Assembly: GCA_013076295.1 (NCBI GenBank)
Contig: RQOL01000523.1
Span: forward strand, 62,001 to 126,000
Length of the DNA stretch: 64,000 nt
Origin: Sanderia malayensis
Lineage: Eukaryota > Cnidaria > Scyphozoa > Semaeostomeae > Pelagiidae
Reading direction: 5' to 3'
The translations under genes were made by a program, and so were the position numbers. Below the pieces are notes generated by a model. The model searched no databases. It was not told where the DNA came from and saw only the letters and a list, made by a program, of their open reading frames with translations. This document shows, in pieces, positions 1-64,000 of the stretch (position 1 is its first letter; each line of letters opens with the position of its first letter).

Positions 1-119
1 AACACAGCCCTCCATATCATTTCATTACATCATAGCACAGTATTGTATTTTATTATATGCCACACAATGTGGTATAGCATGACGTAGAAATGTACGAGGC
101 TAGGTTCAGCACTTTATAT

Positions 120-370
120 AACTGCATAGCATCTAAAAGTACAGTATAGTACAGTATAATATAGCATATGCTATTCAATGCTATATTATACTGTGCTAGT
201 ATAATATAGCATTGAACAGCATAGCCGCAGAGAGAAGCAGCAAAGTATGCTTCAGTACATACTTCATAACGTATCATAACATATCATATAGTGCAGTATA
301 TTATCGCATAGTATGTTAGATTGTGGCATAGTATCGTATAGCATGTTAGATTATAGCATAGCATGTTAGC
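120..370. repeat. AT-rich simple repeat built from tatagcatag-like words
   Basis: Words such as tatagcata, gcatgtta and agtatag recur many times in both orientations. Short reading frames here are repeat artefacts. The segment sits in the CNOT4 intron or 3' region at the window edge. Confidence 0.6.
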
Positions 371-379
371 ATAGCCTAC

Positions 380-3300
380 CTGTCGCAAATGCTGGGTGAA
401 TGATTTCATTCGGAAAATTACTGGCCACGGACGTGCTGTTTGGAAACGATGACGTAATTGATGTAGCGTAAACACGATCCTCTTCGTCTTTGGCGTCGAT
501 ATTTTCAGCTTGTGGTGTTTCACTGTTAGATGACCATGTTGGTGATGGTGTGGAATTTTCGTGGTCTTTTTCTTCATCTTCGTTATCCTGACCTCCTCCT
601 TTCTCAGAATCTTTACCAGCCCTGACAAATTAAATCAACACACTTAAAGCGCAATTTTCCAAAGCGGATTTCACAGCACTAACCTGTATAAAAATGCATT
701 CAACTTTCAGCAACATCATTCATTACTAATCAAAATACTGGGTATACGGTCCCAAGTTACCAACACTAGGCTGGCTATGGTACAAGCATTGCCACGGAAG
801 CTCACAACTGCTAATCGTTTAAAATCACATACACGGCTTAAATTATCGCTGATTAATACAAGGGGGTGATCCATGCAGGAAAAGGAGAATAGAAAGAACC
901 GGAATAAATTCAGGAAGCTAATACTTACCACGCAGCTTTTGCAGGTAGTGCCGAATTGGGATTGGCTGAAAAAGTACAAAAAGAAAACAATGAAGATGGC
1001 ATAAGATTGGGAGATATCTTTGCATGTTGGTGAAGGAAGTTTCGATTAACCAACTTGAATGGAACCTATGCACATGCGAAATTCGAGTTTTTGAGATCTG
1101 AAATTTGAAATGAACATGTGTAATAATTCCCACCCGGAGGCAATAAAAGGGGAAGGCCTAAACAGCTCCCTGAAACCAACTCAAAAATCATAGATTTGCG
1201 CAGTTTTGGCGCATGCGCATCAAGTGAGATCGGCAAATAGGGTGATGAATCTTGATTGAAAAAACTTCAAACCTTGTCCCATGATTTAAAAAGCAAATGC
1301 AATATAGACAGATAAATACAAGGCATAACCCGAATAGAAAGTCAAACAAGGCCAAGACGTGGAATACCTTCACTCGTTTCCTCGCCCCAGTCTTCTTTTT
1401 GGCTTTGAATTTCCTGGAAAATATCGAACAAAAATTTATCTACACCAACTAAATACATAAATGATACACTTGTACAATTGGTCGTTGTATATGAAATGGG
1501 CGTCAAAAACATCAGCCTTCACAGAAGCGAAGCGAATGATATTATATGTATAATCATGCTTGCTATATACTCGATGGTGTTCAAGAGAAGAAACGCAACA
1601 ACGAACCTGTTCAAGATCTTGACTTTTTCTATTTGAAAAGAGAGAAAAGAGGTGAGTGAAACATTGGTGGAAGACAAAATACAAATTACTACAAAGCAAA
1701 AGGGCTGCAGAAAATTTCAGACTGACACTAAATTCAGATTGATATCAAATCTTGATGACAAAACAACTTTTGCCTACCTTCTTATTAGTTGTGCTTTCCT
1801 AAAATTTTCTAACAGATCTTTTTCATAGGCTAGATGTTTTCTATAACAAAAGAGAATGGACATTAGAGCATAGCAAAGAGGGTGCGGGGTTCTCAACTAA
1901 AACACACACGTGTCAGCGTAGATACACATATACCCCTGTTGCATGTCATCTTTTGTAAAGCAAGCATTGTCATCGCCCATTTCGTGCAAATACATACAAT
2001 CCTGAGGAAAAACAAGATGAAAACAAATCTCAAAACAACAAACCAGCTCTTAAGGTACTGCGCACAGGTTGCACAGCGCAATCTCTACATGCGAGAATAA
2101 ATAAAAACGTACTTGATTCTTGCATTGAAGGTTTCTTAGAAAGTGGGTACAATATTTTGTTGTTCCAAGTGACACCCTTGACAAATAATGAGATAATGGA
2201 TAAATAATGGGTATGATAGCAATGAACATGAATAATATTAAACCTACTCTTTATCAATATGAATTTTAAGTAAGAGAGTCAAATTGACTTGACGTCATTG
2301 TAAAAAAGATTTCACAACTGAACATGCGCAGGGTAGAACAGCCTCACTACGAAAACTATGCTAATGTATCAAACAAATGCCGTTTGAAAACTGTTTGGTT
2401 ACCTTAAAGTCCTGCCATCTTGTTGTATGTTATTCACGGCTAGGATCGCTCTAAGATTTTCCTACAGCAAAATATGACAGACAACATTTTCAGGTGTAGG
2501 AGCAACAGTGAAGCCAGAACGACAAACTAAAGACTGACAAATAAACCGAATACAAATAGATAAAGCAAATACGGATAACTAAGCAAACTAATGAAAGACG
2601 TACAAACAAGCGACAAACATAGAATGCAAAGAAGCATCATAGATATAAAAAAGCCAAAGACAAGCAGAAGAGTTATATACAAACATACCAATAAAAAAGG
2701 CTTACAAATAAATGGACAGGAAAAGACAAATCAGATTTATTAGAAAGTTCAAACTCACCTCTTCTTTACTATAAGTGATATACGCACTTGCACTTGGCCC
2801 CTGGCATAAAGAAAAAAGTCAAAACATTGATAGATAATGATAATTAATTTCAATAATAATTGACTTCAAATTAAATTAAGGCAATTAGAAGCTGTAATGG
2901 AAGTTTAAACAGAAGCAGATTATCACTCACCTGGGGACCTGCATAATTTGTGCTAGGGTTTACAATAACTTTTAATATTTTTCCGTATTTTCCAAAATAA
3001 TCAGGTTTTCTAAGAAGCTGCAATTAAGTAAGTAAAAAACACAATGGATGGATATTCTATGCAAAATATGCATTAAACCCTAGCTATTTCAAGCTCTGAA
3101 GGGAAATGAAAATGTCATTAAGATATGAATGTCCAAAGTAATTATAATGGCATATCTCTTTACGGAAAGTAAAAATTCATTTGTGATAGCAAGATGATTG
3201 ATATAGCTATAATAAATGGAAAAATGTCTTCTGATATTCTTTCATAGGGATATTTCTATTAACAATAACAAAACCAGTATTTGAGATACCAATAGTCAAC

Positions 3301-5445
3301 TACATAACCCTAACAAAGTAAATGAACATCGCAGGGGGGTCATTTTAGTACCTCAGCATCTGCAAGTCTTTGTGATAGACCAACAACAAACAGAAGATTC
3401 TTTTGTATAACCCTGCAACAGAAAAAGGACAAATTGGGTATATTGTAAAGCATTTCTTCACACATGCAGGATAGCAGTAAAAAGATAGTGAATATGCAGA
3501 TAACAAAGCAAGGTAAGCAATGCAAGTGTGAAATACAATCAACCAATGCATTGAAGCCAACAAACAACATATGCAACAAAAACTAAACAGACAACTCAAT
3601 TGACCAACACCATAAAATCAATGAATGAATAGCTGAGATGTTTATTCTAGAATACAAAACCAGACAGGACTACAGCATTCAAATATCTAAGCACATTTGT
3701 TCATCTGGTAAATGGTCAATAGCAACTGTACAGCCTTGAATGTAAGCTTATACAAACGGTGATAATTGTTGACTTTCATTATTCACCACTTCAACTTCAA
3801 CAAACATAGCAAAACATTGATATGCTATTTCATTAGTAATGCTATCATGCTTATGATATCATTCTAATATGACTTTACACCATGAAATTGATGGATTGAC
3901 TGACTGATTGGCAAATATGCTTACTATCTATACAAGGTATTTGTAAGGTATATGTGCTAATCACAGAGGGATCACTGAATAGCTCACCACAGCTAATCTA
4001 AGCAGTTTGGGCCCTGGTCCTTCCACCTGATGTGACCACACCTTATGATTCCCTTTTGCCTCAATTGGAATAGCGGAGAGTTGGCAAATGCTCTCCTCAG
4101 CAGAGAACTACAGAGAATTATGGAATTACAGAGAGTTGTCAAATGCTCTCCTCACACTCTGGTGACAAGCTTAAAACCTAACCAATTGGCCATCCTTGCC
4201 AGCACGAAATAGTATGAATACAGTCGCATTTGAAGGAAACTCCTTGTGTTAAGGCTTCAAGTATCACATACCTTACATTGGATAGATGTTTTCGATTTTC
4301 TGAAATTTTCTGTTTCCTTTGTACTTCCCGTTTTTTCCTTTCCTTCTTTATCTTTTGTACTCTGCAAACAACACAGGACATATCACATCAAAGTGGCTGC
4401 AATCAACAAAGAAAATTAGATCAATTCAGATCTGCTGTTCACTTACTCATCTTGTGACAATGGTTGATACATTGCTGGATTTTCTGAGTATGGCTGCAAA
4501 AATAATGACCCATTTTCATTAGTTCCGGCTGCATAACAAATCACGAATGGTGATGTCACGATGAAACCATCAAATATAAACAAAATTGTTTTTGCTGATT
4601 ATTTCAAGGTAAATAGCATAATCATTTTTCAATGTTTACCTTTCTGCAAGCAGGACATAAACCATTTTCATCTGTTCTTATCCTATGCCAACAAAATCTG
4701 CATATCTGTAGGCAAACAAAGCGCATATAATAGCCAACAAATGACACCAATGGCTATGATTATACTTTTGGTAAACAAACATGTTATCATACTTTTGGAC
4801 TGACATGTTTTCTTTACATTTTGCACTATTCTTAGACAGCAAGAGCAAATATAATTGTTCATTACAATTACATTTGAGCCAACACACCATTTATAGACAT
4901 GTTGAATTATACAATTAAACTTTTACTTTTTAAATTTGTGGAAGACTTTCCTGCCTTCCCATATTTTCATCTCCTAATGTTGATAATCTAATAATCCTTG
5001 ATAATCTAAAAACTCAGCAAGAATTGTAATATCTACAATTCTATTTTGAGCTTCAACATTTCTTATTATGGTCTGGCACAGGGAAGCCAAGTTTTATAAT
5101 GAACAGAAAAAGACCATGAAGTATCAAATGAATACTTGCCTGATAACCGCATGAGCACGGGAAAAAATTGAGATCATCTATCTCCATCACCTCCATGCAT
5201 AAGGGGCACTAAAAAAACAAACACTTGGTCACTGTACAATTGTCAGGGTACATTTCATGCACTTAGGACCAAAGATCAAATTGGGATTCAAATGAGATCC
5301 ACATGGTTCAAACTTTGTAAAAAAAAGGTGTGGGACTTATCAGTATGAGAGCACATTACAAGGGTGCAATGAAGGCATTACCCCATGTTAAAGCAACCTA
5401 TAAAACGAGGAGACTTGGTACACTCACTTCATCAGAATCAGCCAT
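380..5445 (-). CDS. CNOT4: CNOT4 (CCR4-NOT subunit 4, RING E3 ligase), 3' end outside window
   Basis: Product: the RING-type ubiquitin ligase associated with the CCR4-NOT deadenylase complex. Exons on the minus strand: 5428-5445 (ATG at 5443-5445), 5140-5208, 4640-4705, 4447-4493, 4272-4361, 3352-3412, 2931-3017, 2759-2800, 2403-2461, 2113-2176, 1934-2001, 1778-1840 and 1607-1628; less certainly 1368-1413, about 928-964 and 380-621. Frames join without a break through 1607. The RING (CPLCME...CSCGYQ...CPACRK) lies in exons 2-3. A basic coiled segment with KQKISENRKHLSNV follows, then the RRM (KNLLFVVGLSQRLAD, YFGKYGKILKV), then a CCCH finger split over exons 10-11 (CTHFLRNLQC, DCMYLHEMGDD). 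The last assigned exon is acidic and Ser-rich, as in the family's disordered tail. The intron after exon 2 uses a GC donor. Exons 1-6 lie in the duplicated segment. Family identity is very secure; the last three exons are tentative. Confidence 0.93.
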
Positions 5446-6289
5446 TGTCTTCTCTGCTTTTACCAACACAAATCTGATAGAAAACAAATTCTACTGATGA
5501 AAATACTTCCAGAAAATCAACTGCCTTTACTGTACTATACTATGCCCAGAAATTAATGCTTCAAAAGTTGAGAACAAATAGAAACCCAGTCACAAAGATG
5601 AACAGCCAAAGTGGATACTAGCAAAGAGCAGTCTAAGTCTAGTGTTGTTAGTCTGTCCCTTTCCTTCCTGTAACATGTGATACACCGTATCCAAAAAAAA
5701 GGGGACAACGCTCATTTCTTTAGGTTATTGATTAAGAACTCATTTCTGACAATTAATTTGATTCAGTGCTGTTTTGGCGACGATTAATAACAAGAGAAAG
5801 TCGACCTGTCGTCAGTCGGGGTTTAGGCCCATGATATGACGTACGCATATATAGTATTTGCTTGTACAATTTACAGAAAGGTTGAATTATTCACACCAAT
5901 TAAAATAGATAACGACATCTTTTCAGAAGAAGAGAGCAATAATACATTTAAAAGGATAAGTTGAACAATGAAAACATTCAAACAAACTCACTTTCTTGTC
6001 CAAAAATACGAACTTCTTTCTTCAATTCAAATCAAAGATTCACACGGCGACAGCGATCTTGCACAGCAGACAATCAGAGAAAATAAGCGCACAGGGCCAG
6101 TGCGCATCGTGTTTACAATTTTGACACCAGATCTCCGTGACTTTCTTCTTGCTGATGCAATATCACAATAAATGTTGGGGAAAGGGGCAGATGGGGGTTT
6201 ACATGGAAGGGACCAGCCCTATCATAAATATATTATGTACAAAATAACTCCTTTGGGGCACAACTTGAAAAACGCCCTTCGCAAGTTTT

Positions 6290-6475
6290 CTCAAAAATTC
6301 GTTATATCGAGGGTATTCGTAGTCGGGGATCGGAAGTTTGGTTCTTAATAACGAAAGTTCGTTATATCCAGGGTTCGTTATACAGGGAGTATTTACAGTA
6401 GGATTTACTTCCCAGGATCAGGAAGTTCGTTATTAGCGGGGTTCATTATAGCGGGATTCCACTTATTATCGAACG
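6290..6475. repeat. Transposon terminus with repeated gttcgttata motif
   Basis: Several copies of ttcgttata(t) with ccagggttcg and agcgggattccact occur in one orientation. This is typical of the subterminal region of pogo/Tc1-like MITEs. I could not find the opposite end, so it is probably a solo fragment. It is repeated at about 12122-12308 in unit B. Confidence 0.45.
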
Positions 6476-7073
6476 TCCACCCGCAAAAATCGCTCTAAAA
6501 CATCAGTTTTTCCAGCGCTGTATTTGAAACAGAAATAACAACTGCGAGGTGATGTTATCGTAACGAATAATTTCCTATGCTTGGCTGGCTGTGCAAAATT
6601 TTGTATTTTGAAAGCTGAAAAAAGTTTATGTTATCCAAAACAAGATGACGACTGCTGAAATCTAGGATTGTCATGGCATCATGTATGTTGCTGCTCAACT
6701 ATTGATTTGCTTGGCACGTTGGTGCATTGCTGTTCCAGTCCAAAAGAACGCTGACCACATGAACAGAACGTCGCTCCATTGCGCACGCGAATATATCTGG
6801 GATTCCCACAACAATAAAATCCATGCCAATGATTTCTAGCAGTAATTTGAGCGGTGTATATATAATGGGGACAAATGCCAGAGCGAAAATGCCACTGGGT
6901 TTTTCAATTAGACTGTGCCTTGTGCACTTCGCAAAACGAGACAAAATGGGAAGTGTGGCAACTCGGCAATGGCAATTGTCCCCCGGTGTACTAGATTGAG
7001 TATCCTAACCGGGGAGGATGGTTTTCTCGGCGTTTCTGCCGAGGAACCATTCCGAACCGGGCAGCCGAAAAAT

Positions 7074-7121
7074 CCGGTACCCCGGGGATCTACTATCTCT
7101 TGTAGATCCCCGGGGTACCGG
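7074..7121. repeat. Perfect 20-bp hairpin with 8-nt loop
   Basis: Arms 7074-7093 and 7102-7121 are exact reverse complements. Each contains ggtaccccgggg, and the loop is tatctctt. A weaker ctcggc/gccgag hairpin lies just to the left, near 7023-7043. The structure is probably the body of the SINE-like element whose tRNA-like head lies at 7148-7220. Unit B copy: 12907-12954. Confidence 0.8.
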
Positions 7122-7147
7122 CCCTCATTTATGTCGCTCAGCTATTC

Positions 7148-7220
7148 CTAGTGGCTTGCATGAGATTCGAACCGCTATCTCATGCGTGGCAAGCACAAGT
7201 GCTAACCACTGAGCCACCAG
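7148..7220 (-). mobile_element. tRNA-related SINE head (box A and box B)
   Basis: On the minus strand, tggctcagtgg (7206-7216) matches Pol III box A and ggttcgaatc (7164-7173) matches box B, at tRNA-like spacing. An anticodon-like loop, ttgccac, reads GCC (glycine). The T arm does not fold properly, because its flanks instead form a 9-bp hairpin gcatgagat/atctcatgc. This is therefore not a working tRNA gene but a tRNA-derived element. Its structured body continues to about 6950. Confidence 0.6.
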
Positions 7221-7540
7221 AGCTGAAGATCTTATTGCGTAGTTATTAACAAGTATATTTAAACACACCACATCAAACAAAGCAATCCAAGAACATGTTT
7301 GCAATTGAGCGATGAGCAGCTATGGTATCTTTCTGATTCTCACAATAATTCTACACACTTTTCAGTAGGGGCTTCAGTAGGGGCAAGATATAATATTTGA
7401 ACTTAGTTTCAGTTATACTTTCTTCCATTAGCCCCGTTCTTCTTAACAGGAGCTTTATTTATTTCAGACCTGCAGCTTTTTGCACGAAAAATGGATAATA
7501 CCAGTCGGTATACTAGCTGCATTTATTGCAGGTACATTAA

Positions 7541-7981
7541 GGCTGCGTTTACACGAGAAATTTGGAACGGTTCCATTCGGAACCATTTGGAACCGTTCCA
7601 AATTTGGCTGCGTTTACACGGGATCGGTTCCATTTGGAACTATTCGAAATTATTGCACAGAGCGGTGCTGTGGAGGCGTGCTTGACAAGCTCAAAGGGCG
7701 CTATTTTTGTGATTCCCTTTGTTCACGACCACATGACGCTCACATTTTATGCCTCACTTCCTATCCGTACTCATTTTGGAACCGTTCCACCCGTTTACAC
7801 GAGCATTTTGGAACGGTTCCGTGAAACGGTTCCAAATGGAACTTTTTTCTAACCGATCCCATTTGGGTACGGCTAGCAGTTCCATTTGGAACGGTTCCGA
7901 CAGTTCCCGTGTAAACGGGAGGCCTAATCGTACTCATTTTGGTACGGTTCCAAATGGAACCGGTCCCGTGTAAACGCAGCC
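7541..7981. mobile_element. MITE family 'ggctgcgtttacac', Harbinger-like (unit A)
   Basis: The 441-bp element begins ggctgcgtttacacg and ends with its reverse complement. It is flanked by TAA (7538-7540 and 7982-7984). The interior is filled with overlapping palindromes of the type ggaacggttcc. Three-bp target duplications and short TIRs fit PIF/Harbinger-type non-autonomous elements. There is no transposase. Short frames within it are palindrome artefacts. Confidence 0.8.
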
Positions 7982-7984
7982 TAA

Positions 7985-8356
7985 ACGCCATATAAACGCC
8001 AATAAATCACATTCCTAAAATGATAAACAAAAACTTAAAACTAGAATTGTAAAAGGTCAAGACAGTTACATGAAAATTGTTATATTTTTCAAAATTTTAA
8101 AACATTCTTTTTGAAATGAGAGAGAATTTTCGTGGCTTTGAGTGAAAGAAATTATAATTATTGGCGTTTTAATTACTCCACTTCGTTAATTTTTTTTGAA
8201 CATTTTTTAAGGAACCTCTTCGCAGTTTTCTTTAAATATGATTATAAAACAATATGATATAGTTTAAGTTATGTTTTCACTTGAAAATTTATGAAATTCT
8301 GAGTATATTTTTGCTAAAGAAATTGGCAATTGAAACCCGTTTGGTATTTATATATT
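7985..8356. other. Gene-free AT-rich spacer
   Basis: Between the MITE and the truncated hAT-like element I see only AT-rich sequence. It is repeated in unit B at about 13818-14190. Confidence 0.5.
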
Positions 8357-8934
8357 CAGGGACGTAGAAAGCACCTTAAACTTGGGGGGGGGGCACGACA
8401 CTTTAAGGGCACTTTTGCCGCTTGAAGGGCACTTTCAAGTACGTTGGATTTGCGAATGAATACTGTGATACACAGCAGAAAATGGCGCGAAATTACTAAG
8501 ACAGAGTGTTTTCACTTCAGAACATAAACAAACGAATATAAATTAAAATTAAAGTACAACCAACAGGGGGAAAATCAAAAATTATTTTTGGCCATAGAAC
8601 AGGGCACTTACTCTTGGGTGCCTAATTGCCGGGGGGGGTCCAAATTAGCGGGGGGGTTGGATTTTTTGTTGAAAATTAATTGCCGGGGGGGTCTCAATTA
8701 GCGGGGGGGTTGGATTTGTGTTGAATTTATTTCAAAGTTGTTACTCTTCCCCAGACTCAATTTTATCTTATTTTGTTTATGCAAGACTGGTATCTACTTA
8801 TTTTGTGATTTTGAATACTCTGATATGAATTTTCAATACGCGTCACTTACGCGAAGTTGAAAAATTTAATAAGCGGGGGGTCCTAATAAGAGTGGGGGGT
8901 TGGAAAAATGTTCAAAAATTAATTAGCGGGGGGG
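8357..8934. mobile_element. hAT-like MITE truncated at the duplication junction
   Basis: It begins cagggacgtag and carries several gcgggggggt runs. It is cut at about 8931-8934, where the second duplication unit begins. The missing right terminus is present in the complete copy at 14191-14879. Confidence 0.8.
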
Positions 8935-9182
8935 AAATGAAAATGTCATTAAGATATGAATGTCCAAAGTAATTATAATGGCATATCTCTTTACGGAAAG
9001 TAAAAATTCATTTGTGATAGCAAGATGATTGATATAGCTATAATAAATGGAAAAATGTCTTCTGATATTCTTTCATAGGGATATTTCTATTAACAATAAC
9101 AAAACCAGTATTTGAGATACCAATAGTCAACTACATAACCCTAACAAAGTAAATGAACATCGCAGGGGGGTCATTTTAGTAC

Positions 9183-11276
9183 CTCAGCATCTGCAAGTCT
9201 TTGTGATAGACCAACAACAAACAGAAGATTCTTTTGTATAACCCTGCAACAGAAAAAGGACAAATTGGGTATATTGTAAAGCATTTCTTCACACATGCAG
9301 GATAGCAGTAAAAAGATAGTGAATATGCAGATAACAAAGCAAGGTAAGCAATGCAAGTGTGAAATACAATCAACCAATGCATTGAAGCCAACAAACAACA
9401 TATGCAACAAAAACTAAACAGACAACTCAATTGACCAACACCATAAAATCAATGAATGAATAGCTGAGATGTTTATTCTAGAATACAAAACCAGACAGGA
9501 CTACAGCATTCAAATATCTAAGCACATTTGTTCATCTGGTAAATGGTCAATAGCAACTGTACAGCCTTGAATGTAAGCTTATACAAACGGTGATAATTGT
9601 TGACTTTCATTATTCACCACTTCAACTTCAACAAACATAGCAAAACATTGATATGCTATTTCATTAGTAATGCTATCATGCTTATGATATCATTCTAATA
9701 TGACTTTACACCATGAAATTGATGGATTGACTGACTGATTGGCAAATATGCTTACTATCTATACAAGGTATTTGTAAGGTATATGTGCTAATCACAGAGG
9801 GATCACTGAATAGCTCACCACAGCTAATCTAAGCAGTTTGGGCCCTGGTCCTTCCACCTGATGTGACCACACCTTATGATTCCCTTTTGCCTCAATTGGA
9901 ATAGCGGAGAGTTGGCAAATGCTCTCCTCAGCAGAGAACTACAGAGAATTATGGAATTACAGAGAGTTGTCAAATGCTCTCCTCACACTCTGGTGACAAG
10001 CTTAAAACCTAACCAATTGGCCATCCTTGCCAGCACGAAATAGTATGAATACAGTCGCATTTGAAGGAAACTCCTTGTGTTAAGGCTTCAAGTATCACAT
10101 ACCTTACATTGGATAGATGTTTTCGATTTTCTGAAATTTTCTGTTTCCTTTGTACTTCCCGTTTTTTCCTTTCCTTCTTTATCTTTTGTACTCTGCAAAC
10201 AACACAGGACATATCACATCAAAGTGGCTGCAATCAACAAAGAAAATTAGATCAATTCAGATCTGCTGTTCACTTACTCATCTTGTGACAATGGTTGATA
10301 CATTGCTGGATTTTCTGAGTATGGCTGCAAAAATAATGACCCATTTTCATTAGTTCCGGCTGCATAACAAATCACGAATGGTGATGTCACGATGAAACCA
10401 TCAAATATAAACAAAATTGTTTTTGCTGATTATTTCAAGGTAAATAGCATAATCATTTTTCAATGTTTACCTTTCTGCAAGCAGGACATAAACCATTTTC
10501 ATCTGTTCTTATCCTATGCCAACAAAATCTGCATATCTGTAGGCAAACAAAGCGCATATAATAGCCAACAAATGACACCAATGGCTATGATTATACTTTT
10601 GGTAAACAAACATGTTATCATACTTTTGGACTGACATGTTTTCTTTACATTTTGCACTATTCTTAGACAGCAAGAGCAAATATAATTGTTCATTACAATT
10701 ACATTTGAGCCAACACACCATTTATAGACATGTTGAATTATACAATTAAACTTTTACTTTTTAAATTTGTGGAAGACTTTCCTGCCTTCCCATATTTTCA
10801 TCTCCTAATGTTGATAATCTAATAATCCTTGATAATCTAAAAACTCAGCAAGAATTGTAATATCTACAATTCTATTTTGAGCTTCAACATTTCTTATTAT
10901 GGTCTGGCACAGGGAAGCCAAGTTTTATAATGAACAGAAAAAGACCATGAAGTATCAAATGAATACTTGCCTGATAACCGCATGAGCACGGGAAAAAATT
11001 GAGATCATCTATCTCCATCACCTCCATGCATAAGGGGCACTAAAAAAACAAACACTTGGTCACTGTACAATTGTCAGGGTACATTTCATGCACTTAGGAC
11101 CAAAGATCAAATTGGGATTCAAATGAGATCCACATGGTTCAAACTTTGTAAAAAAAAGGTGTGGGACTTATCAGTATGAGAGCACATTACAAGGGTGCAA
11201 TGAAGGCATTACCCCATGTTAAAGCAACCTATAAAACGAGGAGACTTGGTACACTCACTTCATCAGAATCAGCCAT
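9183..11276 (-). CDS. CNOT4: Duplicated 5' part of CNOT4 (exons 1-6 only)
   Basis: A second copy of CNOT4 exons 1-6, shifted by 5831 bp: 11259-11276 (start codon 11274-11276), 10971-11039, 10471-10536, 10278-10324, 10103-10192 and 9183-9243. All splice signals, including the GC donor after exon 2, and all codons I compared are intact. No exon 7 onward exists in this copy, because the duplication ends 251 bp downstream of exon 6. The next sequence is the promoter side of the other copy. Exon 6 ends in phase 0 and exon 2 starts in phase 0, so a transcript starting here could splice in frame either into exon 7 at 3017 or into exon 2 at 5208. The second choice would give a protein with two RING regions. 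It may be an alternative promoter, a dead fragment or an assembly duplication. Confidence 0.85.
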
Positions 11277-12980
11277 TGTCTTCTCTGCTTTTTACCAACA
11301 CAAATCTGATAGAAAACAAATTCTACTGATGAAAATACTTCCAGAAAATCAACTGCCTTTACTGTACTATACTATGCCCAGAAATTAATGCTTCAAAAGT
11401 TGAGAACAAATAGAAACCCAGTCACAAAGATGAACAGCCAAAGTGGATACTAGCAAAGAGCAGTCTAAGTCTAGTGTTGTTAGTCTGTCCCTTTCCTTCC
11501 TGTAACATGTGATACACCGTATCCAAAAAAAAGGGGACAACGCTCATTTCTTTAGGTTATTGATTAAGAACTCATTTCTGACAATTAATTTGATTCAGTG
11601 CTGTTTTGGCGACGATTAATAACAAGAGAAAGTCGACCTGTCGTCAGTCGGGGTTTAGGCCCATGATATGACGTACGCATATATAGTATTTGCTTGTACA
11701 ATTTACAGAAAGGTTGAATTATTCACACCAATTAAAATAGATAACGACATCTTTTCAGAAGAAGAGAGCAATAATACATTTAAAAGGATAAGTTGAACAA
11801 TGAAAACATTCAAACAAACTCACTTTCTTGTCCAAAAATACGAACTTCTTTCTTCAATTCAAATCAAAGATTCACACGGCGACAGCGATCTTGCACAGCA
11901 GACAATCAGAGAAAATAAGCGCACAGGGCCAGTGCGCATCGTGTTTACAATTTTGACACCAGATCTCCGTGACTTTCTTCTTGCTGATGCAATATCACAA
12001 TAAATGTTGGGGAAAGGGGCAGATGGGGGTTTACATGGAAGGGACCAGCCCTATCATAAATATATTATGTACAAAATAACTCCTTTGGGGCACAACTTGA
12101 AAAACGCCCTTCGCAAGTTTTCTCAAAAATTCGTTATATCGAGGGTATTCGTAGTCGGGGATCGGAAGTTTGGTTCTTAATAACGAAAGTTCGTTATATC
12201 CAGGGTTCGTTATACAGGGAGTATTTACAGTAGGATTTACTTCCCAGGATCAGGAAGTTCGTTATTAGCGGGGTTCATTATAGCGGGATTCCACTTATTA
12301 TCGAACGTCCACCCCGCAAAAATCGCTCTAAAACATCAGTTTTTCCAGCGCTGTATTTGAAACAGAAATAACAACTGCGAGGTGATGTTATCGTAACGAA
12401 TAATTTCCTATGCTTGGCTGGCTGTGCAAAATTTTGTATTTTGAAAGCTGAAAAAAGTTTATGTTATCCAAAACAAGATGACGACTGCTGAAATCTAGGA
12501 TTGTCATGGCATCATGTATGTTGCTGCTCAACTATTGATTTGCTTGGCACGTTGGTGCATTGCTGTTCCAGTCCAAAAGAACGCTGACCACATGAACAGA
12601 ACGTCGCTCCATTGCGCACGCGAATATATCTGGGATTCCCACAACAATAAAATCCATGCCAATGATTTCTAGCAGTAATTTGAGCGGTGTATATATAATG
12701 GGGACAAATGCCAGAGCGAAAATGCCACTGGGTTTTTCAATTAGACTGTGCCTTGTGCACTTCGCAAAACGAGACAAAATGGGAAGTGTGGCAACTCGGC
12801 AATGGCAATTGTCCCCCGGTGTACTAGATTGAGTATCCTAACCGGGGAGGATGGTTTTCTCGGCGTTTCTGCCGAGGAACCATTCCGAACCGGGCAGCCG
12901 AAAAATCCGGTACCCCGGGGATCTACTATCTCTTGTAGATCCCCGGGGTACCGGCCCTCATTTATGTCGCTCAGCTATTC

Positions 12981-13053
12981 CTAGTGGCTTGCATGAGATT
13001 CGAACCGCTATCTCATGCGTGGCAAGCACAAGTGCTAACCACTGAGCCACCAG
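12981..13053 (-). mobile_element. tRNA-related SINE head, unit B copy
   Basis: Same sequence as 7148-7220, shifted by 5833 bp. Box A and box B are unchanged, and the same 20-bp hairpin lies to its left at 12907-12954. Confidence 0.6.
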
Positions 13054-13373
13054 AGCTGAAGATCTTATTGCGTAGTTATTAACAAGTATATTTAAACACA
13101 CCACATCAAACAAAGCAATCCAAGAACATGTTTGCAATTGAGCGATGAGCAGCTATGGTATCTTTCTGATTCTCACAATAATTCTACACACTTTTCAGTA
13201 GGGGCTTCAGTAGGGGCAAGATATAATATTTGAACTTAGTTTCAGTTATACTTTCTTCCATTAGCCCCGTTCTTCTTAACAGGAGCTTTATTTATTTCAG
13301 ACCTGCAGCTTTTTGCACGAAAAATGGATAATACCAGTCGGTATACTAGCTGCATTTATTGCAGGTACATTAA

Positions 13374-13814
13374 GGCTGCGTTTACACGAGAAATTTGGAA
13401 CGGTTCCATTCGGAACCATTTGGAACCGTTCCAAATTTGGCTGCGTTTACACGGGATCGGTTCCATTTGGAACTATTCGAAATTATTGCACAGAGCGGTG
13501 CTGTGGAGGCGTGCTTGACAAGCTCAAAGGGCGCTATTTTTGTGATTCCCTTTGTTCACGACCACATGACGCTCACATTTTATGCCTCACTTCCTATCCG
13601 TACTCATTTTGGAACCGTTCCACCCGTTTACACGAGCATTTTGGAACGGTTCCGTGAAACGGTTCCAAATGGAACTTTTTTCTAACCGATCCCATTTGGG
13701 TACGGCTAGCAGTTCCATTTGGAACGGTTCCGACAGTTCCCGTGTAAACGGGAGGCCTAATCGTACTCATTTTGGTACGGTTCCAAATGGAACCGGTCCC
13801 GTGTAAACGCAGCC
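13374..13814. mobile_element. MITE family 'ggctgcgtttacac' (unit B)
   Basis: Copy of the 7541-7981 element produced by the tandem duplication, not by a separate insertion. It has the same TAA flanks. Confidence 0.8.
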
Positions 13815-14190
13815 TAAACGCCATATAAACGCCAATAAATCACATTCCTAAAATGATAAACAAAAACTTAAAACTAGAATTGTAAAAGGTCAAGACAGTT
13901 ACATGAAAAATTGTTATATTTTTCAAAATTTTAAAACATTCTTTTTGAAATGAGAGAGAATTTTCGTGGCTTTGAGTGAAAGAAATTATAATTATTGGCG
14001 TTTTAATTACTCCACTTCGTTAATTTTTTTTGAACATTTTTTAAGGAACCTCTTCGCAGTTTTCTTTAAATATGATTATAAAACAATATGATATAGTTTA
14101 AGTTATGTTTTCACTTGAAAATTTATGAAATTCTGAGTATATTTTTGCTAAAGAAATTGGCAATTGAAACCCGTTTGGTATTTATATATT

Positions 14191-14879
14191 CAGGGACGTA
14201 GAAAGCACCTTAAACTTGGGGGGGGGCACGACACTTTAAGGGCACTTTTGCCGCTTGAAGGGCACTTTCAAGTACGTTGGATTTGCGAATGAATACTGTG
14301 ATACACAGCAGAAAATGGCGCGAAATTACTAAGACAGAGTGTTTTCACTTCAGAACATAAACAAACGAATATAAATTAAAATTAAAGTACAACCAACAGG
14401 GGGAAAATCAAAAATTATTTTTGGCCATAGAACAGGGCACTTACTCTTGGGTGCCTAATTGCCGGGGGGGGTCCAAATTAGCGGGGGGGTTGGATTTTTT
14501 GTTGAAAATTAATTGCCGGGGGGGTCTCAATTAGCGGGGGGGTTGGATTTGTGTTGAATTTATTTCAAAGTTGTTACTCTTCCCCAGACTCAATTTTATC
14601 TTATTTTGTTTATGCAAGACTGGTATCTACTTATTTTGTGATTTTGAATACTCTGATATGAATTTTCAATACGCGTCACTTACGCGAAGTTGAAAAATTT
14701 AATAAGCGGGGGGTCCTAATAAGAGTGGGGGGTTGGAAAAATGTTCAAAAATTAATTAGCGGGGGGGGACGGCAATTAGGCACCTAAGAGTAGTGAAACA
14801 AAAAGGGCACTTTTTGTTTGTTGCAAAATCTTGGGGGGGGGGCACGTGCCCCCAGTGCCCCCCGGCCCCTACGTCTATG
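14191..14879. mobile_element. hAT-like MITE, complete, 8-bp TSD
   Basis: The 689-bp element begins cagggacgtag and ends ctacgtctatg. It is flanked by the 8-bp direct repeat tatatatt (14183-14190 and 14880-14887). Internal G-rich and C-rich runs are characteristic of this kind of element. The 8-bp duplication and CA..TG-type ends fit the hAT superfamily. It carries no transposase. The tandem-duplication breakpoint falls in one of its G runs. Confidence 0.85.
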
Positions 14880-14887
14880 TATATATT

Positions 14888-15175
14888 GTTACATAAATTT
14901 TCTTGTTCAGGCCTCCCTCAGGCCACTTTTAGACACCATTTTCATCCGGTGGTGCGTAACTTATGCTCACTAAGTGTACAAATTCACATAAATTGTATTA
15001 TTGTTGTTTGTATTATTCATTTGTTAATTTTACATGTTTGCATCTTTTTATTTTATAACTTGGGTCATTCATATGTGCATTATCTAATTGATTGTATAGT
15101 TACAACTATAATTTATAAATTAATTCCCCCTAATATGATTAGAAAATAGAAAAGGCAAATTTGAGTGAAAAAATA
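14888..15175. other. Spacer downstream of the FAM151-like gene
   Basis: AT-rich spacer. An open frame crossing from the transposon (14793-15149, plus) shows no family feature and begins inside the MITE, so it is not called as a gene. Confidence 0.5.
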
Positions 15176-17642
15176 CTAAAAACAAAATAAAAATAAAAAA
15201 ATCGAAATTAACAATATCATTATTTGATCAAGTTTTGCTACTCTTGCACAGCTTGTCTTGTCTTGGGGCAAATCATAAAACACCCTTGTTGGATATTGTC
15301 TTAAAAAGGCAAACTCATTTACTTTGTACTTATCACTGTTACTGTGCCATAATGTCAGTGTGTATCTGTTGCTCAGGCCAAGAAGCCAAAGTAATTGGTT
15401 CTTTGACTTGCCAACGAGTGAAGCCCGTACTGGGAATGTTACCTCTTGTGTAACATCTTTAATAACCGACTGCATTTCTCTCACCATTTCCCATGAGTAA
15501 CCTGAAAAAAATGTTAAAACAATAATAGAATAAACATGAAAGCAAAGTTAAGATATAAAGCACTTGGTTGAAAGTCGTGCTAATACAATCCATCAACTAT
15601 GAGCAGACACTTCTGTCACATAGGTGGCTTTTCAAAGCACTTGTCACTTTGTTAAAGCATACAGTGTCCTTTTGTCCCTGCATAAGTGTGAAGTAGTCCA
15701 TTAAGGTAGACAGTAGACACCTTGCTGAAGCAAACATAAAACTGAGAGGTTTCAAAGGTGTCCACTGTAAAAGACAATTCACTTGCTAGACATGTTCACA
15801 GGATCGAATAGCAAAATATAATCATACTAGATAGACAAATATAAATATATAAAAATATATTAACTGGAATAAAATTGCAAAACTTAATCAAACTAGCCTT
15901 CTATACCTTTTGCAGTTGGAGAATTGTCAGCCCTGGTTGTCCAACCAGGAGATAAAATTTCATTGCTTCCATAAGCCATGCACAATTCTATAAATTTTGT
16001 TGCATTCACAGGGGTTGATGCAGGCTGATTTGGACCTGTTAATATGTCGGCATTCAGAAGTATAGGAAATGGCTTTCTGCCTTGCAACTTGGTAGCATTT
16101 TTCACATTCTTCAATATTTCCAGAGATGGTTGAATGGCTTCGAGTTGTTTGAAATCAAGCTTGATACCTTTTTGGGGATCCTTTTTTGAGAATCGGCTAA
16201 TAAGTTATCGCTAAATGTATCAAAATCAAATTTCTTGATTATAAGCTCTCGTAAAACTGATAGTAACATAAAGTTAAAAATCAACAACAAAGATCTCAAA
16301 CAAGAAAATTATACCAGATATCTTGGAGTAATCATTGACGATAAGCTTAATTGGAAGTTGCATATAAAGCAAATAAATTTAAAATTATCTAAAGGAATTG
16401 GAGTGCTATATAAACTAAGACATCTGGTACCGAAACAATCTCTTAAAACTTTATATTCTTCATTCATTCAATCACATGTACTATATGGTATATTAAATTG
16501 GGGTTGTGCTAACAAATCTACCTTAGAACCTTTAAAGCGTAATTTAAGAAAAGCAGTTAGAGTAATCGACTTTGCAAACTACACTGCACATACGGAACCT
16601 ATTCTTAAACGCCTGAACATATTTAACTTCGGAAAACTTTACATGCTAGAGACAGCAAAAATGATCTTTCAAATTAACGCTCACAAAACTTCTTTTGAAA
16701 GGGAATTTGTAAAAACAAGAAATGTACATAAATATAACACAAGGCAATCTTCTTCTGAAGGTTTTTCCCTCCCATCCATTTCTACCAATTATAAAAAAAA
16801 CTTTCTCACTTTTGATGGAATCAAATTTTGGAACTCCCTACCTATAGAGTTAAAAAAGATGCATAATAAACATCACTTTGTGAAGCAGTTAAAATACTTC
16901 CTTATGAACAAAATCTGAAGATCCGTAGGCTTGATTATTAGGACCTTACGATTATTTTATAATTTTATTTTTGCTATAATACACTTAATCCGTTAGTCTT
17001 ATATATATATTTTTCTTTTATTATTATTATTATTTTATTTTATTTTATTTAGTTCTATCTTATTCTATTTTTTCTATCTTTATTCCATCTTAATCTTACT
17101 GTTGTTGTTGTTTTTATTCAAACTTATAATTATATGAAAAATGCATCAAAATGGACACATGGCTCGATAGCTTGCCCAAAGTTCTTTCCATGTGTCCATC
17201 AGCCTAAAATTTTTTAATTACAGTAGTAATCATCTGTTAACTAAACGAATATGTCTCTGTAAATTGTTGTTATTAGGTATAAATAGGTTACACAAATTTA
17301 TAATTGTAATTAATTAATTTTATGCTGAAAAAATAATTTGAAGTTTGAAGTTTGAAGTTTGAATGTTTCATCGAGAAACATGTGTAGTGTGAGGTCACTT
17401 GACACAGCGGGTGGGTGAGCCATGATTGGGATCTTCTTCACTGCATCCATAACGACATCAGCTTCAAGGATAAAAATTGTTGGATCGTCTAATGCAGTTC
17501 GCAGTTTGTCCTGGCTATTAACTGCATGAGCAAATTTCAGATCTTTTCCGTCAGTTAGGTTAAAAAATTCTAGCAATGAATTATTGCTGGCTGGTGAAAG
17601 TGCCATAGTGCCTGTTACAACTGAAAAATCAAAGGGGGCCAT
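15176..17642 (-). pseudogene. FAM151/menorin-like gene interrupted by a LINE
   Basis: Product family: FAM151 (menorin), proteins with a PLC-like phosphodiesterase-fold core whose biochemical role is poorly known. Minus-strand parts: an N-terminal exon from ATG 17640-17642 (HAVNSQDKLRTALDD, IFILEADVVMDAVKK, IMAHPPAVSSDLTLHMFLDE), broken at about 17360; the same exon resuming at about 16194 (GIKLDFKQLEAIQPSLEIL, LLNADILTGPN, LSPGWTT) and ending at 15907; and a last exon, 15501-15176 (YSWEMVREMQ, VTFPVRASLVGKS, LLWLLGLSNRYTLTLW, RVFYDL). The splice between the last two restores the family word GYSW. Across the gap, MFLDETF joins directly to SKKDPQKGIKLDF with no splice sites available. The exon was therefore split by the 1.17-kb LINE. 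Unless spliced out by chance, the allele shown is null. Confidence 0.85.
16194..17360 (+). mobile_element. 5'-truncated non-LTR retrotransposon (LINE) 3' end
   Basis: Plus-strand frame to 16918 encodes the C-terminal part of a LINE reverse transcriptase: ANKLSLNVSKSNFLIISSRK, then RYLGVIIDDKLNWKLHI (the thumb-region LGVxxD..W..HI motif), SFIQSHVLYGILNWG and a basic tail. An AT-rich 3' UTR follows, ending in tandem ttgaagt repeats at about 17336-17362. It lacks the whole 5' part of the element, as expected for target-primed insertion. A short gaat occurs at both junctions (near 16192 and 17360). It disrupts the FAM151-like exon. Confidence 0.85.
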
Positions 17643-17900
17643 TATTAAACTTTGCTCTTCCCCTGCCTGCTTCCTTGTCGGAGATGAAATGGATGGATCA
17701 TAAATTAATTCAAAACAAAGGCAAACTCAGCTTAACCGATAAAAATTATTAGAGTTTACCTGAAAATACTATAAAATAAGTAATAACCAAACTCAAAAGC
17801 ATTTTTACGACATTGATTTGACACTCTGGGACGAAAATGCGCGAACCTCTGCCAATCTTTCAAACGTATGCGCATATGGCCTGAGCGCAAGCGAGAACCT
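17643..17900. other. Upstream of the FAM151-like gene
   Basis: No coding sequence recognised. It would contain the promoter of the minus-strand FAM151-like gene. A further upstream exon cannot be excluded. Confidence 0.4.
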
Positions 17901-18066
17901 GGGCCTACGCCTATATCCTATCTTCAATGATAGGCGCTTTACGCTTTATATCATTGCCTATCTTATAAACACATGGCCAATATTCCTTTCACACGCTTTC
18001 ATTCGCACCACTTGCATTATTTTACGATCATTAACCTAAATATGCACAATATCAGTGGAACGTCGT
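17901..18066. repeat. Left arm of a long-range inverted repeat
   Basis: This ~165-bp segment (from ctgggcctacgcc to aacgtcgt) reappears almost exactly as its reverse complement at 21030-21199. The two arms enclose 3 kb containing two transposons and the 9-bp minisatellite. Confidence 0.85.
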
Positions 18067-18115
18067 GGACACCTGTCATAATGTGGGAGATGACAACATG
18101 CATGTAAGAAAAATA

Positions 18116-19340
18116 TAGACTCATTACATTACGTCCCTGTGCCTCGCTCGCAACTCGCTCAACACAAGGGACTTATGGACTTTCTGTTCAAAAACTGGAA
18201 AAAAATGTTGCGCCTCGCTCTGATGTAATGCTACAAGATTAAAACTTGGAATTTGGAAAATTGCTGGGGGACGCGAAAATGTCAATATTTTTTTGGTGAA
18301 TAAGTTTTCATATTCTTTGAAAAGAAACATGTAAATGGTTGCATGTCGATGGTTTTTTATTTGGAAGTATAGAAACAGGTAAGTTTAATTTTTCGTTTTT
18401 AGTTCTTGTTGGATTTTGCAAATTACCAGCGGTTTCGGTTGTTTGATTTGATTTCATGTTTGATAAACATATTTAGGCCTTTGACGAGGCGACTAATTAA
18501 TTTTTGGGTTATTGTATGAGCAATGAAAAGTAATCCTATTTTCATTGTTACATTCACAGATTAAATCCCAGATTCATGGTCAGCTGAAGGACGAAGAAAG
18601 AATTAACAATCTTTAATTGACCTTAATTTTTAACTTTACTTTTTGTTACGGAGCTGGAAGAAGAAACTTTGATATACAGCATTTGCTTTGAATTAATTAG
18701 AGAAATTATTTTGAATTTTGGCATGCATGTAACTAAAGAACAATTGTTCTTATCAATAACATTATTAGGATAAAATTTCACATTTAATAATGCATTTTCT
18801 CAAGTGGTTGTGAATCCACGCAGGTTAACAAATTTGAAATTCTGTTGTTTTTTCTCATAATCATGAATACAACAAGTCGTAATGAAATGCGATTATCCAA
18901 CGAAAAGCAGTGTTTACATTAACTTGTACGCGACCCAGATACAAAAACAGACAATTAATGAAGACTTTTTGTCAACATTTCTCGGAAAAGCACGAAAATT
19001 TATTGAGTTTAGATTCTTTTTAACTTTTCTCACAGCTTCGGCATTTTCCCGCCATTTGTTGTTGAACTAAAAATTGACGCCACGCCATTTCTTATAGTCC
19101 AGGCTGGTCCGTTAAATATCGAGCTAAATCTCATTTTTCTTGGCCTAAACTGTGGTTGAACGTGATTGGTCAAAGTAAACAATGGCTATTGTTTAAAACC
19201 TAAATACTGCAATCTGATTGGGGCGACAAAAATTTGTCGCCAGAGAAGATTTTTTCCACTTTTTGACCTGAAAGTCCATAAGTCCCTCAAACGAGCGAGT
19301 AAAAACGAGCGAGGCACAGGGACGCAATGTAGTGAGTCTA
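18116..19340. mobile_element. MULE-like TIR element, 1225 bp, 9-bp TSD
   Basis: The ends form inverted repeats of roughly 100 bp starting tagactca(c/t)tacatt, with cgtccctgtgcctcgctcg inside. Flanking direct repeats are agaaaaata (18107-18115 and 19341-19349). A 9-bp duplication with long TIRs fits a Mutator-like non-autonomous element. No transposase frame is visible. A related copy lies inverted at 37081-39070. Confidence 0.8.
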
Positions 19341-19439
19341 AGAAAAATATATGATTCATTGCCACGGACTGGTGGTGTGGTGTGGTGGGTGAGTTCTGGA
19401 ATCTATTTTGCTTGGGGAGGAATTTCTATCTATCTACCA

Positions 19440-19604
19440 CAGTGGCGTAGCTATAGGGGGGGCAGGGGGGCAGCTGCCCCCCCCACCAAACGTTTCCAGC
19501 TGCTTGTCGGAAAATTTGTCGGAAAATTTACAACGCAAATTTTACGTTTGTCGGAATTTGTCCGGGTTTTGCTCCTTCGCCGCCAAATCGCAGCTACGCC
19601 AGTG
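19440..19604. mobile_element. Short hAT-like MITE (165 bp), 8-bp TSD
   Basis: Begins cagtggcgtagct and ends agctacgccagtg. It is flanked by atctacca at 19432-19439 and 19605-19612. G-rich and C-rich runs lie just inside the left end. Confidence 0.85.
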
Positions 19605-20166
19605 ATCTACCAATTACTGTACGTACATCAACCTACAATTAGGTACGCACAAGTCTGGATTAGTATATTGGTGTGGCCAATTGGCAATAAATATCTATAT
19701 CTACAATTACAAAAAAGAGAGAAAGTTATTTTTTTAATTATATTGCATTTAAAAAGTTTTTTTAAGCTGAAGTCTTCTTTTTTAATATCTTCATTAAATC
19801 TTTACACTAACTTAATTGCTTCAAGTGAGCTTCTAAAGCTTGTTATTGTTTGTTGCGACCTAATTTCTACAGGCACATGAATCCACAGTCTTGCTGCGCA
19901 TGTAACAAGAAGTTCTAATGATCATGCAAGCAAGGACATCTATGAAGTTAAGATAGAATACAAAATAAGAAGAAACAAGGACAGGGCGGGTGAGTATTCG
20001 TGTGGCCAAGGCCCTGGGCCTTTAAAGTTCTTATTTTTCCATGGCAATGTGGAAATGTGGGGAATAGCATAGCATATAGGCAATGAATATGAAGTAAACT
20101 TGAAGTCTATATGACTATACCCATATTTAAGTACATGGGATGGTGGGGAGTATATAGAGAGATTAT
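19605..20166. other. Spacer, no gene recognised
   Basis: AT-rich spacer between the hAT-like MITE and the minisatellite. No coding motif was found. The frame at 19332-19880 runs through the MITE and is not supported. Confidence 0.5.
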
Positions 20167-21025
20167 GTGAATAGTGTGGAGAACGTGGACAGCGTGGAGA
20201 ACGTGGACAGTGTGGAGAACATGGACAAAGTGGAGAACGTGGACAGTGTGGAGAACGTGGAGAATGTGGAGAACGTGGAGAATGCGGAGAACGTGGACAG
20301 TGTGGAGAGCGTGGACAGTGTGGAAAACGTGGACAGTGTGGAGAGTGTGGACAGTGTGGAGAACGTGGAGAATGTGGACAGTGTGGAAAACGTGGACAGT
20401 GTGGAGAGCATGGACAGTGTGGAAAACGTGGAGAATGTGGAGAACCTTGACAGTGTGGAGAACATGGAGAATGTGGAGAATGTGGAGAATGTGGACAGTG
20501 TGGAGAACGTGGAGAGTGTGGAGAACGTGGAGATCGTGGAGAACGTGGAGAACCTTGACAGTGTGGAGAGCATGGACAGTGTGGAAAACGTGGAGAATGT
20601 GGAGAACCTTGACAGTGTGGAGAACGTGGAGAATGTGGAGAACGTGGAGAATGTGGAGAACGTGGACAGTGTGGAGAGCGTAGACAGTGTGGAAAACGTG
20701 GACAGTGTGGAGAGCGTGGACAGTGTGGAGAACGTGGAGAATGTAGAGAACGTGGACAGTGTGGAAAGCCTGGACAGTGTGGAGAGCGTGGACAGTGTGG
20801 AAAACGTGGAGAATGTGGAGAACGTGGACAGGGTGGAAAACGTGGACAGTGTGGAAAACGTGGACAGTGTGGAGAGCGTGGACAGTGTGGAGAACGTGGA
20901 GAATGTAGAGAACGTGGACAGTGTGGAAAGCCTGGACAGTGTGGAGAGCGTGGACAGTGTGGAAAACGTGGAGAATGTGGAGAACGTGGACAGGGTGGAG
21001 AACGTGGACAGCATGGAGACAATGG
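20167..21025. repeat. 9-bp minisatellite (gtggagaac / gtggacagt)
   Basis: About 95 tandem 9-mers, mostly gtggagaac, gtggacagt, gtggagaat, gtggaaaac and gtggagagc, often alternating to give an 18-bp period. The unit has no stop codon in several frames, so open frames longer than 300 codons exist on both strands (for example minus 19940-21040 and 20163-21122, plus 20167-21078). These encode only monotonous repeats and are not called as genes. Longer blocks repeat inside, for example near 20730-20860 and 20868-21000. Confidence 0.95.
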
Positions 21026-21029
21026 AGAA

Positions 21030-21199
21030 CGACGTTCCACTGATATTGTGCATATTTAGGTTAATGATCGTAAAATAATGCAAGTGGTGCGAATGAAAGC
21101 GTGTGAAAGGAATATTGGCCATGTGTTTATAAGATAGGCAATGATATAAAGCGTAAAGCGCCTATCATTGAAGATAGGATATAGGCGTAGGCCCAGAAC
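21030..21199. repeat. Right arm of the long-range inverted repeat
   Basis: Reverse complement of 17901-18066. It joins directly to the end of the minisatellite, and its last part has a short tandem repeat of cgtaggcccagaa. Confidence 0.85.
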
Positions 21200-22030
21200 G
21201 TAGGCCCAGAACGTGGAGAACGAGAAAGTGCCAAGTTTTTTCACAATTACCTGGCTTGTGGTATGGTAATTAAAACCAATTAACATATTTCATGTTTTAT
21301 GTAAGAGTAATGCCAGTATTAAGTATGCCATCCTTTCTTTGGAAAACATTGAAGATGTTTTGAAACATCCTTAATATTTTTCTTCAGAACTGAGGTTTCT
21401 TATTAAAGTATAACAGATAGCATATTTCCCTGATGCAAAGATGTAATAGACGCTACAATCTATTTGGTGCATTAGTGTAGATTTTATAAACAAAGCTCCT
21501 ATTTTCATAGTTATTTTTTGTAGGTGTAAATTATGGCACTTTTTGAAAATTCATGCTCTATGGCTTAAGAGCTTTGTTCAGAGCTTTTTTATTTGTTGTT
21601 CAGCTATAAATTTTTTTATATTGATGTATTTTCTACCATTCTGCTGTTAAATTTGTTGATAAATCTGCATAAACATGAGACCATTTACTTTTTAATAATG
21701 TAGCAAAAATATGTTACCACTGAAAATAAATTGAATTCACTTCACTTTTATTCTATTATAAAGTGGTACTTTATATTACAGTGATGTTAATACATGAACT
21801 ATACATTCTTCATTAAGTAATTTGAAAAATAATGCTGTTACATGGCGACCTTGCTTTTTTCAGTTAATTTCTGTCAGATTGTGATTAGCTCTATAGGAGC
21901 TTATTTTTTGGAACCATTACTTCAAGTTAGTGAACTATTCAACAGCGTCTAAGTTCTTATTTAACAGATTATCAACATGCAATTTTCAATACTACTAACA
22001 CGAGATGGAACGTATTTTATCCAGAGAAAT
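21200..22030. other. AT-rich spacer, nothing recognised
   Basis: No coding, RNA or transposon signature that I can support. Confidence 0.5.
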
Positions 22031-22034
22031 TTAA

Positions 22035-23800
22035 ACTAATTAAATAGTTAGGATGAAATAAGAATGAAATTAGCACCTCTTCCATCATCTGCTGCAATGG
22101 CGTAGAGGTAGTGCCATGGGTGTGCAACAGAGAAGGTAAGTGGTTCAAGATGCGCTTCTGTACGGATGAATTTTAATGTTTTCAAGCTAATTAAATAGGG
22201 TGAAATCAGAAAGTTAGCACCTCTTTCATCATCTACTGCAATGGCGTAGAGGTAGTGCCATGGGGTGTGCAACAAAGAAGGTAAGTGGTTCAAGATGCGG
22301 TTCTGTACGGATGAATTTTAATACTTTTCAAGCTAATTAAATAGTTGGGATGAAATAAGAATGAAATTAGCACTTCTTTCATCATCTGCTGCAATGGCGT
22401 AGAGGTAGTTCCATGGGGTGTGCGACGCAGAAGGTAAGTGGTTCAAGATGCGGTTCTGTACGGATGAATTTTAATGTTTTTCGAGCTAATTAAATAGGGT
22501 GAAATAAGAATGAAATTAGCACCTCTTTCATCATCTGCTGCAATGGCGTAGAGGTAGTGCCATGGGGTGTGCGACGCAGAAGGTAAGTGGTTCAAGATGC
22601 GGTTCTGTACGGATGAATTTTATTGTTTTTCAAGCTAATTAAATAGGGTGAAATAAGAATGAAACTAGCACCTCTTTCATCATCTATTGCAGTGGCGTGG
22701 AGGTAGTGCCATGGGGTGTGCGACGCAGAAGGTAAGTGGTTCAAGATGCGGTTCTGTACGGATGAATTTTAATACTTTTCAAGCTAATTAAATAGTTGGG
22801 ATGAAATAAGAATGAAATTAGCACTTCTTTCATCATCTGCTGCAATGCCGTAGAGGTAGTTCCATGGGGTGTGCGACGCAGAAGGTAAGTGGTTCAAGAT
22901 GCGGTTCTGTACGGATGAACTTTAATGTTTTTCAAGCTAATTAAATAGGGTGAAATAAGAATGAAATTAGCACTTCTTTCATCATCTGCTGCAATGGCGT
23001 AGAGGTAGTGCCATGGGGTCTGCAACAAAGAGGGTAAGTGGTTCAAGATGCGGTTCTGTACGGATGAATTTTAATGTTTTTCAAGCTAATTAAATAGGGT
23101 GAAATAAGAATGAAATTAGCACCTCTTTCATCATCTATTGCAGTGGTGTGGAGGTAGTGCCATGGGGTGTGCGACGCAGAAGGTAAGTGAATCAAGATGT
23201 GGTTCTGCACGGATGAATTTTAATACTTTTCAAGCTAATTAAATAGTTGGGATGAAATAAGAATGAAATTAGCCCTTCTTTCATCATCTGCTGCAATGGC
23301 GTAGAGGTAGTTCCATGGGGTGTGCGACGCAGAAGGTAAGTGGTTCAAGATGCGGTTCTGTGCGGATGAATTTTAATGTTTTTCAAGCTAATTAAATAGG
23401 GTGAAATAAGAATGAAATTAGCACTTCTTTCATCATCTGCTGCGATGGCGTAGAGGTAGTGCCATGGGGTGTGCAACAAAGAAGGTAAGTGGTTCAAGAT
23501 GCGGTTCTGTACGGATGAATTTTAATGTTTTTCAAGCTAATTAAATAGTTAGGATGAAATAAGAATGAAATTAGCACCTCTTGCATCATCTGCTGCAATG
23601 GCGTAGAGGTAGTGCCATGGGGTGTGCAACAAAGAAGGTAAGTGGTGCAAATTGCAATACTTGAGAAATGAATTTATTACATTTAAATCAACTGAAGAAT
23701 TTAGAATAGAATGACATTGACATTTGCATCGTTTCCACCATCGGTTGCAGTAGCGTGGAGGTAGTGCTACGGGGTGTGCACCGACCAGGTAAGTGGTTCA
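22035..23800 (+). repeat. ~150-bp satellite array, direct orientation (12 monomers)
   Basis: The word ggtaag(t) of successive monomers starts at about 22135, 22281, 22434, 22583, 22732, 22885, 23034, 23183, 23335, 23485, 23638 and 23787. Spacing is 146-153 bp. Monomers 3, 6 and 9 share variants (gttccatgg, tagttgggatg), as do 5 and 8 (ttgcagtgg). The array therefore has a three-monomer higher-order period of about 451 bp. Each monomer holds tggcgtagagg (box A-like) and, 44 bp on, ggttcaagatg (box B-like). Confidence 0.95.
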
Positions 23801-24335
23801 AGAGCCAGGTAAGTCATTCAAGTTTATATACAATGTTAGCTAATTAAATAAATCAGATAAGTAATGATAGAGAGTGAAATTTAGTTGTCGGATTGCGTAG
23901 TAAGAAAAAGTTCGAGCCAGAAAAACAGTTAGGGACAGTTTATCTACCAGGACGCTGATATTAGACTAGAAACATAGTGATAGTGGCGCATAACAGTAAT
24001 GGGACATCGTGCAAATGGCCTCACTTGCAAGGGGTCATACGCTGGCGCATAAAAATCTAAGGGGAGGCGGATCAACTTTTTGTTACAAGAAAACACCTCT
24101 AGAAAACACGCAGAAGGAATTTATCCTCCCCTTGATTTTCACGCATCGAGCAACGTCCCCTTGCTTAATTCAACCACGTGCGTCATGCCTCCCTTTGTCT
24201 TCAACCTCGCGTAGTAATGTGTTTGCGATAATTTACCCTTTATTTTAAGCGAGAATGATCGAAAGTAAGTTAAACATTTAGATATCAGAGTAATCATGGA
24301 TAAATGATAATTATGGTTATATCACTGTAAATTGA
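23801..24335. other. Spacer between the inverted satellite arrays
   Basis: Unique-looking sequence about 535 bp long. A 79-codon frame at 24009-24248 has no recognisable feature. Confidence 0.5.
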
Positions 24336-25300
24336 CTTACCTTCACTTCATACCGAACCACTTACCTTCTGCGTCGCACACCCCATGGAACTACCTCTAC
24401 GCCATTGCAGCAGATGATGAAAGAAGTGCTAATTTCATTCTTATTTCATCCCAACTATTTAATTAGCTTGAAAAGTATTAAAATTCATCCGTGCAGAACC
24501 ACATCTTGAACCACTTACCTTCTGCGTCGCACACCCCATGGCACTACCTCCACGCCACTGCAATAGATGATGAAAGAGGTGCTAATTTCATTCTTATTTC
24601 ATCCTAACTATTTAACTAGCTTGAAAAGTATTAAAGTTCATGCGTACAGAAGCGCATCTTGAACCACTTACCTTCTCTGTTGCACACCCCATGGCACTAC
24701 CTCTACGCCATTGCAGTAGATGATGAAAGAGGTGCTAATTTCATTCTTATTTCATCCTAACTATTTAACTAGCTTGAAAAGTATTAAAGTTCATGCGTAC
24801 AGAAGCGCATCTTGAACCACTTACCTTCTCTGTTGCACACCCCATGGCACTACCTCTACGCCATTGCAGCAGATGATGAAAGAGGTGCTAATTTTCTTAT
24901 TTCATTCTATTTAATTAGCTTGAAAAGTATTAAAATTCATCCGTACAGAAGCGCATCTTGAACCACTTACCTTCTCTGTTGCACACCCCATGGCACTACC
25001 TCTACGCCATTGCAGTAGATGATGAAAGAGGTGCTAATTTCATTCTTATTTCATCCTAACTATTTAACTAGCTTGAAAAGTATTAAAGTTCATGCGTACA
25101 GAAGCGCATCTTGAACCACTTACCTTCTCTGTTGCACACCCCATGGCACTACCTCTACGCCATTGCAGTAGATGATGAAAGAGGTGCTAATTTCATTCTT
25201 ATTTCATCCTAACTATTTAATTAGCTTGAAAAGTATTAAAATTCATCCGTACAGAACCGCATCTTGAACCACTTACCTTCTCTGTTGCACACCCATGGCA
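24335..25300 (-). repeat. ~150-bp satellite array, inverted orientation (7 monomers)
   Basis: Seven monomers of the same satellite lie on the opposite strand. cttacctt occurs at about 24361, 24514, 24667, 24819, 24966, 25119 and 25271. Several share agaagcgcatc and tctgttgcacac, a subtype distinct from most of the direct array, so the two arms were homogenised separately. The last monomer breaks off at about 25300. Confidence 0.95.
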
Positions 25301-25307
25301 GTACCGG

Positions 25308-25362
25308 GTGTGTTACGGCGTGCATGTGTATATGAAATTTACACATGCACGCCGTAACACAC
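25308..25362. repeat. Perfect 23-bp hairpin at the satellite edge
   Basis: Arms 25308-25330 and 25340-25362 are exact reverse complements, with the 9-nt loop tatgaaatt. Each arm contains gttacggcgtgcatg. Two copies of acgctatatg follow at once. It lies exactly where the last satellite monomer is truncated. Confidence 0.9.
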
Positions 25363-27184
25363 GCTATATGACGCTATAACAAAACGCTATATGAAATTTT
25401 CGTTCCTGAGCGATCGAGGGCCTGCCATTTTACTCCTTTGCATACTTTTTTAAAAGTTATTGAAAATATTATACTGCGATAGAATAAAAAGAAAAGTGTG
25501 AAAAAGATAGAGGATCAAATCAAAGGAATACATTATATATAACAACTATGCTAGTAGTTGTGTAACAAAACCTCCAGTAGAAAAGAGTAAAAAGTAAACC
25601 CCCCCAAATAGCTCAGAAAACTTACCAAGTACGTTAAATGCTTGCTTCATAAAAATAATTTCACAATATCTACCACAACATCACATAACAAACAACATCT
25701 AATGTAAATAGGAATTGAAAGGACTAAGAACTTCTTCTATAAATTAATTTGGAGAGTTAATTAATACTCATCGAAATCACAGTGATCATGATTAATCATG
25801 GCAATCACGATTAAGAAAAATATCTGTTACTTAGTTTCTTCGTTTGAATATATAAAGAGAAGCAAAAAGTTTTTTAAATTAAAATTAAGACATTTCCCTA
25901 AATGATTTTGGAGAATATTAATTACAACTAAATATGGTAAAACCCAAATTTAAGTGATAATTTATTTATTTATTTATATCTTGATTCATCATTTCTTTTG
26001 CATTTGTTTCCTTTCAACGTTTGGGTAAGGTAAATCCGGATTCAGTTGCCTGGCCCGCTAGGCAACATCTCACCGGAGCACTGCCAAGATCTCGGTAAGC
26101 GGCTTGGAAACTTCATATCTTGGTCTCATTTCTGGAATGGTATTTACTTCATTGGGGCAGCTATTATACTGCATATTTCAGGCAGAAAAGCATTGGGAAA
26201 TGTCAGCAATGATATGACGTGTTCGTTTTAAATGCAAAAAAAGAAATTTACTGATATCAATTTTTTCGCGCTGAATGCCGGTTTAAAAGGCAAAAACTAC
26301 ATTTTCAACAATTATATTGTAATTGAAAAAAGGTCAAACATCTGTGTGAAATAGCTACAAGTCACAGTCAAAAGGGTAATTTCCGGAGAAGGGGGCTGGG
26401 ACGGGAAGCTGAATTGCCGCTCTTGTGCACACCAAGACTCGAACCACAGATCCAAGAAGGCAACTGACGGAGATGAGAATACCGAAATAGAAATTCAGAA
26501 AAAAGAAATGATTTTGTTTTCACAGAACGTCAACAATGCAAGCAATCATCATAATCAAACAAGTTGATCTCTCCCAGTAAGACATATTAATAGCTTAACA
26601 GTGCAAATGCGAAAAAATTACCCTCATTTATCTGTTTTTAATTACTTACCATTACCAATGACAAATGACAAAAGAATATTTCAATATAAATTACCTGAAA
26701 AAATACGATTTTACTTCCTGGAAAAATTTCGTATACAAATGTGACGTAGGTAGAAAGAAGAGTTGATGTTAGTGAATATAAAAATGAATATTACCAAAAG
26801 CTTCAATATCCCAACGTGATTAAAGGAAACATATAAAACTTTGTACACCATTTTAGTTTTAAATATCTAATCAAATAATTAATGCAATAGAAATATTCCC
26901 CTAAAGCTTCAACAAACCGACGCAAGGAACATGAAAAGTGCATTGAAAAATGAGATGTTTGATAAACAAATCACTTGAAGTGATGAGAAATTCCATGCAA
27001 ATTGATTGAATATTTTTATGAAAAAACCTAATGGTCTCGTGAATGAAATGAAGAAGTAAATATGGACCCATTTATGTTCCTCGCGTGGTCGTTTGAAAAA
27101 TCAATAAGAAAGTATAAAACATTGAATATCACATGTAAATCAAAAATCCCTTGAAGAAAAAAGTCAATAGCGCTGACTTCGATG
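25363..27184. other. Gene-free stretch downstream of plastin
   Basis: Mostly AT-rich sequence. A frame at 26046-26231 is followed by plausible splice-like words but matches no family I know. The plastin 3' UTR should lie immediately left of 27185. Confidence 0.5.
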
Positions 27185-30100
27185 TTAGATATCTTTTGAT
27201 AAACCTCTTGTCATCAAGCAGGCCAGCACTGTCAACACCATTTTCGGCTTCACCTCGACCAAATCTTCTGCCAAAGCATACACCCTTGCTCCAATCTTTC
27301 TTGACATTGAAATCGCATAAGTTGCATTTAGGTGTTTCTCCTGGAAATTACAAAATAGAAAATACCATAAACAAGAGGCAACAAAAACCACGACGAGGTT
27401 AGTTAAAGATGACCATTCTGCTAGCAACCAACCGGCACAATTCTTCATCGTCTGTTATTAAAAGTAGGGTCATTAATTCTTAAAAACCAACTGGGGGTGG
27501 ATTTCTTTGTCGAGTTCCTTTTAATTGAATAAACATCACTATATCGCTAGTATTTACATGCTAATGGGGCTATTTTCATTGCACCGAAATAAAATCACGA
27601 CCACACAGACAATGAGACATCGAGATCTAAGTTGCACGTCAAAGACAATAATATTGAGAGTGGAGCGAGCATGGCTCACAATAAAGTAGCTGTACAATAA
27701 ACTTGCTCCACCCTCGCACCTTTAAATTGATTTGCATGGCATCGACTCACCTCTTCGGTTGTTGCCTCGACAACCAGAGAATAATCAATGGAGCCAGGCT
27801 TGATGGCATCAATCAAATCAATGATGGGAAGACTGGTGGAAATGCTTGAATCTTTCATGCTTGTGATTTTTGTTTGCTTTTCAGCACCCTCAAGCTGAAA
27901 ACAAAAAACCCTCAAACCTTCTGGTAACGCGCTTAGAGAAAATAGGCTCAGGTTGCGTAAAAGAAAAAGATGAAAAATATAAATAACAAAAAATTATCCA
28001 CATGGCTTTAAAATTCAAGTACCAGGCAGACGCAAGGCAGAATTTTAGGTAGGTAAAATAAAGGTAGAGGAGGTAGATTGCCAGACTTTAAGTAGGCAAC
28101 AAGGTAGTGTTCCAATGTAGACAAAGTATAGAGGTAGACTCGAAGAATAAAATATAGACCAGCTTGAAGTAGACAACGTAGACAAGTAAACTCCGGATAG
28201 TCATGGTAGACTCGAGCTGAAGAAAAGTTGCTCGAACTATTCTATAGACAGGTCATAAAGCAGAAAGTTTGCAAAACAAAAAATCAGAATCGAGAAGAAA
28301 CCGTGGTTCACTCTTTGAGAAATCAAACAGCGAAGGCTATTGTTATAAAATGACGAATAATTAAATAGATAGACAATTGACTGCATACCGTTTTGTTAAC
28401 CCAATCAATAATCATGTTATCATTGATGGCCGCGTCACTTTCGGACAATTTCTGAAGAAGAGACAGCGTGTATGCCCTCATGAGTTGCCACACCAGTGCT
28501 AAGCGAACAAGATGTATACAATTAGTTATTTTATAACTAGTTATTTTTATACTTTTATTAGTTATTGCATCTTTAAAAGCTCCATAATGGTTCTGAAACA
28601 TTGTGCTTTTAAAAGCTTCACACGATAAAACATACTTGGCCACAAATTTCCTCAAAACATGCAACCGCAGAAGTAACCTCCGCTATACCACTTCCTAAAC
28701 TATTTGTTTCTATATTTAGACATTGTGTGTTTATGGCTGGGAAATTACTAAATTACTAAAAAAGACGGTTGTATGAACTTTCTTTCCTGGTCAAATTATC
28801 TTCTTCAAGACCAGTTCTCCCACAGATTTACTTACGTTAGTTTGGGTCACTTCAAGGAAGGCGTTTGAGTCCGTAGACTTGAGCTTAAGCTTGTAGCATC
28901 ATTCTCAGGTACCGATACAAATCAAGAAAAACAATGCAGATAACACAAAAATGAAAATGCAAGCCAGCCTGAAACTTACCAAGAACTAATGTCTTGACGC
29001 CATTCCTGATATCTTCACCGCCTATGCCAACAAGAGAGAACTTTTGTTGTCTTCCAAGTCGACAGCGTAGTTGCAATTTTCAATTTTCTTCATATTTCCG
29101 CCAAGTGATTTGTATGGAGGGTTTGTTCACTTTATCCCAGTTCACTACTCCGGGCTTGATGGCGTCAAACAGCTGTGGGCAAAACGATAGAACAAAGGTG
29201 TTAATGTTAATAGCTGGGACTCCCTGTGTGTAATGTGTTGTTGTTGCTTATTTTGTGTTGTGTGTATTATTTTGGGCGTGTGTGAATGTCAGTTTTTGTT
29301 GTAAAATTATTGGCTGCCAGCAAGGTGTGTTTTAGGTTTTTTTGAGTAAATTTATAAATTTAACAAAAAGTATATTAATAATCAATCATTATGTCTCATG
29401 TACAGCCATTTGTTATTTATTCATACAAACAACTTGGCAAATGTGTTATTGTTCGTAACTTTTTGGTATACATTTGGGCACGCCTGGATTTTAGCACAAA
29501 GAATTGTGAAATAAACAATAACAAAAATACCTGGAAAAGAACCAGTCCATTGCCAAGATCATTGTAAAGATGATTGACAAAAGGATTGACGCCCAAACTA
29601 TTCATCCAGTTACGGAAAGCTGTAAGTAAAAAACAATACTCATGAACATCAAGTTACATTGGGATATCAGATCGGACTGGAATACAGTGGTACCGCAAAA
29701 GGCCAAAAATACAAAAACTAATAGGAAAATGTGCAAGACAAACATGCAAATTTATCAGCAAATATAAGGATGCGCAGATTACTAACAGTAAGATAAAATA
29801 ATAAAACAAAAGTGTGATTCTATTATTTCATCTTGAAAGAAAAATGTGCAAAAATGTTGATTCTAGTGCACAGTTTAATGATGAAAGAGATAATCACAAG
29901 CTTCATTGTGAGTGAGTCAAACTTAATTGTAAATTTAATAAAAATACATAATATTATATATAAATTTGACCGTAGTAGTCATTATCATGAACGTATGATA
30001 ATGACTATACTACTCATAACTATTCACTGGATTTTTGAAAAAATCAAATGACTGGATGAAATGTGATCATATGTTTACAGGATGACTTTTGGATAACTTT

Positions 30101-33100
30101 TGATAAAGCTTTGTAACTTAATACTTGAAAACTTTAGAGATTGTTTGTATTTTAGTGTAAATACATTAATTCTATTTTTGACGGACTTTTTTCTTTCTTT
30201 TTCAACATACTTGGATATAGATATCGCAACAAAAGCAGCATATCTAGTTAACAATTTTTGCCTATACAGAATAAGGCCCCAAAATATTGTTTGCAAAACA
30301 ACCCCCAGGGTGGGCTTAATCTAAGATTTACGGTATAGGTGTAGCATTATGTCCCCATTCATTTGAAATCAATGTTAGCACTGAAAAGGAAATAGGGTAG
30401 AGCTTACTTTTCTCTTCTCTTGACTCTTCGTATGGTTCAATTTCTTCCATTTCTCCCAACTCTAAAGCTGGGAAGGTGTTGAATAGATTGGCGACAAAAG
30501 CTAAATTCAGCTTTGGATTTCCTTCGACAATGTCCTGGAAAATGAAAAATGTCAATTCATGCTTGTTTTGAATAATTGATGTAATATGCAAAAGGGCAAA
30601 AGGGCATTTTTTGATGAGAAAGTTTGGAACTTTCTTATCAACTTGCCAATTTGACATTATTTTATAAAAGCAAAAACTTGAAGTTCATTCAAGCATTAAA
30701 AATAGAGAATATTTTCTATTCAATAGAACATCCAATCATTAATAAAATTTGATATTCAGTCGCCCAAAGAAGCTGGTAAATGGAACAATAAAACAATAAG
30801 TAAAGCAACAAAAAATATCAAAAATCACATAAATAAACAATAAAGACAATGGTGAAATAAACAATTGAGCAATCAGTTAGATAAATAAGTGCATGGCATA
30901 AATGAACAAGGAAGTTGATGAGTGAAAAATAAGCAACAATTATGGAGATAAATAAACTAGGATGTCTGTAGGCAAGTTGTGGATAAACAAAACCCCAAAC
31001 AAATAGAGTTGGTTAAGTCTGTCTATTTATTTTGCGAAAAGCAATAAATTTACCAACCTTGGCTCTCAAGAACTTTCTGCATTTGATTCTATCTGCATTG
31101 CTCAAGAGCATTTCAGCTCGTTTGTTCAAATTACCAACCTAAAACAGACATATAAAAACATAAAATGTACCAGCTTTAGAATATTGAAAGATGCTACAAC
31201 CATATTGCTTATTCTGTTAGCTTTCAGTGTTTATTAAAGACACATATTTCCAACATGGCACTGAAATTATGTTTAATCTTCAGAAAGAAATATTCACAGA
31301 AAATATAATTGTATATCTGTTTCTTTATGCAATGTGTGTGAAGATTGAAATATTGCTTTTAAAATCGGAAACATGGCGAAACATAGTAAATAGCATTTGC
31401 TTATGGCTGTTTTAAATTGTTTTCAAATCGCGTGGAAACGTTGCAGATATAAGGTAGTTTTAGATAAACAGGGCACTTTTGCGGACCAAACTTTTTGTCA
31501 ACCGAGAAATCTGCGATTTTCTTACGAAAAGTACTTAAAATGGTGTCTTTAAATCACAGATTTCTCGGTAGACAAAAAGTTTGGCCCGCAAAAGTGCTCT
31601 GTTTATCTAAAACTACCCTATATCGGCAACGTTTCCACGCAATTTGAAAAACAACTTAAAACAGCCATAAGCAAATGCTATTTACTATGTTTCACCATGT
31701 TTCCGATTTTAAAAGCAATTTTGAAGTTCTGTACCGATCAAAGACTGTTCAAAGATTGATATGTACAGCTGATATAAAAAAGGTATACCATACCCCCATC
31801 AAAGCCTCTGGTCTGTCTATAATGCTTGGTTCAGGAGCAATTCTGTGAAGCAAGATCGCATATGCTTCTGAATCCTACACAAAAAATAAAAATATTTTAA
31901 AAAAGAGACTTGGAAGTTGGTAAAAAATAGAGTTGATGCTGATGCTGACATTTGACTAGTTGAGGTTGAGGGTTAAAAAATCCTCAAGACATTGACAGCC
32001 TAAGTCAAACAATATAAGATATCCAGGTTGAAAAAATGGGAAAGCACAGCCATAACAAGTAATCAAGTCTATACTGTACCTTGATGTCACCAGAAAAGTT
32101 ATTGATTCGTTTGTTTGATCCCGCCTTTTCAAGATGATAATTAACCCAGCGAAGAAGAAGTTCTTCAGGTGAGAGTCTCATCAAGTCTTCAAGTGTTTCA
32201 CCATCACGCAACAGTGCTGCAATATTTGGATTGCTAGACAGCGAAATTTTAGCAAATAAACCAATCTGAAAATAAAGTGCATGAAATCAACAAATTTATT
32301 CAGAAGACAAATTCTGAATACAAGGATAAACAAGGTACACCAGATGGTCCTTTTATTAGACAACAAGAAACAAATACAGAAAAGGAGCAGATAAAATTGA
32401 TCAATTTACAAAAGTTTACTCACTCTAATAATCTGCCAAAGCAGACCAAGAAGAAGATGAGATTTTCCTTTTGACAAATCCTCTGCACCAATATTTACGA
32501 CACTGCATCCAATAGCACTAGCAGAATTGACAACCAAGATTTGGTTTTCATGGATTTTGAATGCATTCAGTTGCTTTTTATTGATTGTTCGTTCATCAAT
32601 TGTGTCGCTAACTGACTGGTTGATCATTTTGCTAGGAAAAAAAATTAGCAACAATCAAAAGTAAATACCAACTGTGAGTACATATTTCTAAAACAAGGTT
32701 GTAAAAGGTTTTTCTGTGAGCATTGATATGTAAAAAGAAAGAGGTTCTATCCTTGCCTCTCTTAATTAGGCCTGTAACAGGTTACAAGCAGCCGTCTTAA
32801 AAAATGTTACAGTGCTGCTCCTTAAACGTTGGTGCCAAAAAAATTTGCTGAAACTAAGTACTACATGCACTGCGTAGAAAAGAAACACCTAAATATCAAA
32901 ATATAAAGAGAAATAGCAAGAAAGCATACCACAGCAGAATTCCATCCTTCAACTTCTCAAACAATTCATCATCACCTGCTTGCACAGAAATTGGAAGATA
33001 TGGGGCACAATCTGGATCAGAAGCGAGCACAGAGTTGATCCAGTCAGCAAAAGCTGTGCTTTCAGCATCTGAATGTGAATGTTTTGTACCCTCAGCTGAT

Positions 33101-35034
33101 GATTCTGAAGTTCCACCTTTCACCTGTACCTTGTCCCTCTTCTTAATCAGCTCTTTAAAAGCCGATGATTTGAACTTGTTTGAGACTGATTTGTATATCT
33201 ATAAACATTTAAGAGAACAATGAAATACCTCTGTGTAAAATAATACAGAGACACCCAACTGCATGGAATCTTTATGACATGGAACATGCTTGTTCAGAAA
33301 AACTTGCAAAATACCATCGATATAATAGCCATGGTAACTTACCTCCAAAAATTCATCAAACTCGATAGTTCCATTCTTATTTGCATCAACTTCCTTGATA
33401 ATGTCTCTCAGCTTATAGCCAGGAACATTTTCTCCCAACTCTTGGAAAGCCACTCCAATTTCGCCAGAAGTAATGTGCCCATTGTGATCTAAATCAAACT
33501 AAAATTAGAGAAAATACACCCTTATTAGCAATGTGTTTGGTTCCAAACCACCAAAAGCAATTTCCCATAAGCAAAATACTTGAAAGCTTCATAAAGATTG
33601 TTAAAAAAGAAGCCAGCTTTGATTAAAGAGCGGTGTTCCACTCAGACCAAAGGTTTGTTGGAAGAAAAAAATCCAACTTTAATTAAATATATGCTGTTCC
33701 ATTCCACCAAAGGCCATAAAACACAAGAGGGGTGGTGTGATGTACACACCAGCCTTGTTACACATATTTTAATCAAAATTTTCGACAAATAAGGTTTTCT
33801 AAGTTTGCAAAGCTCTTCATTCTTTAAAATTAAGTTGGAATATGGCTCTTGATAACAAAACTGCTCATCCTTTCAATAGTAAACAATAAATGCAGGATAC
33901 AATATATTGTGTTTTGTCTTTTTAGTGGATACAATCAAAATAAAATAAAAGATGTTCTTTGGGGATGTTTCTATTGATGGTATTATTATTCACTGCTCAA
34001 AAGAAAAGAATTGAAGCAAAAATGAATTATCTAACGTCTAACCGAACCACACACATGCTCATCTTATTGTGTCTAGCCTCAGTCATAATTTTAAAACTTA
34101 ACTGGCTCAAGTTCATAAACAATTGCCCTTTTTAAGGCACCAGTAAAGAATGAATTGTTGCAAGGCAAAAAGAACAAAATTTTAATATGGTTGTGAGTGC
34201 ACATATTTCAGGAATTATTAGATTCAACAATATATATCCTTTTTGTGGACTTTTTCTTCAACAAAACATGCAAAGGCGTGCGACAAGGAAACCTATATTA
34301 TCATTAATTTTGAGCAAAGATCATTAAAGCAACCATATTTCAAAAGTTGGCTCCGTATCTAGGTCATTTACAAAAATTTACAGTCAAGCTCCAGCCATGA
34401 TTACGGCCTAATTACATCAACACTTTGAAATTATAATGAGATGATGATTAGCATGCCAAACAAATGTGGAACATCAAAATTTTCTGGACTCACGGAAATG
34501 CTTGTTACTCTATCCATCGAGGAAATAGAAACAGGGAAAAGAAGCCTCTCACCACGGGCGAAAGTGAAAGGTGAAGCATTATCTGACATTAAAATTTCGA
34601 TGTCTCCTTTTTTCACGATACCTGTGGATATAGTTTCGATGTTACCCATAAATGTTGAGCAGTTATACAAATATATCTGTATTTGCAAAACTGCTAAAAT
34701 GCCACGCCACGCCTAGGCTGCGTGTGGTGAGGACAAGGAAACAAACCATCTCGAACTCTAACGGTTTTAAAACTTTGCAAGAACATGCCATCATGATACA
34801 AATCACCACAAGCCTAAGCTAGGACAACCCGGGAAAAAGAACAGTTAAGAGTACGGACCAAACGATTAAAGTTAAGTTCAGCTAGGTTCACTGATAATAA
34901 TAACTTAATTTAAGATCGAATTCGAGCACAACAAGAACAAACGCGGCAAAACAAACAAAATGAGCCCCGATACTCACTGCATCAAATTTCTCTTTCAATT
35001 CAGCAAGTTCTTCTTGCGAGAATGAACTAGCCAT
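27185..35034 (-). CDS. Plastin/fimbrin, actin-bundling protein (13 exons)
   Basis: Product: cytoplasmic calcium-regulated actin cross-linker with two EF-hands and four calponin-homology domains. Minus-strand exons: 34978-35034, 33343-33498, 32930-33198, 32424-32631, 32080-32265, 31794-31874, 31058-31138, 30408-30534, 29531-29619, 28980-29172, 28389-28498, 27751-27894 and 27185-27340. They total 1857 nt, about 618 aa, close to the usual 630. EF loops are [12 protein letters not shown] and [14 protein letters not shown]-domain words include [92 protein letters not shown] and [19 protein letters not shown]. Introns agree in phase throughout. In exon 28980-29172 the literal frame hits a TGA. One extra C (GGG at 29119-29121 on the plus strand) and one missing base (at 29052-29058) shift the frame out and back over about 65 nt. 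The gene is otherwise complete. Confidence 0.95.
31352..31719. mobile_element. Fold-back MITE in a plastin intron
   Basis: Arms of about 162 bp (31352-31513 and 31557-31719) are near-perfect inverted repeats starting attgcttttaaaatcgg, separated by about 43 nt. It lies in the intron between plastin exons 31058-31138 and 31794-31874. No clear target duplication was identified. Confidence 0.85.
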
Positions 35035-35143
35035 GTTTTCGGTCGATTTCTTGATATTCAATGTGATGAAACTGTTCTTGGAAGGAATGTGGGTTTAATA
35101 AGACCGATAAACTTGACTGAGCCAGTCCGACAACAAGCCTGCT

Positions 35144-35150
35144 TTTTATA
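35144..35150 (-). promoter_or_regulatory. TATA box of plastin
   Basis: On the minus strand tataaaa occurs 110 bp upstream of the plastin ATG. The same word survives in the partial plastin duplicate at 44863-44869, supporting its role. Confidence 0.55.
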
Positions 35151-35530
35151 ACCGAGCGAGAGTGATCACCCAACAAAATCAATCGATCAACTCAACTTTC
35201 AAACTCCCACACAACAAACTCTCGTTTTCGTCTCCTCCTGGTCACTTCCGTGTGCCAACGCCTCTTGCCATTCTTATTGACCATATATGGTTTGTATGAT
35301 GTCATCGATTCCAAAGCAGATGAAAACGAGGTCACAAGGCTGCGTCGTCACAAATGGATGTGTCACCTCTACCAGCAACTGTGTTCTTCTTAATTGCACG
35401 CGTAATGGCTGCGTCATTCTAATTGTCCATTGTGAACACTGCAGAAAAACCTGAAACATATTGATCTTTTACCACAACCTCTTAATCACCCACCAAGTCT
35501 TCTGCCTTAAGGTGCCAGCGTTTCATTATA

Positions 35531-36244
35531 CAGGGTGGGCCAAAAAGTCATTATTGTATCATTATGTTGAGTCAGTTTTGAGTAATTGTAATTTTAAAAT
35601 TTCTGGTCGTGAAACCCACTGTAATGACATTTCGTGTCTGAAAATTGACAACATTAAAAGAGAGAACAAAAAATTTAGAAATAACAAAAACAAAAAATAA
35701 TTAAACAAGATGTTCAAAGTGTCCTCCTCCCTGTTGAATAAATTTTTGAAGTCTTTCTGGAGCCAAGTATTAATTATTTTCCTAATTTTCCGTTGACAAC
35801 AAAGCCCGTGTCCATTCAATAGCTTGATTCGATGGCGCAGTATTGTATATGTTATTCTCAGACCAATAGAAAAGTTTTTGTCATGAAATTAAAAAATGAT
35901 TCTTTTTCTTTTCCAACGTTTTTCAATTTTCAAATTTTGGATGAAGTGTTTATTTTTATGTGATATTTTGGGCATATAACTTTCCTCGGAACAAGCTGAA
36001 AATGACAAAACATATGTATTGCTCTTCCAACGTCGTCAATTCTTATACATTAAATGTCATAGCAGCAGGCTTCACGACTAAAATTTGTAAAATTATAATT
36101 GTTCCAAAACGACAAAACATAAATACAAAATGAAGATGTCTTTTGAGTTAAATATCATTTGGTAAAAATTTGGAACAAGTTGTTCATAGGATGCATTTCC
36201 TAAAAAATATTTTGTTTATGAGGTTACTTTTTTGGCACACCCTG
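35531..36244 (-). mobile_element. Mariner/Tc1-like element remnant
   Basis: The TIRs cagggtg(g/t)gccaaaaa(a)gt face each other and are flanked by TA on both sides (35529-35530 and 36245-36246). On the minus strand, 35562-35819 retains degenerate transposase C-terminal sequence, including IQQGGGHFEHL in a broken frame. At 714 bp it is internally deleted. Confidence 0.8.
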
Positions 36245-37080
36245 TATATATATTATGAAATATCCTATTGAAAATGAGTTTTTATGTGCCATGTTCCATA
36301 TAGTTATATAAGTCCCCTCTCGTATAAGCCCCCACTCCAGAATAAGCCCCATCAAAAGGAATCAAAAATATATCAGCCCGGGGGGAGGGTGAATCGACGA
36401 TTTATGGTAGAGAGAATGGCGCAAAACAGTTTAAGTAACAGACGTAAAATAGCTTCAGTAAGATTTAATAGCCATCCCAGATGTGCTCATTATCTGTCAA
36501 ATATTCGCCATGTGGTGAAACATTTATTAAAAACATAGCCAAAAAAGTCTTTTAATAATAATTAACCAAATATAGCAATTACTATTTCAGAAAATTAAAT
36601 TCATTAGCTGGTAGTTCAACAAATATTAAATGATATTTTATATGTCCAATTAATGAGGAGTGCATCAAATGGGGCGCCATATTTGGTTTTCTGTTCTGCT
36701 GAAAAAATGACGCCGAAATTAGCAATTTGAAATATCTAATGATTTAAAATGCAATTATGTCTAATCATAGTTCTAATCGGCAGGTCCACTCTGTAGGTCA
36801 GCAGGCCAGCAGGTCAGCAGGTCAGCATGAGACTCGTGTTTCGAGAATTTTAGTACCTCGTTCACCCAAGGTGGGCAATATATTGCCCTCCTCTTCAATC
36901 AAATTTCAAAGGAACTGCCCACCGTAAACTATTGTTTCTCTTAAGAATAGCTCACCTTCTAACAACAACGAGGAGGGCGATTTACCGCCGCGCCCACCTG
37001 CTAAAAATCTTACGACCAGGTCTGCTATAAAACATGAACAGTGAACATAAATAGGCCTAAATTGTGAGCTAGTAAATATA
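36245..37080. repeat. Gene-free DNA, part of a larger duplicated block
   Basis: 36300-36370 carries a fragment of the ataagccccc MITE type. From about 36410 to 36750 the sequence is similar to 47530-47830. The block upstream of plastin was therefore duplicated together with the plastin 5' end. No coding sequence. Confidence 0.6.
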
Positions 37081-37317
37081 TAGACTCACTATATTGCGTC
37101 CCTCTGCCTCACTCGCTTTTGCTAGCTCCGTTGAGGGACTTATTAACTTACAGCTCAAAAAATGGAAAAAATCTCCTCGCGGCGACAAATTTTTGTCGCC
37201 TCAATCAGATTGCAGTATTTAGCTTTTAAAAAATGGCCATTGTTTACTTTGACCAATCACGTTCAGCCAAAATTTAGGCCAAAAAAGGAGGCTTGCAAAC
37301 CACTCTGGACTATAAGG

Positions 37318-37955
37318 AGAGCCTAGCGCACACAGGCGATTTTTGTCGCTGGCGACTGTGATTTTTGTCGCCAATGACAAACACTGTTGCCCGCACACAG
37401 ACGATTTTTGTTGCCACGCGTGCATGCGCGATAACAAATCACAAGGGCTTTGTTTACTTTCAAAGAAAAGCCAGTTAGCTACCTACTTAGCTAGGCCTAA
37501 ACAAAATTATAGATATCGACTAGGGCTTTAAATTACCTGTTACATCTAACAGGACTGCTATTTACAACTTGCCCCACCCCATATAATACTCTGGAGAGTT
37601 GACAGCGTATAAGCACCCATCAGCGTTCTCTCCACAAATCCACAATCCACCAATGTATCTTTTTTTTAATCTATCTTCAGTCCAGGTTTCCATCATTTTT
37701 GCCTTGGACGCTTGCTTGCCTATGCAGAAAGTGAGTAAAAATCATTGTCACGTGGCTCAATTTGCTTCTATAATTGGACAACTTATCAGATAGCTGTTGT
37801 CAAAGTTCGCACACAGCGCAATTTTTGTTTTTTATCGCCGGAAACAAAAAAAATATTTAGCATCCTGAATCTGAAAACTCGTCGCCGGCAACAAAAATTG
37901 CCATGAAAAAACTCCGCACACAGGCAATTTTTGACGCCGGCGTGTGCGCTAGGCT
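37318..37955. mobile_element. TIR element inserted in the second MULE-like copy
   Basis: The ends gcctagcgcacacaggc and its near reverse complement (cgtgtgcgctaggc) face each other. Interior motifs related to ggcgacaaaaattgtcgcc repeat. The equivalent position at about 19090 in the other MULE-like copy lacks it. The target duplication is unclear, possibly taag. Confidence 0.7.
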
Positions 37956-38078
37956 AAGTGGCGTGGCGTCAATTTTTAATTCAGCATCAAATGGCGGGAA
38001 AATGCCGAAGCTGTGAGAAAAGTTAAAAAGAATGTAAACTCAATAAGTTTTCGTGCTTTTTCGAGAACTGTTGACAAA

Positions 38079-38400
38079 GGCTGCGTTTACACGGGACCGG
38101 TTCCATTTGGAACCGTTTCACGGAACCGTTCCAAAATGCTCGTGTAAACGGGTGGAACGGTTCCAAAAGAGTACGGATAGGAAGTGAGGCATAAAATCCG
38201 AGCGTCATGTGGTCGTGAACAAAGGGAATCACAAAAATGGCGCCCTTTGAGCTTATCAAGCACGCCTCCACAGCACCGCTTTGCGCAATAATTTCGAATA
38301 GTTCAAAATGGAACCGATCCCGTGTAAACGCAGCCAAATTTGGAACGGTTCCAAATGGTTCCGAATGGAACCGTTCCAAATTTCTCGTGTAAACGCAGCC
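38079..38400. mobile_element. MITE family 'ggctgcgtttacac', third copy
   Basis: A 322-bp relative of 7541-7981 with the same TIRs. Target duplication is AAA (38076-38078 and 38401-38403). The paralogous site at 18966-18970 is a plain run of five T (AAAAA on the other strand), which is exactly the expected empty site. Confidence 0.9.
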
Positions 38401-39070
38401 AAAAAGTCTTCATCAATTGTATGTTTTTGTATATGTGTCGCGTACAAGTTAATGTGAAAGTTACTTTTCGTTTGATAATCGCATTTCATTAGGACTTGTA
38501 TTCATGATTATGAAAAACAACACAGAACTTGATAAACCTGCATGGATTCACCACCACTAAAAAGAGCAGGTCATGTATTATTACATATGATATTTTACCC
38601 TAATAATCGGATCAATAAAAACAATTGTGCTTTAGTTACATTACATGCATGTCCAAATTCAAAATTATTTCTCTCATTAATTCAAATCAAATATTAAATT
38701 TATTCCAATTCAGTAACCAAAGGTGAAGTTAGAAATTAAGGTTCATTAAAGTTTGTTAATTTAATGTTAAATAGTATTCTCCGTCCTTCAGCTGACCATG
38801 AATATAGGATTTAATCTGTGAATGTAGCAATGAAAATAATTACTTTTCATTTTTTTATAAAATAACCCAAAAAATTAATTGGTCGGCTCGTCAAAGGCCT
38901 AACCATTTTTATCAAACATGAAATCAAATCAAACAACTGCAACCGCTGGTAATTTGCAAAATCCAACAAGAGCTAAATTGGAAGTAAAAAATGAAACTCA
39001 CCTGTTTCTATACTTTCAAATAAAAAACAATTGACATGCAACCATCTTTCTTTTCAAACAAAATGAAAAC

Positions 39071-39780
39071 TTAATCCTGGCAGATATGGGTCTCAAAACC
39101 AGGAGAAGAGCATAAATTTATGTCCATTTCCACAGAAATTGAAATAAACAAATAAATGAATAAAGAAATTAACAGACACAATACCGTATTCCTCGATTAA
39201 ACGCCCCCTCGAATAAACGCCCCCCTCGATTAAACCCCCTCCAAAAATGACACAGACAGGTGCAAAATGTCTCACAAAATGCTTAATTGTTCAGTTTTGT
39301 ATTGAAAATGTTTTCAGTTTAATACAAGTGCCTTTCCTCATTCTGGAATTTTTGAAATGAGCGTCCCTTCGTACTCACTCGCAACGACTTTCTCCATTTC
39401 GCCATGTTTGTCTTTCGTGCGATTTCAAAAAGAAAGATGGAAGAGGGCTCGGCTCAGCTACAACACGTGTGTGAGGGCAGAATGAAAACGAGGAAGCTAA
39501 TGAAAACGAGGCTCAAATCCAGAATTGGCGGAAAGACTTGACCTGCTGATCTGAACGACTTGCAGAGTACTCAAGAGAGCTAGCACAATTTCTCCCACCC
39601 TTCCTCTCCTTATTATTGTTTATTGATTTGCATTATGATTTCAGTCATTGTTCTGTAGTTTGACCATTCGGTCAGTACTGCCTTGTGTACCGGCCGGAGT
39701 TTGTCGGAATCACCGACCGTAAATGCCTTTCTTTGCTCAAGCAATCCGGGCCGGTAGGCTAACCGCCCAATTTCTTGAGA
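39071..39780. other. Unassigned stretch
   Basis: 39185-39240 has fragments of a gattaaacgcccccc-type MITE. A minus-strand frame at 39613-39801 reads through KLRPVHKAVLTEWSN without similarity I can name. It could be a decayed exon. Confidence 0.35.
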
Positions 39781-40066
39781 TTTGCAGCTTAATTGGCACA
39801 CAACAATGTCTATTTACATTGAGATTCATTTAGACCAAAAAGCTCCCTTGAACAGTTTGGCGATGGAACGATCCAAATGCAATCAACTTCATTCTACCAA
39901 ATTATTGCCAACATTTTTTATATTCGCAAATACTATAATTTCACAAACGTCATTCACAAACTGGAGTCTATTGACAACATTTTAAGAATTGAAATTTTGC
40001 AGTTTTCAAAATTTTTTGGCATCTGAATGTGAATGTTTTGTACCCTAAGCTGATGACTCTGAAGTT

Positions 40067-40601
40067 TCACTTTTCGTCTCTCTTCTGAACCGACTCTTTA
40101 GAACCTGATGGCCCGACCACAACCACGGATGATTTGTATATCTAAAAACATTTAAAAGAAAAATGAAATACCTCTGTATAAAACAATACAGAAACACCCA
40201 ACTTCATGGAATCTTTATGACGACATGGAACAAACATGCTTGATCAGAAAAATTTGCAAAATACCATTGATATAATAGCCATGGGAATTTACCTCCACAA
40301 ATTCATCAAAATCAATAGTTCCATTCTTATTCGTGTCAACTTCCTTGATAATTTTTCTCAGTTCATCTTCAGGAAGATTGTGTCCCAGCTTTTTGAAAGC
40401 TGCTCCAATTTCTTTAGAAGTAAGCTGCCCATTATGATCTAAATCAAACTAAAATTGAAAAAAATTGTCAAGCAGTTCGCTGGATCTCCAAGGGCACACA
40501 AGAAACATCAACTTTGAAATAAATTAAACAATTTTTGATCTTTATAACAGCGGATGATCTCAATCTACCACCGTTCGATTTTAATTGTAAAATTATAAAT
40601 G

Positions 40602-40635
<34 letters not shown>

Positions 40636-43600
40636 ACCCTCATTAGCGATGTGTGTGTTAGGTTCCAAGCTAACAAAAACAATTTCCCATAAGCAAAATA
40701 TGGCTTCTGATAACAAAACTGCTCACCCATTCAATAGTAAACAATACGTGCAGGAATTTATATCGTGTTCTTTCTCCTTAGTGGATACAGTCAAAATAAA
40801 ATAAAATATGTTCTCTGAGTTTGAAGACGTTTTTATTGATGGTATTATTATTGATTGTTCAAAAGAAAAGAATTGAAGATTGAAGCAAAAACAAATTATC
40901 TAACCAAACCACACACATGCTCATCTTATTGCTTAGGTAGCTACATATATACCAACAAATGTCCTTGAAGAAATTTATTATAAAAGAGTCATTTCAGGAA
41001 TTACTTATTCTGTATCAGTCTGGGGAAACTGCTTAGTAGCCTTGTTCCAGAAACTCGAGACAATTCATTCAAGAGCTGCCAGACAGATTTTTAACTTGCC
41101 AAAGGGCTATCCTGATGATGTCAGTCTAACTCGTGCAAAGTGGCAACCTCTCTCTTGAATTTACGAGCGCAGCACTATAAAATGGATGCATAAGATTTAC
41201 TTCAACAAAGCACTACAAGTCTCAATACCCCCGAAAAGTTTTCCGGGGGTGGTGAGATTTCCCACACACTCCCCCCTGTTTGAGCCAAATAAGCGCCAAA
41301 CACCTTAATTATCCTCTAGTTCGTTTTCTTCGTAGTTTAACGTCTCTTTAACTGTTTCTGAGGCAACATCAGCCGCTCTTCTTCTTGTACGAAAGTTTTT
41401 TGCTTCAGGATTTAGCTTTACAACTCTATTAGTATCACATTGTAGTTCCATGAGTTCATGTTGTGTCTTTCTCTTAATGATCTTATGTACGCTTTTTTCC
41501 ATCTTTTCCAAAAGTTATCTCCACATTTGTTCAGATACTTAGCTCTTTTTCGCAAACCTCTGTCTTTGATTTCTTCGACGTCAATTTCCAACAACGCATT
41601 TCTCTCACTTGGCAACATCATGTTTGGCGTTAACACAGATAACTGTAAGTCGTCTTCCACGTAGCTAAGAGGTCTGTTGTTCATAATCATCTCAACCTCC
41701 AGCAATACTTCCTTTAACTCATCGAACTTCCGATGTGCTTTTCCTAGAACTTTATACATTGCGTTCTTTTTTAATCCGATTATTCTCTCAAACTGACCAC
41801 CCCACCATGGTGCTTCGCTCATGTTGAACAACCAGGTGATCAACATGTCCGCCAGTGTTTCATTTAACCTTTCATCCCTTCTGATGGATTTTAACAAATT
41901 ACGATATATGAAAGGCATATACACGATATAAGAAGGAAAGGCATATACACGATATATGCCTTTCCTTTGGTTTTCCCCTTTGTTACGTACTTCATTGGAC
42001 CTACAAAGTCCCCGCCTACTACTTCAAATGGTCTGTTTCCTTCAGTCCTGTTTGTTGGCAATAGACCTGGCCTTGGCACATTGTAAGGTGTAGCATGAAA
42101 TCTCTTGCATGTAGAGCAGCTCTTACGTAATCACTTTCTTTGACAGTTGTCGTAATTTAGGGACCCAATGGCTTTCTTTAACTTTGGCCATGGTAAGACC
42201 GATGCCTCCACACAACGTTGCTTTCTGTGCATGCGCTACGAATTTCTCTGTGAAAAATGCAGTGCTGGGTAGAAACACTGGGTATTCTCCTTGTATTCTC
42301 CCATGACATGGCAGATGTATATACATTTCTCGTTCCTTTTAAGCCCCAAGCTATGGAAGTCGCCTTCGAATTTCTCTGTTTTCTCGTGTCTACTTTGTGT
42401 TCTCAGTATCCACATTTTTTGTGCTTTATCAAACTCTTGATTATTGGTCCTTTTATGCGCTCCTTCGCACCCAATCTGCAGTTTTCAATGAATCTTTTCA
42501 CGAACGCTGTAATTCTAACTGCTTTCTTGAATGTGAATTTCTCAAGTGCTTGGTCTAGTGCATCGTTATCTTCCATTGTCACCTTTAACATCTCCTTTAC
42601 TGCCTTTGCTTCTCTCTCAGTCTCATCTGTGTCACAAATTATTATTTAGGCCTCTCGTTTTTCATTCGTTCATTCTTGTCTCTGTTACTCAGTGGGTGCG
42701 GGGTTTCCAAAATAGTGTCTCATTGTTTTCTTAGTTCGTTTACGTCAGTTACATTATTAAATCAAACCCTTCCTTTTGTCTGTCAACACCAGCTTGTAGT
42801 TCTACGTATGTCTGTAACTAATTTTAGATTCTGTTTGTGTATAAATTCGTTATGTAATTCAGTAGAAAGGAGAATCAACCATGGGTTAAGATCAGAATGA
42901 CCAGAAGTGCACCAAGGCAGTTTTTTGTTTGTTCTCGAAGCACTTTTCGGGTCTGTGACATCTGTATCCTGTGTCACTATGTTAGGTGGCAATTGTTCAT
43001 CCTCTGTGATCCATTGTGGCCCTTTGAACCAGTTATCGTCTAGTTTACTTGCATGACAGCCTCTGCTTGCAATGTCTGCTGGGTCTTCTGAAGTAGGCAC
43101 ATGTCGCCATTTAATATAATCTTTTTCTCTTATCTTTGCTACTCGGTTACTCATGAATCGTTTGTATCTGTTCGCTCCAGCTATCCAGTGCAAGGCAACA
43201 CAACTGTCAAGCCATCCAATTACATTGTTGATAGGATACCCTGTTAGTGCTCCTTTAACATTATCTACTAGATTAGCCCCCATGTGAGCAGAGACTAGCT
43301 CTAATCTTGGAATAGTGAGATTGTCTATTTAGTCAATGCATCAACAAGCTGAGAAAATCTCCTTTCATGCCAACTTTCATCAAGTCTGTCAAATCTGCCC
43401 AGATGCCTTCCAACTTGTCTAGCGTCATCCTTGTATACCCAGAAATCTCTCGCAACTTTTCCATAGATTCCAAGGCTTGCACGCTAGGGAGGAGCGTATT
43501 CAGAAAATCATGGATTTTCGATACATTCCCCCCTCTGATGTGCGGTAAAAACATTGTTACTTCTATATAAGAACTTATTACTTCACTAAGCTTCCAGAAT

Positions 43601-44824
43601 TTTCTTATTAAGATCTGTTTGGCTCTTTCATAACCTTCTGTGTTATACATTAGATTCTCTATCAGTAGCCTTGCTTTTGGATCTAGAAATTCCTTCAAGT
43701 AGTTAAATTTGGTGATGGAATCTATTTGTTTCTTATCTATTTCTGACTCAAATTGATTCTAGAATCTGAACCAATCAATATGCTTTCCCTTGAATTTTGT
43801 GATCTTCAGTTTTGGTAATTTTATATGACCGTAACCCCCTTGCAATTTTCGAGGCCTTTCTTTGGCATCACCCAGTTGTTTCTCGAATTCAGCCCTTTGA
43901 TTGAATGTTAGTTTCTCTAGCTCAATATCTATTTTAAGTTAACGTTGTTTTGTTTTCCTTAGTTTGACTTCTTCCTCTCGTTTTGTTTGCTCTTTGAATT
44001 CTTCTGATGCGCCTTTCAATCTGTGAATATAAGGCTAGAATTCTTTCCGACAATCATCCATTTGTATTCTCCATTCTCTGATACTGACTGGATTTTCATC
44101 ATTTTCGATATTGAGTTCTTGAATATGCATTTTCAGGCTTTGATATCCGCTCAATTTTGATTCGTAAACACTGGTTGTCTCTCAATCTTTCTCGGTTCAC
44201 TTTTTGTAATGATTTCCTAGGTTTCTTCAGATATAAACGAAATAAATTTGATTTTGCTTTTTATCTTTCTGATCAGCTCATCGATTTCTGTCATCGTCCT
44301 CGTGTCTCCAAACTTCGCAAGGAAATTATTAAACCGAATGTAGCTATATTCTCACTGAAATAACCTTGATATGATCTCATTAAACTCCCATGGTGTGCCA
44401 CTTTGTCGGGAATCTTCGTTAGAATGCACGACAACATAAACTCACAATTTCAATATTTTATATAAACCCGAGAAAATCTGCAACATGATTCAACATAACA
44501 GCAAGAAAAACTAATAAAAATAAAAGGTCTCTCAGCGTAAATAAAACAAAAGCGAAAAGTTAGCATGCCAAAGAGATGTGGAAAGTAGAAATTTTCTGGA
44601 CTCACGGCAATGCTTGTTACTCACGAAAAAGAATAGTTAAGAGCACGGACCAAGTCATTAAAGTTAGGCTCAGTTGGGTTCACTGATAATAATAACTTAA
44701 TTTAAGATCGAATTCGAGCATAACAAGAACACGCGGCAAAACAAACAAAATGAGCCCTGATACTCACTGAGTCAAATTGCTTTCTCAATTTAACAAGTTC
44801 TTCTTGCCATAATGCACTAGCCAT
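40067..44824 (-). CDS. Plastin-derived EF-hand-only unit (partial gene duplicate)
   Basis: Minus-strand exons: 44768-44824 (ATG 44822-44824), 40293-40448 and 40067-40141 with stop TGA at 40067-40069. They match plastin exons 1-3 in length and phase: 57 nt, 156 nt and the start of exon 3. The joined frame is 95 aa. Both EF loops keep every calcium ligand position (DLDHNGQLTSKE and DTNKNGTIDFDE). Many other residues differ from plastin, and the exon-3 equivalent ends early. Splice sites are intact (gtgagt and gtaaat donors, ttttag acceptors). The TATA box is kept at 44863-44869, but about 70 bp between it and the ATG is gone. The first intron contains a LINE fragment and a BEL/Pao remnant. It could be a small calcium-binding protein gene or a pseudogene whose frame has survived by chance. 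Confidence 0.6.
40602..40634. repeat. (aat)n microsatellite
   Basis: About ten uninterrupted ata/aat units in the first intron of the plastin-derived unit. The equivalent plastin intron lacks the expansion. Confidence 0.9.
40965..41215 (+). mobile_element. LINE reverse-transcriptase fragment
   Basis: The plus-strand translation includes RVISGITYSVSVWGN and SRAARQIFNLP, the region following the RT thumb in CR1/jockey-like LINEs, with stops after about 60 codons. It is a decayed fragment. Confidence 0.65.
41305..43740 (-). mobile_element. BEL/Pao LTR retrotransposon remnant, internally deleted
   Basis: In minus-strand order: a gag segment with the DUF1759-type core (43333-43698); an RNase H-side segment with SEDPADIASRG and WFKGPQW (42783-43283); integrase pieces with FEVVGGDFVGPMKY (41891-42079); and the integrase C-terminal region with WWGGQFERIIGLKK and NNRPLSY (41418-41924). 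Protease and reverse transcriptase are missing between gag and RNase H, and frames are interrupted. Further gag-like charged sequence continues to about 44100. LTRs were not identified. It sits in the intron of the plastin-derived unit. Confidence 0.85.
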
Positions 44825-44862
44825 GTTTTCGGTCGACTTCTTGATATTCAATGTGATGAAGC

Positions 44863-44869
44863 TTTTATA
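44863..44869 (-). promoter_or_regulatory. Retained TATA box of the plastin-derived unit
   Basis: tataaaa on the minus strand, 39 bp upstream of the ATG at 44824. In plastin the same box is 110 bp upstream, so the duplicate has lost most of the 5' leader. Confidence 0.45.
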
Positions 44870-44922
44870 ACCGAGCGAGAGTGATCACACAACAAAATCA
44901 ATCGATCAACTCAACATTCAAC

Positions 44923-47135
44923 TGGCTATTACTAAAAGCGGGAACGGGGAACGGTCGGCGAACGACCGGGGAACGGAATAACCTGGGAACGACCGGGGAA
45001 CGGTAGGGGAACCGTCGGGGAACGGTCGGGGAACCGTCGGGGAACGGAAGTATGAAACCGCTTGAAATTTACAAGTTTTTACACGTTTATAAAACGTAAC
45101 AAACGTCTACCTATCATAACTGTAAATAAAATCTACAGTCTTAATAGGTAAACAAGGTAAACTTTAAAGTTTTAATATGTAAACAACGAAAGACCAGATG
45201 CATTTTGTGAATGTGAATATCGCCCGCTTTGATGACTTCCGATTCGCTGTTTGTATCATCACTCCGCCCAATGCGAGCTGTCAACGATGTCTGTTCAACA
45301 CCAATAATTTAGTGGTCAGGGGGTAGACTGTAATTCAGAATTAATGACTCGTCTAACCAATAACATAGAATGAGAAAATATACTATGCCCCATGAAACAA
45401 ACTCGAAGGATGTAGAAAGGATGCGCCATCTTATAAGATAAGTACGCGAAGTCTACGCACATCATCTCTTCCTAGCAAATAGGAACACAACACACACTAA
45501 CGCTTAGCAGTTACAACAAGTAACATGCTTCCCTAAGCTCCCCTCATTCGAGTTTTGCCAGTAACACAAACTCCACCTCTTGCTGAAGATAACAGTGAGT
45601 TTTATTTAAACAAGATAAAGTTTTAAATTTATTAATAGCCAGTAAAACACGATTAGATCTTTCATAGAATAACTATGTCATTTCGAAATGTGTTCGCCAG
45701 GTGGTTTCTCACCGCAGCACGTTTAGTTAGATTCAAAGAGTGCAGTACGCGTGAAACCTGTCGAGCAAAGCTCCTGTCCTGAGAGGCAGAACAAAAGACG
45801 AAAAAACAAAGACTTCTGACACCGATGACAAAGGCCAAAAAGTGGAAATATAGCCCTGTCCACACTACACAAACTAACCCGGGTTCGACCCAGGTTTTCG
45901 TTAACCCAGGTTAGATTTTGCAGTGTGGACACAACTAACCTGGGTTCGCCCCGGGTTAGTTTAACCCATGTCCAGAGTTGGTTTCGACCCAGGTCGAACC
46001 CAGGTTAGTGTAAAAATTTCAAGTGTGGACACAAACCTGGGGCGAACCTGGGTTAGTTTTTGCAACGCATGCGCATATTTGCATTTTGCATTGCGCGCCA
46101 AAAAATAAAAATACAATTTTGATCACTCACACGCAAACGATCTCACGTGGCTTCAACAAATAAATAAATTGATAAATTGAAATGGAAGCTTGCACTATCA
46201 CTCCGGCACCTTCCATCTTGTTGATCGTTTTTGTGATAGAATATATTTTTGTTTGTTTTGTTCTTGTTGCACAGCGACATAAAATTTGACTACGCATGCG
46301 TAGCGTTAGCTAACCTGGGTTCGCCCCGACTTTGCGTCCACATTACAAAATATGAAAATCAAGTGTGGACAAAACAGGGTTCGCCCCAGGTTTAATTTAA
46401 CCCGGGTCGAACCTGGGTTAGTTTGTGTAGTGTGGACAGGGCTTATGAGATTAAAAACCCAACGTTCGGTCCGCCTGATGATGTTGTTGTATTCTTCAAA
46501 AATCCTATATTCTAAATCTATATATCTTACATCATGCTCAATCACATTTTTCTAATTCTACATATTATAAGATGGCCCAGAAAAGATAAGATGGCGCATC
46601 CTTTCTACATCCTTCGAGTTTGTTTCATGGGGCATAGTATATTTTCTCATTCTATGTTATTGGTTAGACGAGTCATTAATTCTGAATTACAGTCTACCCC
46701 CTGACCACTAAATTATTGGTGTTGAACAGACATCGTTGACAGCTCGCATTGGACGGAGTGATGATACAAACAGCGAATCGGAAGTCATCAAAGCGGGCGA
46801 TATTCACATTCACAAAATGCATCTGGTCTTTCCTTGTTTACATACATTAAAACTATATATAAAGTTTACCTTGTTTACCTATTAAGACTGTCAATTTTAT
46901 TTACAGTTATAATAGATAAACGTTTCGTAACGTTCCATAAACGTTTCCGCATTTATTTAGCTGGTAAGTTTCAAGCGGTTTCATACTTCCGTTCCCCGAC
47001 CGTTCCCCGACGGTTCCCCGACGGTTCCCCAACCGTTCCCCGACGGTTCCCCGACGGTTCCCCGGTCGTTCCCAGGTTATTCCGTTCCCCGGTCGTTCCC
47101 CGACCGTTCCCCGTTCCCGCTTTTAGCAATAGCCA
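44923..47135. mobile_element. 2.2-kb fold-back element, 8-bp TSD (hAT-like)
   Basis: Begins tggctattactaaaagcggg and ends with the near reverse complement. Flanking direct repeats are cattcaac (44915-44922 and 47136-47143). TIRs of about 500 bp extend inward to about 45445 and 46575. The outer 140 bp is a tandem of ggggaacggtc/ggggaaccgtc words. The original target sequence is still seen upstream of plastin near 35205. No transposase. It lies about 90 bp upstream of the plastin-derived unit's start codon. Confidence 0.85.
45852..46443. mobile_element. MITE nested in the fold-back element, 3-bp TSD
   Basis: Begins agccctgtccacactacac and ends with its reverse complement. It is flanked by TAT (45849-45851 and 46444-46446). 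The interior repeats aacc(c/t)gggttcg(a/c)cc in both orientations. The 3-bp duplication and interior palindromes resemble the ggctgcgtttacac family, but the TIRs differ. Confidence 0.8.
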
Positions 47136-47870
47136 CATTCAACCCCCACACAACAAACTCTCGTTTTCGTCTCCTCCTGGTCACTTCCGTGTTTCAACGC
47201 CTCTTGCCATTCTTATTGACCATATATGGTTTGCATCATAGAATTAATTCTATGGTTTGAATGGTTTGCACAACCTCGAACCCAGGGCCCTTCTAGCTTT
47301 GCTAACATGTACCTACCTCGCAATTATTGATTGTGATTGGCTAATCGATTAACAATAGAAATTGCATAAGTTAGTCACCCCGGTAATTTCAAGAATTAAT
47401 TTTCAAGAAAGGCAAGCAAAACAAGGGAAAATGTGCAGACAATGGGAGAGAAAATGTGACCCTGCTGACGCTGCATTGTTGTTATTTACTATGCTTCACA
47501 AGTAAAACCCCAAGCAGCAATTCGCCCGGAGCAATTCAGGCGTAAAATAGTTTCAGTAAGATTTAATAGCCATATGTGCTCATTATCTGTTAAGTATTCG
47601 CCATGTGGGAGTATATTTGTTCAGCACTTGGCAAAAATGTCTTTTAATAATAATTATCCCAATATAGCAATTACTCTTTCAGAAAATTAAAGTCATTAGC
47701 TGATAGTTCAACAAATGTTAAATGATATGTTATATGTGCAATTCATAAGGAGTGCGTCAAATTGGGCGCCATATTTGGTTTTCTGTTCTGCTGAGAAAAT
47801 TACGCCGAAATTAGCAACTTGGAATATTTATTGGTACATAAAAATGTCTATTTGCATTGAGATTCATTTA
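47136..47870. other. Continuation of the plastin-upstream duplicate
   Basis: 47145-47240 matches 35207-35292 (cgttttcgtctcctcctgg and following), and 47530-47830 matches the region near 36440-36750. No coding sequence. Confidence 0.7.
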
Positions 47871-48397
47871 CTTTAATCGGAGAAACTTTCGCGGGAAGAA
47901 ACTTTCGCGAGGCGAAAATTAACTTTCGCGTTTTAGGCTAAATCGGATATTTTGCGAGAATAAACTTTCGCGAATTCCAAGTCTGAACAGAAACTTTAAA
48001 CAGAAACCTTGAAGTAGTTTTTATTCAAAGTGAAACTTTTTCATAAATTTTTCTCATTTTTACAACGTTAACAGAAGAAGAACAATATTAAAATAAGTCA
48101 GCTTCGTTTCCGTATTCACTCTGCCTTTTCTGCCTTCCCTTTTCTTTCCATGAAACTAACTAATGAATAAATATTCTTCTTTGTTAATCGCCTTTCACTC
48201 TGGGACTACCACTTTTTCATAATAGCGTTTTTGCGAGAATAAACTTTCGCGAATTTCGAATTTTGAAATTTTTATCAAGAATATACTTTCGCGAATTTCA
48301 TATTTTAGAAAATTTCGCGCAATAATCTTTCGCGAATTTTGACCAAAAACGCGAAGATCGCGAAAGTTTCTTCCCGCGAAAGTTTCTCCGATTGAAG
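47871..48397. mobile_element. TIR element with cgcgaaagttt repeats, TA target
   Basis: The 527-bp element has ends of the form ctttaatcggagaaactt and the reverse, flanked by TA (47869-47870 and 48398-48399). Many copies of aactttcgcgaa lie inside. The paralogous sequence at 39831-39832 has a single TA and no element, a clean empty site. Confidence 0.9.
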
Positions 48398-48399
48398 TA

Positions 48400-50059
48400 G
48401 ACTAAAAAGCTTTCTTGAACAGCTTGGCGAGGGAACGATCCAAATGCAATCAACTTCGTTCTACCAAAATGACAATATTTTAAGAATCGAAATTTTGCAG
48501 TTTTCAAAATTTTTCCCGAGCTTAATATGCCTAGAATCGAACCTGCGAGTAGCGGCCACCTTAACTGCAAGGTCAAATGGCCAATACTGGGAGGTGGCCA
48601 TTAGTTAGAGGTGATCGCTATTATAGTTTTGACTGTAATAAACCAGTACTTAAAATCAGAAAAAAATAAGAAACTGCGGTACTCGAGGTAAAAACGTTTG
48701 ATTTGATTTTAAAATACACAAAATGCAAAACTCTTATTTTTTCATTGAAAATATTGGCTGGGCCATGTTCATGTTTTGCTGTCATGTTTCTGTTTTGTGC
48801 ACGTGATGCTCTTGTTCTAGCTTTGTTTATTGTTTTGTTCACGTGATGATAATGATTATTATTTTAAAAAACCCTTAAGAAACTTGAGCTCTGACGTTTT
48901 CTGATGCCTTAGAAACTGGAGTAACTACTGTGGATGTTGGTTTCATATAAAAAAATGTGTATGACTACGGCATCTTAACTTTTGACCATGCCTGGTTTCT
49001 CATAAGAAGAGGTAGCATGAATAAGGAAATGGTCATGCTTATATATTACACACACTGCAAATTGGATGAAAAACAATGTTAACGAGTTATGCTAAACAGC
49101 AATGCAGGGCATTTTATAAGCAATCGATGAAGGCTCAATTCCTGAAATTCCTTTTTTGAATTCGCTTGATCAAAATGTAGTTTTAAATGTTCTTTGATAG
49201 TTTCTCATTTTTAAGAACTGCACATTTAATGCAATAGACGCTTTTATGCTGAAGATTCTATGGCTAAGATGTAATGTACACAGAGACATTTGTGGGTAAG
49301 CAAAGTGGGCCAATGCATGGAGCTTACTTTACCTCAAAATTGATGGCAGTTGAATGGAACAGTTGAATGGAACAGTCTCAAAAATTCTCTATTTGCAGTG
49401 ATAGAAATGTACAAAATTAAAGTTTTTTCTTATAACCTCTGCGATTGTTAAACATACTGTAAATCCTCGAATAAGCCCCCCCCCTCTGAATAAGCCCTCC
49501 CCTCGAATAAGCCCCGTTCCTGATAATAATTAATGGTTAATTGTTTCGCATTTCGCTCATGTGAAATACAGGCTTCTTAGAAAGTGAAAGTGGTTCCTCA
49601 TAACATAGCTTGTTGCTCAACATACTTCAAATCCTTCGTGGCTGCCAACTGATACAGATACAAGGGCAGACCCAATCAAAAAAATGCAATGCAGCTCAAA
49701 AGAAAATTGGTTTATCTGGGTGATGTTGTATCTTCTCAATGAATTATATTACATATATTAACTATGGTAATAAATGCTATTGTTCAAGAACTAATAAGTA
49801 AAATTTTCAACATTCATCAGGCTTTAGTTTGTTGCTTAGCAATACAAACAGCTTCTCCCCCAGGTGGTATTACAACTATCAAAATATTTGCTGATATATA
49901 GTTCTAAATTATATATAAAGTGAAAGCAGATCTTGATTTACCACTTATTGCTGATCACTTTGATCAACATTTCACTGAGGATATTAGAGCGTCTTAGTAA
50001 CTTTCCAGCTGTCTAAATATTTATGACTTATGAATATATTAGCATAGAATATTCAACTG
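48400..50059. other. Intergenic region upstream of the metalloprotease
   Basis: 48400-48515 repeats 39833-40018. A half MITE of the ataagcccccc type lies near 49458-49520. From about 49966 the sequence matches the region from about 60826 and is the duplicated promoter. No other gene seen. Confidence 0.5.
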
Positions 50060-50066
50060 TATAAAT
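50060..50066 (+). promoter_or_regulatory. TATA box of metalloprotease copy 1
   Basis: tataaat lies 49 bp upstream of the ATG at 50115. It is conserved with its surroundings at 60916-60922 in the second copy. Confidence 0.55.
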
Positions 50067-50114
50067 TAAAGGCAGATCTTGATTTATTTGTGATTGTTGA
50101 ACATTTTGATCAAC

Positions 50115-53100
50115 ATGAAGCTGGCATACATTGTGGTTCTCCTCTCACTGGCAGCCGGATCAAAGTCAGGTTTGTTAATTAAATGGGTAATTTTCAGAAA
50201 CCTCCGATTTTGTGTTCATTATTTAAGATAGGAAAACGTAACTTCTCAGTGTCAACAATCATTTCATCCGCTCATATAACCCCTAAAGTCCAACTTTGTT
50301 TTGGCAAAAAATCTAATTAATTTCATTGTCTAATTTTAGCTCCATTTAAGAGCGAAAGTCTGACGTATCCTTTCGAAGGAATAAAAGGTAATTTCATTTC
50401 GTATTCTGTAAACCAATTTTGACAATTTTATATTTATCTGATTAACTTATTTTGACTTCAAGAATTTAAGATTGAAGCAACTGGAAGTGGGCTGTGCGTT
50501 AACAAAGATGCAAAACTATCACTTTGTGAAGACAAAAATGCAAAGATAATTTGGAAATGGCAAGGGAACAATTTGCAAAACACACACACAGGGTTGTGTC
50601 TCATTTATAAGAATGACAATGTTACTGTCGATGACTGTTCTTTGAAGGGCACAAAGAAAAACAAGGTATGCACAAACCTCGTTATCTCAAACTCGATTAT
50701 CTCGAGCTATTCTCCATCTCGGACTAAATTCTCTTCCCGTACAAAACCTCGAATGTTCCGAACAAAAATTTACAAAGGATTTAAATTATCAATTATTATA
50801 ATAGCAATGATAATTCATATTAAAAATAAATGGACTTTAGTTATGTATCCAACAACAAGTCTTGCAAAGAACAAAGAACAATTTTAACAATGGATGAAAA
50901 TAGGGGCCAAGTTAACCCTGTCTAACATGTGGGGCAGAAATAGGTCCTATATAAACATTCATTGCCCACTTGAAAGTTATCAGATAACAGAATGAAGGAA
51001 ACATTTGATTGCCTTCGTGGTGTCATGTGACTTCAAGATGACCAAATTTGGAAAAAGGTCACAATACGCAAATTTGCATCGTTAAAATTGTTGTTGATGT
51101 CATTTCCCGTCATTCTCGGTTTTCACAAAAAGCGTGAAATGAGACGTCCAGGTATCAAACAATTATTGCTGATCGATGAAGAACTAACGCTCCAATATTA
51201 TAAAGCAAACTTCAATAATGAGATATATGAATCAAATGACAAATGTTTCTCTTCTTTGTTTATTTTTTACTCTTACATACAAATTAATGACCATACATAC
51301 ATTTTCTCGAATTCCAACCTAAATGCCTAAAAAGTTTTTACTTCCCATGTGAGTTGGAGATACGGTACTCGACTGTATGTCTCCAACCTCTAAATTTTGC
51401 ACATTCGGGAAAATATTCAGTTAAATATGAATTTGATAATACCATACCATATTGAAGAGTATTACTTGTAGCTTAGTTAACAAAGATGGAGGTAGTTCTG
51501 TGAGTTATGTTATGATGGATGTATGTTTATATTGCAGATATCCACGCAAGTTACTTGCTCGAAGACAGTGATTTCTATTGCAAAGAAAAGATGTTTGAAA
51601 GTGACCGAAGCTAATGCATTGACGACAGTAAATTGTGATAGCGAGAAGCCATCAAGTTTCAATATTTATTTGGGAAAGCCTTTGCTTCCAAGGGGCATGA
51701 TATGCATTCCAAAGTGTAAGTATTGGAGTTTATTAAAAGGGAAAGTTGAATATCAAGTTATCAATGTGATAAAAATCACGCATGCATTTGTCGATTTTCA
51801 AATGGACACATGGAATGAAATGTCCATGTCCATGTGCCTTCATCCATGGATGTTTAGATTGAACAAACTCCAATTGACCTAACTAAAGGAATATAAACTA
51901 TATGTTGTGCAACTAATCTTTAAATTATCAATGCGATATTATTATTATTAAATATTATTTAAATATGAGACGCTTTCTTGCTCCTAACAGAGGCATCCGC
52001 TCTCTGTCCTGTCCACAGTGAAGTTTGTCTTCATATTTAGCCCTACCAAACTTTGTTCTTTTAATCGAGTACCTACCAAGAAGGGACAATTATTAAATAA
52101 AGTAAACTTTTCCTTCATTCATTTTAGACGATATTGGAAAACGAACCAACGATCCTCAATACTATTATTTCAAAAATGACGACTTCAAAATAACATGGGT
52201 GACAAAATACGTCAAACTGTATGTTGTGTTCAGTGTGCCATTGGTGAGACCCAAACCTTTCCATACTAATATATAGAATAGGTGTATTGATGTGCAGGTT
52301 GCATATAATATACTGTGTGTATACTACACATCTTACATTACTTTTGCATTGCATGTCCGCTTAGGCCCAATTTATACATTTTAATTAGATGAAAAGATTA
52401 ACAAAAATGTACGGAGATAAAGTCGATGAAGAAGTCAAAGCAATTATCTCAGATGGAATCAGCATGCTAGACAAGGTAAGAAGTTCGATCTGCCTTATAC
52501 TCTTATACTTTTAACAGAATTCGTTTTTCAACGTTATTCCCAATAAGCAACAGCTAATTTTAGTTTGATATCTTAACAAACGCCCCCTGTTTAAGTGATT
52601 CTTATTATAACCGCCCTATGAAAGCTATTTAATAGCTACATGCCATGGGCAATAATTCAAATAGATGTATATATATGTGTGGTTTGAATATTCCATTCTT
52701 CTGATTGTGCAAGCACAGAAGAAGGAGGGTTGCTTAAACATTTGCTGCGCTAAGAAAAATCTCACGTATATCTTATTCGATTATAAGGCCTACCGTCAAA
52801 TCAACCTTCGAGTATTACTTGCTGGTTACGAGGCATGGAAAGACAACAGTCCACTTGGTGACACGATTGTCTACAACACATTGAAAGCCAACTTCAGAAA
52901 CTACTCTCACTATCATTTGAGAGCGAATCATGAGTTCGATGGCAGCATATACTTCCAGTAAGTCAGAAAAACGAACGCGAATCTCAATAAATTGACAACC
53001 ACATCCAGATGATTGCGAGCTCTGTAGTCAAGTATTTTCCATAAGAAAACTACAAAACCCAAGTTTATGAATATGCCCCTGAGTTGCTCTTTGCAATGCG

Positions 53101-56100
53101 AGAAAAGTGGAACAGAACAAACAAATTTCACAAAAAGGAAGAAGATATAAATAATGAACTTCTTCATGTTACCAAAGACTCTTCTTCTGTTTCCTTTTGG
53201 TTTCACCAACAATGAATTTTAATGTCACAATTAGCCCTCATTATAAGGGCTGAAATCATGGGAGGAAGACAGGACCCATGGTTAGTCGATTGATCGTAAT
53301 TCAACTATGGGCGGTACTGATGTAGCTACACGCAACAAGTTTTGAAAAAGAAGCTTGTAGTAAAAATAAAAAAAAGGAAAAATAATATTTATATGCGGCT
53401 GCAGGGGATATATATAGTATATATACGCAACTACATATATATAGTTGCGTACGGTGTAAAAATCTATGCATTTCGTTGCAGTAACAATTTTAATGGTCGC
53501 TGGACAGATAATAATGGCAAAACGTTGAATTTGGGGGGAGCTGGAATGTCAGATCTTTGCAGAGTAAAAAAAGACAGCCCGAAAAGCGAAATGTTCATCA
53601 TGGCGATGATGACTGGTGTAAGAATAAAATAATTTTTTTCAATTAAAAGTCAAATCAACCTAAACATTATACGCATTCTGTGGCGCCGTTATTATCTCGG
53701 CCTTTATTGATTAACCAGTCATAACCAGAAAATTTTAGACACTTACCGGTATATGAACGCATAAACCTAGCTGAGATTTGTAAATTCCAAAAATGCTTCC
53801 TGCATGGTATTGCTCTGAACTGAAATAAACTCCCTCGTCATGAAATTAATATGATCAACAATCGAATAAATATCTCAGGCATTTATTGTTGTTGCATTCT
53901 ATTCCCACAGTATTCTGCCCTTCGAATTTTAAATGTGATTTCACATGAGTTTGGTCATCAGGTTTTCCAAGGACACAACTTTGGTAAGCAATTTGGCTGT
54001 TTCTTTCCTTGCAGTGTTTGTTAACATAATTAATTGCTATCGTAAATAAAAGTCTATGTTGCTTTTTCTCAGAGCCTGGAAAAAAATGTCCATTCTATAG
54101 AATGTTTGGAGCGAAATGCACCATGGGTGGAAATGAGTAAGTATACAAAACAAAAACCTTTCATCAGTTCCAACACAGTATGTTAGCTATCAACTTCCCG
54201 GCCAGCCAATCAGGTTATGCGAGTCACTTCGCTGGAACGAACTGACTTTATAGACCAAGGCAATGCTCGCAAAATGCAAAAATTCATTCTCTAATCATTA
54301 TTATTATTTTATCATTATAATGCAATGAGTAACGCAAATAGCTTTGTGTGGCTCCCTTTTTCGGAAATGAAAAATCAATAACGTTTTTGAACATCTTTTA
54401 GTGAACCAAAGGGATTCAGTAGCAACTTTTTCAAAGCATTACAGAGTAAAGAAAGGAGTAATCTAACAGCATGTGTCAATACTAAGCCGAATCTAGGAAA
54501 GGTGACTTTTACAACACTTTCAGTGTTTATTTTGCAAAAACATTTAATCACTGGGTTTTGGACGGATATTTAAATATACTCGATAATAAAAACAACTGCT
54601 TTCAATTTTCAGATACAAAGTCCACAAATGTGTGGAAATGGAATCGTAGAGATAGGCGAAGAATGCGACTGTGGAGATTCACAGGTATATCTGTCATTTA
54701 TGATTATGGTGAAACCTTGTGTAATAAACATTTGCTTGTCTTATAACCATTCTAATTCGTATTCAAATTTACATTGAATTCTAGGACTGTTTGACTTCAA
54801 ATCCATGCTGTGATGGAATGATATGCAAATTGAAACCCGGTGCACAATGTGGTACAGGGAAGTGTTGCTCACAATGCAAGGTAACAAATGTGCAAATTCA
54901 TTGGCCTCCTTTAGGGGTTCTATATTTGGATTACACTGTACTTATAAAATTTTAAATGCAAACTCACCAATTTAGCTCCGTGTTTTTATTGGTGTGCTCT
55001 GCTCCAATTCGAAACTTGCACTTTTACATACAGCTAAAAATAAACAATAACATTAAAGGTTATTTTCACATGTAAGTCATGTAAACGCAGCTATTTATCC
55101 TATATATTATTACGTTTATTCCCAATTTTATACTGCTTCGTGACTCCACTATTCCCCATTCTAAACCTTCTACATTCGCTTCTCCATTTCCAATATTTAT
55201 TGACATGTGATTAAATTATATTTTTTCAGAGACAAATAACTGGCGCATGCGCAGGTATGAACCAAGCTGTAATGTATATGTACAACATGATTAGCGTTGT
55301 TTTCAAATTGCCATTTTTAGTAACAATAGCATACAGTTTTAGTGCAAACCAACCCAGTTCATAAGAGATTGAACAGCCCACCACACAGTGTTCTTGCAAC
55401 GTTCTATCGAAATTTAATGCGACTGTGTGGCACTGTTAATTGTCAATAGGCCTAGTAATAATACAGTGCACTAACGATATTAAAAATTAAAAAATGACTG
55501 TAATCTGATCTGGTTGTATCATATTTTTTAATAATGTAGGACCGACTGATGTTTTAACAAATAGAAATGGAATTATTCAATCTGACCCCAAAGTGTTCAA
55601 TGTTCATCGTCATTGGAAAATTGTTGCAAAACCTGGCGAGACCATCATGTTGAGATTCCTTAAAAAGAGTACGGTTATGGATTTTCACATAGATTGTGCT
55701 TATGATTATATCGAGGTAAATTCAACATATTTATTTCAAGGTCAACTACAAAGAGTCAGAACAGGGACGTCGCCAAGGAGGGGGGGATTATGGAGACACT
55801 GTACCCCCACCATGCGCTTGGCGGCGCAATGAAAAGGGTCTTTTGACGTTTGCCAAAAATTATGGGGAACACGCATGAACACGCCCACTCCCGAAAACCA
55901 CGCCCCAGTCTCGGCAAATACTAACTTTGTAACCTCCCAAAAAGCCCCGTCCTTGAGTGGAAATCCCCAAAGAGAAGTAGATTCTCCCCCAAATTGTTGA
56001 CAGTCATTCATCGAGCAAGTCAGGATTAAGGACGAAATAGCAACGATTTGAAGCTTATAATGAAGGAATCATAAACAGATAAACTAGTACAATGATGTAA

Positions 56101-57697
56101 TAAGCTAAACTATTAAACTAAGTTTAGCTTTAGCTCCAATGCATTAAGGTACTAAGTTGAATTTTGCTTTTCTAAAGGTTCGAGATGGTGGCAGTGAAAC
56201 TTCGAAAGTGCTTGGAAAATACTGCAACAACAGACTTATGCCATACTTCTTGACGTCATCATCAAACGAAATGCTTATCACTTTCCATTCTGACATGTCA
56301 TTTGCAAGTGTCTTCAAAATGCAATATTCTATTGTGCACCCAGACAGTTATAGACAAGGTAAGTTACACATGACATTACACTTATTATCCTCAAAAATAT
56401 TTTCAAAACACCCCTTTATCTATGCCTAATAATATTTCGCTTCATTGCTTGCAGGAAGTTTTACTTTAAGAAAGGCTAGAGAGTTTCGTACCCACACAAA
56501 GTGCACTGGAGAAGGGATGAAGCTAAAATGTGATAACAAAACATTAGAAATTGAATCTTCACATTATGGATATATTCAAAGTTCTAAATGTACAAAGAAT
56601 GCCACTTCTTCATGCCAAACAGTGGAGTATGAATCTTATCTTCAACTCTTCCTTCACTAACCTAATTTAACTTTTATTACTTGACGCAGCTCGAACATCT
56701 TGAATCCCAATTAAATTTGGATTTAAATCATTATGAAAAGTAAATTAACTTTGCAGTGTAACATCGATCATGAAGACAAAATGCGAAGGTAAAAAGTTCT
56801 GCAAAGTAAAAGTGAAGGAAAGTGACTTTGGCAACCACTGCCAAGGAGTACAAAAAGGTCTAAGTGTGAAATTTGATTGCGTCAAGCAAGATTCCGCACA
56901 ACAAGGTATGCTAGCTTGAGATATGATAGTCACTAGTCGTGAGTTGCGAGTTGTGAATTCCAAGTTGTCTATATTTTATAACAAGTTTCTATATACCATA
57001 TATAATTAAAGATATATAAAATTAAAGATATTAAAGACATATAATTAAAGATATTCTCTTTCAAAAATCCAACTGACAACTCGCAACTCGCAGAATGTAA
57101 TCCCTCTGCTGGCTTTATTTGCATTAGAAATAACTAAATAAAGTTGAGGATACTGTAATAAATTGATGGTGAGAAAGGTATGGTGAAACAGTATCGCTGT
57201 TTATAGAAAAAAGCAGTATTCTCAAAATCATTTAGCTCGTTGGGAATGTCCCAAAATCAATGAATCCCAAAACAGAGAACCTGCCCAATCCTAAAATGAA
57301 ACGTTCACCATTTTCACATATTTTAAATCAAATCTGCAAATCTTTCTGCACGATTCACATGAAACGGTTTTCTTTTAAACTTTTAGGAAAGTGTGTTACT
57401 TATGACAGCGTGCAGAAAAGACTTGTTTACAAAAGTCAAGTTTTGCCATGCCAAGAGAAATTCAAATGGCTGGATAACAACATTTTATACCACGAAGGCA
57501 GTAAAATGTGCTTGAATGCGCACCTGGGGTTGACACACGACTGCTACTCTCAAAGCAATGCACAAGTCAAACTTGGCAATGGAGTAATGCAATCTGTTTC
57601 TTCGGGTCTGTGTTGGTTCTCTTCAAAAACAGGAAATGACCTCATTTATACGACAGATAAATGTGAATCGGATGTCCAGGAAATAATATTTGAGTAA
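50115..57697 (+). CDS. Secreted multidomain metalloprotease (ADAM/venom-metalloprotease type), copy 1
   Basis: A 19-exon gene: 50115-50169, 50340-50387, 50463-50665, 51538-51715, 52128-52243, 52389-52475, 52719-52957, 53482-53617, 53911-53983, 54073-54136, 54402-54501, 54613-54684, 54785-54880, 55230-55254, 55540-55715, 56178-56358, 56455-56626, 56757-56905 and 57387-57697. It totals 2481 nt, about 826 aa, with all phases consistent. Domains in order: signal peptide (1-18); a ricin-type trefoil-like lectin region (about 20-160) where ADAMs have a propeptide; a reprolysin-like catalytic domain (about 190-430) with zinc motif [11 protein letters not shown] at residues 366-376; a short disintegrin-like module starting [19 protein letters not shown] (about 498-615); SUEL galactose lectin (about 617-722); and a C-terminal trefoil-like lectin segment. 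The adhesive loop and cysteine-rich region of ADAMs are absent. The substrate is unknown; a venom or defence role is possible but not shown. Exon 14 is only 25 nt. Confidence 0.88.
55750..56120. other. Anomalous insert in a metalloprotease intron
   Basis: The intron between CUB exons contains a GC-richer patch starting cagggacgtcgcc, reminiscent of a hAT-like MITE end. I could not find the other terminus or a target duplication. Confidence 0.35.
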
Positions 57698-60600
57698 CCA
57701 AGGTAATTCTCCCTTGTAAAGAGACTCATTTCACATAATATTCTCTCTTCCTACTTTGTCAACAGCAGAATTAACGCTAATACAAAAATTTTTTACCAGC
57801 CGTAGTTTGTGGTGTTGTAGTTTTTTCTTAGAATAACCCCTGTAAGCACGTCACATACATGTCATACACTTTTTTTTAATAAGCAACCGCTCAATACGCA
57901 GCTAGGGCTGGATTGACCCTAACGTTAAGCAACTCGAGGGCTCAATTGAATTACTGTTAGCAACTTTCATGTTGTTTGGAAAATGTTTGGTTCTTATATT
58001 TTTCATGTTCAAGTTTTTGACTAACGTGTTTACACTTACTGTTTCTTAGGCGTTATAGTTGATGATTTTGAACCACGAACTTAGGAGTGGTACCCTGGGG
58101 ACAGGAGGGACTGTTAAGGTACAAACAATTTTAAGCAACTTTTAAGCAACTTTGAGGGCTAAAATATCCAAAATTTTAAACAACTTTCAGGGCTGGACCA
58201 AAGTCTAGTGGCTTATTAAAAAAAAGTGTATCGTGATTTACGTTAAAAACACGTAAACCAACACAATGTACTTTTTGATTCCTGATGCGTTTTGGCTTAT
58301 GATTTGGACAATCTGGCTAACTATAAATCAATCAAAACTTAATCAACACATTTTGTCCTTAAAATTCCACTTATGTTAAACTGCTTTTTAATTTACCAAC
58401 GAGCTATTGTAACATGTTTGCTTTATTGCTAAATATCAACAGAATATTATTTTCTTCCCAGAAAGACGACAATGACCCATTGAAGAATGGACTTCATCTT
58501 CAACCTGCACTTACTTTAATTTCGTATTGTTTTACTTTTTAAACTTATTGATAACGTCACGCTGTTGTAGCTTGGGTGTGTGTCTTAATAATAGATAGTA
58601 TCAAACTGGAGAAAAGATTGTATATTTTTTGAACATTTTACTTTATGTCCTGGCTGCTTTACATAATAACTGATACAAATTTTGGTCTTTTGTTCACACA
58701 CGGACAACATGTTCTGCTTTGATTGCTTACTAAGATATATACTGGAGATCTAGCTACATCATTTAAAAGTACGCCAGAATTCTTCTGCATGTAACATAAA
58801 AACAAAATATGTTTTTATGCTCCAACAATTATTATTATAAACTCAGCAAACACAATTCTCAGCAACTTCAGCCGACATTAAAGGAACCAAAATTCTGAAA
58901 TCTCTTTGAAATAGCAGGGCCATGCTTCTGGCACCTTAGTACTTTGCGCACCTTTGAATGAAATACATATACACACGCAAAGTGCCAAAAAATGATCAAA
59001 TGTTTCTTTACTTGCACTTGCCACTTGAAACCTAGGTCTAAATAGTTTTAGAGCAAATTTTGGGACTCTCAGAAACAGAAATGGCGTGAAAATGACAGAC
59101 ATCGAATGATGAGGAGTGCAAGGTAAGCGTAAATAGATAATCTTTAAGCTTGAAACAACTATTGTTGGTTAGTCAGAGTGATTGGCGATACCCTTTTTGC
59201 ACAGTTTCTACCTTTCAGATTCATTGCGTAATCTGGGACATCCATTGTATTTTTAACCTTACATAGTATTCATAATTTTGCAATTTATAAAAAATATATC
59301 CAAAGTGATATTTTCTTAATTATCACGACTTGCAGTATAGTTTGTTTGTGATAATTGCTCCATAGTCCATCCCATCTCAAGTTGCAAGTTGCAAGTTTCT
59401 CAGAGGAATCTTATAAAAAACTGAAAGAAACATCATAAGAAAAAGGATAATTTGCTCGTGCTTATACTGCAAATGGACAAGTATGTTGATTTCAACGTCC
59501 CGATACTTGAATTTTTAACATGGCGGATGCAACATAGTTTTAACAACCACATGAACTTGAAATCATTCAGTTAAATTTCAAGCTGGTATTCTTGAAATTC
59601 ATGAGCTAAATTGTCTTATAAGAGTTAAACGAGACCAGACCATCAACTTGCTGGGTCTAGCGGGACAATTTAACAACCTTGCATCCTCGTAACGTGTTGC
59701 TACGTTGCTACGTTGCTTAATGCAATCATGGATAAAGTTACAAAAGCACATAAAAGTTAAAACGATCAACATATTCATTGCAGCTATTTAAATACAGCTA
59801 CTTAAGCAGTTAAATATTTGATAAAAGATCAATTGCTTTTATCCTATCAACTTGCCAAGAAAACCGGGGAAAAGAAAAATAAGCTGTTTGCACAAATATC
59901 TCTAATTTGTTTGCATGTTATTTTATAAGGAACTATTTTATAAAAGAACTCAAATGCAGGTGGTCAATGAATTCAACAAACGTATAATACTAAAGATAAA
60001 CCAATAAGAAACTATTCCATTTTGAATATTTTTATTGCTGTAAATAACTAAGAATTGGAAACCTGATTTCATTCATTTGCAATCAAAGTTTGAATAAAAT
60101 GTGTGCTACACGAACTGTCCTGCTCTGCTAATGTGCAAACCTCTCTCCATAATTTTCATGCCAACTTTTAAATGCATAGAGAGGCTTTAGGGCACTTAAT
60201 ATGCACTTGGAATTAGGAACTGCAAAATAACTTTGCTAGCTTTAACTAAAAAAGCCTGCTATTGCAAATACTCCTGTTTAAAATAAACTTCTGGTGATAC
60301 ATGCGCTCTATCATTTTTTGCGTAGCCCTGACTGCGCAAGCTCAAATGCTGCATGAAGCTTAATCTGCTCAAATAGGTCAATGAAAGGGCAGAAAACAAG
60401 GGCAAATACGTTTCATTGGAAAATTTTTAACGTTGTGTTTTTTGAATAAGGAACACACTGTTAATTATAACTTTTAATGTCAACCTTTTATGATGTGAAA
60501 ATCTGGTCTGCACGAATTATAACACAGTTGAAACCCACTATTTCCACTGGCCGCGATCTCAAACATTCGTTTAGCGCCGAACGATTTTCCATTTTCTTTC

Positions 60601-60825
60601 GTTCTAGCAGATCCACTATCTTGAGAAGTTGCTATCTCCAACAATATGTTTAAAAACAACATGATAAAAAGTATCTTTATTGATTGGTTTTGCTAATCGA
60701 AGGCTACCTATTATCCATGCTTTTCAGAATTGTGAATAAATATAGTGACATTTCTCATGCCTCAGATTTTAACCCATCGATACAAAGAGTTTGGACAATT
60801 AAAGCAAGTTACACGAGGCTCTTCA
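57698..60825. other. Intergenic region between metalloprotease copies
   Basis: Contains a MITE (57867-58228) and otherwise AT-rich sequence. Frames at 58878-59102 and 60480-60662 show no family features. This unduplicated spacer separates the two gene copies. Confidence 0.5.
57867..58228. mobile_element. MITE with cacttttttttaataagc ends, TA target
   Basis: The 362-bp element has ~20-bp inverted ends and is flanked by TA (57865-57866 and 58229-58230). Words such as agcaacttt and gagggct repeat inside. Confidence 0.75.
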
Positions 60826-60915
60826 TTTCACTGAGAACATTAGAGTGTCTTAGTAACTTTCCAACTGTCTAAATATTTATGACTTATGAATGTATTAGCA
60901 TAGAATATTCAAATG

Positions 60916-60922
60916 TATAAAT
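60916..60922 (+). promoter_or_regulatory. TATA box of metalloprotease copy 2
   Basis: tataaat in the same context as at 50060-50066, 49 bp upstream of the copy 2 ATG. Confidence 0.5.
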
Positions 60923-60970
60923 TGAAGGCAGTTCTTGGTTTATTTGTGATTGTTGAACATTTCGATCAAC

Positions 60971-63900
60971 ATGATGCTGGCATACATTGTGGTTCTCCTC
61001 TCACTGACAGCCGGAGCAAAGTCAGGTTTGTTAATTAAGTGGAATAATTTCCGGAAACCTCTGATTTTGTGTTTATGCAAGACGGGAGAATGTGATTATG
61101 ATTTCACAATGTTCATCTGGTACATATAACACATAAATTTCACATTTGCTGCGGCAAAAAATCTAATCATTTCATTATCTAATTTTAGCTCCATTTAAGA
61201 GCGAAAGTCTGACGTATCCTTTCGAAGGAATAAAAGGTAATTTCATTTCGTATTCTGTAAACCAATTTTGACAATTTTATATTTATCTGATTAACTTATT
61301 TCGAATTCAAGAATTTAAGATTGAAGCAACTGGAAGTGGGCTGTGCGTTAACAAAGACGCAAAACTATCGCTTTGTGAAGACAAAAATGCAAAGACAATT
61401 TGGAAATGGCAAGGGAACAATTTGCAAAACACACACACAGGGTTGTGTCTCATTTATAAGAATGGCAATGTTACTGTCGATGACTGTTCTTTGAAGGGCA
61501 CAAAGAAGAACAAGGTATGCACAAACCTCGTTATCTCAAACTTGATTATCTTGAGCTGTTCTCCATCTCGAACTAAAGTTTCTCCCGTACAAATAACTCG
61601 GTTTTTTCGAACAAAAGTTTACAAAGGATTTAAATTATCAATTATTATAATAGCAATGATAATTCAGATAAGTGGATTTTAGCTATGTATTCAACAAGTC
61701 TTGCAAAGAACAAAGAACAATTTTAAAAAATGGATGAAAATGGGGGCCAAGTTAACCCTGTCTAACATGTGGGGCAGAAATAGGTCCTATATAAACATTA
61801 ATTGCCCACTTAAAAGTTATTAGATAAAAGAATGAAAGAAACATTTGATTGCCTTCGTGGTGTCATAAGACTTCAAAATGACCAAATTTGGAAAAAGGTC
61901 ACAATACGCAAATTTGCCTCGTAATTGTTGTTTGATGTCATTTCCCGTCATTCTCGGTTTTCACAAAAAGCGTGCAATGAGACGTCCAGGTATAAAATTA
62001 TTATTGCTGATCGATGAAGAACTACGCACCAATATTATAAAGCAAACTTCAATAATGGACTATATAAATCAAATGACAACTGATTTTTTTCGTGGCTTAT
62101 ATTCTACTCTTACATACAAATGGCACTTTTTTCTGGAATTCCAACCTAAATGTCTAAAGAGTTTTTAATTCCCGTACGAGCTGGAGAGAACGGGACTCGA
62201 CTGTAGCTATGTCTCCAGCCTCTAAATTTTAAACTTTTGGGAAAATACTCTGTTAAATATGAATTTGATAACCTCATACCATTTAAGGAGTACTACTTGT
62301 GGCTCAGTTAGGAAAGATGGAGGTAGTTCTGTAAGTTATGTTAAGATGGATGTATGTTTATATTGCAGATATCCACGCGAGTTGCTTGCTTAAAAACGGC
62401 GATTTCTGTGGCAAAGAAAAGGTGTTTGAAAGTGACCGAAGATAATGCGTTGACGACAGTAATTTGTGATAAAGAGAAGCCATCAAGCTTCAATATTTAT
62501 TTGGGAAAACCTTTGCTTCCAAGGGGCATGATATGCATTCCAAAGTGTAAGTATTGGAGTTTATTACAAGGGAAAGTTGAATATCAAGTTATCAATGTGA
62601 TAAAAATCACGCATGCATTTGTCGATTTTCAAATGGACACATGGAATGAAATGTCCATGTCCATGTGCCTTCATCCATGGATGTTTAGATTGAACAAACT
62701 CCAATTGACCTAACTAAAGGAATATAAACTATATGTTGTGCAACTAATCTTTAAATTATCAATGCGATATTATTATTATTAAATATTATTTAAATATGAG
62801 ACGCTTTCTTGCTCCTAACAGAGGCATCCGCTCTCTGTCCTGTCCACAGTGAAGTTTGTCTTCATATTTAGCCCTACCAAACTTTGTTCTTTTAATCGAG
62901 TACCTACCAAGAAGGGACAATTATTAAATAAAGTAAACTTTTCCTTCATTCATTTTAGACGATATTGGAAAACGAACCAACGATCCTCAATACTATTACT
63001 TCAAAAATGACGACTTCAAAATAACATGGGTGACAAAATACGTCAAACTGTATGTTGTGTTCAGTGTGCCATTGGTGAGACCCAAACCTTTCCATACTAA
63101 TATATAGAATAGGTGTATTGATGTGCAGGTTGCATATAATATACTGTGTGTATACTACACATCTTACATTACTTTTGCATTGCATGTCCGCTTAGGCCCA
63201 ATTTATACATTTTAATTAGATGAAAAGATTGACAAAAATGTATGGAGATAAAGTCGATGAAGAAGTCAAAGCAATTATCTCAGATGGAATCAGCATGCTA
63301 GACAAGGTAAGAAATTCAACCTGCTTTATACTCCTATACTTTTAACAGAATACGTCTTTCAACGTTATTCCCAATAAGCAACAACTAATTTTAGTTTGAT
63401 TTTGATATCTTAACAAACGCCCCCTGTTTAAGTGATTCTTATTATAACCGCCCTATGAAAGTTGTTTAAACATTTGCTGCGCTAAGAAAAATCTTACGTA
63501 CCGTAAATCCTTGAATAAGCTCCCGGGGGCTTATTTGCAAAAATGAGTTTTTGGGTGGGGGCTTATTCGAGGGGGGCGCTTATTCGAAGGGGGCGCTTAC
63601 TTCAAAGTTTTGCTTTTTCCACAAAGGTTGACAGAAAAAATACGACATAATTTTCTCAATCAGCTAAACTTTTTTCACAAAGTGCTGTGTGAAGATCTAA
63701 CAAAACTTATAATTTGTTTATCTTCACGAAAATTGCGCTTCTCTTTGCTTTTTGTCTCCAGTCAAAGGAAGTGATACTGTATAGCTATTGTCCTGTGGGT
63801 TCTTTTTCGAAATAAGATATTATTCTGCGCTTATACTTCGGGGGGGGGGACTTATTTACAAAAATGATTTTTTAGGTGGGGGCTTAATCGAGGGGGGGCT

Positions 63901-64000
63901 TATTCGAGCGTGGGGGCTTATTCGAGGATTTACGGTATATCTTATTCGATTATAAGGCCTACCGTCAAATCAACATTCGAGTATTGCTTGCTGGTTACGA
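60971..64000 (+). pseudogene. Metalloprotease copy 2, disrupted and cut by the window edge
   Basis: Tandem paralogue of the gene at 50115. Exons 1-6 are intact: 60971-61025, 61189-61236, 61312-61514, 62369-62546, 62959-63074 and 63220-63306. Exon 7 is damaged in two ways. About 100 bp covering the intron end, the splice acceptor and the first exon bases is missing (junction near 63463). A 435-bp TIR element (63501-63935) is inserted inside the remaining exon, whose coding sequence resumes at 63936. Both defects lie upstream of the zinc-site exon, so a full protein is unlikely from this allele. A truncated N-terminal lectin product remains possible. Exon 4 differs from copy 1 at several residues, while later introns are nearly identical. 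Confidence 0.85.
63501..63935. mobile_element. TIR element in exon 7 of metalloprotease copy 2, TA target
   Basis: Begins ccgtaaatccttgaataagc and ends with the near reverse complement. TA flanks at 63499-63500 and 63936-63937. The interior repeats gggggcttattcga. The intact exon of copy 1 (near 52768) has cacgtatatc with a single TA, so this is a recognisable empty/filled pair. Fragments of the family lie near 36300, 39185 and 49458. Confidence 0.92.

Follow-up and report, generated by a model that had tools for sequence, protein, structure and literature searches.

The metzincin zinc motif is the textbook signature of an entire protease superfamily. Among M12B proteases, ADAMTS13 is secreted, carries CUB domains and has an unusually short propeptide, according to excerpts of PMC4885070. 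In jellyfish, the Nemopilema venom metalloproteinases JVMP17 combine peptidoglycan-binding and hemopexin domains in an MMP-like layout (excerpt of PMC9414644), and the nematocyst proteome of Sanderia malayensis includes four proteins named “zinc metalloproteinase-disintegrin” (excerpt of PMC7766711). Rhamnose-binding lectins are characterized by the motifs YGR and DPC (excerpts of PMC3269628 and PMC10817417). Among the papers listed in literature searches, the architecture reported here was described in no title or abstract beginning. Excerpts of PMC4877951 and PMC11509761 use related wording and show no such protein, and the word lectin is absent from the excerpt of PMC1867822, which deals with Ciona metzincins.

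Here, we describe a complete gene at positions 50115–57697 (+) of a 64,000-nucleotide window from the Sanderia malayensis genome, where “window” refers to the whole stretch of DNA analysed. The gene has 19 exons, all on the forward strand, and its introns are all bounded by GT-AG, leaving a single open frame of 803 residues. Exon 1 (50115–50169) contains the start codon and a putative cleavable signal peptide; its DNA is 94.5% identical in copy 2 of the array described below, and the start is matched in copies 3 and 4. In the gene model, exon 2 (50340–50387) encodes a short linker. Phase-1 introns are found at all five module borders, compared with 2/13 of the other introns (p = 0.0025). When the protease/disintegrin border is included, they occupy five of six borders and two of the 12 introns elsewhere (p = 0.013). 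Such borders are expected if the modules were shuffled. The N-terminus is signal-like and no transmembrane-like segment follows it (threshold: mean hydropathy of at least 1.6), which supports the original prediction, made without database searches, that the protein would be secreted.

The central part of the protein was assigned with Pfam. Exons 5–11 (52128–54501, residues 162–410), also recognized in the other copies, encode an M12B (reprolysin-type) protease domain, in which the Reprolysin profile matched residues 188–406 with 33.4 bits (cut-off 20.8), placing it in M12B. Exons 12–14 (54613–55254, residues 411–475) encode a disintegrin shoulder subdomain that ends before the adhesive loop; the Disintegrin profile matched residues 423–470 with 33.7 bits, slightly below the cut-off of 35.1, and only over its positions 1–48 of 75. 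Using the calcium-site consensus from an excerpt of PMC4885070, we found the signature of shoulder site II, while that of arm/loop site III was missing. Site II was present in ten of ten family rows (copies 1 and 2 and P0001–P0008) and in 8/11 ADAM rows, with a pattern in which one ligand could be Asp instead of Glu, the lancelet state. Site III was present in none of the same ten rows and in all 11 ADAM rows. Exons 15–16 (55540–56358, residues 475–594) encode a CUB domain, matched at residues 481–582 with 52.4 bits (cut-off 21.4). Neither the M12B propeptide (PF01562) nor the ADAM cysteine-rich domain (PF08516) matched the 803-residue protein at E ≤ 1, and its Pfam matches include no thrombospondin repeat. 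In the controls, PF01562 was above cut-off in P0009 and P0010 and reached 21.1 bits (cut-off 23.7) in L001, a canonical ADAM of the same genome, and PF08516 was found in 3/3.

The CUB domain is followed by a SUEL/rhamnose-binding-lectin domain in exons 17–18 (56455–56905, residues 594–701). The SUEL_Lectin profile matched residues 617–692 with 45.2 bits (cut-off 31.4), and the domain has eight cysteines, from C610 to C692. In four of four copies YGR is replaced by YGY, and DPC by NHC (the form in this gene), KHC or QHC; both motifs are kept in the SUEL domain of lancelet P0002. Two further cysteine-rich modules lie at the ends of the protein. The N-terminal one, ricin-trefoil-like, is divided between exon 3 (50463–50665, residues 35–102) and exon 4 (51538–51715, residues 103–162), the latter resting on the gene model and the other copies. 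It matched Ricin_B_lectin weakly (E 0.0037, 17.9 bits, below the cut-off of 29); Beta_helix matched as well, at E 0.13. The C-terminal one, CysR/trefoil-like, occupies exon 19 together with the stop codon (57387–57697, residues 701–803) and matched CysR_MRC2_N weakly (E 0.031, 14.5 bits, below the cut-off of 27). PDB sequence searches with the single end modules gave one chance-level match each (E 0.77 and E 0.83), and profiles built from four copies of each module gave no PDB match. A protein search with residues 36–165 scored 75 candidates, none of them at E ≤ 10. Kinship between the two end modules was considered and found to be unsupported, with a profile-comparison probability of 2.2%. 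The likeness of both modules to lectins is sub-threshold, and they are lectins only putatively.

These results bear on the original prediction. The disintegrin part does end before the adhesive loop, and CUB and SUEL domains do lie downstream of it. When the profile searches it had proposed were run with Pfam, Reprolysin, CUB and SUEL_Lectin exceeded their cut-offs, while Ricin_B and, slightly, Disintegrin fell below theirs. “Lectin in place of a propeptide” was only half right: no M12B propeptide was found, but the Ricin_B match is weak. Similarly, of the two lectin modules expected to trail the CUB domain, the SUEL domain stands and the C-terminal trefoil is weak. The suggestion of a glycan-targeted protease is weakened, since the end modules are sub-threshold and the SUEL domain, unlike that of P0002, lacks YGR and DPC in every copy.

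Outside the Sanderia malayensis genome, two family searches found members of this clade only in Branchiostoma. These relatives, P0002–P0008, are uncharacterised lancelet proteins with 33–39% identity over the matched part; their source names include LOC109466730, LPA, LOC118428295 and apolipoprotein(a)-like. In an unrooted tree (24 rows, 268 columns, P0008 and copy 4 left out), the jellyfish and lancelet proteins were separated with 100/100 branch support from 15 ADAM-type proteins, namely L001 together with 14 from the set of 51 controls. The order protease, half disintegrin, CUB is common to the jellyfish gene and the lancelet family. In the lancelet proteins, too, the disintegrin ends at profile position 46–48 and is followed by CUB, and six of seven carry the same changed zinc motif as the jellyfish gene, P0008 being more divergent. 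P0002 alone of the seven has SUEL after CUB; the other six match the core order through CUB, five with the protease above cut-off and P0008 truncated. No M12B propeptide matched P0002–P0008 at E ≤ 0.01, the N-termini of P0007 and P0008 being missing. The lancelet proteins differ in having no N-terminal cysteine-rich module and in carrying kringles in place of the C-terminal module, with a GON domain as well in three. The prediction that no named family has this exact order needs qualification: P0002 also carries the core order protease, half disintegrin, CUB, SUEL, and among the proteins found only the two cysteine-rich end modules set the Sanderia genome apart.

The gene is one of four tandem paralogs, of which copies 1 (the present gene), 2 and 3 are complete within the DNA covered. 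The 5′ part of copy 2 (exons 1–6 and the start of exon 7) lies at 60971–64000 (+) and runs past the window to contig position C469:130961. All 19 exons recur in copies 2 and 3 in the same order, with the same phases and GT-AG borders and no internal stop; copy 4 has the same modules and most of the exon series, with exons 12–15 outside the DNA covered. A structure repeated in this way is not due to chance. Between copies 1 and 3, the intron that separates exons 12 and 13 can be aligned as DNA; exons 14 and 17 cannot. The idea that these copies align in exons only was rejected, as introns 1 and 2 at the 5′ end align at least partly. The apparent absence of exons 1–2 from copy 3 was likewise dismissed once both were located and checked. 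A segment downstream of copy 1 (57865–57960) recurs near 140.1 kb. Contamination was ruled out, because a contig repeat at 18298–18971 has at least 42 genome matches, many on multi-Mb contigs (40 of 124 candidates scored). Homeobox matches in the genome numbered 89, in keeping with the 101 genes given in the Sanderia paper though not decisive for the species. The public protein P0001 is no second-species orthologue: 537 of its 612 residues align with copy 3 and all 537 are identical, and it thus adds no phylogenetic depth. Among the paralogs, dN/dS is 0.19–0.27. For copy 1 versus copy 3, it is 0.14 in the protease, 0.10 in the shoulder, 0.14 in CUB, 0.19 in SUEL, 0.19 in the N-terminal module, 0.32 in the C-terminal module and 0.19 over exons 4–19.

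We favor, with slightly better than even confidence, the reading that the gene product is a soluble, secreted zinc endopeptidase guided by exosites, and that it belongs to a separate M12B subfamily common to Sanderia malayensis and lancelets. The protease would act through its three zinc histidines, catalytic glutamate and Met-turn, all of which it retains, although the glycine normally found at the turn is missing. The half disintegrin may be a calcium-stiffened spacer with no integrin-ligand role. CUB, SUEL and the two end modules would be exosites anchoring the enzyme to matrix, mucus, prey or a microbial surface. The N-terminal module occupies the place of a propeptide, and may be cut off at the dibasic DIGKR at the start of exon 5, a possible processing site that is identical in four of four copies; it may thereby also hold the enzyme latent.

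The catalytic part of this reading depends on the zinc motif (53944–53976 (+), residues 343–353). Of HExxHxxGxxH and the Met-turn (CTM, 54117–54125 (+), residues 371–373), the three His, the Glu and the Met are kept and the glycine is replaced, leaving the combined signature present only in part. In the ten family sequences (four jellyfish copies and P0002–P0007), motif position 8 is Phe in eight and His in two, and the following Asp, typical of reprolysins, is missing from all; 44 of the 51 control proteins have a motif, with Gly in 42/44 and the following Asp in 43/44. Phe at this position could harm catalysis. If so, the fold might be a scaffold for CUB, SUEL and the end modules, a pseudoprotease that binds without cutting, and the still more divergent motif of P0008 (HEIGHQFFLHNKH) would agree with this. 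We consider it unlikely, however: the zinc histidines, glutamate and Met-turn are kept in 10/10, protease dN/dS is 0.14–0.17, and the mosquito ADAM-like proteins P0011 and P0012 carry Asn instead of Gly, so the position can vary.

The four genes might instead be nematocyst proteins acting like snake-venom P-III enzymes. They form a tandem array, and tandem duplication is common among venom genes. Moreover, when the protease-disintegrin part is compared with PDB sequences, the top matches are venom enzymes of snakes, AAHIV and ecarin among them. The four nematocyst proteins mentioned above are also suggestive, yet the excerpt of PMC7766711 names no matching gene for them. The same genome contains further M12B loci, the canonical ADAM L001 among them, and dN/dS does not exceed 0.44 for any module or copy pair. 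In addition, the closest relatives found belong to lancelets, which are not known to have stinging cells. A venom role is accordingly possible, and on balance doubtful. Finally, the end-module exons and the protease exons could belong to separate transcripts, as might be suggested by P0001, the public gene model for copy 3, which begins within an intron, skips exon 19 and omits both end modules. This we regard as highly improbable, since the whole exon set is tandemly repeated: copies 1, 2 and 3 each have a continuous frame from exon 1 to exon 19, and the end modules flank copy 4 as well. Furthermore, whole-genome matches to the N-terminal (16/16) and C-terminal (8/8) modules at E ≤ 0.001 are confined to C469, C809 and C810, apparently the cluster and its other haplotype. 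It is copy 3 that appears to be wrongly modelled in the public protein set.

Tentatively, and as a conjecture that may well prove wrong, we suggest an ancient unnamed M12B subfamily that predated the cnidarian/bilaterian split, was lost in most lineages and departed from both the metzincin glycine and cysteine-switch latency; one jellyfish lineage would then have gained an orphan cysteine-rich module at the propeptide position, both latching and surface-addressing. A jellyfish and lancelet clade that keeps the metal ligands without the glycine raises the question of whether this glycine is needed, which is directly testable. The gene is also an example of module shuffling through phase-1 introns that involves an M12B protease, CUB and lectin modules and neither a propeptide nor a disintegrin loop.

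Compared with ADAMs and P-III snake venom metalloproteinases, the protein shares the M12B protease followed by a disintegrin shoulder with calcium site II, but it is without propeptide, disintegrin loop, ADAM_CR and transmembrane segment, and its zinc-motif glycine and next Asp are changed. It resembles JVMP17 in being a scyphozoan zinc protease, probably secreted, whereas the layout given for JVMP17 in the PMC9414644 excerpt is different, peptidoglycan-binding and hemopexin domains belonging to the latter. With rhamnose-binding (SUEL) lectins such as CSL3 it shares an above-threshold, eight-cysteine domain and differs in the two altered motifs. Like ADAMTS13, it is an M12B protease with CUB and is presumably secreted; unlike it, it has no detected thrombospondin repeat, and its disintegrin part matches the true disintegrin profile. 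In ADAMDEC1 (decysin), for which the source names no CUB or lectin modules, the third zinc ligand has become Asp, whereas the jellyfish protein keeps three histidines and changes the glycine instead.

The metalloprotease gene predicted at 50115-57697 (plus strand) has exactly those coordinates: 19 exons, with GT-AG borders on every intron, form a single frame of 803 residues that ends with a stop at 57697. The protein of this gene (copy 1) begins with a hydrophobic signal-like segment, and no transmembrane-like segment was found beyond the signal region. Reprolysin (residues 188-406), CUB (481-582) and SUEL_Lectin (617-692) were all above the Pfam cut-off, the latter two following the disintegrin as had been claimed. 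The Disintegrin match (423-470) covers no more than positions 1-48 of the 75-position profile and for that reason falls slightly below the cut-off. For copy 1, the Pfam listing (E up to 1) contained neither an M12B propeptide nor an ADAM cysteine-rich domain nor a thrombospondin repeat, in agreement with the proposed absence of the usual propeptide and cysteine-rich domain. The original observation holds up, and the gene model is consistent.

Copy 1 belongs to a tandem array. Copy 2 begins at window position 60971, and copies 2 and 3 (802 and 801 residues) extend along the contig as far as position 150181; both have all 19 exons in the phases of copy 1, with GT-AG borders and a frame free of internal stops. 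Four copies lie on the minus strand of contig C809, and contig C810 has another copy 4; most simply, these would be a second haplotype plus a fourth gene. In the stretches examined, copy 4 has the signal, the N-terminal module, protease exons 5-11, the second half of CUB, SUEL and the C-terminal module; its exons 12-15 lie outside these stretches. All genome matches (E up to 0.001) of the N-terminal module (16/16) and of the C-terminal module (8/8) fall on the window's contig, C809 and C810, and nowhere else.

The complete exon set, being repeated across the copies, argues that the end modules and the protease would form a single gene. The sole public model found for any copy, the EukProt entry P0001, corresponds to copy 3 of this genome (537/537 aligned residues identical); it starts inside an intron and has a downstream frame in place of exon 19 (compared with L008:9634 and L010:5849). 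We think, short of proof, that this model is wrong. The introns at module borders (before exons 3, 5, 15, 17 and 19) were all in phase 1 (5/5), compared with 2 of the 13 others (p = 0.0025); with the phase 0 intron at the protease/disintegrin border counted, the figures were 5/6 versus 2/12 (p = 0.013), the borders in both cases having been picked after the domains were known. Phase-1 introns at module borders are the usual mark of module shuffling.

Between copies 1 and 3, dN/dS over exons 4-19 was 0.19, with 0.14 for the protease, 0.10 for the disintegrin shoulder, 0.14 for CUB, 0.19 for SUEL, 0.19 for the N-terminal module (exons 3-4) and 0.32 for exon 19. Between copies 1 and 2 it was 0.27, and highest in CUB (0.41) and exon 19 (0.44). 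A secreted-type, multi-module M12B protein is under selective maintenance here, in four tandem copies. At the DNA level, copies 1 and 3 can be aligned at their 5' ends with 90-96% identity, some of introns 1 and 2 included; from exon 4 onward the alignment is chiefly exonic (71-94%), with one intron aligned too and no alignment for exons 14 and 17. Between copies 1 and 2, introns 1-5 ranged from 76% to 100% identity. Such patchy identity suggests gene conversion.

Elsewhere in the window, a direct tandem duplication of ~5.8 kb (3101-8932 and 8934-14767, 99.93% identity) is either very recent or an assembly duplication. An 18-base minisatellite of ~47 copies (20167-21019) sits in strongly G-skewed sequence with several frames open, and a satellite array of ~150/450-base units (22030-25305) forms two opposed blocks. 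By eye, plastin/fimbrin-like exons with an EF hand and calponin-homology-like pieces were recognized at 27188-33498 (minus strand), as were integrase-like and reverse-transcriptase-like retroelement frames at 41421-43758 (minus) and 16190-16915 (plus). The first plastin/fimbrin-like exons have a partial duplicate at 40019-40931 (~80% DNA identity).

The N-terminal module (residues 36-165, eight cysteines) matched Ricin_B_lectin at E 0.0037, and the C-terminal module (residues 701-803, six cysteines) matched the Ricin_B-related CysR module of the mannose receptor at E 0.031, both well under the cut-off; a Beta_helix match (E 0.13) was also listed for the former. Across the copies, Ricin_B was listed for 4/4 N-terminal modules (best E 0.0023) and CysR for 2/4 C-terminal ones (best E 0.037), while exon 19 of copy 1 without the few preceding residues listed no family. 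PDB sequence searches with each module returned one chance-level match each, none significant, and PDB searches with their profiles returned no match. A protein search with residues 36-165 gave 75 candidates, none at E up to 10, and the two modules did not match each other (2.2% probability, profile comparison). From these profiles, the end modules would at best be lectin-like. Of the proposed lectin in place of a propeptide, the missing M12B propeptide stands and the lectin identity is weak. The genome also holds 73 Ricin_B_lectin matches, clustered on contigs C836, C765, C392, C421, C699, C829, C858 and others (L032-L034). Several of these loci have two matches per frame of ~400-520 residues, a paired layout that we take to be reminiscent of CEL-III-type lectins.

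The claim of a glycan-targeted enzyme fared worse than that of lectin ends. The strongest result against it is that 4/4 copies lack both SUEL motifs: YGR is YGY, and DPC is replaced by NHC, NHC, KHC and QHC. The lancelet protein P0002 retains both, and according to excerpts of two reports nearly every rhamnose-lectin domain conserves them, although exceptions are known (PMC3269628, PMC10817417). With eight cysteines, the SUEL fold is probably kept; classical rhamnose/galactose binding is doubtful. The disintegrin does stop before the adhesive loop, as predicted. With calcium sites defined as in section 8 of PMC4885070, the arm/loop site III pattern was found in 0/10 family rows (copy 1, copy 2, P0001-P0008) versus 11/11 ADAM rows, and the shoulder site II pattern, relaxed to allow Asp for Glu at one ligand as in lancelets, in 10/10 versus 8/11. 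The retained part may therefore be a spacer, the integrin-loop part having been lost.

Copies 1 and 2 share one form of the zinc motif; copies 3 and 4 read HELGHQIFQGH, and lancelets HEMGHQFFVGH and similar. In the ten family sequences counted (four copies and P0002-P0007; P0008 was excluded because of its model sequence there, HEIGHQFFLHNKH), none lacks the glutamate or any of the three zinc histidines, position 8 is Phe in eight and His in two, and position 10 is always glycine. The HExxHxxxxxH pattern occurs in 44/51 other proteins returned; in these 44 controls, position 8 is Gly in 42 and Asn in two from mosquito, and Asp follows the third His in 43/44 versus 0/10 family sequences. The two mosquito ADAM-like proteins (P0011, P0012) read HEMGHNFNMDH, with Asn replacing the usual Gly. 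The Met-turn CTM is invariant across alignment A1.

In the favoured reading the protease would be active, with Phe at the zinc-motif turn; one rival reading is a pseudoprotease. CUB, SUEL and the end modules may serve as exosites, and the N-terminal module may confer latency until it is perhaps removed at DIGKR, a stretch that four copies share unchanged. A venom enzyme is the other rival: one nematocyst proteome of Sanderia malayensis includes four zinc metalloproteinase-disintegrin proteins, but the available part of that report does not name the genes behind them (PMC7766711).

Two protein searches gave 40 matches (E up to 0.001) and 58 matches (E up to 0.000001). Eight were family members, P0001 and seven Branchiostoma proteins, after which scores dropped from 525 to 116 bits and ordinary ADAMs followed. 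Neither search, which requires shared five-residue words, returned a match with a cnidarian name, some matches being unnamed. If the genome is indeed that of S. malayensis, a family known from one jellyfish and lancelets would point to an ancient gene lost many times, or to sampling gaps; transfer between animals seems a less likely source. The interest, moderate overall, lies mainly in the zinc motif and this disjunct distribution. A canonical ADAM locus in the same genome (L001, G000:C613:3043662-3044258, minus strand), one uninterrupted 688-residue frame without visible introns, has the classical zinc motif, a full disintegrin, a cysteine-rich domain (ADAM_CR) and a propeptide match slightly below the cut-off. 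A 24-member tree of protease-disintegrin pieces gave 100/100 support to a split with three jellyfish copies plus six lancelet proteins on one side and 15 ADAM-type proteins on the other, the latter being 14 of the 51 returned and L001.
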